60,458 bases of DNA from Pseudohongiella sp. (GTDB taxonomy: Bacteria > Pseudomonadota > Gammaproteobacteria > Pseudomonadales > Pseudohongiellaceae), in NCBI GenBank assembly GCA_030651695.1, contig JAUSCD010000010.1:1-60458 (forward strand), given 5' to 3'. Positions within the stretch are counted from its first letter, which is position 1. Every line of letters starts with the position of its first letter. Shown here piece by piece: positions 1-60,458 of the stretch. Below the pieces are notes generated by a model. The model saw only the letters and a program-made list of their open reading frames with translations. It did no database searches and was not told the origin of the DNA. The position numbers were made by a program, and so were the translations under genes.

Positions 1-16
1 GCTCCTCCGTCCCCAT
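1..16. repeat. Partial copy of the GGGGACGGAGGAGT hairpin element, cut by the window edge
   Basis: The first bases read CTCCTCCGTCCCCA. This is the right arm of the palindromic element seen complete at 7625-7678 and 9287-9360. The left arm would lie outside the window. It sits just beyond the stop codon of the minus-strand gene ending at 44, the same position relative to a gene end as the two complete copies. Confidence 0.6.
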
Positions 17-43
17 TTTTGCCCGTTTTTGCCTTCAGCCGCT

Positions 44-979
44 TTAACGTGCGGATGGCACCTCTGGGATGCGGGCGACGATAACTTCCTGGCGGGCACG
101 GCTTATGCCGTAGATGATGCGCTCACCGCCGGCGCTGCGATCCCAGGCCCAGGACTGACCCTCGAAAGGCACGTCGATAGTGGTGACGTATTCCAGCGTC
201 ACACCTTGTTTTGGCAGGCGCAGCACATATAGTTCTGCAGCGTCGTGACCGGTGACATAAAGCAGGCCATCATCGCCCCAGTCTCCGCCTGAGCTGGCAC
301 TGTCACCCCAGGTTGCAATTACTTGCGGCGGAAATAGCCACGACTCCAGTTGCTGCCAGTTGTCGTCGAATTTGGCAAAATACGTCCAGCGCTGGTCAAA
401 TCCCGGCGTAGTGCCGCGGTCGTTGTAGTTGGCAAAACACGCCCACCAGAATCCCTGATGACGTACTGCCCAGGTCAAAGAGCCAAGCTGGAAACCGAAG
501 CTGTATGTATCCACCGGCTGCATCGTGCGAGTGTTGTAGGTCTCAAGCGAACTCGCCATCGGCAAGTGAGGGAAATTTGAATGCGCCAGAACCAGTTGTT
601 CACCATCCACCCAGCCAGCATTCAGATGGATAATGGCTCCCTCACGTGGTCCAAACCACTGCCCTACCCGCTCGCCTGTATCCTTGCGATGTTTGACCAG
701 CGCGTGATTGCCAATACCATAGAAGTGCTCTGCGTCCACCGCTACACCCTGATTGGCTTCCATAATGTTCCAGCGCTTCAATTCTTCTGCGACCAGACCA
801 TGTTTTGTCAGTTCAGGCGTTGGCGCGGCCGGCAATGATGCCAGCCATTCCCGGTATGCAGCGCGCCGGGCGTCGTCACCCGGATTTTCAGCAGCAAAAC
901 CTCTGAAACCCGTGGCCGCGACCCCTGCGGCACCAGCTATGCCCAGCAACATTCTGCGGCGCGTCAAATGTGGCAGCAT
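44..979 (-). CDS. Tat-exported propeller-like protein of unknown function
   Basis: This 311-residue protein starts with a twin-arginine signal (RRRMLLGIAGAAG) and a cleavage region near FAAENP, so it is probably exported folded to the periplasm. The rest is rich in Trp, Gly and Asp with repeated short strands (for example VAVDAEHFYGIGNH and DDGLLYVTGHDAAELY). This suggests a small beta-propeller, but I do not recognise a family with certainty. Its ATG overlaps the TGA of the upstream TonB receptor by one base (977-981, read TGATG on the minus strand), a sign of translational coupling. A role beside that receptor, such as ligand capture or modification in the periplasm, is inferred from the coupling alone. 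Confidence 0.8.
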   Translation of the reverse strand: MLPHLTRRRMLLGIAGAAGVAATGFRGFAAENPGDDARRAAYREWLASLPAAPTPELTKHGLVAEELKRWNIMEANQGVAVDAEHFYGIGNHALVKHRKDTGERVGQWFGPREGAIIHLNAGWVDGEQLVLAHSNFPHLPMASSLETYNTRTMQPVDTYSFGFQLGSLTWAVRHQGFWWACFANYNDRGTTPGFDQRWTYFAKFDDNWQQLESWLFPPQVIATWGDSASSGGDWGDDGLLYVTGHDAAELYVLRLPKQGVTLEYVTTIDVPFEGQSWAWDRSAGGERIIYGISRARQEVIVARIPEVPSAR

Positions 980-3900
980 CAGAATTTCCTCGTGATCTGA
1001 AGATTCCAGCTACGCCCTGACATCATAGACTGACTGACAGACGGGTCGTAACCAAAGTTGTCCGATGAAAGTGGCGGCTCTTTATCAGTCAGATTGATCA
1101 CGCCCACGCGCAGTCGGGTTTCACGCAGCATCGCGAAGCTTGAGCCGTCAAACTCATAACCTACTGACAGGTTATACGTGATAAAGCTGTCAACTACACG
1201 GCGGTACACTGTCCTGCCCTGTGTGAAGAACGGCGCGATGTGATCGGGACGGCCCAGACTTTCATAAACAGCTGCCGTGGTTGTAGCACCGGCGTCATGA
1301 GTTTCGCCAACGTGATAGATGCCAAGGCCGGCATTCCACTGGCCGTTGCGCCAGAACACGTTGCTGGTGCTGCGCACCTTTGCCGCACCGGAAGCATACA
1401 TCAGGTTGTTCACTGTCGGCGCCACGTTAGCCGGCGACAACGTGGTTTCGGCCTTGTTCAGATAAGCCCACTCCGAACTGAAAACCATATCTCCAATTGG
1501 CAGATTACGCAGTTCATAACGAAAACCAAAATCGATACCACTGTGCTCGCTGGTCGACAGGTTCAGGAACGGCTGATTGCGGGAGAAAATTCTGCCCGCC
1601 GGAGCCACCTGGTTTCCCGGACTACCGGCGTTGTAAGCGGCAAAGGCAGCTCTGTCTTCAGGGGTGAGGGCAAAACGTTCAATGTCCGGATCACCCTTGT
1701 AATTTGCAGTGCCGCTACCCAGATCAATCTGTCCTATCGGCACGCCTGCTGCCAGTTGCTGTTGTGTATAGGCTCTCAGCAAGGCGATATCGCTTTCATT
1801 GATCTGTGCAACGCTGCGTTGTCCCAACAGATTGCTGCGACGTATGCGCCACCAGTCCACATTCACTGTCAGGCCATCCACAAACGGCATGTCGACAACA
1901 AAACCTGCGGTGTCACCTTTGGATTCCTGCGGCTTCAGATCCGGGTTGCCGCCGAAGTAGGTACGCATTACATAAGGACCTTCGTTCAGAGCCGGATTTC
2001 GGTACTGGTCGATGTCACCTGCGCCCGCCGTAATGGTCCAGCGCGGGCTGGTGTACAAGGCAGCCAGACTCGGCGCCATAAAGCCCTCGTTGCGTGAGGC
2101 GCGCAGCATCACCCAGTCAACCGGTTTCCAGTTCAGACCTACCTTGGGTTTGGTGGTGCTGCCGAAGTCGCTGTAACGCTCGCTGCGAGCTGACAGGTTC
2201 AGCTCCAGACGGTTGACCAAAGGTATACCGGCATCTTCGCTGACCAGTGGCACCAACATCTCAGCATAGAAACTGGTGACTTCACGCGAACCGAAAACAT
2301 CCGGACGTGGCGGATGCAGGAGGAAGTCGTTGTTGGTGACATCGAGGCCTGAACTGGCCGGATTCTCACCACTGAATGGCGGACGCACATCTTCAAGATT
2401 CTCACGTCGGTGCTCAGCGCCCACCGCTGCCATCACGTCCCCGCCCCACCAACTGAACAAAGTGCCAGACGCCCTCACATCAGCGCTGGCGATATAACTT
2501 TGTGCTTCACGCTCAAACACAGCGCTGAAGGAATCCACCACAGCCTGCGGATTGGTGTACGGCGCATCAGCAACAACGGCGCCGTTCTGCACTTTGAAGG
2601 TATAACCAAACGGATTGTAGGCATTGGCATCAGTACGGTCGATTGCTGCCTGCAGCAGACTTTCCCGCACATCCGGATAAGCCGCGTCACTGCCGTCTAC
2701 CTGGTTGTAAAACAACGATGCGTCCCAGGTCCAGGTCGCACCCATAGAGCCTTTCAGGCCTGTCGCAATACGCAACACATCCGAGTCCGTCTTGATCACT
2801 TCTGGCGCAAGACCTGCCAGCGTCATCTGGGTGAAGCCCACGGTCCTGGGTGTGCCTGTGATTCGCGCAGTGCCGTCAGGGTTGGGCGTACCGGCCGGAT
2901 GATAGAAACGAGAACCATAGGGGTTATAGGGGCTGTCTATCGGCATCACCATGATCTTGTCAGAGGTAGGGCCGTTCAAAGCCAGAGGCTGACGCTGCAT
3001 GGTTGAGCGCGCCATGTAGTAACCCATTTCTGCATAGGCAGTGACGTCGGCATTCAGATCATACTCACCGGCCAGATAGGCATTGCCACGTTTTACTTCA
3101 GGAGATGCAAAACCAAACTGGTTCAGATCGAGGAAAAATTCAGGACTGGTAACCCGGCTCGGTGCTGCGGTTGTCAGTGTCGGAACACCATTCACCGGTC
3201 GGAAATAGTTGTTGGCGGTAGCGCTACCTACGCGGAAAGTAGGCCAGTAACCACGCGCAGAACGCCCATCGAAGGGGCCGCCTACCGCATTAAACGGCTC
3301 AGGCGCGCGATCGACGTTAAATGAGCTGCGGCTGAAATCACGCTCACTCAGCGCGATGCTGTCCCGGTTCAACGCCTCGATACTGCCGATAAAACGACCA
3401 CGCCCATCTGCCAGATTGGTGGACCCGAAGGTCAACGCGAGTTGAGTGCTTGCACCGCCACCATGTTCAGTCCCACCTTGCTGCAGGGACGCTTCAACAC
3501 CGTCAAATTCACGTTTCATGATGTAATTGATCACGCCACCAACAGCATCTGAACCGTAAATTGAAGACGCACCGTCGCGCAGCACTTCTATGCGCTGAAC
3601 GCCTTGAGTGGGCAATTGGTTCACGTTCACTGCCTGTGACAGACCAGCGGTCATCGGGTTAATCGCCATACGACGACCATTCACCAAAACCAGAGTGGCA
3701 GTCGCTCCCATATTACGCAGGTTGATGTTGGCGTTGTCACCGCGCGCGCCGGAAGAGCCCAGACGGGTTTCGTTCTCAGGCAGATTAACAACAGAAGGCA
3801 GTGACGTCAGCAGGTCCACAGGCAACAGCGCTCCGCGCACCTCCATGGCTTCTTCGCCAATGACTGAAACCGGCACAGTGCCGTCGTTTTCTGCACGGCG

Positions 3901-4101
3901 GATATTGGAGCCGGTAACCAGCACTTCCTGAATCTCCGGAGTGTTATTACTGGATGGCTGAGCAGCTACTTGTGCCGCGGCGCCCAGCAACATACCTGTA
4001 AGCGCCAGATGCACCATGACAGACAAAGGCTTGAGCCGTAGCGTTTTTGAAGTGCGATCCGGGTAATTAGAGAAGCAAATGAGTGTGGGCTGGGTGGGCA
4101 T
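979..4101 (-). CDS. TonB-dependent outer-membrane receptor
   Basis: This 1040-residue protein has an N-terminal signal region ending near AAAQVAAQ, a plug domain (EVLVTGSNIRRA, then VLVNGRRMA and RIEVLRDGASSIYGSDAVGG) and a long beta-barrel ending in the aromatic C-terminus LQITRKF. The plug motifs and terminal Phe are typical of TonB-dependent receptors that use proton-motive force to import scarce ligands. The ligand cannot be read from the sequence. The long barrel and the SNIRR-type plug fit the group used for oligosaccharides, peptides and other organic ligands rather than small siderophore receptors. An SD-like GGAG lies about ten bases before the chosen ATG. The gene is coupled to the downstream Tat protein. 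The 149 bases before it hold no gene. Confidence 0.93.
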   Translation of the reverse strand: MPTQPTLICFSNYPDRTSKTLRLKPLSVMVHLALTGMLLGAAAQVAAQPSSNNTPEIQEVLVTGSNIRRAENDGTVPVSVIGEEAMEVRGALLPVDLLTSLPSVVNLPENETRLGSSGARGDNANINLRNMGATATLVLVNGRRMAINPMTAGLSQAVNVNQLPTQGVQRIEVLRDGASSIYGSDAVGGVINYIMKREFDGVEASLQQGGTEHGGGASTQLALTFGSTNLADGRGRFIGSIEALNRDSIALSERDFSRSSFNVDRAPEPFNAVGGPFDGRSARGYWPTFRVGSATANNYFRPVNGVPTLTTAAPSRVTSPEFFLDLNQFGFASPEVKRGNAYLAGEYDLNADVTAYAEMGYYMARSTMQRQPLALNGPTSDKIMVMPIDSPYNPYGSRFYHPAGTPNPDGTARITGTPRTVGFTQMTLAGLAPEVIKTDSDVLRIATGLKGSMGATWTWDASLFYNQVDGSDAAYPDVRESLLQAAIDRTDANAYNPFGYTFKVQNGAVVADAPYTNPQAVVDSFSAVFEREAQSYIASADVRASGTLFSWWGGDVMAAVGAEHRRENLEDVRPPFSGENPASSGLDVTNNDFLLHPPRPDVFGSREVTSFYAEMLVPLVSEDAGIPLVNRLELNLSARSERYSDFGSTTKPKVGLNWKPVDWVMLRASRNEGFMAPSLAALYTSPRWTITAGAGDIDQYRNPALNEGPYVMRTYFGGNPDLKPQESKGDTAGFVVDMPFVDGLTVNVDWWRIRRSNLLGQRSVAQINESDIALLRAYTQQQLAAGVPIGQIDLGSGTANYKGDPDIERFALTPEDRAAFAAYNAGSPGNQVAPAGRIFSRNQPFLNLSTSEHSGIDFGFRYELRNLPIGDMVFSSEWAYLNKAETTLSPANVAPTVNNLMYASGAAKVRSTSNVFWRNGQWNAGLGIYHVGETHDAGATTTAAVYESLGRPDHIAPFFTQGRTVYRRVVDSFITYNLSVGYEFDGSSFAMLRETRLRVGVINLTDKEPPLSSDNFGYDPSVSQSMMSGRSWNLQITRKF

Positions 4102-4250
4102 ATTATTAGACTCCGATGAAAGCCGTGGACTATACGAAATGCTCCGATGTCGGTATCCGGGGCAACGTAAGGCGGTCAGCTTAAGGAGGTAACTTGACAG
4201 GGGTGTGGCAGATTTATCTCAGTTTTTTTGCAGATTTGTGAATGCGCCGC

Positions 4251-5690
4251 TTAGCACTCACTCAAACTGATGGGGATATTAACCGCGAGTCCGCCATCAG
4301 AGGTTTCCTTGTAACGGCTGCTCATGTCTTGTGCTGTTTCCCACATGGTTTTGACCACGACATCCAGCGAAACTTTTGCGCTGGCCGGATCGCTGTGCAG
4401 CGCCAGCTGGGAGGCAGTAATCGCTTTGATGGCACCCATGGTGTTGCGCTCTATGCAGGGTACCTGCACCAACCCGCCAATGGGGTCGCATGTCATGCCA
4501 AGGTGATGCTCCATGGCGATCTCAGCAGCCATCAGGCATTGCTCTGCTGTGCCACCTCTGCATTCTGTCAGGCCGGCAGCGGCCATGGCAGAGGAAACAC
4601 CAATTTCAGCCTGACACCCCCCCATGGCTGCGGAAATGGTGGCGCGTTTTTTAAAGATGCAGCCAATTTCAGATGCCGTGTATAAGAAGCGCAGGATCAG
4701 ATCTTCCTCCGGAGCATCCGTGTTCAGACCTTCACGGAATACCAACAAATACTGCAACACAGCCGGGATAACGCCGGCTGCGCCATTTGTTGGTGCCGTC
4801 ACCACCCGCCCGAATGCGGCGTTTTGTTCGTTTACCGCCAGGGCAAAACAGCTGACCCAGTCCAGCGTGTAAGCAAAACCAGAGCCATTGTCCCGAATCG
4901 CCTGCCTCCATCCGCTGTAGTCTTCATAGTCAGCGCTCTCAAGCAGTCGTTTGTTGATCAGTGACGCACGCCGCATGACTTTAAGGCCGCCGGGCAGGAT
5001 GCCATCGGTATGACAACCGATATACATACACTGGCTCATGACTTCCCATATTTTTAAAACAGCAGCACGTGTCTCCGATTCAGAGCGCCAGGTATTCTCA
5101 TTTATTGCCACTACCCCGGAAATCGGCAGAGAGGTCTGTTTACACCAGCGCGACAGGTCAAGTGCAGATTCAATCGGGTAGGGCAAGATCACTGAACCCG
5201 AGGTTTTATTCGGCGACTGGTTCTCCTGCGCCACAAACCCTCCCCCTATGGAGAAGTAAATTTCATTGCGCTGGCTTCCGTCTGAGAGGGTGGCGCAGAA
5301 CTCGAGCCCATTGGGGTGAAATGGCAGCATCTCATCTTTGAGAAACCGTATGTGGTGTTCGGGATCAAAGTCGATGCGATGGCTGGCATCAAGCAACAGC
5401 TGCTTGTTATCACGAATACTTTTTATAGTGGGGCGGATGGCGTCAACATCGAAACTTACCGGATCTTCACCACTGAGCCCAAGCATCAGGGCAATGTCGG
5501 TACCGTGACCGGCGCCGGTTTTGGCAAGCGATCCGTAAAGTTTTATCTGCAGCGCCCGGACTGCGTCAACTTCATTGCCTAGCGTTTCCAGGAACCGTGT
5601 GGCAGCGTTCCACGGGCCCAGCGTGTGAGAGCTGCTCGGCCCAACACCGATCTTGAACATGTCCAGTACCGATAGCGATTCCATGTACAT
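4251..5690 (-). CDS. sdaA: L-serine ammonia-lyase, iron-sulfur dependent, single chain
   Basis: This 479-residue enzyme deaminates L-serine to pyruvate and ammonia. The N-terminal domain has the family signature [16 protein letters not shown]. The C-terminal domain has the Gly-rich and Cys-containing stretches [17 protein letters not shown] and [16 protein letters not shown] that hold the [4Fe-4S] cluster. Both domains are in one chain of usual length, as in the Escherichia coli type. Two ATGs lie six bases apart. The second (at 5684) is better spaced from an AAGG ribosome site, so the protein may start at Met3. It follows the diguanylate cyclase gene by 42 bases on the same strand and may be co-transcribed with it. 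Confidence 0.95.
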
Positions 5691-5732
5691 CCTTGCAGCC
5701 AGGCGTGGCCTTGTACTACTCGTTCATAGTGA

Positions 5733-7472
5733 TTAGCTCTGCAGAATTTCAACACGGTTGCGGCCGCGCTGCTTTGCCAGGTATAGCGCCTCATCCACTC
5801 GCTTGGTCAGCGAAACAACATCATCTTCAGCCTGGATTTGTGTCAGACCAAAACTTGCCGTCACCTGACCGGCCTTGCCAAAGGTGTGCAGCTCAATTGC
5901 CTGCCGGAGCTTTTGCGCCACGTCTGATGCCGATCCAATATCTGTCTGGGGCAACAGCACCATAAATTCCTCACCACCCCAGCGTCCATGAATATCCACT
6001 TTGCGCAGATTTTCATTTACCACCTGAACAACGGTCTGCAATACATAATCGCCGGTGTCATGACCAAATGTGTCATTGACGCGTTTGAAGTGATCCAGGT
6101 CATACATGAGAAGCGATAATGGTGCGCCGTACCGGCGCACCCTGTCCAGTTCGCCTTCCAGGAGCCGGGTGAACTCTCTGCGATTGGCGATGCCTGTGAG
6201 GCCATCGGTGATGGCTAAATGGTGTATCTTCTCTTCTGCCCGTTTTCTATCGGTAATATCCCGCAGAACTCCGACAATAGTTACAGAATCATCGTTTTTA
6301 TTCGCAACCGCATTGGCTTCGAATGACATGTATGCCCCTGACCTGGTCAGAATACGCAGATCAAAGGCAGTGATTGGCACACCTGACAACATTTTTTGAA
6401 ATATGCCCAGTATGAGCTCACGATCACCTTCATAAACGATAGGCAGGAAATTTTTACCTAACCACTCTTCAGGGGACCAGCCGGTGATGCGTTCGAATGA
6501 CGGGTTAAGCGAAGAGATTGCGCCGTCTTGATCGAGTGTGAAGATGATGTCCTGAACGGTTTCCAGAATATTCCGGTATCGGGCTTCACTTTCCAGCAAT
6601 TCGATCTGTATCCTTTTACGTTCAGTGATGTCTTTGATGATGCTGAATATCAATTTCTTACCATTGTACTCAGTGCTGTTGACACTGATTTCGACGTCAA
6701 TCAGTGTTCCATCCTTACGACGCTGCACGGTCTCGAAACGATCACCCGATTCGTCGACAGCCAGAAGTTTCGGGACGATTTCATTCTCCTTGAAATCGAC
6801 ATACCAATCCCACACCTTCATTTGACGGGCTTCTTCTCTGGTACAACCCAGCATCTCTACAAAACGGTTGTTTATGTTGTACACGCTGCCATCCTGCTCA
6901 AGAACAACAATCCCGTCGATTGACTGTTCGAACAGAATATTCCAGATGGCAAGCTCATTCCGGAGCAACTCTTCTATCCGTTTGCGTTTCTCCTGCCTTT
7001 CCTTGTGCTCAATGGCTGCGCCAACCAGATTGGCCAGCAGAGACACAGTATTGATTTCATCGTTACAGAATTTCCGCAGCTCACCCACATGCTCACAACA
7101 CAGCACGCCCGCGAGTTTACCTCCGGCGTGTATGGGCACGTCCAGCATGGAAAAAATGTTATGAGGCCTGAGATAGGAATCTGTGAATTCACAGGTGCGA
7201 AGGTCAGCCATTGCATCAGCGGCAAGAATGACTTCCTCCGTTTCCATTGCACTGAAATAAGCAGGATAGTGGGCTGCACTCAGTTCGCTGCCACCGCTAT
7301 GGCGCTCCGGGGTTGCTTCGAAAAGGTCACCGCACAACAACGACCGCTGTTGTGCGTCGTAGTACCAGACACTGACTCGTTCGATTGCAAGCGCGCGCGT
7401 AACAGTTTCAGTAATTTTTATGAACTGCTCGGCTGACATCTGTTTGATAGTAGCGCCAGTCACGCGCCACAA
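5733..7472 (-). CDS. Diguanylate cyclase with GAF and two PAS domains (GGDEF family), 5' end probably frameshifted
   Basis: The domain order is GAF (about residues 10-160), PAS (170-290, ending DITERKRI), PAS (300-415, ending DITDRKRAEE) and GGDEF (420-579). The active-site motif is GGEEF. An intact inhibitory I-site RKVD lies five residues before it, so an active, product-inhibited cyclase making c-di-GMP is expected. No membrane segment is visible, so the sensor is cytosolic. The in-frame start here is a poor TTG without a ribosome site. A separate frame starting with ATG at 7548 encodes a plausible true N-terminus (MANTTIPHDDDKKLERLNRQ, then HEALYLVAR) before running into a stop at 7408-7410. 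The junction near 7468-7480 therefore looks like a frameshift, from mutation or sequence error. Confidence 0.88.
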   Translation of the reverse strand: MWRVTGATIKQMSAEQFIKITETVTRALAIERVSVWYYDAQQRSLLCGDLFEATPERHSGGSELSAAHYPAYFSAMETEEVILAADAMADLRTCEFTDSYLRPHNIFSMLDVPIHAGGKLAGVLCCEHVGELRKFCNDEINTVSLLANLVGAAIEHKERQEKRKRIEELLRNELAIWNILFEQSIDGIVVLEQDGSVYNINNRFVEMLGCTREEARQMKVWDWYVDFKENEIVPKLLAVDESGDRFETVQRRKDGTLIDVEISVNSTEYNGKKLIFSIIKDITERKRIQIELLESEARYRNILETVQDIIFTLDQDGAISSLNPSFERITGWSPEEWLGKNFLPIVYEGDRELILGIFQKMLSGVPITAFDLRILTRSGAYMSFEANAVANKNDDSVTIVGVLRDITDRKRAEEKIHHLAITDGLTGIANRREFTRLLEGELDRVRRYGAPLSLLMYDLDHFKRVNDTFGHDTGDYVLQTVVQVVNENLRKVDIHGRWGGEEFMVLLPQTDIGSASDVAQKLRQAIELHTFGKAGQVTASFGLTQIQAEDDVVSLTKRVDEALYLAKQRGRNRVEILQS

Positions 7473-7624
7473 GGTATAGCGCCTCGTGCTGCCGGTTCAG
7501 ACGTTCAAGTTTTTTATCATCATCGTGCGGTATAGTCGTATTTGCCATAATTTTTTGCGCCTGATTTCGCAGCTATTACAGCACATATTCCGGATGGCAG
7601 CGAGAACGAATGGGGGGAAAGGAT

Positions 7625-7678
7625 GGCGGAGAGGATGGGGACGGAGGAGTGAACTCCTCCGTCCCCATCCTCTCCGCC
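7625..7678. repeat. Perfect 26-bp stem palindromic element carrying GGGGACGGAGGAGT
   Basis: Bases 7625-7650 and 7653-7678 are exact reverse complements separated by two bases (GA). The inner part is GGGGACGGAGGAGT with its complement. The outer part adds GGCGGAGAGGAT. It lies directly beyond the stop codon of the minus-strand serine hydrolase and about 75 bases before the probable ATG of the cyclase gene. It could stop or stabilise transcripts, but there is no clear T-run. The shared core with 9287-9360 points to a dispersed repeat family rather than an ordinary terminator. Confidence 0.85.
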
Positions 7679-7686
7679 CCCCAGTT

Positions 7687-8952
7687 TTACTCCAGCGCCT
7701 GATATACCATCGTCGGATACTTCACACGTATATCATTGGTATTGGGCAGCTGGTTGATCATCAACAAGATACTTAATCCGACTTCCGGATCTACCCGGTA
7801 AATTGAGCCATACGCCCCACCCCAACCGTAAGATCCTGCTGAGTCCATGCCATTGGCACCATAACGTTCTGTCGTCTCAAAACCCAGGCCAAACCCACGG
7901 CCGTCGATGTGCAGATCCCCAACCTGATTGCTGGTCATTAAAGCCACTGACCGTGGTGACAATATTTTTACACCAAAAGCCTCGCCACCACCACGGATCA
8001 TTTCCACAAAACGGGCGTAATCCCGGACTGTTGAGATCAAACCGGCACCACCGGCAAAGTTCCGGCGCGGGCCATCGCTGTAGCTGCCCTGCCCCCTGGC
8101 GCCTTCCGGTGCGCGCACAGCTTTACCCTCGTCATCGCTTGCATAAACAGTCACCAGACGCTCACGTTTTTCCATGGGCACAAAAAAATGTGTGTCATTC
8201 ATTTGCAGTGGTTCAGTGATGCGCGTGCGGATCAGTTCATCCAGCGGAATACCGGATATGCGTTCAGCAACACAGCCCAGCACATCTGTGTTGTAACCAT
8301 AAACCCAGGCTTCGCCGGGATGTCTCAAAAAAGGCACTGTTGCCAGTCGCTCCATGGTCGTACACACCGGTTCATCCTTATCTGCTGTGTACCAGCCATT
8401 GCCGGCAGCTGGCCCCAGACCCTGGGCGCGGTACAGATCTGCGATGTGCGGTTGCGTGCCGTAGGAGATGCCGGCGGTGTGCGTGAGCAGATCACGCAGG
8501 GTGATTTGTCTGTTTGCAGGAACGATAGTGATATCACTGCCATTCTGTTCGGCCACCGTGCTCGAGGCATACGCCGGAATATAAAGGCTCACGGGATCAT
8601 TCAGATTCAGTTTGCCTTCTTCCATCAATGACAGGATAAGCACACTGGTCAGGGCCTTGGTCTGCGACGCAATACGAAACATGCTGTCGACGTTCATTTC
8701 CCGGCCTGCTTCCCTGTCAGCCCAGCCCACGGCGTGTTCATAGACGGTGCGGCCATTTTGTTGCACCAGCGCCACGGCGCCGGCTATTTCGCCCCTGTCT
8801 ACGTAACCTTGCAGAACCTGATTGACACGATCCAGACGTGATTCGTCAAACCGATGCTCCTGCGCACCCACAGACAGTGGCACCATGCATACGATGGCGG
8901 CTGCAATCTGAGTCAGGCGGGCAATCAGTCTGGGGTTGTTTGGACGGGTCAT
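7687..8952 (-). CDS. Secreted serine hydrolase of the beta-lactamase/esterase (class C-like) family
   Basis: The 421-residue protein has a signal peptide (to about residue 30, ending VGAQ). The nucleophile motif SQTK is at residues 96-99. A Tyr region WVYGYNTDVLG matches the YxxxTDVLG form seen in family VIII esterases and related hydrolases. A Gly-rich tail SYGWGGAYGSIYRVD replaces the KTG box. The length suits that family. I chose the ATG at 8952 because a CAGGAG site lies upstream and it begins a clean signal peptide. An in-frame ATG at 9048 would bury that signal. The substrate is unknown: it could be an ester, amide or beta-lactam. It is divergent from the small Cys-rich gene at 9152. 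Confidence 0.88.
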   Translation of the reverse strand: MTRPNNPRLIARLTQIAAAIVCMVPLSVGAQEHRFDESRLDRVNQVLQGYVDRGEIAGAVALVQQNGRTVYEHAVGWADREAGREMNVDSMFRIASQTKALTSVLILSLMEEGKLNLNDPVSLYIPAYASSTVAEQNGSDITIVPANRQITLRDLLTHTAGISYGTQPHIADLYRAQGLGPAAGNGWYTADKDEPVCTTMERLATVPFLRHPGEAWVYGYNTDVLGCVAERISGIPLDELIRTRITEPLQMNDTHFFVPMEKRERLVTVYASDDEGKAVRAPEGARGQGSYSDGPRRNFAGGAGLISTVRDYARFVEMIRGGGEAFGVKILSPRSVALMTSNQVGDLHIDGRGFGLGFETTERYGANGMDSAGSYGWGGAYGSIYRVDPEVGLSILLMINQLPNTNDIRVKYPTMVYQALE

Positions 8953-9151
8953 GACGAGGCTCCTGGAGATTTTTGTTTTCCGGAAGTATACATGAGCAAA
9001 AATGGATTGGGAGTTAAACAATGCTGAGTTGAGAGGCAGCATAAACACCTCAGGATTTTAACTTTTCCCCGGATTATGAAACCTTGTTTGCTACTCCCAC
9101 TCCAATACGTTGGGACACAAAACAACACATTCAGGTCAGGAGACAAATATC

Positions 9152-9289
9152 ATGTCCAGAAAAACAGGTGATCGTTTTGTATGTGAGTCATGTAAAGCGG
9201 AGTTGGTTTACGAAAAGGGCTGCCCGTGCCCGGACGGCAAAGCTCACTCAGAAATCTGCTGCGATAAGCAAATGAAGAAGATTAAGTAA
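9152..9289 (+). CDS. 45-residue Cys-rich putative metal-binding protein
   Basis: A short open frame of 45 codons starts at ATG 9152 with AGGAG nine bases upstream and stops with TAA at 9287-9289. It carries six Cys in the pattern CESC, GCPCP and ICC, with many Lys. The CxxC followed by a CC pair resembles the one-iron or one-zinc centre of desulforedoxin-like domains. The overall make-up also resembles small metallothionein-like proteins. It is unusually well formed for a chance frame of this size, with a good ribosome site and clustered Cys. The stop codon is the first triplet of the large hairpin at 9287-9360. Function is unknown: metal storage or a redox role is only a guess. Confidence 0.7.
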   Translation: MSRKTGDRFVCESCKAELVYEKGCPCPDGKAHSEICCDKQMKKIK

Positions 9290-9360
9290 ATGGGGACGGA
9301 GGAGTAAAGGGGACGGAGGAGTAAACTCCTCCGTCCCCTTTACTCCTCCGTCCCCATTTA
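9287..9360. repeat. Perfect 36-bp stem palindrome with a doubled GGGGACGGAGGAGT core
   Basis: Bases 9287-9322 and 9325-9360 are exact reverse complements with a two-base AA loop. Each arm holds GGGGACGGAGGAGT twice, separated by AAA, so the element looks like one copy nested inside another. It fills the whole space between the converging stops of the Cys-rich gene and the oxidoreductase FAD subunit. It may act as a two-way terminator, but its repeated, nested form suggests a mobile palindromic repeat of the REP/BIME sort. Confidence 0.9.
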
Positions 9361-9361
9361 T

Positions 9362-10351
9362 TCAGGCAGTCAGCAGTTTGGTAACCAGGTTATCCATCAA
9401 CGGCATCTTGAACGCGTTCTGGTTCAGCGGGCGCGCGCCCTGACTGGCCATGCCTGCAACCATGGTGGCTGTGGCTTCATTGCGTGGACGTCCCTGAATG
9501 GCGCGCTCTACGCTGCTCAGACGACGCGGAGTGCACTGGACTGCGCCACACACGATGCTGGAGGCAACGATGTTGCCGCCTTCGATACGCATGGCACCGG
9601 CAATGCTCACCAGTGCAAAGTCCCATACGTTACGGTCTGCAACCTTCTCGTAGTAGAACTCAGCGCCGGCCCACTTGGCGGGAATACGCACAGCGGTCAG
9701 GATCTCTCCGTCACGTAGCACCGTGGTGTTTTCGATATCCACATCCGGGCCGACAAAGAATCGATCAGCCGGTACAACGCGCTGTCCGCGCTGGCTGGTG
9801 ATCACCATCTGTGCTTCCAGAGCAACCAGTGCAGGCCCTGTATCGCTTGGCGTTACAGCCACACAGCGGCTGGCATTGAATATTGCGTGCTCGCGGTTCT
9901 GAGCTTCAGGCGTATCGGCGTAGCACAGATTGCCACCGGCGCGGTAGCAATCCAGACCACGACGGTAGTACCAGCAGCGAACGTCTTGAGCAACGTTACC
10001 TGCCAGCGTACCGGCATTGCGGATCTGCGGGCTGGCAACTACTGAAGCGGCCTTACTGAGCAATGAATAACGTTCGCGCACGATCGGATTGGTAGCAACC
10101 TCAGTCAGCGTGGTCAGCGCACCTATTTCGATGCCATCTGCGATTTCCCGGATTCCACGCAAGGATTCGATACCGTTCAGATCAATCAATGCATCTGGCC
10201 GTTTGTTTCGGTCCTTGATCCACCCGTAAGTGTCCTGGCCTCCACCAACCAACCATCCGCGATCAGCCAGACGGGCTGCAAGCGCGAGCGCATCATCGAT
10301 CTGCACCGGCTGGTAGAGCTCCATATCGGGCATATTGTCAAAAGCTGGCAT
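9362..10351 (-). CDS. Molybdenum aldehyde oxidoreductase, FAD-binding subunit (PaoB/YagS-like)
   Basis: The 329-residue protein is the FAD subunit of a xanthine-oxidase-family complex. The FAD signatures are visible as GGGQD near residue 37 and AGTLAGNVAQD in the middle. After this comes an insertion with four Cys (DVRCWYYRRGLDCYRAGG, then NLCYAD and ASRCVAVTPSD). The same insertion holds an additional [4Fe-4S] cluster in PaoB and in 4-hydroxybenzoyl-CoA reductase, so one is likely here. The C-terminal part matches the CO-dehydrogenase flavoprotein domain. It is the last gene of a tight three-gene minus-strand operon and lies ten bases after the molybdenum subunit. The family suggests oxidation of aromatic or other aldehydes in the periplasm. 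Confidence 0.92.
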   Translation of the reverse strand: MPAFDNMPDMELYQPVQIDDALALAARLADRGWLVGGGQDTYGWIKDRNKRPDALIDLNGIESLRGIREIADGIEIGALTTLTEVATNPIVRERYSLLSKAASVVASPQIRNAGTLAGNVAQDVRCWYYRRGLDCYRAGGNLCYADTPEAQNREHAIFNASRCVAVTPSDTGPALVALEAQMVITSQRGQRVVPADRFFVGPDVDIENTTVLRDGEILTAVRIPAKWAGAEFYYEKVADRNVWDFALVSIAGAMRIEGGNIVASSIVCGAVQCTPRRLSSVERAIQGRPRNEATATMVAGMASQGARPLNQNAFKMPLMDNLVTKLLTA

Positions 10352-10361
10352 AATCTACCCC

Positions 10362-12806
10362 TTAGAATGTATTTGTTTTTAGGTTGCCGGTGTTGAAATG
10401 ATCAAGCTGCGCGACCTGATTGATAATCATGTCTGCAGTGATCGGGGCACGCGCAAAATGGTGTCCGCCCAACGCATCAGAGATCGCACTGGCCAGGGCC
10501 GCACATGCGCAGCCCTGACTTGGCTCACCTACACCACGCGAGCCTACAGGGCTCTGTGGATCCGGAACTTCTGTGGCGCCGTGACGGGTAACCAAAGGCA
10601 CGTCCAGGTAAGTTGGAATCTTGGCCTGGTAAAGTCCTACGTTAGCTGGCAATCCGTTCTGCGTGTCGTACACCAGACGCTCATAACCTGCCAGTCCGAC
10701 TCCCCATACGCCGCCGCCACGCATACTCTGGCTGAAACCCATGGGGTGAATGATGGTGCCGCAATCGGCAACACAGGCGTAATCTACGATTTCGTATTTG
10801 CCCGTCAGAGTGTCCAGCTCGATCTCCATGAAACCAACGGTCATAGATGGCACTGTGCCGGTATGACGAGGATCCTTGGCGACGCCAATCAGACCGGTGC
10901 CGGCCAGTGCCTGCACGGAACGGCTGGTCACAGGGTTCAGATCTTCAGGGTAGGTCTCACCACTGTACTCACCACCCAACTCCACAGCACGCTGAGCAGC
11001 CTGGGCATAGGTCAGTGCCTGTGACGGATTGCTGATACGGAATACACGCTCACCATCGATATCAAACTCATCAGCCTCACCGCCCAGATCAGTGGCAGCA
11101 ATCTGTTTGAGCTTGCGCACCGCGTCAAGCGCAGCGACGTTGTTGGTACGTACTTCAGTGAACATGGTATTACTGCCCGCCTGGAACGTACTGAAAGGCA
11201 GGTGCAGACTGCTGTCACCGCGCACAATCTCGCAATTCTCCCAATCCACTTTGAGCACTTCAGCGGCAGCACGAACCACAGCCGCGTAAGAATAAGTACC
11301 GAGGTTGCCGACGCCGGTGTGCAGATAGAGCTTGCCATCTGTACCAATACGCAGCAATCCATCGTAACCGCTGGCGCCAGCTGAGTGATAACCCATGCCC
11401 ACGCCCACACCTGTTACCTTGGTGCCATTCCGGCGACCGGAAAGCTGCTTGCGCTCTTCCCAGTTGAACATTTCCGCGCCCTGCGCAATTGCCTGCGGGA
11501 ACCAGGAACCGGTCAGCGCACCGCGCTGTGGTCCAATGGTGCCGCTGCTGTCAGGGGCATTCTGAATTCTCACTTGTACCGGATCGAACCCGGCCTGTCT
11601 GATCGCCTTGTCCAGAATCGGTGACAATGCCGTTGCCATCTCATTTTCACCCGGGCCACGTTGAGCAGCGCGGGGAGCCGTGTTCGTATACAACGAAACG
11701 CCGCGGAAACGCATAGCGTCAGGCTGCAGCATCAACGATACGAAGTTCGCTGCACCCGGACCACTGGCGCCACCGCCTGAACCGGCATCGCCGATCACGA
11801 TCATATCGACCGCACCAACTTTACCGTCGGCTTTCAGACCAAGTTTGAGCCAGCCCTGCATACCTGCGCGGGCGTGACCAATATAAAATTCTTCTTCACG
11901 GGTAATACGCAACTGCACCGGACGGTTGATCTTGCGCGCCAGGTGGCCTGTTACTGCCATGATGGGATACGGGAAAATCTTGCCGCCGAAACCACCACCG
12001 GTGTTCTCGTTGATAAACACCAGGTTTGCCGCGTCGATGCCGAGCATGCCTGCCAGCGGTGCTATACCGATGGTGTGACTCTGCAATGAGCCGTAGAAAA
12101 AGCAGCGGCCGTTTTCCCAGTACGCCATACCTGTACGGGATTCCAGCGCGTGGTGAGACTGACCGATAGTTACAAAGGGCTCTTCCACAATTGACGTGCA
12201 CTGAGCGAACTCAGCTTCCAGTTCGCCAAACTCCCACTCGTTACCCCAGGGTACTGAGGGGCCCGGATCACGACCAGCGCGGAACGCATTGATAGCATCG
12301 CGCGGCCACTTGATCTCGGCAACGTCGGTGCCAGACTGCGTGGTACCCGCAGCAGCAGCTACCGCATTACGAACCAGAGTATTGCCTTTCGGATAGGGGT
12401 TCGGACCGCCCTCAACGAGGGTATCCAGCGGATCGACCACAAACGGCCGGCGCTCAAATTCGATACGGATTTTTTCCAGCGCGTTTTCCGCAATCTGCTC
12501 AGTGACTGCAGCAATTGCCAGAATGGGCTGACCCAGATACGTGATTTCCTCAGACGCAAGAGAAGGGTTGGCAGGCGCTGCCGGCTGCGGCAGGTCTTCA
12601 GTGGTCAATATACCCACCACGCCTTCCATCGCCAGGGCTTCTGAATAGTCGATACTGACGATACGGCCGGCGGGCAGCGGACTGGTCAGCAGCCGCGCAA
12701 ACACCATGCCTTCTTTTCTGAAATCTTCTGCGTAACGCGCATCGCCGGTGACTTTGCCTTCGATATCCGGCGGAGTGAAGTTCTTGCCAATAAGTTTATA
12801 TGTCAT
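10362..12806 (-). CDS. Molybdenum aldehyde oxidoreductase, molybdopterin-binding subunit (PaoC/YagR-like)
   Basis: This 814-residue catalytic subunit has an N-terminal aldehyde oxidase hammerhead domain (IGKNFTPPDIEGKVTGDARY). Molybdopterin-binding segments follow, such as GGFGGKIFPYP and the C-terminal VGSRGVGEPSQG, whose Glu is the expected active-site base. It has no signal peptide of its own and is presumably exported as a complex with the Tat-signal iron-sulfur subunit, as in PaoABC. Its start overlaps the end of that subunit's gene by four bases. Substrates in the family include aromatic aldehydes such as vanillin, which would make acids feeding the nearby protocatechuate pathway. This last link is inference. 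No xdhC/paoD-type maturation gene is in the window. Confidence 0.93.
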   Translation of the reverse strand: MTYKLIGKNFTPPDIEGKVTGDARYAEDFRKEGMVFARLLTSPLPAGRIVSIDYSEALAMEGVVGILTTEDLPQPAAPANPSLASEEITYLGQPILAIAAVTEQIAENALEKIRIEFERRPFVVDPLDTLVEGGPNPYPKGNTLVRNAVAAAAGTTQSGTDVAEIKWPRDAINAFRAGRDPGPSVPWGNEWEFGELEAEFAQCTSIVEEPFVTIGQSHHALESRTGMAYWENGRCFFYGSLQSHTIGIAPLAGMLGIDAANLVFINENTGGGFGGKIFPYPIMAVTGHLARKINRPVQLRITREEEFYIGHARAGMQGWLKLGLKADGKVGAVDMIVIGDAGSGGGASGPGAANFVSLMLQPDAMRFRGVSLYTNTAPRAAQRGPGENEMATALSPILDKAIRQAGFDPVQVRIQNAPDSSGTIGPQRGALTGSWFPQAIAQGAEMFNWEERKQLSGRRNGTKVTGVGVGMGYHSAGASGYDGLLRIGTDGKLYLHTGVGNLGTYSYAAVVRAAAEVLKVDWENCEIVRGDSSLHLPFSTFQAGSNTMFTEVRTNNVAALDAVRKLKQIAATDLGGEADEFDIDGERVFRISNPSQALTYAQAAQRAVELGGEYSGETYPEDLNPVTSRSVQALAGTGLIGVAKDPRHTGTVPSMTVGFMEIELDTLTGKYEIVDYACVADCGTIIHPMGFSQSMRGGGVWGVGLAGYERLVYDTQNGLPANVGLYQAKIPTYLDVPLVTRHGATEVPDPQSPVGSRGVGEPSQGCACAALASAISDALGGHHFARAPITADMIINQVAQLDHFNTGNLKTNTF

Positions 12807-13405
12807 GACAGTTGCCCCGAGGCGCGCATCACGCCGTTCAGATAGTGATCATAAGCTCCGCAGCGACACAGGTTACCAGACAGCGCCTGGCGGGCCTCTT
12901 CGCGGGTCGGGCGCGGATTGGTTTTCAGCAGTGCCACGGTAGACATGATCTGGCCGGGCGTGCAGAAACCACACTGTGGACTCAATTCGTCGATAAACGC
13001 CTGCTGCACCGGATGCAGTGCACCGCTCTCGGAACGCAGACCTTCAATCGTCACGACTTCCTTGCCCTTGACCGAATGAGTCAGGGTGGAGCATGAATAA
13101 TGGGTCACATCATCAATGGTCACGGTACAGGAACCACATTCGCCGCGGTTGCAGCCGATTTTGGTACCTGTCAGGCCTAATTTGTAACGCAGCGTGTGTG
13201 CCAGCGTTTCCTGAGGCATAACATCTACACGGCGGGTACGGCCGTTAATGTTAAGGGAAACAAGGCGTTCAACGGCGCCAGCCTGCCTTGATTGAGCCGA
13301 CGCGAGGTAAAACCCTGCCCCTGATGAGAGGGCGGCGCCAGAGAATATGACGCTCTTGATGAATCGTCTGCGGGTTAGTCTTGGGTTCACGGAAGATTTC
13401 TCCAC
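12803..13405 (-). CDS. Molybdenum aldehyde oxidoreductase, 2Fe-2S subunit with Tat signal (PaoA/YagT-like)
   Basis: The 200-residue protein begins with a twin-arginine signal (LTRRRFIKSVIFSGA) and then has the two expected [2Fe-2S] domains. The plant-type cluster uses GCNRGECGSCTV and a following Cys. The second cluster uses CGFCTPGQ and NLCRCGAYDHY. It passes electrons from the molybdenum centre to FAD. As the first gene of the operon it supplies the Tat signal for the whole complex. The 331 bases upstream (13406-13736) hold no gene. Confidence 0.93.
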   Translation of the reverse strand: MEKSSVNPRLTRRRFIKSVIFSGAALSSGAGFYLASAQSRQAGAVERLVSLNINGRTRRVDVMPQETLAHTLRYKLGLTGTKIGCNRGECGSCTVTIDDVTHYSCSTLTHSVKGKEVVTIEGLRSESGALHPVQQAFIDELSPQCGFCTPGQIMSTVALLKTNPRPTREEARQALSGNLCRCGAYDHYLNGVMRASGQLS

Positions 13406-13736
13406 TACTGTTTTTTTGTGGTTATCGGAGGTACAAGCCCTTCAACCTTAAAGGCTATGCTTACTTTGCAAAAGGATCAAGTGTTAGCGCAGAAATGTCA
13501 CAATTGGTTGAGTATGCATACGTATTCTTACACGGAATTGTGGCTGGATTCATCCGCTCTGAGTTCAGATCCCGTTTTTGAGAGATGAGCAGATCCAGCC
13601 TGGCGACAATATAATTGGACACTACGGTCAGGGGAAGCTTTCAGGAGAGGCTTTAATGCCGGATGGCGTTTGGGGTAAGCTCAGACGCAGCCACTAATAA
13701 GTGGACTGCACCTGAGCACGCACCAATCTCAGGGTG
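13406..13736. other. Non-coding gap between the oxidoreductase operon and the PQQ dehydrogenase gene
   Basis: I find no credible gene in these 331 bases. The part near 13405 should hold the promoter of the three-gene operon. A ten-base palindrome GTATGCATAC lies at 13512-13521 and could be a protein site, but there is only one copy. The part near 13737 is downstream of the PQQ gene, and I see no clear hairpin with a T-run there. Confidence 0.5.
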
Positions 13737-16481
13737 TTACTTGAGTACTCTGACAAATGTGGTCGAAGTTAGTTTCTTCTGCACACCTTGGTGCATGAAA
13801 TTCGCGCTGACGGTTAATGGCACTTCGTCGCCCGAGGGCATATTACTATCGATTAAGGCCTTGTCGAAAGTCAGAACAAGAGCGCTGCCGTCGTCAGCCA
13901 TCACAGCGGCAGTTGCCAGGAACAACTGCGTTGTCAGAGGAGCTTTAAGTCTCACGCTCTCCTCTCCATCCAGCACATAGCCAGCCGGCAGTTCGAACCT
14001 GGCCTCAACCAGACCCTGTACGCTTGTAAAAATGCCGTTCCCGGATCGCATGTCCAATTCATTCGGGACAAAAGACAGAGCCCCCGGCAAGTCCTGAGCA
14101 TCGAGCGTAACAACTACCTTGCCAACTGGTCGCGGATCGGTACAGTCGTTGTAGAAGTACTCACCCTCCTTGTCGAATGTGTACTCTGCGGTCTCTCCCG
14201 GTTGCAGTCTGAAGTTGAATTTGCCTTCAAAGAACTGGGTAGCGCAGTGCTCCAGTACATTCGGGCTATCAGGGAATGTTTCTGCACCCGGATTCCGAAA
14301 TGTGACTGTAGTGCCGACAGGAACTGTCCGGACAGAAGGAACCATGGCCCCGGTTGCAGTGCTATCAGCGAACGAGTTGGCATTGCCGTTGGATCGCGCA
14401 ATCCATATCTCATTGGCAGGTACCATACCCTCACCAGTATTACCAACAGGACGACGCCAGGTTGCAATCGGGGGGGGAGCCGGAGCTTCCTGACTCCCGG
14501 TCACATAGTCAGGGTTCGAGCGCGGGCCTTCGTGATACAACGCATTACCTGCGATCTTGAAAGCAAACACTGCCTGACCATTGAAGTCCTGGGAATATGG
14601 CTGTCTCCCTGCCATGTTTGTTGTTGCGATGAACTGCTCACCATCGATTTCGTATGAAATCGTCCCTGCCTGACTCGGAGCGCCCATCTGGTAGCGCCAC
14701 AACTCATCTCCTGTCTCCGCGTCGCGCCCCACCAAGAACCCGTCCATCTGAGTATGGAAAAGCAGATCAGTGGCTGTCACCAACGGGTTGTGCTGACGGG
14801 AGAGATCAAGTTCCAGCGGCTTGTACCAAACCATCTCGCCGGTAGAGTTGTTGAGCGCTGCCAACCCGCCTGTCTGGTATCCTCCGATCTGGCGCAACCC
14901 GTTACCACCTTGCTGTAGCGGGTGCCCTACAGGGCTGAAAGACATGCCGACATAGCGCATATTCAGCCTCGGGCTCATCGACGTATTGGTCATGTCGTTG
15001 CCGCCATTTTGACTGGTCATCGACATCGTTACGAAACCGTCATATGAGCCATCGTACATGCAACCTTTATAAGGCAGCGGTCCGATCAGGAACGGCTCGG
15101 ACGGAGTCAAATAATTTGATGGGTTCAGCACCAGTCGCAATTGACCGGGCCGTTCCGGATCAGGCTCAGCCTGGTACCCGTTCCAGTTTGGCACCATACG
15201 GTTCTGGTCGCCGGGCACCTCTGATCCAAGGTTCTGCAGCGAGACACACTGCGGATAGAAATAACCCTGCAATGGGAAAGGCTGTGTCAGCGCAGGCGCC
15301 TGGCGAATATCTGCCGGAACCTCACGATATTCGATGGGAAGCGCCGGCTGGCCATTGGTTCGATCCAAAGTGAACTGGAATCCTGACTTGCTGCCGTAGA
15401 ACAAGACTTTCTTCAACTCGTCTTCAATCATCACGTCGGCTAGTGTCGGCGGGAGGGAGTTGTCCATATCCCAAATGTCGTGACGGACCATCTGAAAGTG
15501 CCACTTGTACTCTCCTGTCTTCACGTCAATCGCAACCAGCGAACTACCGAACAGATTGTCACCCGGCCGACCCTCACCATTCTGCGAACCGTTGCAGCTA
15601 CGTACGTTGCCAAATGTCTGATACAGCAACCCAAGCTCAACGTCGATAGTGGGGTGCATCCATGGTGTAGCACCCGCAGTCAGATAACAATCGTTCGGAG
15701 TGTCGTTTGGCGTTTCACGCGTGGTGAAGGTATGGCCTGCGTCGAACGTAATTCCGTTCACATCGGTGAACGAAGTACCTGCCGGATAAGTACTGTAGAA
15801 ATGCCAGACTAAAGCACCATCGCTGGCGCGCAGCGCAAAAAGTGTACCGCGGTTGCTGCCATCATTAGTGCCCATGTAGACCAGCCCGTCATGATAAGTC
15901 GGACGCACTTTGGCAATGTTACCGAACTCGCTGCCATCAGGTGCTACTGGTTGCACTGCCCACACAATCTCTCCGGTATCTTTGTCCAGCGCCACCATAC
16001 GGTTGCCACCGGCAGATGTAAAAACTTTACCCTCAGCTACGGATACACCGCGCTGCTGGAACGTAGGACCAAAACCATTTGCCTCCTCCGACGGGACCCA
16101 CTTCCACTTAACTGCACCAGTAGCACCATCAAGCGCAGCGACTCCACCACCAGGAACGTTCAGATACATGATGCCATCGACAACAATTGGCGTGGTCTGT
16201 TGCGCCGTTACATCGCTGCCCGGCCCAGCCACAGGCGCTGTCACGGGTTCGGCGGAAAGTTGAGTCATCCAGGCCAGGCCCAGATTATTCAGGTTGGATT
16301 TGCTTATCTGAGTTAGTGCGGTGTAACCCTGGCCGGCATGACTACCAGTCGTAACAGGCCAATCACTGGTGGCAGGCGCACAGCAGTCCTCAGCCGCACC
16401 TGCGGTTCTGATTGCTGTTGTGAGGGCCGCCACTGCGGTAATGGCGATCAACGCCGGCGCCACGGTGTAGCGTAATTTCAT
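13737..16481 (-). CDS. Periplasmic PQQ-dependent dehydrogenase with C-terminal cupredoxin-like domain
   Basis: The protein has 914 residues and a signal peptide ending near AGAAED. Residues about 40-680 form a quinoprotein alcohol-dehydrogenase-type propeller with the usual repeats (YTALTQISKSNLNNLGLAWM, GMYLNV-like blades, GNRMVALDKDTGEIVW). Residues about 687-790 form a cupredoxin-like fold (VPVGTTVTFRNPG, then EYTFDKEGEYFYNDC). The copper site is degenerate. His before Cys in LEHC and the Cys in YNDCTDPRPVG are present, but the usual C-terminal His and Met ligands are not seen. A last beta-rich domain covers 795-914. No CxxCH haem motif exists, so electrons do not leave through a fused cytochrome. 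It is 60 bases after the TIM-barrel gene on the same strand, a likely operon. The substrate (alcohol, polyol or aldehyde) is unknown. Confidence 0.88.
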   Translation of the reverse strand: MKLRYTVAPALIAITAVAALTTAIRTAGAAEDCCAPATSDWPVTTGSHAGQGYTALTQISKSNLNNLGLAWMTQLSAEPVTAPVAGPGSDVTAQQTTPIVVDGIMYLNVPGGGVAALDGATGAVKWKWVPSEEANGFGPTFQQRGVSVAEGKVFTSAGGNRMVALDKDTGEIVWAVQPVAPDGSEFGNIAKVRPTYHDGLVYMGTNDGSNRGTLFALRASDGALVWHFYSTYPAGTSFTDVNGITFDAGHTFTTRETPNDTPNDCYLTAGATPWMHPTIDVELGLLYQTFGNVRSCNGSQNGEGRPGDNLFGSSLVAIDVKTGEYKWHFQMVRHDIWDMDNSLPPTLADVMIEDELKKVLFYGSKSGFQFTLDRTNGQPALPIEYREVPADIRQAPALTQPFPLQGYFYPQCVSLQNLGSEVPGDQNRMVPNWNGYQAEPDPERPGQLRLVLNPSNYLTPSEPFLIGPLPYKGCMYDGSYDGFVTMSMTSQNGGNDMTNTSMSPRLNMRYVGMSFSPVGHPLQQGGNGLRQIGGYQTGGLAALNNSTGEMVWYKPLELDLSRQHNPLVTATDLLFHTQMDGFLVGRDAETGDELWRYQMGAPSQAGTISYEIDGEQFIATTNMAGRQPYSQDFNGQAVFAFKIAGNALYHEGPRSNPDYVTGSQEAPAPPPIATWRRPVGNTGEGMVPANEIWIARSNGNANSFADSTATGAMVPSVRTVPVGTTVTFRNPGAETFPDSPNVLEHCATQFFEGKFNFRLQPGETAEYTFDKEGEYFYNDCTDPRPVGKVVVTLDAQDLPGALSFVPNELDMRSGNGIFTSVQGLVEARFELPAGYVLDGEESVRLKAPLTTQLFLATAAVMADDGSALVLTFDKALIDSNMPSGDEVPLTVSANFMHQGVQKKLTSTTFVRVLK

Positions 16482-16541
16482 TTTGGTAAGTCTCCTTATT
16501 ATTTTGTTCAGATCATAATCCGCATCTATGGTCGACAGCGC

Positions 16542-17570
16542 TTAGATAGCTATGCCGCTACCCGATTCTTGCAGTGCTGTGCGTACGGTGAGCACATCTC
16601 TCCTGATTGCGCCGAGCACTACATCGCGCGGCAAGGTCAGCTCTGTGCTGCCATGGTTCGCACCGCCCAGCGAGTCGTCATACTCAGCCTGCAGATCCAT
16701 CAACCCGGTGTAACCGATCTCACGTAAAACCTCTCCGTATCGGAAAAAATCTACCCAACCAGTACCAAGTGCAACATCTTGGAATCCCCAGCCAAGCCCG
16801 CGTATAGAATGCCTGACCTGCTCATCCACAATACGTGGGTCCTGAACCGGCCTGCGATCTTTCCAGCTGATAGTTGTCAAATATGGCGCCGCAGTCCTCA
16901 GCAGGGTTTCCCACATAGCACCGTGATTGGACATATGACCAGTGTCCCAGTGCAGACCTACGTGTCTGGGGTCAAATTCACCCAGTATATAGAGCAGATC
17001 CCAGACAACACTGCCAACCGAAACCGCCCCGGATCTCGTGTGGTATTGGATTTTGGCGCCATGCCTCTCATTAAGAGCCACAAATCTTTCAACCTTGCGT
17101 TTTATTTCATCCAGCTGAGGCATGACAGGTTTGCTGAAATCGTAGCGATCGGTGCCTAACCAATAAGTGCTGATACCCAGATCACTCATGGTTCCAACCA
17201 GACGCTCCACATCTGCATCAACGTCTGTCTGATTGCCTCCTCGAATCTGCCGTACCTCAATTCCTTCACTGCGCAAAGCGTTTACAAAACGTGGCAGTTC
17301 CGTAGTGACATTACTCAACGATACATGGGCGCTTCCCTCACCGACCGATAACAGGAGACTGCCGCAGGTTAACTCTCTGCAAGCTTCCGCAATCTCGACT
17401 GGGTCCCGCAACCAGTGCAGGTAGCGTGAATAGGCATCAACGCCGGGAACCTGAGGATACTGCCCGGCTGTTGTCGGCGAAGAGGTCGCTTGGCCATAAG
17501 AACGTTTTGCAAGGACACTGCCCATCAATCCAGCCACTAAACTGGAGCTTATAAAATCCCGTCTGTTCAT
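16542..17570 (-). CDS. Tat-exported TIM-barrel protein of the sugar phosphate isomerase/epimerase family
   Basis: After a twin-arginine signal (MNRRDFISSSLVAGLMG, cleaved near SYGQA) the protein has the xylose-isomerase-like TIM barrel. The metal-site segments are IQYHTRSG, GLHWDTGHMSNHG, ISWKDRRP and MDLQAEYD. These supply His, Asp, His and Glu ligands for a divalent metal. Members of the superfamily isomerise or epimerise sugars and cyclitols, and some dehydrate 3-dehydroshikimate to protocatechuate. The exact reaction cannot be assigned. Of three close starts I prefer the ATG at 17570, eight bases after AGGAG. Export to the periplasm and pairing with a PQQ dehydrogenase suggest both act on the same substrate there. 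Confidence 0.85.
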   Translation of the reverse strand: MNRRDFISSSLVAGLMGSVLAKRSYGQATSSPTTAGQYPQVPGVDAYSRYLHWLRDPVEIAEACRELTCGSLLLSVGEGSAHVSLSNVTTELPRFVNALRSEGIEVRQIRGGNQTDVDADVERLVGTMSDLGISTYWLGTDRYDFSKPVMPQLDEIKRKVERFVALNERHGAKIQYHTRSGAVSVGSVVWDLLYILGEFDPRHVGLHWDTGHMSNHGAMWETLLRTAAPYLTTISWKDRRPVQDPRIVDEQVRHSIRGLGWGFQDVALGTGWVDFFRYGEVLREIGYTGLMDLQAEYDDSLGGANHGSTELTLPRDVVLGAIRRDVLTVRTALQESGSGIAI

Positions 17571-17710
17571 GGTCATCACTCCTCATGCTGGGCATGCTGC
17601 AGGCAGGGCGACCCCGACCAGCGCTTTTTATACAATCGTGCGTTACAACATCAAATTTGACTATTTCATAGTGAGGCGATCTCAAGCCACCTCGAAATCT
17701 GTACCAATCT

Positions 17711-17725
17711 ATAAGTATTGGCTAT
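17711..17725 (+). promoter_or_regulatory. Candidate LysR-type operator, T-N11-A site 1
   Basis: The 15 bases ATAAGTATTGGCTAT fit the LysR consensus T-N11-A with ATA/TAT ends. They match site 2 (27506) at 14 of 15 positions. The site lies in the 394-base gap between the divergently transcribed TIM-barrel gene (start 17570) and the LysR gene (start 17965). The gap is AT-rich and holds no other gene. Confidence 0.55.
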
Positions 17726-17964
17726 GACCAAACGCACCCCATACTTAACGTAGAAAAAAGTACAGAAAGCGCATCAGCAAGTGCGCCCAGGGGGACCACT
17801 CATTTCACACCACCCCCATTAGAATTAATACAAATTTTGTAGCAAAAACACATTTCTTATGGTTAAGTTAGAAAAAAGTATCCCATAGAACAAGCAGTGT
17901 CGAACCCTCGATTCCTGCACCGCATTATAAGAAATAGCTATAAAGCTAATAAAAGGGAGGGCAT

Positions 17965-19164
17965 GTGAGCGAGCTTCGGAATCTTCGACATTTATATAGC
18001 CTGCTGGACATTGCGAAACTGGGGAGCATTACCAAAGCAGCGGAAGCTGCCAACCTCTCACAGTCTGCACTGACACAAGGCCTGAACAAAATTGAAGAAA
18101 CCCTGAAAGCCTCTCTTTTCGAGAGAACTGCGAGCGGAATGTTTCTGACAAAATCAGGAGAGGTCTTTATCGCGCGACTGGAGCGAGCCTTGGAGCATCT
18201 CAAGGCTTTCGACACTGAGCTACAAAAAAAACAACGCGGAAAAGGCCCAAACCGATTTCATAAACGCGTCAGCGTATGTCAGCTTCGCGCAGTCATTGCA
18301 ACCGTGGAACACGGGAGTTTCAGTCACGCAGCAACGTCAATGGGCATTGCCCAGCCCACAGTTCACAGAGCAGTACGTGATGTAGAAGGCTTGTGCGATG
18401 TGCAGCTATTTATCCGTTCGCCCTCAGGCGTAGACTCTACACCTCTGGCACGACGCATGGCACTTCTTTCGAGTATTGCATTTTCAGAATTAAATCAAGG
18501 CGTGATTGAAGTTCAGGAACTAATCGGGCAGATGACTGGAAAATTGATAATAGGCAGCCTGCCTCTTGCCAGAACCAAGCTCATCCCGGACTCTGTCTCA
18601 GAACTGCTAAAACATTATCCCGAAGTTCAGGTAAGTATTGTGGATGGGCCATATGATGAACTTCTGCATGCACTTTTGCATAGCAGGATAGATATGATAG
18701 TCGGTGCACTTCGCAACCCCCCGCCGGTCAAGGAGATTACGCAAGACCATTTATTTGATGCCCCTTTATCAGTTGTAGTCAGAGCCGGCCACCCGCTGCT
18801 TCAGCGCAAGCAACTGAATATTGAGGACTTAACTACACTGGACTGGATAGCGCCGAAGGAAGGCACCCCTGCACGGGAGCGATTTACCAATATATTCCTC
18901 AATCAAGGATTGGAGCCGCCAAAACAGGTAATTGAGTGCAGCTCTTCAGTTGCCGTCCGAGGACTGCTTCTTGTAAACGATCGGGCAGCGCTGCTTTCAA
19001 CAGCCCAGATGCAACCGGAAATTAATGCAAAGTTACTAGCCGCCCTTCCTATAAATCTGAATGCCAGCAGACCAATTGGCGTAGCGCTTCGACGCGGCTG
19101 GAAAGCAACCGCAGTCCAAAATCACTACCTTAAAATTCTTACCGATCTTGCAAGACTCTCCTGA
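17965..19164 (+). CDS. LysR-type regulator with two tandem N-terminal HTH domains
   Basis: This regulator is 399 residues long, about 90 more than usual. Residues about 9-66 are a LysR HTH (SLLDIAKLGSITKAAEAAN, LSQSALTQGLNKIEE). Residues about 84-143 are a second LysR HTH (CQLRAVIATVEHGSFSHAAT, GIAQPTVHRAVRDVE). From about 170 on is the substrate-binding domain (GKLIIGSLPLARTKLIPDSV). The start is GTG at 17965 with AGGGAGG just upstream. The ATG two bases earlier runs straight into TGA. It is divergent from the TIM-barrel/PQQ genes and upstream of outer-membrane genes. Shared T-N11-A sites suggest it also controls the lig operon. The effector is unknown. Confidence 0.92.
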   Translation: MSELRNLRHLYSLLDIAKLGSITKAAEAANLSQSALTQGLNKIEETLKASLFERTASGMFLTKSGEVFIARLERALEHLKAFDTELQKKQRGKGPNRFHKRVSVCQLRAVIATVEHGSFSHAATSMGIAQPTVHRAVRDVEGLCDVQLFIRSPSGVDSTPLARRMALLSSIAFSELNQGVIEVQELIGQMTGKLIIGSLPLARTKLIPDSVSELLKHYPEVQVSIVDGPYDELLHALLHSRIDMIVGALRNPPPVKEITQDHLFDAPLSVVVRAGHPLLQRKQLNIEDLTTLDWIAPKEGTPARERFTNIFLNQGLEPPKQVIECSSSVAVRGLLLVNDRAALLSTAQMQPEINAKLLAALPINLNASRPIGVALRRGWKATAVQNHYLKILTDLARLS

Positions 19165-19345
19165 TCTTGTAAATAGCGTTTCCGTATAGCACGGTCCATA
19201 ATTCTAATTCGACAGACTGCCATACTAAAAAGATAATTGTCCGATTGCACCTCAATTCTATTGGCGAATATCCTCACCACTAGAACAAGAGAAATGCATC
19301 CTGAATTACTTTTAGCAATAATCTCTTATCGGGATAGTCGTCGTA

Positions 19346-21724
19346 ATGAAACACGAAAAAATAAGAAATTTGAGTAGTTTTCTTGTGCCAATATTCGCTG
19401 TGTTCCCTGTCACGTCTGAAGCGCAAAACCCTACCATTTTCCGGGCAGATATAGATGCTAGTGAAATCCGGATTGATGGTCGTATCGATGAAGCTGTCTG
19501 GCTCGATACAATCGTATTCGATCAGCTTCTTGTAATAAATCCGGATTCACTGGCCATACCTGCGTACAAAACTGAAATCAGGGCTTTCTATAATGATGAA
19601 GGGATTTATGTCGCCGCCAAGAACTATCAGCCAACTGATACTCTTGTCGCCCGTCTGAGTGCAAGAGATGCAAGGGTCCGTCGGGACGCGTTCGGAATTT
19701 CAGTGGATCCGTCAGGAAGGGGGCTGTACGGCTATAACATGCGGGTACATTTGGGCGGAAGCGTTTCCGACGGAACCATACTACCGGAACGTCAAATGTC
19801 GCGTGATTGGGATGGTCCATGGCGGTCAGCAACACAAGAGCTTGATGATGGCTGGTCAACTGAAATTTTTATCCCTTGGTCCATGATGTCACTGCCTGCT
19901 GCTGGCAACGAGGCCAGACAAATCGGGCTCTATTTTGAAAGAACTGTAGCGCATTTGAACCAGACATGGTCCTGGCCACCACTACCGAACACCGCACCAC
20001 AGCATCTCTCCGCCTACGCCAAATTCGATATTCAAGGTATTGCTCCAAAACCACAGCTAATATATTACCCATATGTTTCATCGTCTTATGACAATTTAAG
20101 TGGCCGCACCGACTCACGGGCCGGGACGGATCTCTACTGGCGCCCCAACTCAAACACTCAGATTTCCGCAACAATCAACCCGGACTTTGGAACGGTAGAA
20201 TCTGACGACATTGTTGTAAATCTTGGTGCATTTGAAACCTTCTTCTCCGAGAAACGTTCGTTTTTTCTTGAGGGAAATGAAATTTTTAACGCGCACCCGC
20301 GGGCAATCGGAGGACAGTCACCCCTGACCCTGCTCAACACACGCAGAATAGGCGCCTCCGCGGACTACGATTTTCCGCAAGATTTCCAATACACTGCAAC
20401 GGATCGCAACCAGCCATCAGACCTTATTGGCGCAGCAAAAGCTACCGGCCAGACTGGTTCGCTCAGATATGGTGTGATGATCGCTGCAGAAGATGACGCT
20501 GCCCTCAGAGGCCTGAGCGCAGACAATCAACAACAGACTATTTATGCTGATGGCAAAGACTTTTTAATCGGCAGGCTACTATACGAAAATACTTCAGGAG
20601 GCGGGCGGCAAAGTATCGGCTGGATGGGAACTCATCTCTCGCATCCGAATACAACAGCGACTGTTAATGCCATCGATATGCACTATTTTTCAGTTGATGG
20701 CTTATGGGCAGTCGATACTCAGTTTCTCCACAGCGATGTAAATGGAACATCTGGTGCAGGCATGATCACTGACGTAGCTTTCAGCCCTGGCCAAGGCATC
20801 AAACACAGCATCGCAAGCAGTTATCTGGATAAAAAAATCGAACTGAACGATGCAGGCTTCATGCGCAGAAATGACGAGGTATCCCTGGACTATACCTTTA
20901 CCATCAGTCGCTCTGGATTCGAGCGCTACCGGACTCAGGAAAGCACCATACGACTAGTGAATCAGTGGAATACGTCTGGCCACCCCGTCAGAACCGGGCT
21001 ATTTGCAGAACAGGAATATACTTTCTATAACAACTCGACCTTGGCGCTGGACATCCGCTACTATCCTCCCCGTATCGACGATCGTGCTTCGCGCGGCAAC
21101 GGAAGTTACAAAATCCCTTCCCGTTTTGCGGCCGAGGCAACCTGGCAAAGTGATCGGTCAAGGCCGTTAAGTTTGCTGTTGTCTGCCGGCAACACCCAGG
21201 AAGACCTTCAGCGATCAAACATTGGTTTGACTGCCGGACTAGTCTGGCAACCGAATGACAAGTTTTTCTTCGAAAACGAGATTTCCTACAACGACAGGAA
21301 CTCGCTTTTAGTCCGTAGTGATCCGGGTTTCATGACTGCATACACAGCAAATGAATGGAATTTCCGTTTAAATGCCAACTACTTTTTGACTTCCCGCCAA
21401 CAATTCAGAATGAGTACGCAATGGAGTGGTTTAAAGGCACACGAAGACAAACACTATAGAATTGATCAGCAACGAATAGCGTCGTTGAACAGGATATTTA
21501 CACAGCCAAAAGTATCCAAAGACTTCAATGTGAGCAGATTGAGCTTTCAGGCCCGGTACCAATGGGAAATAGCCCCACTATCAGATCTGTTTTTAGTATA
21601 CACAAGAGGCAGCAATCTTGATCCGGACTTCGACGGCAGTTTTCCCACACTGCTACAGGAAGCGTGGAGTGAGCGAATTTCTGAAACTTTTGTGGCAAAA
21701 GTCCGTTACCGATTTGGTGGTTAA
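19346..21724 (+). CDS. DUF5916 outer-membrane protein with CBM9-like domain
   Basis: The 792-residue protein has a signal peptide (ending VTSEAQ). A family-9 carbohydrate-binding-module-like domain follows (IRIDGRIDEAVWLDT, then FYNDEGIYVAA and EIFIPWSMMSLP). From about residue 250 there is a large beta-barrel-like domain of the DUF5916 type, containing NPDFGTVESDDIVVN and FFSEKRSFFLEG, with an aromatic-rich C-terminus KVRYRFGG. Proteins of this family are widespread in aquatic bacteria that degrade polymers, but no biochemical role is settled. It may bind or pass a ligand across the outer membrane. It lies between the LysR gene and a TonB receptor on the same strand. A 181-base gap before it may hold its own promoter. 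Confidence 0.88.
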   Translation: MKHEKIRNLSSFLVPIFAVFPVTSEAQNPTIFRADIDASEIRIDGRIDEAVWLDTIVFDQLLVINPDSLAIPAYKTEIRAFYNDEGIYVAAKNYQPTDTLVARLSARDARVRRDAFGISVDPSGRGLYGYNMRVHLGGSVSDGTILPERQMSRDWDGPWRSATQELDDGWSTEIFIPWSMMSLPAAGNEARQIGLYFERTVAHLNQTWSWPPLPNTAPQHLSAYAKFDIQGIAPKPQLIYYPYVSSSYDNLSGRTDSRAGTDLYWRPNSNTQISATINPDFGTVESDDIVVNLGAFETFFSEKRSFFLEGNEIFNAHPRAIGGQSPLTLLNTRRIGASADYDFPQDFQYTATDRNQPSDLIGAAKATGQTGSLRYGVMIAAEDDAALRGLSADNQQQTIYADGKDFLIGRLLYENTSGGGRQSIGWMGTHLSHPNTTATVNAIDMHYFSVDGLWAVDTQFLHSDVNGTSGAGMITDVAFSPGQGIKHSIASSYLDKKIELNDAGFMRRNDEVSLDYTFTISRSGFERYRTQESTIRLVNQWNTSGHPVRTGLFAEQEYTFYNNSTLALDIRYYPPRIDDRASRGNGSYKIPSRFAAEATWQSDRSRPLSLLLSAGNTQEDLQRSNIGLTAGLVWQPNDKFFFENEISYNDRNSLLVRSDPGFMTAYTANEWNFRLNANYFLTSRQQFRMSTQWSGLKAHEDKHYRIDQQRIASLNRIFTQPKVSKDFNVSRLSFQARYQWEIAPLSDLFLVYTRGSNLDPDFDGSFPTLLQEAWSERISETFVAKVRYRFGG

Positions 21725-22021
21725 TTCCCGGCCATAGTGCTGTAGCCTTGACCACTTATTTTGGATTCCGATGGGTGTTACCTACTCCTTATAAGATCTC
21801 TTTGTCCTAATATATGCGTGGTTGCAACAACCACTAAATGCCCGTATTTACACGCACAATTCATGACCCTGGGCACAGGTCATAAATAATCTGATATAGA
21901 AAAACTTTATACCCCTTGACAGTATTTGAGGCAGGCCGGCTGTTTTATTCGTGACATACTCGGGACACTCAAGTTACTACCTTGGGGCATATTTAAATTA
22001 AAATAATATCGGAGCCAAGTC

Positions 22022-24886
22022 ATGAGTCAGTCAATAACTGAACCGTTAAACCCATCTCGAAAAATTCAGGGGAAGCAAAGCCGAAAAGTTATACGCCTTC
22101 ACCCGCTGGCGTGCGCAGTGATTCTTGCTACCACCGCGCCCACACTGTACGCGCAGAATCAACAGGCCATTGAAGAGATCGTTGTTCGCTCCACCGCAAC
22201 CGGCACCGGTATTCGAGGCATCGCGCCTGTCGGATCACCGTCTATCAGTATCTCACGAGAGGAATTACTGGAATCCCCTGTCAGAAATGCAGCAGAAATC
22301 ATTACGGAAATGCCACAAGGGTCGCAGTTGAACTCGGGAGTTGCAAACGCTTCAGGAGGCAATGGTGGTGGCGCACGCGGCCTGAATCTGAGAGGTCTTG
22401 GTACTAACGCCTCGCTTATGCTGGTTAACGGCCACCGTCCTGTCGGTCAAGGCATATCCACTGTTGCGCCCGACCCAGGCTCTATTCCATTTGCAGCGAT
22501 CGAGCGCGTAGAAGCGGTAATGGACGGTGTTTCATCGGTCTACGGTTCCGACGCAGTTGCGGGTGTTGTTAACTTTATTCTGCGCAACGATTTTGATGGT
22601 TTGGATGTAAAGCTGTCCGGACAATCCGGACTACAAGACAGCCGTCAGATTGACATAGTGGCGGGTCGCAACTTCGCAAATGCAAACGTCATGTTTGGCC
22701 TCACCGAAGAACGTGTAGATGCAATGCGCACTAATGAACGTGACTATCTGATGCAAGATCTACGTGCTTATGGCGGTGCAGATAATCGTTTGACCACACC
22801 GTACGCAGGCACACCCGGCACAATAGTACTCAGAAACAGGGCGATGTTTGGTATTCCAGCGAGCTTTAATGGGGTAACTGACCCAGTCACTGGCCTGCGT
22901 CGACCGACACTGGAAGAAGTTACCGCACTACGCAATCAGCCGAATCTGAGTGACGCGGGCAACTACACGACTTACCGCGGTGAAGAAGATAATACCAAAG
23001 CATTCGCTCGCGTGCGCTTCGATCTCAATGACTCACTACAGTTGACATACACCGGCCTGCTTGGTGTTCGAACAACGAGAAATGACGGAAATACCTCTTT
23101 GGCACTGAATATTACGCCAAACAGCCCGTACTATATTCCTGGTCTCGCGCCTGCAGGCCAGGCCTATACCGTCAGGTACAACGTGGCGGACGCCGGAGTA
23201 GCGTGGCCGATAACCACATCTGAAACTACCATCAACCAGTTTGTTGATGCGGAGCAGGACATCGGTGAGTGGTTGTTGCGCGGATCATTTTTCTCGGGCT
23301 CCACAGACGGCGAAGACATCAATCGTCCGGAAGCCAATAATGCAGCGCTGACCACCGACCCTGCAGGCACCCCAGCAGGCTATCGCAACTATGCTGAATT
23401 CGGAAACAACCCGGAATGGTTCAACCCGTACTTGACCACGCCGCAGGCAGGGCTCGCCGAGCATTTGATAGGCACAACAATCCGCATGGGTGAACAAAAG
23501 CAACGCGGAACCCGTGTGGGTCTAGAGGGGCCAATCTGGGAGCTGCCTGGTGGAACTGCACGACTGAATGTCGGGGCTGAGTATGTCTGGAGCACGCACT
23601 GGAACAAGTTGAATCAAGACGTACGTTTCTACGATAAAACAAACTATGTGCTGCGTGATACCCGCATAAATCGCGAAGTTAAATCCGTTTACGGTGAGGT
23701 ATACGTTCCACTTATTGATACGGCAAATTCAATGCCCGGTGTACAAAAACTGGTACTGAATATATCCGCGCGCCACGATGAATATTCAGATTTTGGCAAA
23801 ACAACAAACCCCCGCATTGGTATGAGCTGGGATGTAAATGACACCATAAGTCTGCGAGCCAGTGCAGGCACAGCATTCAGAGCGCCCTCACTAGATCAGA
23901 TAAACCCGGGAGTCAACAGCACACTCACGCGCGGTACTATTCAGGTCAATCCGGCACTAACTGGTGAATTTCCTCTCACTATCCCTTCAACTGGCACAAC
24001 AGACATCTTTGTACGAGGCGGAAGAAACCCGGATCTCGGCCCTGAAGACGCCAAGATGTGGTCAGCGGGTGTAGATCTCACACCAACAATGTTTGATGGC
24101 TTCCGCTCCAGCGTGACGTACTACAGTGTTCGCTACGAAGATCGTATCGAGACAGTTCCGAATCCTTCAACTGCTTTGAACTCTGTAGCAAACCGACAGC
24201 TGTACGCCCCATACATCACACCAATTCAACAGCCGGCAGGATGCACAGATGGCGTGCTGAACACATACCATCCGTTGTTTCAGAAATTTCTAAACATGGA
24301 AGGCACAAGATTTGCCGGTGGACCAGGGGATTGCCAGGCAGTGGCTATTTACGACCAAGGATTGCAAAATGTCGGATCGGTGAATCAGTCGGGTCTTGAT
24401 GTTCAGGCGTCATACAATTGGATGAACGACCTGGGCCTCTGGCGTGTAAGTGGTAACGTTGCAAAAATTCTTGAGCTGGAACGCACACTGATATCAGGTG
24501 GCACCTGGTTTGAGGTACTGGATCGAATTGGCTGGCAGACTTCCCTGCGCTCTAATGTACGTCTGTCCTGGTCCAGCGAAAACTGGAATGCTGCGCTCAC
24601 AACCAAACTGGAAGGAGGATACACAAATGATGCAACGCCAACTGTAACCGGCGTCAAAGTTCCAACTCAGGAGGTTGGTTCCTGGACGACGTTAGACGCT
24701 ACGCTTGCATACACTACACCTGATGACGGTTCATGGCTGGCTGGCATTAATACCACGCTTGGCGTACAGAATCTGACGGATAAACAACCTCCGATAGTGC
24801 TGAATGGCTCGCTGGCTATAGATGCCAATGTTCATAATCCGTTCGGCAGAATATGGCGCCTGGAGATCAGCAAGCGCTTCCAGTAA
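22022..24886 (+). CDS. TonB-dependent outer-membrane receptor of the putative aromatic-degradation locus
   Basis: The 954-residue protein has an extended N-terminal signal region (LHPLACAVILATTAPTLYAQ). The TonB-near segment is EEIVVRSTATGTGI. The plug motifs are NLRGLGTNASLMLVNGHRP and RVEAVMDGVSSVYGSDAVAG, and the barrel ends in LEISKRFQ. The SNLGxxATLVLVNG-like plug places it with receptors used for organic carbon sources. It follows the DUF5916 gene by 297 bases. That gap contains no gene and has one TTGACA at 21916 without a convincing -10 box. Being inside the locus that ends in the lig operon, it may import the starting compound. The ligand is unknown. Confidence 0.92.
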   Translation: MSQSITEPLNPSRKIQGKQSRKVIRLHPLACAVILATTAPTLYAQNQQAIEEIVVRSTATGTGIRGIAPVGSPSISISREELLESPVRNAAEIITEMPQGSQLNSGVANASGGNGGGARGLNLRGLGTNASLMLVNGHRPVGQGISTVAPDPGSIPFAAIERVEAVMDGVSSVYGSDAVAGVVNFILRNDFDGLDVKLSGQSGLQDSRQIDIVAGRNFANANVMFGLTEERVDAMRTNERDYLMQDLRAYGGADNRLTTPYAGTPGTIVLRNRAMFGIPASFNGVTDPVTGLRRPTLEEVTALRNQPNLSDAGNYTTYRGEEDNTKAFARVRFDLNDSLQLTYTGLLGVRTTRNDGNTSLALNITPNSPYYIPGLAPAGQAYTVRYNVADAGVAWPITTSETTINQFVDAEQDIGEWLLRGSFFSGSTDGEDINRPEANNAALTTDPAGTPAGYRNYAEFGNNPEWFNPYLTTPQAGLAEHLIGTTIRMGEQKQRGTRVGLEGPIWELPGGTARLNVGAEYVWSTHWNKLNQDVRFYDKTNYVLRDTRINREVKSVYGEVYVPLIDTANSMPGVQKLVLNISARHDEYSDFGKTTNPRIGMSWDVNDTISLRASAGTAFRAPSLDQINPGVNSTLTRGTIQVNPALTGEFPLTIPSTGTTDIFVRGGRNPDLGPEDAKMWSAGVDLTPTMFDGFRSSVTYYSVRYEDRIETVPNPSTALNSVANRQLYAPYITPIQQPAGCTDGVLNTYHPLFQKFLNMEGTRFAGGPGDCQAVAIYDQGLQNVGSVNQSGLDVQASYNWMNDLGLWRVSGNVAKILELERTLISGGTWFEVLDRIGWQTSLRSNVRLSWSSENWNAALTTKLEGGYTNDATPTVTGVKVPTQEVGSWTTLDATLAYTTPDDGSWLAGINTTLGVQNLTDKQPPIVLNGSLAIDANVHNPFGRIWRLEISKRFQ

Positions 24887-25092
24887 TAAAAACTGCTTTA
24901 CCAATTTGCTTGCCCGGGTTCTCGAACCAGATACCCGGGCAGGTATCTTACCTTATCTCTCCCAACGTGTGCCTGTTGCGAAGGGCTTGCAGTAGTAAAT
25001 CGGCAAATCTCAAGCAGCGAAATCACGTTTTGCAAGATGCAGCCTGATACCTTTTACTTCGTTGTAAAATCTCAAACTCAGCTTGTCTTGAC

Positions 25093-25148
25093 ACCGACAG
25101 TCTGTAACCTATGCTCCCATAAGCTACAGATCCTGTCGGTTTCTTTTT
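25093..25148 (+). terminator. Rho-independent terminator downstream of the TonB receptor
   Basis: ACCGACAG at 25093-25100 pairs with CTGTCGGT at 25133-25140. An inner TCTGTA/TACAGA pairing extends the stem. The run TTCTTTTT follows. It lies about 200 bases after the receptor stop codon. The 414-base gap 24887-25300 holds no gene. Confidence 0.75.
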
Positions 25149-25261
25149 AAAATCAGCTTCTCAGTACAGCTAACGGTAGCCCTGAATAGTTTACCGACAC
25201 ACTAATCGGGACAGGGACTGGGATAAGAAGAGATGGGAGGAAAGAGTGTTTATTGTGGGTC

Positions 25262-25285
25262 CCTGCAGGCCAGGCGGCCTGCAGG
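25262..25285. terminator. Short GC-rich hairpin beyond the minus-strand gene at 25301
   Basis: CCTGCAGGCC (25262-25271) pairs exactly with GGCCTGCAGG (25276-25285) across a four-base loop. It lies just after the stop of the minus-strand gene. No T-run follows on either strand, so it may be a Rho-assisted or 3'-end-protecting hairpin. Confidence 0.4.
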
Positions 25286-25300
25286 AATCCTGTGCGAGAA

Positions 25301-25984
25301 TTAATGCGGGCGAGGAAGAATAAGTTCTTTTTTAGTCAATTGATACGTGAGTTTCATCAAGTCCTTCTTTGCCATTTCACAGTGTACAGGCAAATGCTTG
25401 AGTACATCTTGCGCAACAGCCGGGTCCATTAGATCGATGAGCAAGGCCGCTGAGGGATACTGATCCTGCTGACCTCGAATTTCCTGCTCTTTGGTCTTGA
25501 TGGTGGATGTATCTGCATTCACCATCCAACTTTCTACAGCTACTACACCTTCCAAACCTTGAAGCGTATGCAGACGATCCGACAACTCTTGCTTTACCTC
25601 AGGACAAATACCCTTTGAGCCGTCATCCAGACGCAAGGAAAGCAGATACCCCCCTATCCCTATGCCCCAACGATGTGTCACTCCGAAAGCACCCCGTACA
25701 GTACTGTGATAACGCGGAAATATTTTTTGAGACCAAGGGCTTGGATTGCGTAATGAGTGTAAATACGCATCACAGGAAAGATCATCAACACTCACTGTGT
25801 CATACCGGCTGAAATACAGAGATCCGTCGCCAGTCATATTTTTATAGTTTCTGGCGCGCAGAAATCCCTCAATTACAACTCTGTCGTGATAGTGTTCGTT
25901 GGTATACCAGCGCTCTACTTCAGCTTCACTTCCGGGCTCAACACAATGCCAGACGCCAAGCGCGCCTTTTCCTGCTAGTTTCAT
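25301..25984 (-). CDS. Uncharacterised protein with EthD-like ferredoxin-fold appearance
   Basis: This 227-residue soluble protein begins GKGALGVWHCVEPGSEAEVE, followed by WYTNEHYHDRVVIEGF. The WY..EH..R...PGF-like pattern is seen in small alpha+beta barrel proteins of the EthD/antibiotic-monooxygenase type. A second half (LRLDDGSKGICPEV, then LHTLQGLEGVVAVESWMV) could be another such fold, so it may be a two-domain barrel. It lies 33 bases downstream of the MFS transporter on the same strand and is very likely co-transcribed with it. No catalytic residues can be named. A role in handling an aromatic or quinone-like intermediate is speculation based on neighbours. Confidence 0.7.
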   Translation of the reverse strand: MKLAGKGALGVWHCVEPGSEAEVERWYTNEHYHDRVVIEGFLRARNYKNMTGDGSLYFSRYDTVSVDDLSCDAYLHSLRNPSPWSQKIFPRYHSTVRGAFGVTHRWGIGIGGYLLSLRLDDGSKGICPEVKQELSDRLHTLQGLEGVVAVESWMVNADTSTIKTKEQEIRGQQDQYPSAALLIDLMDPAVAQDVLKHLPVHCEMAKKDLMKLTYQLTKKELILPRPH

Positions 25985-26017
25985 ACTTATTACTCCAACA
26001 TCTTCAATTTCTATAAT

Positions 26018-27334
26018 TTACTCAACAACTGAAAGGCGCTTGATATCACCAAGTACAAAAATGTACAGAAGAGCGCCAATGAGTGGCATAGATCCAACAT
26101 AGACTAACGCCGCAGCGTAACTTGTTGTGTAGAACAAAATGTAGCCAATCAATATTGGGGTGAGTATGCCAGCAAGATTTGTTATGAAATTGAACACTCC
26201 GCCACTCATTCCAATTAACTCTTTCGGAGCCACATCAGAGATAACTGTCCAGCCCAAATTCGTTATGCCTTGACCAAAGAATGCAACGCACATAATCGCG
26301 ATGACAATCACATTGCCGTCGGATCCTTTGGGCACCAAAGCTGCGAACACGATCACCGACGCCATTATGAAACCGAGGGTAATGGGTACCTTGCGACCAA
26401 TGTTTGCAGATCCGGTTTTACGCAACAGATAGTCAGAGAGTTGACCGCCACAAAGTACTCCAAGTGCGGCAGCAATATATGGCAACGCACCCCAGATTCC
26501 GGCTTGCAGAAACTGCATGTCCCGCTCACTACCAAGATAGTTGATAAAGTCGATCAGAAAAAACACCAGAACAGTGTTGCCACAGAACATAGCAGCTGAC
26601 GCCACCAGAATCTGTCGACGCCGGAACACACTGGCAAGATTTTTGAAACTGAATTTGACCCGCGCAACCTTAGGAGCCAGACCACCACCAGCTTCGATAT
26701 GATCCAACTCAGCCTGATTAGCAATCTTGCTATCATTTGGTTCGTGATACTTGCCGTAGAAGTAGAAAGCAAACAACATGCCTCCCAATCCGGCAATCAA
26801 AAACAGCGCCCTCCAGCCAAACTCAGAGGTGATCCACACCAATGGTACGCTCAGGAACGCCAGTCCTGCATATTGCCCTACTGCATAAATACTATTTGCA
26901 CGCGCACGCTCTCCCTGCGGGAACCAAGTAGCGAGAATACGGCTGTTCGCCGGAAAACAAGGCGCCTCACACAAGCCCATACCGAGCCGATAGCCGAACA
27001 TCGTCGCAAAACTGCCTGCCATGCCTTGGGCGGCGGTAAATAATGACCAACTAAAAAGCGATAGTCCGTACGTAACTCTGGTACCAAACCTGTCGAGAAA
27101 TACGCCGCCTGGTATCTGAGCAAAAGCGTATGTGAGACTGAATGCAGCGCCCAGGTAACCTATTTGCACGGCGTTCAAACCAAGATCTTCCTGCATTCCG
27201 CCCACTCGGGCAATACCAAACACAGCTCTGTCGAGGTAGTTTATGGTTGTTCCAATCAGTACCATGAATAGTATCGGAAACCAGCGTACATGAGTGCGTT
27301 GTTCATTTAAAGTGGCGCCTGCGTTCGTATTCAC
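26018..27334 (-). CDS. MFS transporter of the anion:cation symporter type
   Basis: The 438-residue protein has about twelve hydrophobic segments and the MFS signatures INYLDRAVFGIA and GGVFLDRFGTRVTYG. These fit the ACS group that imports organic anions such as hexuronates and aromatic acids. The GTG at 27334, preceded by GAGGAGAAAGAG, is a better start than an in-frame ATG 51 codons upstream, which would add a non-hydrophobic tail. It is divergent from the lig operon and shares its regulatory gap. The most likely cargo is an acidic precursor of protocatechuate or protocatechuate itself. This is inferred from position. Confidence 0.88.
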   Translation of the reverse strand: MNTNAGATLNEQRTHVRWFPILFMVLIGTTINYLDRAVFGIARVGGMQEDLGLNAVQIGYLGAAFSLTYAFAQIPGGVFLDRFGTRVTYGLSLFSWSLFTAAQGMAGSFATMFGYRLGMGLCEAPCFPANSRILATWFPQGERARANSIYAVGQYAGLAFLSVPLVWITSEFGWRALFLIAGLGGMLFAFYFYGKYHEPNDSKIANQAELDHIEAGGGLAPKVARVKFSFKNLASVFRRRQILVASAAMFCGNTVLVFFLIDFINYLGSERDMQFLQAGIWGALPYIAAALGVLCGGQLSDYLLRKTGSANIGRKVPITLGFIMASVIVFAALVPKGSDGNVIVIAIMCVAFFGQGITNLGWTVISDVAPKELIGMSGGVFNFITNLAGILTPILIGYILFYTTSYAAALVYVGSMPLIGALLYIFVLGDIKRLSVVE

Positions 27335-27505
27335 AACTCTTTCTCCTCGAGGCCATGACTTCGCTGACCCATTTTTATTGTACTTGATGCAAACATTGCA
27401 GAGGTGTTGTCCAGTAGCACGGGCCACCTGAGCAAAGTCGAGTTTTAGCGTCACTAGTATTTCATAATCTGATTTTACAAACCGCATCGAATCTCGCGAT
27501 CATCC

Positions 27506-27520
27506 ATAAGTATTTGCTAT
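27506..27520 (+). promoter_or_regulatory. Candidate LysR-type operator, T-N11-A site 2
   Basis: ATAAGTATTTGCTAT differs from site 1 (17711) at one position and fits T-N11-A with ATA/TAT ends. It lies 172 bases before the MFS start in the 429-base divergent gap (27335-27763) between the MFS gene and ligK. That gap has no gene. Confidence 0.55.
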
Positions 27521-27668
27521 ACCACCATAAAAACAATAAAAACAGCAGGGTCTCAGAATTATTCGATTCTGCAGTTGCCGCAGATGGCGATTTCTTCTTT
27601 AGCAATGAAAAGTACTTCCTTAATTTTTCCCATAAAACACCTCTTTGCAAAGGTAGACACCATTGGAT

Positions 27669-27683
27669 ATAGCTTATTCTTAT
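27669..27683 (-). promoter_or_regulatory. Candidate LysR-type operator, T-N11-A site 3
   Basis: Read on the minus strand this is ATAAGAATAAGCTAT. It matches site 2 at 12 of 15 positions and keeps both outer half-sites. It lies about 80 bases before the ligK start, a usual place for an activator site. Confidence 0.45.
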
Positions 27684-27763
27684 AGCGACACGCAGCATTC
27701 GAATCAGGACGACATACTTATTGTGGAATAATTACTGAAAGCTATTTTCCGAGGCACCGCACA

Positions 27764-28453
27764 ATGGGTATCGTTGTTACAGAATTTGAAAGAGTCAGTA
27801 GAAAGACAGCAGAAAGTATTCGCGGTTTTGGTGTTGCAACTGTGCACGAGGCCCTCGGCCGAAAAGGGCTGATGCTGCCATACATGAAACCAATATTTCA
27901 TACTGCAGCAGTAGCTGGAAGCGCAGTTACTTGCGAAGTAGCACCGGGTGACAACTGGATGATCCATGTAGCTGTTGAGCAGTGTAAAGAAGGAGACATC
28001 CTTATTGTCACCCCCACCAGCCCCTGTAACGATGGATATTTTGGTGACCTGCTCGCGACATCACTACAATGTCGCGGGGTGCGCGCATTAATAATCGATG
28101 CGGGTGTAAGAGATGTATCGACGCTCGAAGAAATGAATTTCCCCGTTTGGTCCAAAGCCGTATATGCACAGGGAACTGTGAAAGCGACATTGGCTAATGT
28201 CAATGTACCTGTTGTGTGCGCAGGCGCACTGGTCCACCCCGGGGATCTGGTAGTCGCGGACCGTGACGGCGTAGTAGTCGTACCCCGACTACTAGCAGAG
28301 GAAACACTCCGAAAATCCCTTGAACGTGAAGCCATCGAAGCTGTTAATCGCGAAAGGCTGGCTTCTGGTGAGTTAGGGCTGGACATCTACAACATGCGTA
28401 CTCGACTGGCGGAAAAAGGCCTGAGATACGTCGGCAAATACAAAGAAGAATGA
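27764..28453 (+). CDS. ligK: 4-carboxy-4-hydroxy-2-oxoadipate aldolase (RraA-like fold)
   Basis: The 229-residue enzyme cleaves 4-carboxy-4-hydroxy-2-oxoadipate to pyruvate and oxaloacetate, the last step of protocatechuate 4,5-cleavage. It can also decarboxylate oxaloacetate. The RraA-like signature is clear: [20 protein letters not shown], then [11 protein letters not shown] with the Arg-Asp pair that positions pyruvate and the metal. Length is typical. It is the first gene of a seven-gene plus-strand run with very short gaps, and lies 17 bases before the tautomerase gene. Candidate LysR sites lie upstream. Confidence 0.93.
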
Positions 28454-28470
28454 AAGGAAATCGATAGACC

Positions 28471-29565
28471 ATGCAAACTGAAATACCTTGTATGTTAATG
28501 CGTGGCGGCACATCAAAAGGCTTGTATTTCCTCGCTTCGGATTTGCCTACGGACTCGTGTAAGGTTCAAGAGGTTTTGCTTGCTGCAATGGGGTCCCCAG
28601 ATACAAGACAGATAGATGGTGTGGGCGGCGCGCACCCGCTGACCAGCAAGGTTGCAATTGTCAGTAAATCAACGGTAGAAGACGCCGATGTAGACTACCT
28701 GTTTATGCAGGTCTCTGTAGATAAACCTGAAGTCAGCGCTTCCCAGAACTGCGGTAATCTTCTTGCTGGTGTCGGCGCATTTGCCATTGAAATGGGTTTA
28801 GTGGAAGCCGGCGACGGGGCAACGAATGTGCGTATCCGCATGATTAATACCGGTAGCATTACAGTGTCAAGAGTGATCACAATAGCGGGGAAAGTCGAAT
28901 ATGAAGGTGATGCCAGAATTGATGGCGTACCTGGGACGGCAGCGCCTGTTAACCTCTACTTCCAGGATATTGCAGGCTCATCCTGCGGAGCACTTTTACC
29001 AACCGGGAACGCTGTCGACTTGATTGATGGACACAGCGCCACCTGCATCGACAACGGCATGCCGGTTGTTATCCTCGACGCCAAAGAATTTGGTAAATCG
29101 GGTTACGAAACCCCTGATGAACTTGAGTCTGACAAAGAACTCAAATCCGTTATCGAATCGATAAGGCTCAAAGCTGGCAGGATGATGAACCTCGGCGATG
29201 TCGAAAAGAAGACGGTTCCTAAAATGTGCCTGGTGGCGCCTGCCCGGAACGGCGGCCATATCTGCACAAGAAATTTTATTCCACATCGCGTACATGAAGC
29301 CATAGGTGTCCTCGGTGCAGTGAGTATTGCATCAGCTTGTATTATTGCCGACTCAGTAGCAAACAACGTTTCAACCGCAGAACTGGCGGCGGGCACACAA
29401 ACGATTGACGTAGAGCATCCTACCGGATTCTTTACCGTAGAGATAACGTCAGATATCAGCCCGGATGGCTCGGTAAAAATCGTCCGCACTGCGTTGCTGA
29501 GAACAGCACGCAAGATTATGCAGGGTTCTGTTTTTATCCCGTCAGTAGTCTGGAACCCGAAATAA
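28471..29565 (+). CDS. galD: 4-oxalomesaconate tautomerase (PrpF family)
   Basis: The 364-residue protein belongs to the PrpF isomerase family (IPCMLMRGGTSKGLYF at the start, GVGGAHPLTSKVAIV, then SQNCGNLLAGVGAFAIE). In Pseudomonas GalD and Sphingobium LigU these enzymes interconvert 4-oxalomesaconate tautomers ahead of hydration. Catalytic Cys is probably that in QNCGN. It sits between the aldolase and hydratase genes, matching this job. A PrpF role in propionate metabolism is unlikely, as no methylcitrate genes are near. Confidence 0.9.
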   Translation: MQTEIPCMLMRGGTSKGLYFLASDLPTDSCKVQEVLLAAMGSPDTRQIDGVGGAHPLTSKVAIVSKSTVEDADVDYLFMQVSVDKPEVSASQNCGNLLAGVGAFAIEMGLVEAGDGATNVRIRMINTGSITVSRVITIAGKVEYEGDARIDGVPGTAAPVNLYFQDIAGSSCGALLPTGNAVDLIDGHSATCIDNGMPVVILDAKEFGKSGYETPDELESDKELKSVIESIRLKAGRMMNLGDVEKKTVPKMCLVAPARNGGHICTRNFIPHRVHEAIGVLGAVSIASACIIADSVANNVSTAELAAGTQTIDVEHPTGFFTVEITSDISPDGSVKIVRTALLRTARKIMQGSVFIPSVVWNPK

Positions 29566-29607
29566 CATTACATCGCAGTAAAGAAAAAACAAAAAGGAGA
29601 ACCCTCA

Positions 29608-30630
29608 ATGATTATTGACTGCCACGGACACTATACAACCGCACCTGAGCCACACCAGGCCTTCCGCGAGCAGCAGATCTCGTTGTTTAACAACGGTTCT
29701 TCTGAGCAAGCCGATCTGCCGAATATCAGCGATGATATGATCAGAGAGAGTATCGAGAAAAACCAACTCAAATTGTTGCGCGAACGCGGCGCAGATATGA
29801 CCATTTTTTCGCCCCGCGCATCTGCGATGGCCCATCATATTGGGGATGGCAAGGTGTCCCGGCAGTGGACAGCAGCCTGTAACGATCTGATTCATAGAGT
29901 GGTTACACTTTATCCAGAGTATTTTATCGGGGTTTGCCAGCTACCCCAGTCTCCCGGGATACCAATTTCAGACTCAATCGCTGAACTTGAGCGCTGCATT
30001 ACAGAATTAGGTTTTATCGGCTGCAATCTGAATCCTGATCCATCAGGTGGGCATTGGACCTCGGCGCCACTCACGGACAAAAGCTGGTATCCCTTCTATG
30101 AAAAGATGGTTGAACTTGATGTACCTGCTATGATCCATGTGTCCGGCTCATGCAATCCCAATTTCCATGCTACCGGAGCACACTACATCAATGCCGACAC
30201 CACCGCCTTTATGCAGTTCATCGAGGGTGATCTGTTTAAGGATTTTCCTGAACTGCGATTTATAATCCCGCATGGTGGTGGAGCAGTTCCTTATCACTGG
30301 GGCCGCTACAGAGGACTGGCGGACATGCTTAAACGTCCTCCGCTGCCTGAGCATGTTATGAAAAATGTTTATTTTGATACCTGTGTTTATCATCAGCCAG
30401 GTATAGATTTACTCTTTGAGGTAATCGATATTGACAACATCCTCTTTGGTTCAGAGATGGTGGGGGCTGTCAGAGGCATTGATCCAGAAACCGGTTTCTA
30501 CTTTGATGACACCAAACGCTATATTGACGCTTTGGACATACCTGCAGAAGATAAAAACAAAGTCTTCGAATTAAATGCACGCCGTGTGTATCCTCGCCTT
30601 GATGAGTCGCTTAAAAAGAGAGGCTTGTGA
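29608..30630 (+). CDS. ligJ: 4-oxalomesaconate hydratase (amidohydrolase fold)
   Basis: The 340-residue protein has the metal-binding start MIIDCHGHYTTAP. His-containing segments PHGGGAVPYHWGRYRG and the later GSEMVGAVRGIDP are typical of LigJ. LigJ adds water to the pathway intermediate to give 4-carboxy-4-hydroxy-2-oxoadipate. It has an AAGGAG site before ATG and overlaps the next gene (ligI) by four bases, so translation is coupled. Confidence 0.93.
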   Translation: MIIDCHGHYTTAPEPHQAFREQQISLFNNGSSEQADLPNISDDMIRESIEKNQLKLLRERGADMTIFSPRASAMAHHIGDGKVSRQWTAACNDLIHRVVTLYPEYFIGVCQLPQSPGIPISDSIAELERCITELGFIGCNLNPDPSGGHWTSAPLTDKSWYPFYEKMVELDVPAMIHVSGSCNPNFHATGAHYINADTTAFMQFIEGDLFKDFPELRFIIPHGGGAVPYHWGRYRGLADMLKRPPLPEHVMKNVYFDTCVYHQPGIDLLFEVIDIDNILFGSEMVGAVRGIDPETGFYFDDTKRYIDALDIPAEDKNKVFELNARRVYPRLDESLKKRGL

Positions 30631-31531
30631 TCATGAGCAAATTCGTAATGGACGCCGATTGGTTGTGCTGGTCTGCGGCGCCAAGCAAACCCGTCTTTAA
30701 AGTACCAGAGGGTGCTGTTGATGCGCACTGTCACGTGTTTGGCCCGGGAGACACATTCCCCTTTGCGCCTGAGCGTAAATACACACCGTGCGACGCATCA
30801 TGGCAACAACTCTTTGCGCTTAGGGACTACTTGGGTTTTGAGCGCAATGTGATTGTTCAGGCAACCTGCCACGGCTCGGACAACCGAGCACTGATTGATG
30901 CGTTGCAGCGCTCAAATGGAAAAGCACGGGGCGTAGCGACGGTAACTCCAGGCATCACAGATCAGGAACTGCAAGTCTTGCATGATGCCGGTGTGCGCGG
31001 TGTCCGCTTCAACTTTGTCAAGCGCCTGGTTGATGCTTTACCTAAAGATGGCTTGCTTGAAGTTGCGCACAAAATTGCACCGCTTGGCTGGCATATTGTG
31101 ATCTATTTTGAAGGCAAGGAACTGCCGGAGCACTACGATTTTTTTGCGTCGCTGCCAACGACGGTGGTTGTCGATCACATGGGCAGACCCGATGTCACCT
31201 GCTCTGTCGACGGGCCTGAGTTTGGTTTGTTTCTAAAACTGCTGCACGAAAACCCGAATATCTGGTCCAAAGTCAGTTGCCCTGAGCGCCTGTCTGTAAG
31301 TGGGCCACATGGATACGAAGATGTTATTCCCTTTGCCAAGCGCGTGGTCGAAATGTTCCCTGACAGAGTATTGTGGGGTACCGACTGGCCGCATCCGAAC
31401 ATGAAGAATCACATTCCAGACGATGGCAAATTGGTCGACTTTATTCCGATGATTGCTCAATCTGCGAAGCTACAAAAGAAGCTTCTGGTTGACAATCCTA
31501 TGCGCCTGTACTGGCCCGAGGAGAATACATA

Positions 31532-31532
<1 letters not shown>
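30627..31532 (+). CDS. ligI: 2-pyrone-4,6-dicarboxylate lactonase
   Basis: The 301-residue amidohydrolase opens the 2-pyrone-4,6-dicarboxylate ring to 4-oxalomesaconate. Visible family features are AVDAHCHVFGPGDTFPF near the start, VVDHMGRPD in the middle and LWGTDWPHPNMK near the C-terminus, which carries the active-site Asp. The length is as expected. It overlaps ligJ by four bases and shares a base with the ligA start, so all three are translated in a chain. Confidence 0.94.
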
Positions 31533-32768
<1,236 letters not shown>

Positions 32769-32771
32769 ACA

Positions 32772-33719
32772 TTGAACATAGTACTCGCTGGTGCCGGTGC
32801 GTTCGGCTCCAAACACCTGGATTCACTGAAACTGATTGACGGTGTGCAGGTGGTATCGATTGCCGACTTTGAAACGGATAAAGCCAGAGCAGTCGCTGAC
32901 AAATATGGTGTTCCTCATGTCAGTGCAGACTTAGGCGAATGTCTGGCACAACCCGGCGTGGATGCAGTCATTCTGTGTACCCCAACGCAGGTACACGCAG
33001 TTCAAGCCATTCAGTGTATGAAAGCTGGCAAACATGTCCAAGTTGAGATTCCATTGGCGGATAGCTTTGAAGACGCTCAAGCGGTCTTGCGCGTGCAACA
33101 AGAAACCGGTTTGGTGTGCATGGTTGGCCATACACGGCGATTTAACCCGTCACACCAATGGATTCATAACAAGATCAAAAGTGGTGAACTGAATATCCAG
33201 CAGATGGACGTACAAACCTATTTTTTCCGACGAAAAAATATCAACGCATTAGGCGAACCACGCAGCTGGACAGACCATTTGCTTTGGCATCACGCGGCCC
33301 ATACAGTGGATCTGTTTCAGTACCAGACTGGCGAAAGAGTGGTGGCCGCAAATGCAATGCAGGGGCCTATCCATCCTGAGCTAAATATTGCCATGGACAT
33401 GTCAATCCAGTTAAAAACAGAAAGTGGAAAAATCTGTACGCTGTCACTGTCATTTAACAATGACGGTCCGCTGGGTACATTCTTTCGCTACATCTGTGAC
33501 AACGGCACATATATGGCGCGATATGATGATCTCGTTAACGGCCACGAAGAAGCCATTGATGTATCTAATGTAGATGTCTCCATCAATGGCATTGAACTGC
33601 AGGACAGGGAGTTCATTGCTGCAATCCGTGAAAAACGTGAGCCCAATGCCAGCGTGGCAAAAGTTATTCCCTGTTATCAGATACTGCACAAACTTGAACA
33701 GTCTCTCGCACAATCCTGA
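32772..33719 (+). CDS. ligC: 4-carboxy-2-hydroxymuconate-6-semialdehyde dehydrogenase
   Basis: The 315-residue Gfo/Idh/MocA-type enzyme oxidises the ring-cleavage product (as its cyclic hemiacetal) to 2-pyrone-4,6-dicarboxylate with NADP. The Rossmann motif GAGAFGSKHLDSL is at the N-terminus, and VEIPLADSFEDAQ and GHTRRFNPSHQ follow. It appears to start with TTG at 32772, since GGAGG stands just before it and no ATG or GTG is suitably placed. This unusual start may lower its level. It is the last gene of the lig operon. Confidence 0.93.
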   Translation: MNIVLAGAGAFGSKHLDSLKLIDGVQVVSIADFETDKARAVADKYGVPHVSADLGECLAQPGVDAVILCTPTQVHAVQAIQCMKAGKHVQVEIPLADSFEDAQAVLRVQQETGLVCMVGHTRRFNPSHQWIHNKIKSGELNIQQMDVQTYFFRRKNINALGEPRSWTDHLLWHHAAHTVDLFQYQTGERVVAANAMQGPIHPELNIAMDMSIQLKTESGKICTLSLSFNNDGPLGTFFRYICDNGTYMARYDDLVNGHEEAIDVSNVDVSINGIELQDREFIAAIREKREPNASVAKVIPCYQILHKLEQSLAQS

Positions 33720-33727
33720 TCCGCCAC

Positions 33728-33761
33728 AGAGCGCTGCCCGCGACATAGCTGGCAGCGCTCT
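33728..33761. terminator. Hairpin between converging ligC and maeB
   Basis: AGAGCGCTGCC (33728-33738) pairs exactly with GGCAGCGCTCT (33751-33761) across a 12-base loop. It lies in the 57-base space between two converging genes, the place for a two-way terminator. No T-run is present, so strength is uncertain. Confidence 0.55.
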
Positions 33762-33776
33762 CCCCCGCACTTAGCA

Positions 33777-36101
33777 TTAATTTACGGTTGTTGAAGACTC
33801 CTCCTGATCCAGTCTGGATCTTTTTCTACCCTGAATATCCGCCACTGCCAAGGCGGTAAGATTGAAGATCCCTCGTGCTGAAACGGATGGAATCAAAATG
33901 TGCGCAGACTGCTCCAGCCCTAACAGAAACGGGCCTATCATACGAGCATTGGCAAGCGAACGCATCATGCCGAGCGTAATGCTGGCTGCATCCATATTTG
34001 GCATTATCAATACATTTGCGCGCCCTTCAATGTTGGAGTGATTCAACAATCTGTTTCTAAGTTCCGGAGTTAATGCAGTATAAGAGTTCATCTCACCTTC
34101 GATTTGAGTGCCAGGTAGCTCAGCTCTCAAACGGGCCGCCGCTCGCTTCATTTTCAACGCTTGCGGGTCCTCATAGGTGCCAAAGTTTGAGTGTGAAAGC
34201 AGCGCTACGACAGGCTCGATGTCAAAAGACTGTTGTACAAACTTTAGCGTATCTTTAGTGATAGTGACGATCTCATCCTCGCTGGGGTTCACGTTCACAA
34301 ATGCATCGGCAATAAAAACCGGACCATCTTCCAATAACAGAACTGTCACCGATGACAACAAGCCATTGGTGTGAGAAGAATCAATCAGCGGAACAATGTC
34401 GCGCAGATGCTCACCAAACCGCCCCACTTTACCGCACACCATTCCGTCGGCCTTACCCATCGCCACCATCAGGGCAGCCATCACCGTACTATTTTTCCGA
34501 ACTGTATTCTTGGCTGCCTCTACCGACACACCATCACGACCCACGCGCCGGTGATAGAACTCCCAATAGTCGCGGTAGTCATCGGCTTTTTTCACATTGA
34601 AGATTTCAATATCTTTGCCAATTTCGAAACGCAAACCCAATTGCTCAATTTTCTTTTTGATGACGGACGGGCGGCCGATTATTACCGGCTTTGCAATTTT
34701 CTCATCTACAACTGCCTGCATCGCCAGCAGCACATCGTCATTCTCACCCTCAACGTAAACTATGCGGGCAGGAAAGCGCCGGGCGATATCGATATTCGGT
34801 TGCATCAACAAGTGGCTGCTACTGAAATGTGATCTGAGTTGATTACGGTACTCTGTAAGGTTCTCGATAGGCCGAGTGGCGACACCACTCGCCATCGCCG
34901 CTTTGACAACAGCCAGGGGTACCACTTCAATCAATCTGGGATCAAATGGTTTAGGGATCAGATAATCGCGGCCGAACTTTAGTTTTTCTCCGGCATAGGC
35001 TTTTGAAACCACATCTGAAACCTCACGAAGCGCAAGTTCGGCAATTGCCTCTACACATGCACGTTTCATCTCGTCATTGATCTGCGTAGCGCCGCAGTCC
35101 AATGCTCCCCTGAATATAAACGGGAAACACAGCACGTTGTTAACCTGGTTCGGATAATCAGAGCGACCTGTTGCGAGGATTGCGTCAGGCCGCGCGACCA
35201 TTGCTTCTTCAGGCATAATCTCGGGAACAGGATTCGCCATGGCAAGAATCAATGGGTCGCGCGCCATTTTTTTGATCATCTCCCCAGACAAGACGCCTGA
35301 TGCCGAAAGTCCCAAAAATATATCTGCGCTTTCCAGTGCATCCAGAATATTTCTGTCTTCTGTCTCAATGGCAAACTTTTGTTTCCACGGATTCATCCCG
35401 ACAGTACGGCCGGCATGGATAACTCCATCCAGATCAACCATGCGTACATTTTCCAGCAGCAAACCCATAGTCAAAAGCAAATCCACACAGGCAATACAAG
35501 CTGCACCAGCGCCAGTTGCTACCATTTTTACCTCAGATAGGTTCTTGTTAACTATCCGTAGGCCGTTCATTACAGCAGCTGCGACAACTATGGCGGTACC
35601 GTGTTGATCGTCATGAAAAACCGGGATATTCATCCGTTTTTTCAGGCCATCCTCGATAAGGAAACACTCTGGGGATTTAAAATCTTCCAGATTTATGGCA
35701 CCGAATGTGGGTTCAAGCGCCGCAATAATCTTGATCACTTCTTCAACATTCTTTGCATCGATTTCGATATCAAATACATCAACGTTAGCAAAGCGTTTGA
35801 ACAACACTGCCTTGCCTTCCATAACAGGTTTGGCCGCAAGAGGACCGATATCTCCCAACCCCAATACGGCAGTACCATTCGTGATAACTGCCACCAGATT
35901 GCTGCGCGCAGTCATGAGCGCAGCTTGCGCAGGATCTTCGACAATAAGCTCGCAAGCATAGGCAACGCCGGGGGAATATGCTCTTGCAAGATCCCGGTTA
36001 TTTGATAGGGGTTTGGTAGCTCTGATTGCCAACTTCCCCGGTGTAGGAAGCGCATGGTATCTGATGGCGCTTTCTCTGAAAGTCTGGTCTGTCACGATCA
36101 C
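33777..36101 (-). CDS. maeB: NADP-dependent malic enzyme fused to a phosphotransacetylase-like domain
   Basis: The 774-residue cytosolic enzyme converts malate to pyruvate and CO2 with NADP. The N-terminal malic domain (residues to about 430) shows SNNRDLARAYSPGVAYACEL, TNGTAVLGLGDIG and FHDDQHGTAIVVAAA. The C-terminal half is phosphotransacetylase-like (PARIVYVEGENDDVL, GRPSVIKKKIEQLGL, MANPNMDAA-like end). It is regulatory, not catalytic, in known MaeB proteins. The length is normal. It converges with ligC. Converting C4 acids to pyruvate would suit growth on protocatechuate, but the gene is common housekeeping. Confidence 0.95.
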   Translation of the reverse strand: MIVTDQTFRESAIRYHALPTPGKLAIRATKPLSNNRDLARAYSPGVAYACELIVEDPAQAALMTARSNLVAVITNGTAVLGLGDIGPLAAKPVMEGKAVLFKRFANVDVFDIEIDAKNVEEVIKIIAALEPTFGAINLEDFKSPECFLIEDGLKKRMNIPVFHDDQHGTAIVVAAAVMNGLRIVNKNLSEVKMVATGAGAACIACVDLLLTMGLLLENVRMVDLDGVIHAGRTVGMNPWKQKFAIETEDRNILDALESADIFLGLSASGVLSGEMIKKMARDPLILAMANPVPEIMPEEAMVARPDAILATGRSDYPNQVNNVLCFPFIFRGALDCGATQINDEMKRACVEAIAELALREVSDVVSKAYAGEKLKFGRDYLIPKPFDPRLIEVVPLAVVKAAMASGVATRPIENLTEYRNQLRSHFSSSHLLMQPNIDIARRFPARIVYVEGENDDVLLAMQAVVDEKIAKPVIIGRPSVIKKKIEQLGLRFEIGKDIEIFNVKKADDYRDYWEFYHRRVGRDGVSVEAAKNTVRKNSTVMAALMVAMGKADGMVCGKVGRFGEHLRDIVPLIDSSHTNGLLSSVTVLLLEDGPVFIADAFVNVNPSEDEIVTITKDTLKFVQQSFDIEPVVALLSHSNFGTYEDPQALKMKRAAARLRAELPGTQIEGEMNSYTALTPELRNRLLNHSNIEGRANVLIMPNMDAASITLGMMRSLANARMIGPFLLGLEQSAHILIPSVSARGIFNLTALAVADIQGRKRSRLDQEESSTTVN

Positions 36102-36150
36102 TCCTTATTTTTTAGCTCTAGTCAGTCATAAGAGTTTCGGCAGACAGGCG

Positions 36151-36206
36151 GAAAAAAAAGTGGCAGGCAACCTCTTGGGGAGAGAGGGAGAGAGAGCTGC
36201 CTGCCA
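36151..36206 (-). terminator. Rho-independent terminator on the minus strand between cmoM and maeB
   Basis: TGGCAGGCA (36161-36169) pairs with TGCCTGCCA (36198-36206). On the minus strand the stem is followed by eight T residues (A-run 36152-36159). It lies after the cmoM stop and 50 bases before the maeB start, so it ends cmoM transcripts. It is close enough to the maeB leader to act as an attenuator if maeB is read through from cmoM. Confidence 0.75.
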
Positions 36207-36357
36207 AACAAGAGGTATTGCAGGAACAATAGCGAAGTCGGCACGTTCCAATATCCACCTTGGAGGTGACTATGACTTGCCACAAATGCAGTATTTCACA
36301 ATCGGATTGTTTCGGCCGCTTCGAATGGCATCGGGCGTCATCAGGTTTTGCTATAAC

Positions 36358-37167
36358 TCACGTAGAAAGATCGTCCAGCTCATCTTTCTGCGCAACCACA
36401 TGCAGATACCTGCCCATCCATTTGTAAGGCTCCTGACCTGAGTACTGCAGCTCCATGGCCAAGACAAGCTCGGGCACCTGATGCCCGCCACGTCTATCCA
36501 CCACGTAGTCCGAAAAAACCCGCAGACCGCTTTCTTTCTGAATTTCGAAGCGAGATTGCGCCATCCAGCCGCGAACCTGCTCAATCGAGCAAGGATTGTT
36601 GGGCGTCAGGCTGCCGCTATCAGCCACATAGGTTTGTGCCTGTTGTAACCAGTTAAAATTGCCGCGGATCAGATTGCGGTAAATGATGGACGCCGGATTG
36701 TAGAAACACAGCGACAAGTACCCTTCAGGCCTGACAAGCGCAGCAAGCGTCGGCACCAGCAACTCCGGTTCCTGCAGCCATTCCAGCACGGCGTGGCACA
36801 TCACCAGATCAAACGGCTCAAGCGCCAGCCCGATCAAATCCTGATAAGGCCCGCAGTGCCAGCTAATGGTGTCCTCAACACCTGCTTCGCGCGCTTTGAC
36901 CCGGGCATAGTCCAGCATCACTGGCGATATGTCATTGATGGTGACGTGATGGCCTTGCTGCGCAAACCGGATAGAGAGCTGACCAAGCCCGCCGCCCACG
37001 TCGAGGACGCGCAAAGGTTCAGCGCGGTTTGCCATCAGGTGTGTGACGATTGGAGTTAAATCTGCTGACAGCACAGCCAGGCGGATCTGGCCTTTTATGC
37101 CACCGTAGATCTTGCGTGAGAAGTGATCGGCGAGGTCGTCGAAGTTGCGGTCTTGGTTATTGGCCAT
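36358..37167 (-). CDS. cmoM: tRNA uridine-5-oxyacetate methyltransferase
   Basis: This SAM-dependent methyltransferase makes the methyl ester of cmo5U at the wobble position of certain tRNAs. The N-terminus after the preferred start is MANNQDRNFDDLADHFS, and KIYGGIKGQIRLAVL follows, which matches CmoM closely. The SAM site is LRVLDVGGGLGQLS. The later PNNPCSIEQVRGWM is also typical. The frame is open for 40 more codons to an ATG at 37287. I prefer Met at 37167 because known CmoM proteins begin there, though neither start has a strong ribosome site. It is divergent from the matrixin gene. Confidence 0.88.
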   Translation of the reverse strand: MANNQDRNFDDLADHFSRKIYGGIKGQIRLAVLSADLTPIVTHLMANRAEPLRVLDVGGGLGQLSIRFAQQGHHVTINDISPVMLDYARVKAREAGVEDTISWHCGPYQDLIGLALEPFDLVMCHAVLEWLQEPELLVPTLAALVRPEGYLSLCFYNPASIIYRNLIRGNFNWLQQAQTYVADSGSLTPNNPCSIEQVRGWMAQSRFEIQKESGLRVFSDYVVDRRGGHQVPELVLAMELQYSGQEPYKWMGRYLHVVAQKDELDDLST

Positions 37168-37317
37168 GGCAGATGTCAGTGATGCCAGACGGGAGTCTGG
37201 TGATGCCTCAATTAAAGCACAACATGGCCCGGCAGGGCATCCGGCCGCTTTTTTTGGCCGCAAATCCAGAGAATCGATTAGACTCATGACCCTGTGCTAC
37301 TGCTTTCCGGAGATATT

Positions 37318-39309
37318 ATGTTCGTGCCTGACTGGTCCGCCCCTCGATCTGAATCTTTCACTCGCATGTGCGCCCCTACGCTGGCGATCGGAATGGCGCT
37401 GACGTTGGCTACCGCCATCAGTCTCACAAGTAGCGCACAAGCAGCAGTACCAGACCAACAGGACAATCAGCCAGAGCAGCCGCGACAGGCGCATCAGTCA
37501 CCTGCGCTGGGCATCAGCCCAACATTTGGCAGATGGGTGGACACTGTACACCTGCGCTATAACCCAGAGAATGCAAATAACTTGTGGACCGATAGCGGGC
37601 TCATGATAGAGCTACTGAGAGAAGCCGCAGATCGCTGGGAGCGAGTCAGTGGCATCCGGTTCGATATTGCGCTGGCGGGCACAACCACGCCTCAGACCGG
37701 AGAGATACCCGTCAGCTGGCGCTACGAACCTTCAGGCAACTGGGCTGGCCGGGCAGGTCCTCACTACGCTTCCTACGACACGGATCGGGGTTACTTTCCT
37801 TACTCAGCCGGCAGTGTTGTTCTGAACAGTGCAGTCAACCTCAATCAGGACCTGGACATGCTGCAGGTATTAACCCACGAGCTGGGTCATATTCTTGGCT
37901 TGGGCCACTCCGAAAATCCACAATCAATCATGTATGCGAACCCTTACAACAGACTGCAATTCCCCGTGGAAGATGATATCCGTGCTGTCCAGGTGTTATA
38001 TGGCCAACCTTCGATACCTTTCGCCTTACAATGGGGTCCTCCGGAGTGGCAGTACGTGCCGCCGCCCGCCGCATCGGCTGAAAAGACCCGGTACCTGTTC
38101 AAGCCCAATCAGCATAGCCAGATGGTCACTGGTCATCGAGTTGCACTGGACACTTTTGCCAACGTGCTCACGTCGTCCATAAACGACGCGACGCCAGATA
38201 ACCAGTGGGTGGTGCTTTCCGGTGCCATCGGCAATTTCAACTACAACGCAGCGACTGATATTCCGGCGCTACTGACGGTGATTTCTCCGACCGGTCAGCT
38301 TTATGCGAGTCGCCGCTTTCACCTGTTATGCGGCGCGCGTCAGGCCTGTATCAATTCGATGTTCATCGATCGCACAGAGACCATGAAAATGCTGCCCGGT
38401 ACCTGGCGGGTTTATGTCACGGAAGATGAAAAGCTGGTCGCCAATCCGCAGTTGTTGTTCAGCACTACAGTGGAGGTGGATACCTTCACCGAGTACAACC
38501 GGACACCGCAGGCGCGAGTTGAGATGGAGGCTGGACCCGAAGCGAACAGCCTCTTTGTGCAAGTGTTTGTGGATGATCCAGAAGGGAACAGTGTTGATGT
38601 GATCTGGCACCTGCCAGGAACGCGCATCGATCGCAATGGCGATGGTATGGTGGATAATCATTTGCGGGAAAATCTGGGTTCAAACACACAAACTGCACGC
38701 CGGCACATTACATTCCCGAATGGAGGTGAACACGATTTGTTCATCCAGGTGAATGACGATGCCGGCCGGCGCGGAAGCGATGGGGAATATGCTTTTCCGG
38801 GTTCAGGATTTCAGACCTTGCTGAAAGTTTCTGTGACGTTCCCGTTAACCTCGTTGGCAAACACAAGTGTGATGAGCTCCCACGTGCCAGTGAGAAATAG
38901 CCGCTGGCTGGCAAATATAAACGGTGTGAAACCGGATTCTGATTATCAATTGCCTTACCAGCTAATCGGGAGCGTTGCTGATGGCGCGGAGCGTCTGTAT
39001 TCGTGCGTGCTGGTATTCACTCAGGGGCAACCAGACCCGGCGTATGGTGGTGAGCTGGACGTCACATTCGAGATCACCTCTTTGGAGCGGGGGGAAGTGA
39101 GCCTCATCGCGAATCGACACTCGCAACGTGTTCCCGGCGCCAATCCGTCGCACACACGCTGCAGTGGCCGGTTCGAAACCAGCACAGGTATTTACCGGGA
39201 TACTCTGAGGCTGGACGATACTGTGTTTGACGTCACTTTCAGACTAACCGATGACACGGACTTGAAGTTTGGATTGATAGCTGCTGAAGAGTTGCTGCGC
39301 GAAGATTAA
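37318..39309 (+). CDS. Secreted matrixin-type zinc metalloprotease
   Basis: The 663-residue protein has a signal peptide (MALTLATAISLTSSAQAA). The peptidase domain has the zinc site HELGHILGLGH (His187, Glu188, His191, His197) and the Met-turn IMY at 204-206, as in M10A matrixins. The remaining 400 residues are beta-rich and may be a cadherin-like or substrate-binding region (VFVDDPEGNSVDVIWHLPG, RIDRNGDGMVDN with a calcium-loop look). ATG 37318 has GGAG six bases before it. Any protein degradation outside the cell would feed amino acids. The target is unknown. Confidence 0.88.
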   Translation: MFVPDWSAPRSESFTRMCAPTLAIGMALTLATAISLTSSAQAAVPDQQDNQPEQPRQAHQSPALGISPTFGRWVDTVHLRYNPENANNLWTDSGLMIELLREAADRWERVSGIRFDIALAGTTTPQTGEIPVSWRYEPSGNWAGRAGPHYASYDTDRGYFPYSAGSVVLNSAVNLNQDLDMLQVLTHELGHILGLGHSENPQSIMYANPYNRLQFPVEDDIRAVQVLYGQPSIPFALQWGPPEWQYVPPPAASAEKTRYLFKPNQHSQMVTGHRVALDTFANVLTSSINDATPDNQWVVLSGAIGNFNYNAATDIPALLTVISPTGQLYASRRFHLLCGARQACINSMFIDRTETMKMLPGTWRVYVTEDEKLVANPQLLFSTTVEVDTFTEYNRTPQARVEMEAGPEANSLFVQVFVDDPEGNSVDVIWHLPGTRIDRNGDGMVDNHLRENLGSNTQTARRHITFPNGGEHDLFIQVNDDAGRRGSDGEYAFPGSGFQTLLKVSVTFPLTSLANTSVMSSHVPVRNSRWLANINGVKPDSDYQLPYQLIGSVADGAERLYSCVLVFTQGQPDPAYGGELDVTFEITSLERGEVSLIANRHSQRVPGANPSHTRCSGRFETSTGIYRDTLRLDDTVFDVTFRLTDDTDLKFGLIAAEELLRED

Positions 39310-39406
39310 AAAATATTTAACGCCGCGCGCAGACCACCAGCGTCGTCAGGTGAGAAGGATCTTGAAGTTGTAGCCGCAATTCAGTGAAAGCTCATAATGA
39401 GGACAA

Positions 39407-39438
39407 TAGCCTCCGACGAAATACGCCTGCGGAGGCTA
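39407..39438 (-). terminator. Hairpin downstream of the CsbD-like gene
   Basis: TAGCCTCCG (39407-39415) pairs exactly with CGGAGGCTA (39430-39438) across 14 bases. It lies 15 bases beyond the stop of the minus-strand CsbD-like gene. The following T-run is short, so this is a probable but weak terminator. Confidence 0.5.
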
Positions 39439-39452
39439 GCACCCCTTGGCAA

Positions 39453-39632
39453 TCAATCGCTTTTTTTACTGGCTTTATCCTGCATCTCACCGACCTTGGT
39501 CTGAGCCTTGCCGACGTTCTTCTCAACTTTGCCTTTTACCTCTGTACTCTTGTTACCGGTAATCTTGCCGGCAACTTCCTTGGCCTTGCCCTTTACTTCT
39601 TTGACTTGACCGTTGGTTTCATTCTTGTTCAT
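39453..39632 (-). CDS. CsbD-like small stress protein
   Basis: This 59-residue Lys/Gly-rich protein starts MNKNETNGQVKEVKGKAKE and contains the repeated GK(A/V)xxxxGK pattern (EVAGKITGNKS, EVKGKVEKNVGKAQ) of the CsbD family. These are general stress proteins of unknown mechanism. There is no signal peptide or membrane segment. A GGAG site stands ten bases before the ATG. It lies downstream of a PRC-barrel gene on the same strand, and a strong hairpin between them suggests separate transcripts. CsbD-like and PRC-barrel genes are often found together with osmotic or envelope stress functions. Confidence 0.85.
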   Translation of the reverse strand: MNKNETNGQVKEVKGKAKEVAGKITGNKSTEVKGKVEKNVGKAQTKVGEMQDKASKKSD

Positions 39633-39673
39633 GACTTAATCTCCGTTTAGATGATTCCCATTTATCTTGATCC

Positions 39674-39703
39674 AAATGGCAGCGACTCCTGTCGCTGCCA
39701 TTT
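39674..39703 (-). terminator. Terminator hairpin downstream of the PRC-barrel gene
   Basis: AAATGGCAGCGAC (39674-39686) and GTCGCTGCCATTT (39691-39703) form a perfect 13-bp stem with a TCCT loop. It lies 41 bases after the PRC-barrel stop and 40 bases before the CsbD start. A T-run is lacking on the minus strand, while TTTG follows on the plus strand. Confidence 0.6.
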
Positions 39704-39744
39704 GTTTCGACTGATGTGCCACTGACGTGGAGCACGCCAATAGA

Positions 39745-40290
39745 TCAGTTACTTACGCGTCTGAATTCCGGGGCAGAAGTCAGGCTGTCACGGGTCAGGG
39801 AGACACGCAGCTCATAGTCATCGCCTGATCGGGTTTTGGTTACATCATCCCAACCTATCGCGACGTCTCTCTGACCAATTCCCAGAAACCCGCCGACACC
39901 GACGACCAACGCAACAATGCTACCGGATTCGTCAACAATCACATCAGTGACCGATCCGATATTGTCATTGCCGGTGGTTCTTACATCGGCATCCATAAGG
40001 TCGCTGATACGCATACCGTTCATTGGGGTGGAATCCACAAAACCCCGACGCTCCATGCGAGACTGGCCAGCATTACCTTGCGCTGAACCAGGCTGGCGGT
40101 TGCCCTGCAGTTGCTGATTCTGCTGCTGCTGGGTGGTTTGCTGCTGATTGGGATTCTGCTGCTGTTGGGTGGTTTGCTGCTGATTGGGATTCGGCTGCGC
40201 AGATGACTGCTGCGCGAGAACAGCGGCGGAACCAAGCGCCACAACGGGAGTGAGGAACATTGAAAGGGCGAATGCATGTAACTTCTTCAT
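39745..40290 (-). CDS. Exported PRC-barrel protein with Gln-rich linker
   Basis: The 181-residue protein has a signal peptide (MKKLHAFALSMFLTPVVALG, cleaved near VLAQQ). A low-complexity Gln/Asn/Thr linker follows, then a PRC-barrel domain (MRISDLMDADVRTTGNDN, then IGSVTDVIVDESGSIVALVV). PRC barrels act in RNA processing and photosynthetic membranes, but exported ones are of unknown role in the envelope. ATG 40290 has AAAGGAG upstream and starts the signal peptide directly, so it is preferred to the ATG 16 codons earlier. The linker is coded by a 36-bp tandem duplication (40116-40187). Confidence 0.83.
   Translation of the reverse strand: MKKLHAFALSMFLTPVVALGSAAVLAQQSSAQPNPNQQQTTQQQQNPNQQQTTQQQQNQQLQGNRQPGSAQGNAGQSRMERRGFVDSTPMNGMRISDLMDADVRTTGNDNIGSVTDVIVDESGSIVALVVGVGGFLGIGQRDVAIGWDDVTKTRSGDDYELRVSLTRDSLTSAPEFRRVSN
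40116..40187. repeat. Tandem 36-bp duplication coding the Gln-rich linker
   Basis: Units 40116-40151 and 40152-40187 differ at one base and encode PNQQQTTQQQQN twice in the PRC-barrel protein. Being a multiple of three it keeps the frame. Such a repeat can vary in copy number by slippage. Confidence 0.85.
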
Positions 40291-40679
40291 GTTGTTCTCC
40301 TTTGAACCATTCATGTTGGCAGGGATGAACTCCTGCACAACTGGTCCTATATAGCTAAAGTTTCTCCGGCGCGATCGCCGGAATGAACTGAATCCTTGTT
40401 GAATTCAGCGTACTTTTACCGTACGCAGCCTGAGTAATGCGGTCAGTTCGCTGGCACACGAAGAGAACGCAAAAATGCCGGGTCCATGTAACAGGAAGGA
40501 ATCGCCGGATCAGTTTGTTTCATTTCGGTCAAAAACAGTCGTTCGCTGCAGAGCGCACAAAGATAGGGTAACACCCCGATTTAACCCGGACTCCATCGCA
40601 TTGACATAATAGCTGAACAACAACATCAGGCTGAAATTCAAAAAACGCTACTCATCAAGTGAACAATGAGGACAAAACA

Positions 40680-41237
40680 ATGCATAAAGCACTCTATCTG
40701 ACAAGTCTATTGACCGGCTTTGCCATCGCACCTGCGGTAGTGGCGCAGGAGCGCGTCATACCGATGCTGAATCAAGGTACAAAAGAACTTGCGCTCAGCG
40801 GCACAGTTGAATTCCAGAAGATCGATGAGATCGATTTTGATATCGATGCCGCTTACGGATATTTCGTGCGCGATGGATGGGAAATCGGTGTCAGGGTGCT
40901 CGGCGCAGATTATGGAGGAATTGAACGCTTCGACATCTCCGCTTTTACAGAGTACAACTTCAATAGACAGAGTAATATCGTGCCTTATATCGGGACTTCT
41001 GTAGGAGTGGCTACGTTCAAGTATGACGGGAGGTTCGACTCCTCGACGACGCTGGGCGATGACGGGGAAGCAACAGTGTTCGAGGTTCAGGCGGGCATCA
41101 AATGGTTCCTCAGACCCTATATGGCCATTTCCACCTCCATCGGCTTTAATGTCTCCTCAGATGATATTTATGCAACTGAAGATGACCTACGCGACAACCT
41201 GACCCGTTTTCGCATAGGGCTTCGCTACTACTTCTGA
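40680..41237 (+). CDS. Small outer-membrane beta-barrel protein
   Basis: The 185-residue protein has a signal peptide (MHKALYLTSLLTGFAIAPAV, cleaved near VVAQ). Alternating hydrophobic strands follow (EIGVRVLGADYGG, NIVPYIGTSVGVATFKYDG, YMAISTSIGFNVS), and it ends in RIGLRYYF. The terminal Phe and eight-strand size fit an OmpA/OmpW-sized porin-like barrel. Start ATG 40680 has GAGG upstream. The frame also extends to a GTG seven codons earlier. Function is unknown. It is followed by a terminator. Confidence 0.82.
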   Translation: MHKALYLTSLLTGFAIAPAVVAQERVIPMLNQGTKELALSGTVEFQKIDEIDFDIDAAYGYFVRDGWEIGVRVLGADYGGIERFDISAFTEYNFNRQSNIVPYIGTSVGVATFKYDGRFDSSTTLGDDGEATVFEVQAGIKWFLRPYMAISTSIGFNVSSDDIYATEDDLRDNLTRFRIGLRYYF

Positions 41238-41270
41238 TTTGTGGCTGGGAATCCCGCTTCTTCCACTTTG

Positions 41271-41294
41271 GCCGGCTGAACATTGTCAGCCGGC
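41271..41294 (+). terminator. Terminator hairpin after the outer-membrane barrel gene
   Basis: GCCGGCTGA (41271-41279) pairs exactly with TCAGCCGGC (41286-41294) across six bases, and TTCCTC follows. It lies 34 bases after the stop codon and ahead of the broken CPBP gene on the other strand. Confidence 0.6.
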
Positions 41295-41324
41295 TTCCTC
41301 TGGGTAAAGAGGGACGCAGACTCC

Positions 41325-41549
41325 TTACGGGTTTAGTCTGATATCGGTCTCTGCCGTCCTTTCTCTTTTCCACAACCGGATCAAAAGCATTGCAATAAGG
41401 ACATTTCCGGTAAGCAGTAAAGGATACATGTCCTGTGATATCCGGAGCCATTCGCCAGTGAAATTCATCATCCCGTGGAAGACCACAACGGCCAGAATGC
41501 TGCGTCCGGTGCAATTATAAATCTGCACGATCATCAATGTTTCAGCCAT
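41325..41549 (-). pseudogene. C-terminal fragment of a CPBP-family intramembrane protease
   Basis: Only about 74 codons remain. They begin AETLMIVQIYNCTGRSILAV and continue FHGMMNFTGEW, which match the last motif and final membrane helices of CPBP (Abi) proteases. The catalytic EExxxR and first His motifs are missing, and nothing matching lies upstream of 41549. It is therefore a truncated relic. It differs from the intact CPBP gene at 54543. It marks the left edge of an accessory patch reaching to about 45400. Confidence 0.75.
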
Positions 41550-41685
41550 CCTCCGCGCCTGTTCATGATGTAAATCATTTTTCTGGCAGATAAGTTATTC
41601 CTGTATCGCGTGAAGCTGGATTTTTTGATTTCATCTACTCTTTCGACAGCTATATGTTATGGCTGGCTGAAATGCGCAAATGCCT

Positions 41686-42402
41686 CTAATCCAATGTCAG
41701 CGTGGCTGGCCACAGAAAATAGGGACCAAAACGCTTGCTGACGCGGAACTCAACTCCTGCCGCCTTTGCAGTATCTGTTATGAAGTGCTTGCCTTCCTTG
41801 ATCTCGAGGTGACCCATGATGACCATTTTGTCGAGGAAGGCCTGCGTTTCAAATCCAAGTTTCTTGGCGATTTTTGATGAGGTCAGCTTACCTGATTCAG
41901 ATCCATCGTCTTCGTCAGCTGATTTTGCCGCCTTTGAACCTAGGTCGTCCTTCACTACCTTTTCCAGCGACATTCGTACTTCATCGCTGATTCGTATAAT
42001 TCGTTGAGCTTCGTCATAGGCTTCACGGTATAACTCAGTGTCGTCTGTGCGGCTTAGCGCAACTCCCATTTCGTTATTATTGACCTGACTGAATTCGTAC
42101 AGGTTTAGACTGGTAATAATGCAGGTTTCTTCATTCAGATAGCACTTCGCGTGCAGATTCTTACAAAAGCTGGTACGGACAAAGGTCAGCTCGCGAAGCC
42201 AGTTAATCTCTTCTGGCTGCAATTCGTTTTTGCCGTAGACAATGCGTACGTCAATCTTTAACCGGTTCTTGTCCTGGAGCAACTCTTTAATGCGATCATT
42301 AAGCTTAAGATAGGGGCTTATAAGTATCAGTCGGTCCGAAGCGTTTTTTATCAGCTCTTCAAGAAAATAGTTGGTTGCGCTGGTATTCAGGAATTTTGCC
42401 AT
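41686..42402 (-). CDS. Phospholipase D-like protein with C-terminal winged-helix-like domain
   Basis: The 238-residue protein has a single PLD-like half. LILISPYLKLNDRIKELL is the first strand-helix. The active-site motif appears as LHAKCYLNEE (His84, Lys86), with TSLNL in place of the usual GSxN. Such single-HKD proteins work as dimers, often as nucleases. An acidic linker (DEDDGSESG) leads to a C-terminal region (KLTSSKIAKKLGFETQAFLD) that looks like a winged helix for DNA contact. It is 30 bases after the NERD gene on the same strand. Together they may process nucleic acid, perhaps in defence, but this is not shown. Confidence 0.8.
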   Translation of the reverse strand: MAKFLNTSATNYFLEELIKNASDRLILISPYLKLNDRIKELLQDKNRLKIDVRIVYGKNELQPEEINWLRELTFVRTSFCKNLHAKCYLNEETCIITSLNLYEFSQVNNNEMGVALSRTDDTELYREAYDEAQRIIRISDEVRMSLEKVVKDDLGSKAAKSADEDDGSESGKLTSSKIAKKLGFETQAFLDKMVIMGHLEIKEGKHFITDTAKAAGVEFRVSKRFGPYFLWPATLTLD

Positions 42403-42432
42403 GTTATTAAAACCTCCTTTGGTAGCGAATAG

Positions 42433-43080
42433 TTATTCCTTGCTAGCCACAATACTTTTTATATGCTCGATGTGTGCACGATTGGTTCTGAATGAATCCT
42501 CAAGCCTACCCGATTCTATAGTCTCTGCGATATCAAAAACCTGGGATTCAGTCAGAACCGTCTCTGTTTTGGATTTTATGAAACTGATTAATCCTGATCC
42601 ATGCGTCACATTCTCTGGCATGTGAGTCTTGAAGGTGCTGTCACCAACAAACACAATCACGGAATGTAGCTGTTTTTCAGTCAGCCCCAAAAGGGCTTCC
42701 AGTGTTTTTATATGCTTGTAGTTCTGATGGAGTGGGTTCTGGAATTTCTTGCTATACCTGTATATTTTCTGAGTCCATAAACGCTGGTGTTGACCTCCAA
42801 ATATCCATCCCTTCATGTTTTTTGTTTCGATTACAAAAACACCGTGAGTAGACAGGATTATATGGTCAATTTGAGTGGTTCCATCAGCAGTGGGCAGGGT
42901 GACATTCTTCAGGAGGTAGTATCGGTTGCCATCCAGCATCCATTTGATGGACTGATTAACGAAGAACTCACCCAACTTTCCCTTGAACCATGGCGTTTTT
43001 ATAATCAGGATCAAACAGACGATAGGTAACAGGTACCACATAGAAAACACTGTTTGAATTACTGTTACTACAGATTCCAT
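42433..43080 (-). CDS. Membrane-anchored NERD (nuclease-related) domain protein
   Basis: The 215-residue protein starts with one membrane helix (MWYLLPIVCLILIIKTPW). The NERD domain follows, with GKLGEFFVNQSIKW, then QIDHIILSTHGVFVIETKN, whose Asp and ExK residues form the nuclease-like core, and QNPLHQNYKHI. NERD proteins occur in plasmids, mobile elements and defence islands. The C-terminal zinc finger or helicase partner seen in some is lacking here. It is followed by the PLD-like gene at a 30-base distance, a probable two-gene operon. Both are flanked by gene fragments. Confidence 0.85.
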   Translation of the reverse strand: MESVVTVIQTVFSMWYLLPIVCLILIIKTPWFKGKLGEFFVNQSIKWMLDGNRYYLLKNVTLPTADGTTQIDHIILSTHGVFVIETKNMKGWIFGGQHQRLWTQKIYRYSKKFQNPLHQNYKHIKTLEALLGLTEKQLHSVIVFVGDSTFKTHMPENVTHGSGLISFIKSKTETVLTESQVFDIAETIESGRLEDSFRTNRAHIEHIKSIVASKE

Positions 43081-43242
43081 TAATTTGTTCCATGTAATGC
43101 TGGTTGATCAGGAGAGAAAAGCAACATCAGTCCGGAGGAGTGTCGACAAGAGGTTAGAGCATCCTTGAACTCTCGGCAGTGTGAGAGTTCTTATCAGATC
43201 TACTCAAATGAATAAGTGAGGGAACCAGCATCGACTTAGAGT

Positions 43243-43788
43243 CTAGATCCCCAATGCGCTAGTGCGAGCGCGATTGTATTCATCTTCGCTGATCAGTTCC
43301 ATTTTTCTCAAATCTTCAAGCTCCTTGAGACGAGCAGCCAGGGCTCCTTCATTTACAGGCGCTACGCCAGCCTCAGGTGGTTGACTTTGCGAAGCGGCAT
43401 TGAGAATTTCGTCCGGGGATCGCATTGCAAGGTTGCAACGCTTTTCAGTTGATACTTGCCTCAACGCCTCAAACTCTCCCTTTAGTTGGGCGTATTCGGT
43501 CGCGTCGGCACCGTCACCGCCCTCAAGCGCAAACAAGGTTGGCCAGAAAAGAACCAATCCCACCCCCATCTGCCAATTGTCGGCTCTTCGCTTGGCAGCC
43601 AAATTGCTATACAGAGTATTAGTTCTTTGATTGATATAGCCAATCTCAGTGCCCAGTTGACCGCAATCGTAACTTGCATACTTAAGTGGGGACACATATG
43701 CAGCGTCGATGTTATCGGGGTTTGACGCGCAAGCAGACAAAGCGAGAAGTGCCAAACACAGCGAGGGATTCACTATATTTTTTTTCAT
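43243..43788 (-). CDS. Lipoprotein with C-terminal SHOCT-like motif
   Basis: The 181-residue protein has a type II signal with lipobox LSAC (Cys at about 20). A middle region with one hydrophobic stretch (MGVGLVLFWPTLFALEGG) follows. A short C-terminal helix pair (RLKELEDLRKMELISEDEY) resembles SHOCT, an oligomerisation motif. It is therefore probably an envelope lipoprotein that assembles in a complex. It is 12 bases after the upstream lipoprotein gene and probably in the same operon. I do not recognise a function. Confidence 0.8.
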   Translation of the reverse strand: MKKNIVNPSLCLALLALSACASNPDNIDAAYVSPLKYASYDCGQLGTEIGYINQRTNTLYSNLAAKRRADNWQMGVGLVLFWPTLFALEGGDGADATEYAQLKGEFEALRQVSTEKRCNLAMRSPDEILNAASQSQPPEAGVAPVNEGALAARLKELEDLRKMELISEDEYNRARTSALGI

Positions 43789-43800
43789 AACCCATCCGGC

Positions 43801-44424
43801 CTAAAGTTGTTGGTTTTGTAGGAGATAATAAACTTCGTTTGTTGCTTGGTTGACTAATTCCGTTATCACTTCATGCGCTAGTCGGTTGATTCGATCCGCT
43901 GGATTCCCACTCATCATGTATGAATCCCCGTCTTTTACTCCTGAGGAAAAAGTATTCACATGAATAACTCGTCGACTGCTATCCAGCACTTCAATCGAAA
44001 GTGAAATTTGGGTTTGCGGTGTAATTAAAAGGCCAATATTTTTTAGCTGATTATATGCATATGAAAAGTTTGATATTCTCGGTCTGACGATGACCCGGTA
44101 GTCACTCACGGCATCCAGATCTCGCGCCAGCACGGCACCGTCGCTAAATATCCTCTCAAACCCGTTTTGTGAAATCTCCTTGGTGATCAGCCCAAGCGGT
44201 ATACTGATTTTGGTGCCTCCACCGGTAAAGCTTGTGGGATTGCCAGTGTAGATGTAATTGTCCTCCGCTTCGGTAGTAAAAATCACAGCCCTTCCTGCTA
44301 GCTGAGCACCGGGCGCAGGCAGAATCCGGCCTTCATACTGCGGGTTGTACTGTAACGTAGATGTGCAGGCCGATATTGCTGCAAAGGCCAAGGCCATTAG
44401 TATCAAGTAAATTCTTTTTGTCAT
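43801..44424 (-). CDS. Lipoprotein of unknown function
   Basis: The 207-residue protein has a lipoprotein signal (LILMALAFAAISACTS; lipobox ISAC). The globular part contains EGRILPAPGAQLAGRAVIF and SDYRVIVRPRISNFSYAYN, and ends with helix-rich HEVITELVNQATNEVYYLL. This layout recalls lipoproteins that bind or secrete envelope polymers, but no family can be named. It is first in a two-gene lipoprotein operon. The palindrome at 44509-44526 lies about 85 bases upstream and might regulate it. Confidence 0.78.
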   Translation of the reverse strand: MTKRIYLILMALAFAAISACTSTLQYNPQYEGRILPAPGAQLAGRAVIFTTEAEDNYIYTGNPTSFTGGGTKISIPLGLITKEISQNGFERIFSDGAVLARDLDAVSDYRVIVRPRISNFSYAYNQLKNIGLLITPQTQISLSIEVLDSSRRVIHVNTFSSGVKDGDSYMMSGNPADRINRLAHEVITELVNQATNEVYYLLQNQQL

Positions 44425-44808
44425 TCTTTAAATTCCGTTTTAGACAGATTCGTTCTGAGAAGCAGACCAATTGAATGCTGCATTAGAGCAACTGCTCAGG
44501 GAGATTCAATTAGCCATGTGGCTAATTAGCCAATAGGGTGAGTTTGTGTCGCGGATGAAATCCAATAAGGCCGCAACCATCAGTATTGAATCAGGCTGTC
44601 AAAATCGCTTGCTAACAGGTGAACTCAGGGTTCTTTGCAAGTTGTTTTTTAGGCTCTATTTGAATGCGCCTAAACGTGTTACACGGTTTAACGGAGGCCT
44701 TTACACCTCGACCACATCTTTCAATAGCCTGTTAAAGGAGTAGAATCCGGCGCAGCGCGGTTTACGCCAAACACAATAACAGAATCACAATAACCAGGAG
44801 CATTGCAC
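44425..44808. promoter_or_regulatory. 384-base divergent gap with a TTAGCCA palindrome
   Basis: No gene is credible here. ATTAGCCA (44509-44516) and TGGCTAAT (44519-44526) form an exact palindrome with a two-base centre, and a further TTAGCCAA follows. It sits between two divergent genes and could be an operator for either. Confidence 0.4.
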
Positions 44809-45174
44809 ATGAAAGCCGGACTCTTCGCTTTTTTTATTACGATCTTGTTTACATTACCTTCCACGCTGTCTGCACAGGACTCTGCCGACGGTCTGTGGGA
44901 CTTTGTGATGAGTGGCCCGGCAGGAGAGGTCACTGCTGTCGTTGATCTGGTCGTCGATGGCTCAACAGTGATCGGACAGTTTGATTTGGGGGATGGTCGC
45001 GTCTGGCCTATTAGCAACGGAACGGTGAACGGCGACACTATCAGCTTCGATTTGGTCCGTGGTGATTCAGGTGTCACTTATCAGATGTCCGCCACCATCC
45101 AGGGAGATCAGGCGAGCGGCAAAGCCACGGCCATGGGCACCACTGCCGAATGGACTATGACGCGGGCTGGGTGA
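44809..45174 (+). CDS. Small secreted protein of unknown function
   Basis: The 121-residue protein has a clear signal peptide (MKAGLFAFFITILFTLPSTL, cleaved at SAQDS). A beta-rich core (DGLWDFVMSGPAGEVTAVVD, then VIGQFDLGDGRVWPIS and GTTAEWTMTRAG) resembles small secreted lipocalin-like or beta-sandwich proteins. The ATG at 44809, with CAGGAG upstream, is preferred to a TTG two codons earlier. I do not recognise a family. Its stop is followed within ten bases by the PemK remnant on the other strand. Confidence 0.75.
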   Translation: MKAGLFAFFITILFTLPSTLSAQDSADGLWDFVMSGPAGEVTAVVDLVVDGSTVIGQFDLGDGRVWPISNGTVNGDTISFDLVRGDSGVTYQMSATIQGDQASGKATAMGTTAEWTMTRAG

Positions 45175-45180
45175 GCTGGC

Positions 45181-45372
45181 AGAAATAGTACGAAGCCGAC
45201 TGGTTTTTACCCACGACCGCTTTGGCATCCTGGCAGCATGAATCTCGTGCGTCAGCAGAAAACCAGTCCTTTGCTCCTGGCTTGTAAGCGCCATCGCGAT
45301 GACGGTACCGGAGCGTTCATTAAAGATATCCTGACTCAGAATGAGAACCGGACGCTCACCGGATTGCCATGT
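45181..45372 (-). pseudogene. Remnant of a PemK/MazF-family toxin gene
   Basis: About 64 codons in one minus-strand frame read TWQSGERPVLILSQDIFNER, then SGTVIAMALTSQEQ, and near the end WVKTSRLRTIS. These are the conserved core and the basic motif of PemK/MazF endoribonucleases. The N-terminal start strand and the last helix are missing, and the frame runs on into unrelated sequence. No antitoxin gene is next to it. It is a decayed toxin gene inside the accessory patch. Confidence 0.75.
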
Positions 45373-45421
45373 AAGAACACCAGATTTTCGGTTATCCTTC
45401 GTATCCTCCGGAGGATAGTTT

Positions 45422-47281
45422 ATGAGAGTTAAACAAGCACATATCAGCCCTGCCCGCCAAACCCTGTCGGCGGCCCTGCTGTCGGTCGTACTGATTTGCC
45501 TGAGCTGGACAGCAAACGCCGCTGAAACCAGCTACCGGGTGGACCTGTCCGAGCGCGTCATGCAACAGGTCACCATCGAAGCGCGGTTCAGCGACGTTAC
45601 GGCAGACACGCTGGATTTTCACCTGCCCGTGTGGCGCTCCGGTCTGTATCTGGTGCTGGACTTTGTTGGCACTGTGTCCGGCATGGAGGTCAGTGATGGA
45701 AACGGCAACGCCCTGCCCTTCGAGCAGACGGCATCGTCGTCCTGGCGGGTAAGCAGGCCTGCTTCAGGCGCAGGGGACGTCGTGGTGCGTTACCGTATTT
45801 ATGCGGACAGCCTGACTGACCGCTCTCGTCATGTTGATGCCGATCATGCGTTTCTGAATCCGGCCGCCGTGTTTGTTTATGCCGATCAATACCGCGACCT
45901 GCCCATCGAAGTCACCATCGAGCTGCCGGCAGGCTGGCGAGCGGCCAGCGGCATGGAGCAACCGGATCAGGGGCGTTTTGTGGCGCCACATTATGACCGC
46001 CTTGTGGATTCACCGATTGAGGCAGGAACCTTTGATCTGGTCTCCTTTGAAGCCTCAGGCATCAAGGTCGATTTTCTGATTCACGGCATCTGGGATGGCG
46101 ATGAAGAGCGACTCACACGTGATATGAGTGCCCTCGTGACAGCAACGGCCGAGGTATTTGCCGACTCTGCCACTGGCTTGCCGACAGATTATTACCTTTT
46201 TATGCTGCACAGCGGCGACGGCCTGGGTGGCGGTACCGAGTACTACAACAGCACGGTTGTGCATACCGACCCGCGCGCGTTCTGGGACAAGGAACGCTGG
46301 CAGAGCTTTCTGGGACTCATGGCGCATGAGTTTTTCCACACATGGAACGTCAAGCGCTTCCGGCCGGCGTCTATCGACCGGTATGACTACCAGAATATCA
46401 ACTACACGGAACTGCTCTGGGTGGCCGAGGGCCTGACCAGTTATTACGATCAATTGCTGCCAGTGCGCGCAGGTCTGGTACCGGTGGACGATTATCTTAA
46501 ACAACTTGCCGAGGCCATCAGCAGCGTGGTGGATGCACCCGGTTACAGCCAAGACACGCTGGCGCGTGCCAGCTTCGAGGCGTGGACCAAGGGCTTTCAC
46601 CGCGGTGCAGACCGCGCAGCGGACAAACCCAACCGGACGGTGTCATTCTACAGTCAGGGTGGATTGCTGGGACTGGTGCTGGACCTGGAGATTCGCCGGG
46701 CGAGTAACGGGGACCGCAGTCTGGATACCGTGATGACCTCCCTGTATGACGATTTTCCGCTGGGCGGCGGCGGTTTTACTTACGCTGATTTTCGCGAGCG
46801 TCTGGCGGCGGCCGGCGGTGATGCACTGGCTGAACAACTGGACGGCTGGGTATACGACACGCAGCCATTGCCTCTGGCCGACGCCCTGCAATCAGTAGGC
46901 TGGGTGCTGGACCGCAAGGATACCAGCAAGGCTCCAGTGCAGGTGTCGCTGGATGCTTCACTGCGCGGCACTCCTCCGGTGGTGGTTTATCCCCGTCTGG
47001 ATGGTGCGGCATGGACGGCGGGTATTAATGCCGGGGATGAGCTGATGGCGCTGGATGGCGTTCGCATTGGTGGCAACCTGGATGCTTTGTTGCGGCGGTA
47101 TAGTCCCGGTGATGAGGTTGAGTTCTCATTATTTCGTGATGGTTTCTTGAGAACTGTACCGGTGACATTAAATCCGGTGCGGGGGGATTTTGAGCTTAAA
47201 GTTGATGAGGATGCTGGTGATGAGGTTCGGGGTTTGCGGGCTGGGTGGCTTGGGGGTGCGGAGGAAGATGGCGAGGAGTGA
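45422..47281 (+). CDS. M61-family (glycyl aminopeptidase-like) zinc peptidase with PDZ domain
   Basis: The 619-residue protein has a signal peptide (LLSVVLICLSWTANAAE) and a beta-rich N-terminal domain. The M61 catalytic domain has the zinc motif AHEFFHTWNVKRFRP (His302, Glu303, His306) and the third ligand Glu336 in LLWVAEGLTSYYD. A C-terminal PDZ domain covers about 505-600 (NAGDELMALDGVRIGGNLDA). It should hydrolyse peptides in the periplasm or at the cell surface. ATG 45422 follows GGAGGATAGTTT. The tail is acidic (EEDGEE). The length is usual for M61. Confidence 0.92.
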   Translation: MRVKQAHISPARQTLSAALLSVVLICLSWTANAAETSYRVDLSERVMQQVTIEARFSDVTADTLDFHLPVWRSGLYLVLDFVGTVSGMEVSDGNGNALPFEQTASSSWRVSRPASGAGDVVVRYRIYADSLTDRSRHVDADHAFLNPAAVFVYADQYRDLPIEVTIELPAGWRAASGMEQPDQGRFVAPHYDRLVDSPIEAGTFDLVSFEASGIKVDFLIHGIWDGDEERLTRDMSALVTATAEVFADSATGLPTDYYLFMLHSGDGLGGGTEYYNSTVVHTDPRAFWDKERWQSFLGLMAHEFFHTWNVKRFRPASIDRYDYQNINYTELLWVAEGLTSYYDQLLPVRAGLVPVDDYLKQLAEAISSVVDAPGYSQDTLARASFEAWTKGFHRGADRAADKPNRTVSFYSQGGLLGLVLDLEIRRASNGDRSLDTVMTSLYDDFPLGGGGFTYADFRERLAAAGGDALAEQLDGWVYDTQPLPLADALQSVGWVLDRKDTSKAPVQVSLDASLRGTPPVVVYPRLDGAAWTAGINAGDELMALDGVRIGGNLDALLRRYSPGDEVEFSLFRDGFLRTVPVTLNPVRGDFELKVDEDAGDEVRGLRAGWLGGAEEDGEE

Positions 47282-47302
47282 CGTGTCCGGCTTGATCGGG
47301 GA

Positions 47303-47953
47303 CTAGTTGGCCGCCTCCGCACTGATATCCTGCATCGCTTTCACCAGCACCTCAGGGTCCTGTGCACCAGAGATAAGATACTTGCGGTTGATAATAAAGG
47401 CCGGCACCGACGACACGCCCGCTTTCTGGTAAGTTGCTTCATCTTCACGCACGGCATCTGCGAACTGGTCTGAGTCCAGCACTTTTCTGGCCTGCGCCAC
47501 ATCCAGCCCCAGTGTTTCGACACAGCCTAGCAGGACATCGCGGTCGGCGACATTCAGCGCCTTGCCAAAATAGGCCTCGAACAATGCCTGTTTCATGGCG
47601 GTCTGCTGGCCCTGCTCGCCCGCCCATTTGACCAGACGATGCGCATCAAAGGTATTCGCGGTCAGTCGCTCCTGCAGTTTTTCGAAGTTGACGCCCAGGT
47701 CTTTGGCAATTGTCATCATATTGCTTTGCGCGGCGCGCATTTCGTGTTCGCTGCGGCCGTACTTTTTGGCCAGCGCCGGCAGGATGGGTTCACCCTCGCC
47801 GCTGTGGTATGGGTTCAGTTCAAACGCGCGCCATTGCACGGTGAACTCATAGTCAGGCCCAAGCTGTTTCATGGCTTGTTCCAGGCGGGCGTAACCGATA
47901 GCGCACCAGGGGCAGGCGATGTCGGACACGATGTCGATTTGTAGTTTGTTCAC
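47303..47953 (-). CDS. DsbA-family oxidoreductase, FrnE-like
   Basis: The protein of 216 residues has the thioredoxin-fold active site ACPWCAIG (Cys14 and Cys17) near its start and no signal peptide, as in cytosolic FrnE-like proteins. A helical insert and the cis-Pro segment AGVSSVPAFIINRKY follow. A role in disulfide isomerisation or thiol chemistry is expected. GTG at 47953 with AAGGGAGG upstream is the likely start. An in-frame ATG 25 codons earlier lacks such a site. It converges with the M61 gene and is divergent from the next serine hydrolase. Confidence 0.9.
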   Translation of the reverse strand: MNKLQIDIVSDIACPWCAIGYARLEQAMKQLGPDYEFTVQWRAFELNPYHSGEGEPILPALAKKYGRSEHEMRAAQSNMMTIAKDLGVNFEKLQERLTANTFDAHRLVKWAGEQGQQTAMKQALFEAYFGKALNVADRDVLLGCVETLGLDVAQARKVLDSDQFADAVREDEATYQKAGVSSVPAFIINRKYLISGAQDPEVLVKAMQDISAEAAN

Positions 47954-48049
47954 TATGTTACCTCCCTTGTTAAACTGATATAACACGTTGCGCACTCGCT
48001 GAACATACACCGTCAGCGTGAGAAACAATTACAAGAACCGGAGGTCATC

Positions 48050-49366
48050 ATGGCATCACGTATAAAAAAAACCAGCCTCAAACATTTCATTGGTGCATTG
48101 TTGCTTGCGAGTCTGGCAGCGCCGCTGCACGCAGACTACTGGCCACAAGAGGAAGTCGGTGCAGAAGCCGCCGGTTTCACTACAGCGGGTATCGAGCAAC
48201 TGGATGCCGCCATGCGCGAGTTTGTTGCCAATCAGGACGTAGCCGGCATGGTGTGGATGCTGGGCAAAGACGGCCAGATCGCAACCTTTGAGGCGGCCGG
48301 TCTGGCACGCATTAATGATCAGACGCCGATGACCAAAGACTCACTGTTCCGGATTTACTCAATGAGCAAACCCGTTACCGGCGTCGCCATGATGATGCTG
48401 TGGGAGCAGGGATTGTGGGACTTTGATGACCCGGTCAGCAAGTTTGTACCTGAGTTTGCCAATCTGAAAGTGCTCTCAAACAACAATACCGAACTGGAAG
48501 ACCTGGCACGTCAGCCCACCATGCGTGAGTTGATGAGCAACACCGCCGGTTTTGCTTACGGCCTGTTTGGCAACGACCCGGCCAACCGGGCATTCCGCGA
48601 ACAGGACGTGCTGGCATCCGGCGACCTCAATGAAATGATACAGAAAGTCGCCAGTATCCCGCTGATGGCACAGCCTGGCGAGCAGTGGTACTACTCGATT
48701 GGCATGGACATTCAGGGTTACATCGTTGAACAACTGACCGGCATGCGCTTTGGTGAATATCTGCGTCAGCATTTGTTCGAACCGCTGGACATGATGGACA
48801 CGCGCTTTTATGTGAGGCCGGACGATGTGCAACGCTTTGCCGAAGTGCATTACTGGGATGCCCAGACCAACGCGCTGGCCCAGATGGCTGAGCGACCGGA
48901 TCGCCCCAGCTATCTGGATGCGGACCGGCTGGAATCCGGTGGTGGCGGTCTGGTGTCTTCCGCCCATAACTATGCCCGTTTTATCCAGATGCTGGTGAAT
49001 AACGGCGAGCTGGACGGCGTGCGTATCCTCAAGCCGGAATCAGTCCGCATCATGAGCACCAACAGCCTCACCGGCAAAGAAGACATGCGTTATGGTATTG
49101 GCGGACCCGGCCAGCCCGGTCAGGGCTGGGGTGTTGATATGGCCGTGCTGTTCGATCCGCAAGCTGCCGGTTCACCGCAAGGGCCTGGCACCTATTACTG
49201 GGCGGGCGCTGCCGGTACATCATTCTGGATTGACCCGGTGAATGATATCTTCTGGCTGTCTATGATTCAGGCGCAGGGTCCTCGTCGTCCGGGTGCCGCT
49301 AATATGGGTGACGTGGCGCGGGATATCATCTATCAAAGTCTTCAGAAGCAAGCCCCGACTCCATGA
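48050..49366 (+). CDS. Secreted serine hydrolase of the beta-lactamase/esterase family
   Basis: The 438-residue protein has a signal peptide (FIGALLLASLAAPLHADY) and the class C-like nucleophile motif SMSK (Ser104, Lys107). The Tyr region is WYYSIGMDIQGYIVE, and the end is GTYYWAGAAGTSFWIDP, where the KTG box is replaced. It is a second member of the hydrolase family also seen at 7687. ATG 48050 is preceded by GGAGG. The activity is unknown. Such proteins are often esterases or peptidases and rarely true beta-lactamases. Confidence 0.9.
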   Translation: MASRIKKTSLKHFIGALLLASLAAPLHADYWPQEEVGAEAAGFTTAGIEQLDAAMREFVANQDVAGMVWMLGKDGQIATFEAAGLARINDQTPMTKDSLFRIYSMSKPVTGVAMMMLWEQGLWDFDDPVSKFVPEFANLKVLSNNNTELEDLARQPTMRELMSNTAGFAYGLFGNDPANRAFREQDVLASGDLNEMIQKVASIPLMAQPGEQWYYSIGMDIQGYIVEQLTGMRFGEYLRQHLFEPLDMMDTRFYVRPDDVQRFAEVHYWDAQTNALAQMAERPDRPSYLDADRLESGGGGLVSSAHNYARFIQMLVNNGELDGVRILKPESVRIMSTNSLTGKEDMRYGIGGPGQPGQGWGVDMAVLFDPQAAGSPQGPGTYYWAGAAGTSFWIDPVNDIFWLSMIQAQGPRRPGAANMGDVARDIIYQSLQKQAPTP

Positions 49367-49407
49367 GTCAGGGCTTCCGTTCCATCACGTCAGATCAGCG
49401 ACGCTGA

Positions 49408-50577
49408 TCACCGATTACGGTAAGTCCTCGTTGGCGGCAACTGCGATCCGGACAGATCGTCCGGCACGCTCTGCTCACGCACCACGCGGTGGGTCAACGT
49501 ACCGATACCTTCGATGGTCGCGCTGATGGTCTCGCCATCAATCAGATACCCTGAACCGGTGGCACGCTCAACCCGTCCCGAACCGGTACCGCCGGAGGTG
49601 CCGCTTTGCAGTACATCGCCGGGGAATATGGTGATCAATGAGGAGGCGTACTCGATCAGTTCCGGGATGTTGTGGATCATGTCGCCGGCTCTGGCTTCCT
49701 GAACGGTGACGCCATCCACGACGGTGATCTGGTGCAGACGTTCCATGGGGTCGCCGTAGAATTCCTTGGGCACAATCCAGGGACCATGCGGGGCGAAGGT
49801 ATCGTGACCCTTACCAACGAACCAGTCCTGACCGGAGCTGAAGCCCCCTGGCGGACGACCGCCGCGATCAGAAATATCCATCGCCACCATGTAACCGAAG
49901 ACGTGGTCATAGGCGCGGGCGGAAGAAATGTACTTGCCTGAGCTGCCAAATACGATGGCCATTTCGACTTCGTATTCAATCTCGTCACGACCGTACGGCA
50001 TGATCACGTCTTCGCCATCACCGATGACGGCGCCGCGGCTCGGCTTCAGGAACAGGTAGGGCACGCCACGGTTTTCCCGGCGCTCGCGGGTACGTTCGGC
50101 CAGTTGCTCCTCGGTGCAACCTTCACAGGCGTGGGTGTAAAAGTTGACCGCTGCGTTCATGATCTTGCTGGGATACTGGATCGGTGCGCGGATATCAACA
50201 TCCTCAACGGCATGGAGATAGCTGGGGCGGTCGCTGCTTTGCAGCAGGCCCGATTCCGATAACACATTGACGATTTCATAAATCCGGTACTTCAGGCCGT
50301 ATTCGTAACCTTCGATCAGGCTCAGCACATCGCCGGGCATATTGACGCCAGGGTACTGTGGCATCAGCTCCAGCGCTTTGTTGGCCTCAACCAGATCCAC
50401 GATCAGGGAATCATCGCGCATCACCAGGCCGGCGAACTGCTCGTTGCCCACCATAAAAGTGCCTACCTTGAACGGTTCAGCGGGTTGAATGTTGGGTTGG
50501 GCCAGCACGCTGGCCGGCAGGGCGAGCGGCGACAGTATCGCCGCCATTGCCAGGGTAAACAGGGACCTTCTATTCAT
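49408..50577 (-). CDS. Exported fumarylacetoacetate hydrolase-family protein
   Basis: The 389-residue protein has a predicted signal peptide (MNRRSLFTLAMAAILSPLAL, cleaved near VLAQP), unlike most members of this family, which are cytosolic. The FAH fold is clear. RDEIEYEVEMAIVFG gives the Glu/Asp metal ligands, and GYMVAMDISDRGGRPPGG and FPGDVLQSGTSGGTG follow. The RR at residues 3-4 before a hydrophobic stretch may mean Tat export, which fits a metal-bound folded enzyme. The substrate (a beta-diketone, enol or cyclic acid) is not known. Two Cys in HACEGC may form a disulfide. Confidence 0.85.
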   Translation of the reverse strand: MNRRSLFTLAMAAILSPLALPASVLAQPNIQPAEPFKVGTFMVGNEQFAGLVMRDDSLIVDLVEANKALELMPQYPGVNMPGDVLSLIEGYEYGLKYRIYEIVNVLSESGLLQSSDRPSYLHAVEDVDIRAPIQYPSKIMNAAVNFYTHACEGCTEEQLAERTRERRENRGVPYLFLKPSRGAVIGDGEDVIMPYGRDEIEYEVEMAIVFGSSGKYISSARAYDHVFGYMVAMDISDRGGRPPGGFSSGQDWFVGKGHDTFAPHGPWIVPKEFYGDPMERLHQITVVDGVTVQEARAGDMIHNIPELIEYASSLITIFPGDVLQSGTSGGTGSGRVERATGSGYLIDGETISATIEGIGTLTHRVVREQSVPDDLSGSQLPPTRTYRNR

Positions 50578-50690
50578 TGTCCTAACTCCCTAAGTCACGT
50601 CATTGTTGTTATTACCGGGGAGATCAACGTTACCCCTAATCAGGGGTTCTGTCCAATTGTGGTCGCCTGCAATTGATGGCAATAACCGAC

Positions 50691-50900
50691 CTAGCGAATA
50701 TTGTTAAACACCTCAGGGTGTTGCTCGGCGATTCGTAATAGGGCCAATGCAGGCCACAGGGGATCTCGACGCCCCTGCTCCCAATCTTGTAGGGTGCGAA
50801 CGCTTACCCCCATCAATCCGGCAAATGCAGATTGAGATAAATTCAGCTTTAACCGGATTACTTGAGGAGGTGAAGGCTCTGATAGTTCGGATGTTCTCAA
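50691..50900 (-). CDS. HTH (XRE/HigA-type) antitoxin, start codon doubtful
   Basis: The protein of 69 or more residues has the HTH region LSQSAFAGLMGVSVRTLQDW and the tail EQGRRDP, typical of NadS/HigA-like antitoxins. Residues matching the family also lie upstream in the same frame as far as 50966 (DIGKEILEGIREIKQFKKG), but no ATG, GTG or TTG begins that longer form. An in-frame TGA is at 50973-50975. Either an unusual ATT at 50961-50963 is used, or the protein starts at TTG 50900. The partner toxin upstream is broken, so this may be an orphan regulator. Confidence 0.7.
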   Translation of the reverse strand: MRTSELSEPSPPQVIRLKLNLSQSAFAGLMGVSVRTLQDWEQGRRDPLWPALALLRIAEQHPEVFNNIR

Positions 50901-50968
50901 TTGAAAGTGCCCTTTTTTGAATTGTTTAATTTCACGAATCCCCTCAAGGATTTCTTTACCAATATCTC

Positions 50969-51049
50969 CTACTCATGTTTTATTGCCTCAGCTATCTGCT
51001 TGAGCATATGACCTGGAATCGTCGACTGCTCCGACTTACTGTACAGCGT
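50969..51049 (-). pseudogene. C-terminal remnant of a RelE/HigB-type toxin
   Basis: The last 26 codons before TAG (TLYSKSEQSTIPGHMLKQIA, then EAIKHE) match the end of HigB-like toxins that pair with the HTH antitoxin just downstream. Codons upstream of 51049 encode unrelated sequence, so the front of the toxin is gone. The toxin stop overlaps the antitoxin leader as in intact pairs. Confidence 0.6.
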
Positions 51050-51224
51050 TGGCCCGGCGCAGGGTTTATACCGCCACCTCGACCGGCGGTTTCGAAACGG
51101 AATAAGTGCAATGCCTGCGAGTATCGCGAAACTGATCAGAGTTTCCTGAAAAGAAAGCATGCCGGTATCCTCGCCTATGGTTAATGCCTCGGCCTGCGGG
51201 GTCGCTGCTGAATTCATTGTCATG

Positions 51225-51380
51225 CCCCAGAGTGATGATGACATTCCCCTTCTTGCGTCCAGTGTCGACGTAGCGGTGAGCGTCGGCTATCTACTCCAAC
51301 GGATAGCCCCGTTCGATGACCGGCTTGAATTCTGCGATCTCAGCCAGCGCCGCGAGAAAACGCAAGTCTTCAACACACAC
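51225..51380 (-). pseudogene. C-terminal remnant of an MDR zinc/NAD(P) alcohol dehydrogenase
   Basis: The minus-strand frame reads VCVEDLRFLAALAEIAEFKP, then VIERGYPLE, a TAG stop at 51291-51293, then IADAHRYVDTGRKKGNVIIT. This is the classic C-terminus of medium-chain dehydrogenases with an internal stop. Only about 50 codons survive. It is a decayed gene. Confidence 0.75.
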
Positions 51381-51402
51381 GGCCGCCGGGATTCCACCCA
51401 GC

Positions 51403-51558
51403 GGTTACCCGCATCTGAACGCGGCGATGAACCTCGTGATGGAATCCGCGCGCGGCCCGAAGGGAGCCGGTGTGCTCGACGCTGAGTTCGGCTTTGGCCT
51501 GGAGCTGATCCTGGATTGCGTCAGACAGCTCCGCCAGCAGACAGAAATACCGGACTAA
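51403..51558 (+). pseudogene. C-terminal remnant of a TetR-family regulator
   Basis: The plus-strand frame reads GYPHLNAAMNLVMESARG and later EFGFGLELILDCVRQL before TAA. This is the usual ligand-domain ending of TetR/AcrR regulators. The DNA-binding domain is missing. It abuts the dehydrogenase remnant, so an old regulator/enzyme pair may have been lost here. Confidence 0.65.
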
Positions 51559-51597
51559 ACAGCTTATATCTGTCGTTTCAACCTCCCGTTAACACAG

Positions 51598-52281
51598 TTA
51601 GAAACTGTAACTAACACCAATGGACATAACCAGCCCGATGTCATTAACGTTTTTAACTCTGGTTTGCTCCGCAAGCAGATCATCCTGCAGTTTTGCATTT
51701 CCGGCAGCGCCACTTGTCGTCAGTATGGAGCGACGACCGGCATAGTGGATGGCACCAATATCACCTGTGAAGCGCAAGCCCGATGTTCCCGGCTTTGAAG
51801 ATTCCCAGCCGACGCCGATATAAGGGGCGATGCGGTCTGGTCGCACCTTGCCGGTTAATTGTCCGGTTTCAGCAGCGGAATACATGTTGCGGTTAATTGT
51901 GTAGTTTCCTGCGCTGTCCGGTTTGGCTGTCAGTCGAGTTGCTGTGTCATTCAAGATCAGGCCCCCGGTCAGTCTTATAGCGTGATTTGATAACGGATAC
52001 CAATCAGCCATAAGTTCTAATGACAGATCTGTTTTTCTTGAAGTCTTGTAGCGTATATCGTCGATTCGTCGGGTTCCGTTTTGGGTCGAACCACTATTGA
52101 TCCCACCGCGAACCGAATACTGATCATTGATTACATAACCAACACCAGCACCCGCGCCCTGAGTTCCGTATTTCCCGTAGACAAATATATTCGATGAGTG
52201 GGTGGGTAACTCAGCGTGTGCCAAGCTCATGGCTACACTTGTCATTGCAAGGGCAAGAGCTGCAGTTTTTTTGATAAGCAT
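51598..52281 (-). CDS. Outer-membrane beta-barrel protein
   Basis: The 227-residue protein has a signal peptide (MLIKKTAALALAMTSVAMSL, cleaved near AHAEL). Alternating strands follow (VYGKYGTQGAGAGVGYVIND, DLSLELMADWYPLS, IRLTGGLILNDTATRL), and it ends in LVMSIGVSYSF. This fits a small barrel of OmpW/OmpA size. It is divergent from the histidine kinase gene with a 196-base gap, so it could be under the control of that two-component system. Ligand and role are unknown. Confidence 0.83.
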   Translation of the reverse strand: MLIKKTAALALAMTSVAMSLAHAELPTHSSNIFVYGKYGTQGAGAGVGYVINDQYSVRGGINSGSTQNGTRRIDDIRYKTSRKTDLSLELMADWYPLSNHAIRLTGGLILNDTATRLTAKPDSAGNYTINRNMYSAAETGQLTGKVRPDRIAPYIGVGWESSKPGTSGLRFTGDIGAIHYAGRRSILTTSGAAGNAKLQDDLLAEQTRVKNVNDIGLVMSIGVSYSF

Positions 52282-52477
52282 GTGTCTTTCTCCAGTAGAT
52301 TAAAAAAGACCATATGCAGTGCGGCTATGGTCGAGGGATGGCATTGTGGAGGCGATCACATTAGTGCGCATGTGCCTGAAGACTGACATCGCCATGTGTC
52401 TTTTGGCACACGCAAGGCCAGAAGATAACGTGCATAGTCTAGGTACAAAGTCACATCAACTCTGATATGGACACAGC

Positions 52478-53803
52478 ATGAATGCAATCAGCAGGGTAGT
52501 TGACGCAATTACGCGCACCCAAGCACCGCAGCAGCGAGTGTGGGCTTTTGTCTGGAGCCGGATTAATCGCCCAAAGAATCTGTTTCAGTTCGCAGGAATC
52601 CTGGCCTGTATGGCAGTGTATGTTGGAGATCTGCAGGAAGTCGTTGACACTGATCCAAATGATCCTGCGGGCCTGGTGATTAAAGACCATGGCCTGGTGA
52701 GCAGACTGTTGTCATGGTCATCAATCGATCCGGCTGTATTTTCCGGAACCGGTTTTATCAGTTTTGTTTTTGTTGTGTTTGTGGCCTCACTGATTTTTGT
52801 AACCCATACCGGGACGCGCAACAGCAAGCTGACACCGATACTGGTGACTGTACAGATACTGGCAGGTGTTCTGGTAAACAACGATTTGTTATTAATTGTT
52901 GCTGCCCAATTGCCGCTCATTTTCAGATTACCAAGAGCGCTATTGTGGCTATTTCTCCAAACTGTGGGGATCATGGTGGCATGGACAGTTGTCTTGATAA
53001 GCACGGACTTACCTACTCAAGACGTCACCCAGAGCTCTTCCCGGGACGAGTTTGCCATGATGGTTGGCGTTTCCATGTTGATGTTTATAGCCTGGCAATC
53101 ATTCGCTTTCTGTCTGGGTTACATTGCTATGTCCGAGCGTCAGGGTCGGAACAAGTTAGCAGTAGCTAATGCCCAGCTACGTGCAACAAGGCAATTGCTG
53201 GCAGAAAGTGAACGCAGCGACGAGCGTTTACGGATTTCGCGCGAACTTCATGACAGTTTAGGGCACCACTTGACAGCACTTCGAATACACCTCGAGTTAG
53301 CGGGACGTCAAGGCGCAGACAAACAGGCAAGCTCAGTTCAGACAGCGAGCAAAATCGCCAGCGAACTGTTGACGGAAATACGCGCAGTCGTGAGCAGCGA
53401 GCGAGAGGAATATCCGGTCGATCTCAAACAAAGTCTGATCACTATGTGTGAGGGACTTCCATCGATCGAGGTCAGCATTGAATGCGGCGCTGACTGCAAA
53501 TTCAGCAATACTGCGCAGGCGCATGTTGCTTTTCGTTGTATTCAGGAAGCGGTGTCCAATACGCTGCGCCATGCCGATGCAAGCCGCTCGTCTATTGAGA
53601 TTTGTCGTATCGAAGGTGGATTGCAGGTCACAGTTTCAGATAACGGCAGAGGTGTTAGTGAGGTAATCGCCGGCAACGGTTTGACAGGCATGTGCGAGCG
53701 CCTGGAAGCTTGTGGTGGTCGACTTGAAACTCATTCAATTGTAGATCAAGGTTTCATAGTGACATTCTGGATACCACTGCACGACGCAAGAGAGGTAGTA
53801 TGA
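52478..53803 (+). CDS. NarL-type sensor histidine kinase
   Basis: The 441-residue protein has about five to six membrane segments in the first 220 residues. A HisKA_3 dimerisation helix follows with phospho-acceptor His258 in RISRELHDSLGHHL. The HATPase domain (AVSNTLRHADASRSSI, SDNGRGVSEVIAGNGLTGM) closes the protein. No separate extracytoplasmic domain of size is seen, so the signal is probably sensed in or near the membrane. The gene overlaps the response regulator by four bases (ATGA). ATG 52478 is the only plausible start near the frame opening. Confidence 0.92.
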   Translation: MNAISRVVDAITRTQAPQQRVWAFVWSRINRPKNLFQFAGILACMAVYVGDLQEVVDTDPNDPAGLVIKDHGLVSRLLSWSSIDPAVFSGTGFISFVFVVFVASLIFVTHTGTRNSKLTPILVTVQILAGVLVNNDLLLIVAAQLPLIFRLPRALLWLFLQTVGIMVAWTVVLISTDLPTQDVTQSSSRDEFAMMVGVSMLMFIAWQSFAFCLGYIAMSERQGRNKLAVANAQLRATRQLLAESERSDERLRISRELHDSLGHHLTALRIHLELAGRQGADKQASSVQTASKIASELLTEIRAVVSSEREEYPVDLKQSLITMCEGLPSIEVSIECGADCKFSNTAQAHVAFRCIQEAVSNTLRHADASRSSIEICRIEGGLQVTVSDNGRGVSEVIAGNGLTGMCERLEACGGRLETHSIVDQGFIVTFWIPLHDAREVV

Positions 53804-54441
53804 TTAATGTGTTGCTGGTAGATGACCAGATGCTGGTGCGTAGTGGAATAGCGGGATTGCTGGCACTGACACCAGATATTCGTGTGGTAGGCGAGGCAGG
53901 CAATATCACAGAGGCCGCCAGACTGGTTGAAAGCCTGAAGCCAGATGTGTTGCTGCTGGATGTGCGGATGCCAGGGGGTACGGGTATTGACTTGCTGTCT
54001 GATCTGCAGTCGCGGGATCAATTGCCGGCCACCATATTACTTACAACATTCGACGACGATGAGGCTCTGCTCAAAGGTATTCGTGCCGGCGCTCGAGGTT
54101 TCCTGCTGAAAGACATTTCTCTGGAGAGGCTCGCAGAAGATATACGTAGAGTTGCGGTGGGCCAGTCGGTCATTCGGCCGGTCATCACAGAGCGCATCAT
54201 TGAAGGCGTGCAGAGTCAGCCATCAAACTTTGACAGCCTGACAATGCCAGATGCATTAACCGCACGCGAGACTGAAATCCTTCAGATGATGGCCAGTGGA
54301 CTCAGCAACAGGGAAATCGCTGATGCGTTCGGTAAGAGCGAAGGCACAGTCAAGAATCAGGTATCCAGTATCCTGTCCAAGCTAGGTGTACGGGACAGGG
54401 TTCGAGCGGTGCTGCGCGGGATAGAGATCGGGATTCTTTAG
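53800..54441 (+). CDS. NarL/FixJ-type response regulator
   Basis: The 213-residue protein has a receiver domain with Asp8, Asp9, phospho-acceptor Asp54 (LLLDVRMPGG) and Lys104. A LuxR-type HTH covers about 148-205 (LTARETEILQMMASGLSNRE). It pairs with the overlapping kinase gene. Targets are not known. The divergent outer-membrane gene at 51598 and the CPBP gene downstream are candidates by position. Confidence 0.94.
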   Translation: MINVLLVDDQMLVRSGIAGLLALTPDIRVVGEAGNITEAARLVESLKPDVLLLDVRMPGGTGIDLLSDLQSRDQLPATILLTTFDDDEALLKGIRAGARGFLLKDISLERLAEDIRRVAVGQSVIRPVITERIIEGVQSQPSNFDSLTMPDALTARETEILQMMASGLSNREIADAFGKSEGTVKNQVSSILSKLGVRDRVRAVLRGIEIGIL

Positions 54442-54461
54442 CTGATCCCCAAGGACTACAA

Positions 54462-54527
54462 GCAAAGGTCAGCGACATGCTGGATGTATACATCCCTGCA
54501 TCGGAGAAATTTATACTGGAATGTTAG
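54462..54527 (+). pseudogene. 22-codon relic of a GNAT acetyltransferase paralogue
   Basis: The frame reads AKVSDMLDVYIPASEKFILE and ends Cys-TAG. It matches AKVSDMRDVYIPASETFVWE of the intact GNAT gene (DNA from 56744 on), with the DNA near-identical over the first 40 bases. It lies just before the CPBP gene. This is a piece of a second, lost GNAT gene or a partial duplication. Confidence 0.75.
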
Positions 54528-54542
54528 GATAATATCTACGCA

Positions 54543-55403
54543 ATGCAAATCAAATCGCATCTACATCTAACGGCCGATAAGATTTTACCAACTTCCGCGC
54601 TCGTCGGTTTCCTCGGCATTACTTTTGTCATCGCGTGGGGGCTGATCGGTCTATACATCCTTGCCCCCGAAATGGCAGCCACCACCTTCGGCGAGATCAG
54701 CGGATCGCACCCATTCTTCTTTGTCGCCACATGGGCTCCGGCAATCGCGGCCTTCGTCGTGGTGACTTTCTACTCAGGCATGACGAGCCTCCGCGCCTTC
54801 CTCTCGCGACTGCTACTGTGGCGATGTTCAGTGGGCTGGGTCACATTCATCTTGCTCTTCCTGCCGCTCGGTTTCATCGCGGGCTCGCTTATCAAGGGTG
54901 GGCCGTTGCTGGCGCCATTGCCCCCCGAAGGTGCGGGTCCGATCTTGGCAGTACTGTTCATGATGCTGTTTCTGGGTCCGATCGAGGAGTTCGGCTGGCG
55001 AGGCGTAATGCAACCGCTGCTGCAACGCCACATGGCGCCGGTTTGGGCGGGCCTCATCATTGGCGCCACCTGGGGCTTCTGGCACCTGCCGGCGTTTTTC
55101 CTCGCCGGCGTGGTCTTTGCCGACTGGAATTTTCTGCCCTTCTTCATTGGGAACGTGACGCTGGCGGTTCTGGTGACGCCGATATTCAACAGCACGCGCG
55201 GTAGCCTGCTCTGGCCGATGCTGCTCCATTGGCAGCTCATAAACCCATTCTGGCCAGATGCGCAGCCTTGGGACACGTGGATTCTGGTAGTTGTAGCCGT
55301 CATCGTCGTGTGGTGCACCCGGAAAACGATGTTCAACAGGGAGGGGGCGGTGACTGCAGTGGTGCCGACAATTGTGGGACGCACGCCCACCGAATCGGAG
55401 TAG
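54543..55403 (+). CDS. CPBP-family intramembrane metalloprotease
   Basis: The 286-residue membrane protein has about seven to eight hydrophobic segments. The CPBP (Abi) motifs are GPIEEFGWRGVMQPLL (Glu148, Glu149, Arg153) and TWGFWHLPAFF (His181), followed by a third motif with FNSTRGSLLWPMLLHW. Members are related to Rce1 prenyl-protein proteases. In bacteria they act in bacteriocin immunity and stress, often with unknown substrates. It ends four bases before the next serine hydrolase, a probable operon. Both genes look more GC-rich than the GNAT gene next to them, a possible sign of transfer. Confidence 0.9.
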   Translation: MQIKSHLHLTADKILPTSALVGFLGITFVIAWGLIGLYILAPEMAATTFGEISGSHPFFFVATWAPAIAAFVVVTFYSGMTSLRAFLSRLLLWRCSVGWVTFILLFLPLGFIAGSLIKGGPLLAPLPPEGAGPILAVLFMMLFLGPIEEFGWRGVMQPLLQRHMAPVWAGLIIGATWGFWHLPAFFLAGVVFADWNFLPFFIGNVTLAVLVTPIFNSTRGSLLWPMLLHWQLINPFWPDAQPWDTWILVVVAVIVVWCTRKTMFNREGAVTAVVPTIVGRTPTESE

Positions 55404-55407
55404 ACGC

Positions 55408-56580
55408 ATGTTCAGAAATTCCCTCGCCGCCGGTCTCGCCGTCACGCTTCGTATGGTTTCTCCCCTCCATGCACAAAATGCCGCTGACGTTTCAGTCCAG
55501 CTGGAGACAACGCTGGAGCAGTTCCAGAGCCGTTACGGCTTTCCGGGCGCCACAGCAGCGATTGCGCTGCCTGATGGAACGATCGTAGCAGCAGCGATCG
55601 GTCTTGCGGATATTGAGAGCACCAGCATCATGACGCCCCAGACAAAGATGCTTGCTGCGAGCATCGGCAAGACCTTTGTCGCGTCGACCGTTCTAGCGCT
55701 GGAAAGCGAGGGTTTGTTGTCTCGCGCTGACCTCCTGTCCACCCATCTCGGGGATCGCGCTTGGTTCGGCGCACTTCCCAATGCGAGTACCATCATCATT
55801 GACCATCTTCTGCACCACACCGCCGGCTTGCCCGACCACGTGCACCTACCGGCATTTCAGCAGGCATGGTCAAGGCGTACGACAGTCGAAGGCGAATTCG
55901 ATCCGGTGCACCTGGTAGCGTTTTTGGTCGGTCAGGATCCGTCGTTCGAGGCAGGCAATGCTTGGGCCTACAGTGATACGGGTTATGTTTTACTCGGCCT
56001 CGTGATCGAGGACGTGACAGGCGGACCATGGCGTGAAGCCGTCAGGGTGCGCTTTCTCGATCCATTGTCTCTCAGCCGCACAATCGCCTCGGACCGCCCC
56101 GACCTACCCGAACTCGCGGTAGGATATGTCGTCGCAGACAACCCGTTCGGCATACCCGAGCGCACCGCCGATCCGGACGGAAGACTTCTGTGGAACCCGG
56201 CGGTGGAATCCGCGGGCGGAGGCTTCGCCACGACGTCGGCCGATCTTGCGCGGTGGGGTCATCTCCTCTTTGGCGGCGAAGCGATGAGGCGGCCTTACCT
56301 CGACAGGTTACTCGACGGCGTGCCGGTCGATCCCGACGCACCGGACATTCTTTATGGCGCAGGCATCGCGATCTACGCAGACACAGCGCATGGGCCGGTT
56401 TGGGGCCATGGGGGATGGATCCCAGGCTATGTTTCCAGCCTGCGCCATTACGCTGACCATGGTGTAACCGTCGCCTTCCAGATTAACACCGACGCAAGTG
56501 TCATGGAGGGCAGCAGCGACCTGGTGCCTGCGCTCGAGGACGCCCTTGCTGAATTGGCGATCAATGCATACAGTGAATAG
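55408..56580 (+). CDS. Secreted serine hydrolase of the beta-lactamase/esterase family
   Basis: The 390-residue protein has a signal peptide ending near PLHAQN. The nucleophile motif SIGK is Ser85-Lys88, the Tyr motif is WAYSDTGYVLLGLVIE, and the late Gly box is VWGHGGWIPGYVS, close to the HxG form of class C enzymes and D-aminopeptidases. It has GC-rich codon use. It starts at ATG 55408, four bases after the CPBP gene. The pair is probably co-transcribed. Substrate unknown: a peptidase, esterase or beta-lactamase is possible. Confidence 0.9.
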   Translation: MFRNSLAAGLAVTLRMVSPLHAQNAADVSVQLETTLEQFQSRYGFPGATAAIALPDGTIVAAAIGLADIESTSIMTPQTKMLAASIGKTFVASTVLALESEGLLSRADLLSTHLGDRAWFGALPNASTIIIDHLLHHTAGLPDHVHLPAFQQAWSRRTTVEGEFDPVHLVAFLVGQDPSFEAGNAWAYSDTGYVLLGLVIEDVTGGPWREAVRVRFLDPLSLSRTIASDRPDLPELAVGYVVADNPFGIPERTADPDGRLLWNPAVESAGGGFATTSADLARWGHLLFGGEAMRRPYLDRLLDGVPVDPDAPDILYGAGIAIYADTAHGPVWGHGGWIPGYVSSLRHYADHGVTVAFQINTDASVMEGSSDLVPALEDALAELAINAYSE

Positions 56581-56641
56581 GATCAAAGTGGGCTGGATAG
56601 ACGCGTGAATATGGGCGTTACGAGTAGTTGGAAAAAGTCAG

Positions 56642-57067
56642 ATGATTCGCAAATTTAAGCAAACCGATCTAGATCAGGTCTTGGCTATTTGGCTTACCGC
56701 GTCGATCGAAGCTCATAGTTTCATAGAACCTGAATTCTGGGAGGCAAAGGTCAGCGACATGCGGGATGTATACATCCCTGCATCAGAAACGTTTGTATGG
56801 GAACATGAGGACAAAATCGCAGGATTCTATAGCTTGTGCGGAGATACTTTAGCCGCAATATTTGTGGACATAGCACTGCAGGGAAAGGGATTGGGAACAG
56901 CCTTGCTTGATGACGCCAGGAGTAGACGAGATAGTTTACAGCTCTCAGTTTATAAAGAGAATGTTTCTAGCCTCAAGTTCTATGAAAAATATGGATTTAC
57001 CTCCCTTGGGGAACAAGTCGACGAGCACACAGGCCACATTGAGCTCATCATGAGGTATGACTCGTAA
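56642..57067 (+). CDS. GNAT-family N-acetyltransferase
   Basis: The 141-residue protein has the acetyl-CoA-binding pattern DIALQGKGLGTALLDDA (a Q-x-x-G-x-G loop) and SLKFYEKYGFTSLGEQ, with the N-terminus MIRKFKQTDLDQVLAIWL. It is closest in look to small GNAT proteins of the YjaB/RimI-like sort, which acetylate amines on proteins or small molecules. The substrate is unknown. It is intact, while a fragment of a paralogue lies at 54462-54527 upstream of the CPBP cassette. Confidence 0.9.
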   Translation: MIRKFKQTDLDQVLAIWLTASIEAHSFIEPEFWEAKVSDMRDVYIPASETFVWEHEDKIAGFYSLCGDTLAAIFVDIALQGKGLGTALLDDARSRRDSLQLSVYKENVSSLKFYEKYGFTSLGEQVDEHTGHIELIMRYDS

Positions 57068-57127
57068 CAATGTACTGCAGTTGCAATCTCCTCAGAAAAC
57101 CAGCTCAGACCTTGGTCACTTGCCAAT

Positions 57128-57217
57128 AATCTATCCGAACAAGCCCAATCTGATTGCTGCTGCTCTGGTGAATCAACAGGTTCTTGTCTTCAGTCACCCA
57201 GACATGGCGGATGATGC
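57128..57217. repeat. Left copy of the 90-bp direct repeat bounding hipBA
   Basis: This is the same sequence as 58993-59082 with two mismatches (A/C and G/A). The right copy is the true 3' end of the cytochrome/Vgb-like gene. In this copy the stop is lost (TGA to TAT) and no gene frame uses it, except that its right end forms the last codons of HipA. Confidence 0.95.
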
Positions 57218-58477
57218 AAAAGGGTTCAGGAATTGCCGTTGCCAGAAGAATTTGCGATCAACAGCGCTCAAGCCTGCTTCATCGCATACCTTATCCCAGT
57301 TGGTTTCAATTGCTTCGCGCTGTTTGTCGAAAATTGCTGTCGCCTCGCCTTCAGAGAGCAGGAAATTAGGCGCTGCTTCAAGGCAGGATTCAAGTTTGCT
57401 TAGCCTGTTGTCGCCAGAAATCAGCATGGCTTGCGTTGCTTCACCGCCTGAGCGATTTTGCGGACAAATGTCGTAAGCAGGCGTCAGACGCAATGTTCTT
57501 CCGTTCCAGAATGCTGCATGATTCCGCGCATGGTCATCGGTGTTGCCGCACAGGATGTTGAAGACAATACGAGAGAATAATTCTTTGAGAGTTTCTTTCG
57601 GTTCATCGAAGCGGTAGCGGATGATTTCCGCAAAAGTTTCATAGCTCGCATATCGCGCCATCATGTCATCAAGGCCAAAGAGCGTTAAAGCAGAGATCAT
57701 GGCTTTTCGCGTCCAGCCTTGAGCAGTTTTCTGACGATCAAAGCGTTCAATTAACAGAATATCTTTCTGCGCGGCCTGAACCAGCTTGACGGGTGCAGCA
57801 TTTATTCCGGCAAGAGTGGCCAGTCGCATGGCAATAAATTCTGCCTTTACCACGCTGTAAAGGTCGGTGCTGGATGAAAATTTTGCGACGTATTTTGTGC
57901 CCTGATCTTCGATCAAGGCTTTGGGACGTGCGCCGCCGATAGAACTGCCATGAAACAGCGCTTGATCCAGCTCAGGCGTTAGCGGGATGCCTTGTTCAAC
58001 CCGAGCAGCGGAGAGAAGCAATTCCTCAAGCGCGACATTGTTTGCAGAACGGGGAATGTATTCACTGGGCGAGCGTTGGAAGTCCAGTGCACCGATACGA
58101 TCAGAGCCTGATTCCAGCAAGTAGCTCAACTCGCTCAGAGCATCGGTGTCCGTATCTTTGCCTTTTTTCCCGAGCTTCTTATTGATGATAACGCGGCGTC
58201 CCCATGCGTCTGGTGCGGAATCGCGGATGCAACCTGGCATGCTCAGCCCGTTAAGCAACGGCAATACGCCTTTTATGAGCGGCAATTCTGGCTCATAAAT
58301 GGAAATGGCTGGCGGTTTAGCGTTAATGCGTTCCAGATAACTTTTACCGTAGTTGAACTGTACGTTGCCCTGATCGTCGGATTCGAGTTTTCCGGCGACT
58401 ATGGGTTCAGTTGTTTCAGGCAGCCAGATCCAGACAAAGACTTCTTTATCGGTATTATCAGAAGTCATCATCAGCAA
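57194..58477 (-). CDS. hipA: HipA-family serine/threonine kinase toxin
   Basis: The 427-residue protein has the HipA N-terminal domain (VFVWIWLPETTEPIVAG), the activation-type Gly/Ser motif SSIGGARPKALI, the Lys region TKYVAKFSSS, and the catalytic loop NTDDHARNHAAFW with AYDIC after it. This is a complete kinase core, so toxin activity by phosphorylating a target such as a tRNA synthetase is possible. Its C-terminus runs into the left 90-bp repeat and ends NPFASSAMSG, where about eight codons come from the repeat in a different reading frame from that of the neighbouring gene. It overlaps hipB by 20 bases. Nearby ATGs at 58477 and 58468 are both possible starts. Confidence 0.92.
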   Translation of the reverse strand: MLMMTSDNTDKEVFVWIWLPETTEPIVAGKLESDDQGNVQFNYGKSYLERINAKPPAISIYEPELPLIKGVLPLLNGLSMPGCIRDSAPDAWGRRVIINKKLGKKGKDTDTDALSELSYLLESGSDRIGALDFQRSPSEYIPRSANNVALEELLLSAARVEQGIPLTPELDQALFHGSSIGGARPKALIEDQGTKYVAKFSSSTDLYSVVKAEFIAMRLATLAGINAAPVKLVQAAQKDILLIERFDRQKTAQGWTRKAMISALTLFGLDDMMARYASYETFAEIIRYRFDEPKETLKELFSRIVFNILCGNTDDHARNHAAFWNGRTLRLTPAYDICPQNRSGGEATQAMLISGDNRLSKLESCLEAAPNFLLSEGEATAIFDKQREAIETNWDKVCDEAGLSAVDRKFFWQRQFLNPFASSAMSG

Positions 58478-58796
58478 CCTTTACTTTTTTCCGCACGGAC
58501 TTGGGGAGCAGTGCGAGCTTGGCTTCTGTCTGGAGAATATGTTTGGTGAGCGAGGTCGCCTCGGCATCAAAGAGTTTGACGCCGACAAGGGTGGCCACCT
58601 CCATGGTTGCGCCCAACTCGCATTTGGGGTCGCCTTTTTCTATGCGTTGTAGCAGTCCACGCGAGATTCCGGCGCGGTCAGCAAGCTCCTGTGCGGTCAT
58701 CTTGCGCTCTTTGCGTGCCGCACGAATGAGGCTGCCAAGCAGAGTAATCGCCTCCAGGCTATAGCGGGAATAGGCGCGTGCCGATACTTTTGGCAT
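58458..58796 (-). CDS. hipB: HipB-type HTH antitoxin
   Basis: The 112-residue protein has an XRE HTH (SLIRAARKERKMTAQELADR, then AGISRGLLQRIEKGDP) and a basic C-terminal tail VRKKVKVADDDF. It would neutralise HipA and repress the operon through the three repeat sites upstream (58810-58919). It comes first and overlaps hipA, as in known hipBA loci. Confidence 0.9.
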   Translation of the reverse strand: MPKVSARAYSRYSLEAITLLGSLIRAARKERKMTAQELADRAGISRGLLQRIEKGDPKCELGATMEVATLVGVKLFDAEATSLTKHILQTEAKLALLPKSVRKKVKVADDDF

Positions 58797-58809
58797 GGTT
58801 TATCCAAAC

Positions 58810-58919
58810 TTATGATCTACATGTGACTCAATCTAGCAGCTTTTTAGGCTATTTGAAAACCAAAAAATGGTTTATATGTGAATCATAATGGAATTTAGTG
58901 GTTTATATATGGATCATAA
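58810..58919. promoter_or_regulatory. Three probable HipB operator sites
   Basis: ATATGTGAATCATAA (58874-58888) and ATATATGGATCATAA (58905-58919) are direct copies 31 bases apart. A third, ACATGTAGATCATAA, lies at 58810-58824 on the opposite strand. Each shares ATCATAA and an ATAT-type left half. They fill the leader before hipB, as expected for autorepression. The whole gap 58797-58990 holds no gene. Confidence 0.7.
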
Positions 58920-58990
58920 TGGATGCGCTGCAAGCATGCGCCAACAAGCAAGCCAGATCCGCAGCCGCGGATCCGGCCCATGAAGTGCCA

Positions 58991-60202
58991 TCAATCTATC
59001 CGCACAAGCCCAATCTGATTACTGCTGCTCTGGTGAATCAACAGGTTCTTGTCTTCAGTCACCCAGACATGGCGGATGATGCCCACACCTGACGGTATAG
59101 CCCAGCTTTGGAAGCGCTCTGCGGCGGGATCAAAACGCACCAGTGCATCCGGTCTCATGCCTGATTCGTTGTACCAGATGACATCATCGATCACGGCGAT
59201 GGCATAAGGATGCGACGTGGGGCCACTGGGTGAATCCCACTGTTTGATCTCACCGGTTTCCGGCACCAGTCTGCCAATCTTGCCCATGGTGGAATTGACG
59301 AACCAGACATTGCCCTGGCTATCATGGTCCAGCCGGCGGATGCGTGTTCTCTCATCCGGCACCTCGAAGTACTGCACTTCCATGGAGTCCGGATCCATAC
59401 GGCCCAGCTTGTTGGTGCCGTTGTAGGCTATCCACACATCACCGTCCTGCGCGACCTTGATGCCGTAGGGTCGGGGTTCGGTTGCTACTTCCTTTATCTC
59501 GCCGGTATCCGGGTTCAGACGGCCGAGCATGCCGGCGCCCTGGGAGGTGAAAAAGAGATTGCCGTTAGGGTGGAAAGTGGCTGAGTGGGGATCGCGCCCC
59601 TGGGTTGGATACTCGGTGACGGTGCCGGTCTTGGGATCCAGACGGCCGATGGTGGCATTGCTGTTGCCGGTATACCAGATGTTGCCATCGTCATCAGGGA
59701 CAATGGTGTGTGGCCGAGCAGAGGGCGGTAAACGGAACTCTTCCATCTCGCCGGTTTCAGGGTCGAGCCGTCCGGCCAGACTGGCCCACATGCCGGTCCA
59801 CCAGATGGAACCATCCGGGGCTTCTGCCGGGTCGCGGGAGCGCTGGCCCAGGGTCGGGACCTGCCATTCAATGATGTCGATATTGAAGTCGCCGGCGATC
59901 AGATTGGGTCGGCGGCTGGTGTCTTCGGGGAAGTGGGTGGCGAGATAGGTGGCGATGGTCAGTGCTTGTGCTTCGGGCAGATTGACCATGGTGGACATTA
60001 CGCGGTGCCAGTCGGCCGCTGAGGCAAAACCGGCGGATTGGGTGATGAGGTTCAGTCCGTGGCAGGAGGTGCAGGCGATTTGGACGAGTTCTTTGCCGGG
60101 GCCGTGTGGGAGGTCGGTGTTGTTGTTTTGCTGGGATATGGCCGGGGCTGTTGAGAGCAGGCTGGTAATAAAAAGAGCCAGTGAGTGACGGGATCTGATC
60201 AT
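58991..60202 (-). CDS. Cytochrome c fused to a Vgb-like seven-blade propeller
   Basis: The 403-residue protein has a signal peptide (LALFITSLLSTAPAISQQ). A small cytochrome c domain with CTSCH (Cys44, Cys47, His48) follows. Then a beta-propeller of repeated units (GRLDPETGEMEEF, DDDGNIWYTGNSNATIGRLD, KIGRLVPETGEIKQW) resembles virginiamycin B lyase, with His segments such as GRDPHSATFHPNG and SGPTSHPYAI. True streptogramin lyases lack the cytochrome, so a redox or sensing role is more likely. The start is ATG 60202 with GGAG upstream. An earlier in-frame ATG would bury the signal. Its 3' end is the source of the 90-bp repeat. Confidence 0.87.
   Translation of the reverse strand: MIRSRHSLALFITSLLSTAPAISQQNNNTDLPHGPGKELVQIACTSCHGLNLITQSAGFASAADWHRVMSTMVNLPEAQALTIATYLATHFPEDTSRRPNLIAGDFNIDIIEWQVPTLGQRSRDPAEAPDGSIWWTGMWASLAGRLDPETGEMEEFRLPPSARPHTIVPDDDGNIWYTGNSNATIGRLDPKTGTVTEYPTQGRDPHSATFHPNGNLFFTSQGAGMLGRLNPDTGEIKEVATEPRPYGIKVAQDGDVWIAYNGTNKLGRMDPDSMEVQYFEVPDERTRIRRLDHDSQGNVWFVNSTMGKIGRLVPETGEIKQWDSPSGPTSHPYAIAVIDDVIWYNESGMRPDALVRFDPAAERFQSWAIPSGVGIIRHVWVTEDKNLLIHQSSSNQIGLVRID
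58993..59082. repeat. Right copy of the 90-bp direct repeat bounding hipBA
   Basis: It is made of the last 90 coding bases of the cytochrome/Vgb-like gene, up to its TGA stop (58991-58993). 88 of 90 positions match 57128-57217. The interval between the copies is exactly the hipBA module. Confidence 0.95.
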
Positions 60203-60336
60203 GTGTTTAACTCCATTAAGACTGCGTTGGGAGAGTACACTTACGTATATGGCAAAAACTGTTGATGTATGGCGAAACGTTGATGAACCAATACTTGGTG
60301 TCCGGTGCAAGCCTGCAAGTGAATCGCTACCAGTTT

Positions 60337-60458
60337 AGTAGACACCTTTTAGCGTTACAATGAAGCTAAATGGAGGTGTCCATGTCGGGCAAACGTTATA
60401 CAGAGCAATTCAAGATTGAAGCGGTTAAACAGATCACCGAGCAAGGCCATGCCATTGG
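60337..60458 (+). mobile_element. Left end of an IS3-family insertion sequence, cut by the window
   Basis: A non-coding stretch starting about 60337 (AGTAGACACC) is followed by GGAGGTGTCC and the start of a transposase gene. GACACC and GGTGTC form an inverted pair often seen at IS3-type ends. The right side is beyond the window, so the element boundaries are uncertain. Confidence 0.6.
60382..60458 (+). CDS. IS3-family transposase OrfA, N-terminal part only
   Basis: Twenty-five codons are visible: MSGKRYTEQFKIEAVKQITE, then QGHAI. This is the typical beginning of the HTH-containing first ORF of IS3-family elements (KRYTxEFKxEAVK). The gene is cut off by the end of the window. TGGAGGTGTCC precedes the ATG. 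Confidence 0.85.
   Translation, partial: MSGKRYTEQFKIEAVKQITEQGHAI

Follow-up and report, generated by a model that had tools for sequence, protein, structure and literature searches.

Promoter boxes as predicted operators of a LigR-type LysR regulator at an aromatic acid locus of Pseudohongiella

Closely similar 15-base words recur in the promoter gaps of a locus from a marine Pseudohongiella sp., in which the gene for a LysR-type regulator lies among genes for a periplasmic PQQ pair, a TonB-dependent receptor, an MFS transporter and a lig operon, and this raises the question of whether one regulator governs the whole set. The whole stretch of DNA analysed, termed the window here, comprises 60,458 nt of contig JAUSCD010000010.1 (assembly GCA_030651695.1; genome of 3,862,836 bases, 3.86 Mb). 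The sites are very probably operators of the LigR-type regulator encoded at 17965-19164, through which protocatechuate or gallate would activate the SPI-PQQ pair, the TonB receptor gene, the MFS gene together with the gene behind it, and the lig operon; site 4 would probably be autoregulatory.

Genes and boxes of the locus

The genes of the locus are as follows.

13737-16481, minus strand: PQQ-type beta-propeller protein with a leader sequence, behind the SPI gene
16542-17579, minus strand: SPI, a xylose-isomerase-like TIM-barrel protein with a twin-arginine type leader
17965-19164, plus strand: LigR-type LysR regulator, 399 aa, with two HTH domains by profile matches
19346-21724, plus strand: DUF5916 protein, present in the relative L048 but missing here in the relative L047; candidate regulon member
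22022-24886, plus strand: TonB-dependent receptor
25301-25984, minus strand: protein of 227 aa, encoded behind the MFS gene and unmatched by any Pfam or NCBIfam family
26018-27487, minus strand: MFS transporter, true start probably near 27337
27764-33719, plus strand: lig operon, with ligK, ligU, ligJ-type and ligI-type amidohydrolases, ligA, ligB and a ligC-type oxidoreductase

LigK and the oxalomesaconate tautomerase LigU exceed curated cutoffs, and LigA and the LigB-type dioxygenase subunit exceed theirs. One amidohydrolase of the operon matches at 70.3% a gene annotated as 4-oxalomesaconate hydratase, and the other at 57.8% an annotated 2-pyrone-4,6-dicarboxylate hydrolase, each in a Sphingobium record. 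The SPI gene was found in 2/341 genomes of the order, both of the same genus as the window, and a metagenome relative outside those listed in that search also has it; among the sampled genomes of the order, this gene of the PQQ pair is confined to the genus. A role of SPI as a periplasmic 3-dehydroshikimate dehydratase that feeds protocatechuate was considered on account of its TIM-barrel family; sequence search matched SPI only weakly, to an IolE protein and to one with a xylose isomerase domain, and this role is no more than a guess. In the PQQ-type protein (13737-16481) the W-D context is kept with a second Asp two residues on (WDMD, a lanthanide-type signature). The Cys pair is absent, as apparently is the Glu, in an alignment with 1kb0, and the protein may be an atypical or empty quinoprotein. 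The 227-aa protein (25301-25984) has a counterpart of 81% identity in Gammaproteobacteria bacterium LSUCC0112. A three-gene molybdenum hydroxylase set, whose iron-sulphur subunit has a twin-arginine type leader, lies at 9362-13405; it is near the block in both close relatives too, there with a methyltransferase homolog in between.

Five boxes are considered.

Site 1, 17711-17725, plus strand: ATAAGTATTGGCTAT; CTTAT end towards the SPI-PQQ pair, 140 nt upstream of the ATG at 17570
Site 2, 27506-27520, plus strand: ATAAGTATTTGCTAT; CTTAT end towards the MFS gene
Site 3, 27669-27683, minus strand: ATAGCTTATTCTTAT on the plus strand; 80 nt upstream of ligK, CTTAT end ligK-directed
Site 4, 17927-17941, plus strand: ATAAGAAATAGCTAT; 23 nt upstream of the ligR-like GTG at 17965
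Site 5 (looser), 21896-21910, plus strand: ATAGAAAAACTTTAT; upstream of the TonB receptor gene and followed by TTGACA at 21916

The sequences of sites 1 to 3, reported in a preliminary description of this DNA, are confirmed at these coordinates; 100 dinucleotide-shuffled windows gave 0.00 matches on average. Site 4, missed at that time, is a one-mismatch match recovered by a search with mismatches allowed; with up to two mismatches the window holds 9 matches as against 3.38 expected. The statement that all sites lie in divergent gaps, made for those first described, does not extend to site 5, which sits in a non-divergent gap before the TonB receptor gene. The MFS frame as listed (26018-27487) starts too early: frame agreement with LSUCC0112 implies a GTG start near 27337, which places site 2 about 170 nt upstream of the gene and not 18 nt. 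At sites 1, 2, 3 and 5 the CTTAT end is directed towards the gene that each precedes, and the same is found in the relatives. The T-N11-A pattern of LysR-type operators, to which the words had been assigned, is present in the target promoters, and its T and A are kept in 48/48 model-accepted boxes from 57 loci, a count that is partly circular. At the ligK promoter, the centre of site 3 would lie near -63, within the span of LigR footprints (about -48 to -85), if GGAATAAT at 27725 is the -10 element.

The assignment of the words to this one locus is borne out genome-wide, since all four matches of ATAAGNANNNGCTAT fall within it and none outside (backwards control: 1). The relaxed ATWAGNANNNGCTAY has four matches in the own genome, all in the locus (control 3), six in the relative G001, four of them in the orthologous locus (control 4), and four in the relative G005, two of them in the locus, inside which the contig ends (control 4); the off-locus matches thus number 0, 2 and 2 and are not above controls. 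With TATAGNNAANNNTTAT, two of three matches in the own genome are in the locus (sites 5 and 2; control 2), as are three of four in LSUCC0112 (control 0), and the single match in the metagenome assembly lies before the TonB receptor gene (control 1).

Boxes in close relatives and distant homologs

A full-length ortholog of the regulator is encoded in 3/15 genomes of the genus, the own genome included, the other two at 90% and 89%. These relatives, the only close ones in a scan of genome contigs, are LSUCC0112 (L047) and a Pseudohongiella metagenome assembly (L048). The block of LSUCC0112 runs from the PQQ pair through to the lig genes and has no DUF5916 gene between regulator and TonB receptor; the metagenome contig stops just past the TonB receptor gene. 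The sites are kept in both relatives as far as the contigs reach. Across the three genomes 12/15 bases are kept at site 1, 13/15 at site 4 and 15/15 at site 5, which is identical in all three, and across the two genomes having the gap 15/15 are kept at site 2, identical in LSUCC0112, and 13/15 at site 3. The last base of site 1 differs in both relatives (GCTAC for GCTAT). All sites are above the mean invariance of their gaps (0.48-0.51). Site conservation is high but not unique, because between 9 and 56 of 297-427 stretches per gap do as well (site 1, 37/382; site 4, 15/382; site 2, 9/427; site 3, 56/427; site 5, 26/297). The TonB receptor promoters of L047 (11550-11577) and L048 (13906-13933) carry two overlapping boxes in opposite directions; in the window, only the gene-directed box of this promoter is among the top motif matches.

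Regulator matches occur in 48/390 genomes of the order at E <= 1e-45 and in 24/398 genomes of the phylum at E <= 1e-60. Homologs with two HTH domains, 34-51% identical to the regulator, were compared at 56 loci, mostly fetched with 1.5-kb flanks, and at least one lig homolog lies alongside in 47 of these and none in nine; in longer stretches L009, one of the nine, has lig genes on both sides. The window regulator is linked to the lig operon at a distance of about 9 kb and is not divergent from ligK. L010, L011 and L012 belong to another genus of this family; their ligR, at just 34% identity, is divergent from ligK, and a variant box, ATATCAAAAA(G/T)TAAT, lies 165-174 nt from ligK.

A 17-base motif, cTATAGCAAAAACTTAT, was learned blind from 19 divergent ligR-ligK gaps, none of the window genus, with random k-mer seeds on both strands. 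The best site is ligK-directed in 19/19 gaps, at 71-87 nt from ligK in 14 and at 110-174 nt in the other five. When the window was scanned with this motif, site 2 ranked first (23.6), site 5 second (18.8) and site 1 fourth (17.3); the two strands of site 4 scored 10.9 and 10.4, giving it the sixth and seventh ranks, and site 3 came eighth (10.3). In 100 dinucleotide-shuffled windows the best score had a mean of 12.3 and a maximum of 21.2, and the fourth best a mean of 7.9 and a maximum of 11.9. The set of matches in the window is beyond chance; the weaker sites 3 and 4 singly are not, since they score 10.3-10.9, below the mean best of the shuffled windows, and alone would not stand out. The two scores of site 4 show it to be almost symmetric in the window; it is clearly reversed (16.8) only in LSUCC0112, where it points away from ligR.

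Two further box-like words were ranked by the same scan, both on the minus strand: TTATAGCAAAACCTGAT at 36340-36356, third (17.6), upstream of a malic enzyme/phosphotransacetylase fusion gene (maeB), and TTATTGCTAAAAGTAAT at 19305-19321, fifth (14.2), 24 nt before the ATG of the DUF5916 gene. The upstream region of maeB had no match in five same-genus genomes, in a search run without a positive control, and maeB itself had none at E 1e-20 in L035-L048; on these grounds the hit at 36340 was set aside as a regulon box. Unsupported matches at 36340 and 19305 that outrank some of the five sites indicate that the blind motif alone yields false matches.

Out of sample, the 300 nt upstream of the regulator were searched at 37 loci, of which 13 are from one genus and not independent. 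The best match was equalled by no more than 3/60 mononucleotide shuffles in 28 of these loci and was directed away from the regulator in 34, and no convincing box was found in this interval in nine. Most distant homolog loci carry a homologous box upstream of the regulator. Both this conservation and the absence of exact copies elsewhere in the genome favour the preliminary description, which had named the opposite outcomes as grounds for its refutation. It could still be argued that the boxes are chance likenesses of AT-rich promoter words, given that single weak sites and single PWM matches do arise in shuffles (best up to 21.2) and that looser patterns occur off-locus at control level. Three exact matches against none expected, the confinement of all four genome matches to one locus and the recovery of the sites by a motif learned elsewhere make this hardly credible, and the explanation is largely refuted.

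The regulator and the proposed regulon

The tandem-HTH architecture first attributed to the regulator is upheld by HTH_1 matches in two stretches (111.7 bits; cutoff 26.6), alongside a LysR_substrate match of 105.8 bits (cutoff 28). The best NCBIfam match is PcaQ (TIGR02424; residues 101-395), but its status as a PcaQ equivalog was rejected, the score of 215.3 bits being below the curated cutoff of 303.8 and the pathway here one of 4,5-cleavage. In 57 sequences the two HTH domains show similar conservation (mean entropy 1.61 and 1.72 bits, against 2.58 for the stretch between them), and the recognition helices of HTH-A and HTH-B keep different residues. Structure prediction from three-sequence alignments, with mean pLDDT of 47.3 for the SPI protein and 35.1 for the regulator, was too poor for use. 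The own genome encodes other LysR proteins, with eight matches to the regulator query at E <= 0.001, and one of these, or a regulator of another kind, might bind the boxes instead. Yet all exact boxes lie in the locus, and in distant genomes it is homologs of the window regulator that adjoin the box, so that a different binding protein is very unlikely.

The operators support the single-regulator interpretation with which the locus was first described, namely one LigR-like regulator with four target promoters and its own. In this one-regulon reading the operators come from the present analysis, and binding, activation and effector are taken from homologs. The regulator would bind the 15-bp box ATAGC-N5-CTTAT upstream of each promoter, with the CTTAT end gene-directed. 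Once protocatechuate or gallate is bound, the regulator would activate the lig operon, and likewise the TonB receptor gene, the SPI-PQQ pair, and the MFS gene together with the 227-aa gene behind it. At site 4, 23 nt before its own start codon, the regulator would probably repress ligR, and autoregulation of ligR through this site is probable; a repressive role of site 4, like any control exerted by site 5, is something that we only infer. Activation at four promoters, with repression or self-tuning at the fifth, is suggested as the simplest reading. The arrangement would probably place the handling of plant-derived aromatic acids, from uptake and import through periplasmic oxidation to ring cleavage, under one switch.

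A more specific proposal, regarded as possible but on the doubtful side, is that two unlike HTH domains read the directional box ATAGC-N5-CTTAT, that the box sets the direction of activation, and that this code has been copied to new promoters in the genus. The similar conservation of the two HTH domains, the more variable stretch between them and their differing recognition helices would allow two unlike readers for two unlike half-sites. The ligK direction of all 19 learned boxes supports a directional operator, and the near-symmetry of site 4 in the window slightly lowers the odds. Covariation of box positions 6 and 7 gives mean z values of 3.6 and 2.7 with the HTH-B helix, 2.7 and 1.6 with the effector domain and 1.5 and 0.9 with HTH-A, although every region carries signal and the values are confounded by relatedness. 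If the proposal is true, one circuit would be wired from the outer membrane to ring cleavage.

Relation to known systems

As reported in PMC12710314, LigR of Novosphingobium aromaticivorans gives DNase footprints at the promoters of two ring-cleavage operons, at about -48 to -85, with a consensus, TT-N-GC-N6-TTAT, that is common to the LigR sites of N. aromaticivorans and SYK-6. The ligR transcript of N. aromaticivorans is described there as unchanged with aromatics, so autoregulation is not shown for that species. LigR of SYK-6 is described as an activator with protocatechuate and gallate as effectors and with ligJABC, ligKUI and ligR as its regulon (PMC6888825). The Pseudohongiella system resembles both in the LysR type of its regulator, in the association of ligR with lig operons and in a box upstream of the promoter, but ligR is divergent from ligK in the known LigR systems and about 9 kb away from it here. 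Sites 1-4, on the ATAGC-N5-CTTAT strand, agree with the published consensus at 8/9 fixed bases. The exception is the first base, A here for the published T, which counts against the operator reading; site 5 has the same A and is also without the C of GC.

N. aromaticivorans LigR, as described, acts at two promoters, whereas boxes are present here at four target promoters and at ligR, including those of the TonB receptor, the MFS importer and the periplasmic PQQ pair. The regulator might instead be confined to its own gene, the MFS gene and the lig operon, the boxes of the SPI-PQQ pair and TonB receptor being weakly bound or serving another signal, with no single supply line. This narrower regulon would fit the N. 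aromaticivorans precedent, the altered last base of site 1 in both relatives, the incomplete GC of site 5 and the rarity of the SPI gene (2/341 genomes). It is nevertheless rather unlikely: by blind-motif score site 5 comes second in the window and site 1 fourth, all three genomes share the same site 5, and 12/15 bases of site 1 are kept. In the preferred reading, with one regulator at all five promoters, the regulon appears wider here, with the TonB receptor, the MFS importer and the periplasmic PQQ pair as predicted members.

Regulator, operator and ring-cleavage operon are of a known kind, and because regulator and box are those of LigR they are not new. New would be the wider regulon and, throughout the family, the association between a tandem-HTH protein and a directional box. 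Among the literature matches listed (titles and abstract starts, with few subscription journals), no description of a tandem-HTH LysR protein was found, nor any report of this regulon, whether among papers on Pseudohongiella and aromatic compounds such as protocatechuate or among those on TonB receptors and lignin aromatics; the words "domain" and "helix-turn-helix" are both absent from the main text of the LigR paper (PMC12710314). Three matching words have thus been developed into a testable regulon, in which the receptor of the outer membrane, the importer and the periplasmic PQQ pair are candidates for feeding a protocatechuate/gallate pathway in this marine genus of Gammaproteobacteria. 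The analysis extends the LigR box, known from footprints in sphingomonads, to homologs across Pseudomonadota, and the tandem-HTH architecture might account for its asymmetry.

The LigR-type assignment was made by gene linkage and box, and the protein comparison was made with FldY of Sphingobium sp. TomTYG65 (AP027331.1, L113), which is 33.5% identical to the window regulator (residues 6-389). FldY is a 383-aa LysR protein with two HTH_1 stretches, encoded divergently from the ligK homolog fldZ, and the fldY-fldZ gap carries TTAGCAAAATCTAAT. An oxidoreductase and an oxalomesaconate hydratase follow, in the gene order reported for N. aromaticivorans; no PQQ pair or TonB receptor is annotated within 5 kb. 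By analogy with FldY, we infer that LigR itself may have two HTH domains. GalR of Pseudomonas putida KT2440 is a LysR activator of gallate degradation via 4-oxalomesaconate, with a predicted T-N11-A site before galB that, by its description, resembles CTATA-N9-TATAG with AACGCAT in the right part, and an MFS transporter and a porin are also encoded by gal genes (PMC9942251). For the outer membrane, DdvT of SYK-6, likened here by description, provides a precedent for TonB-dependent uptake of a lignin-derived aromatic (PMC6874591, PMC8599685).
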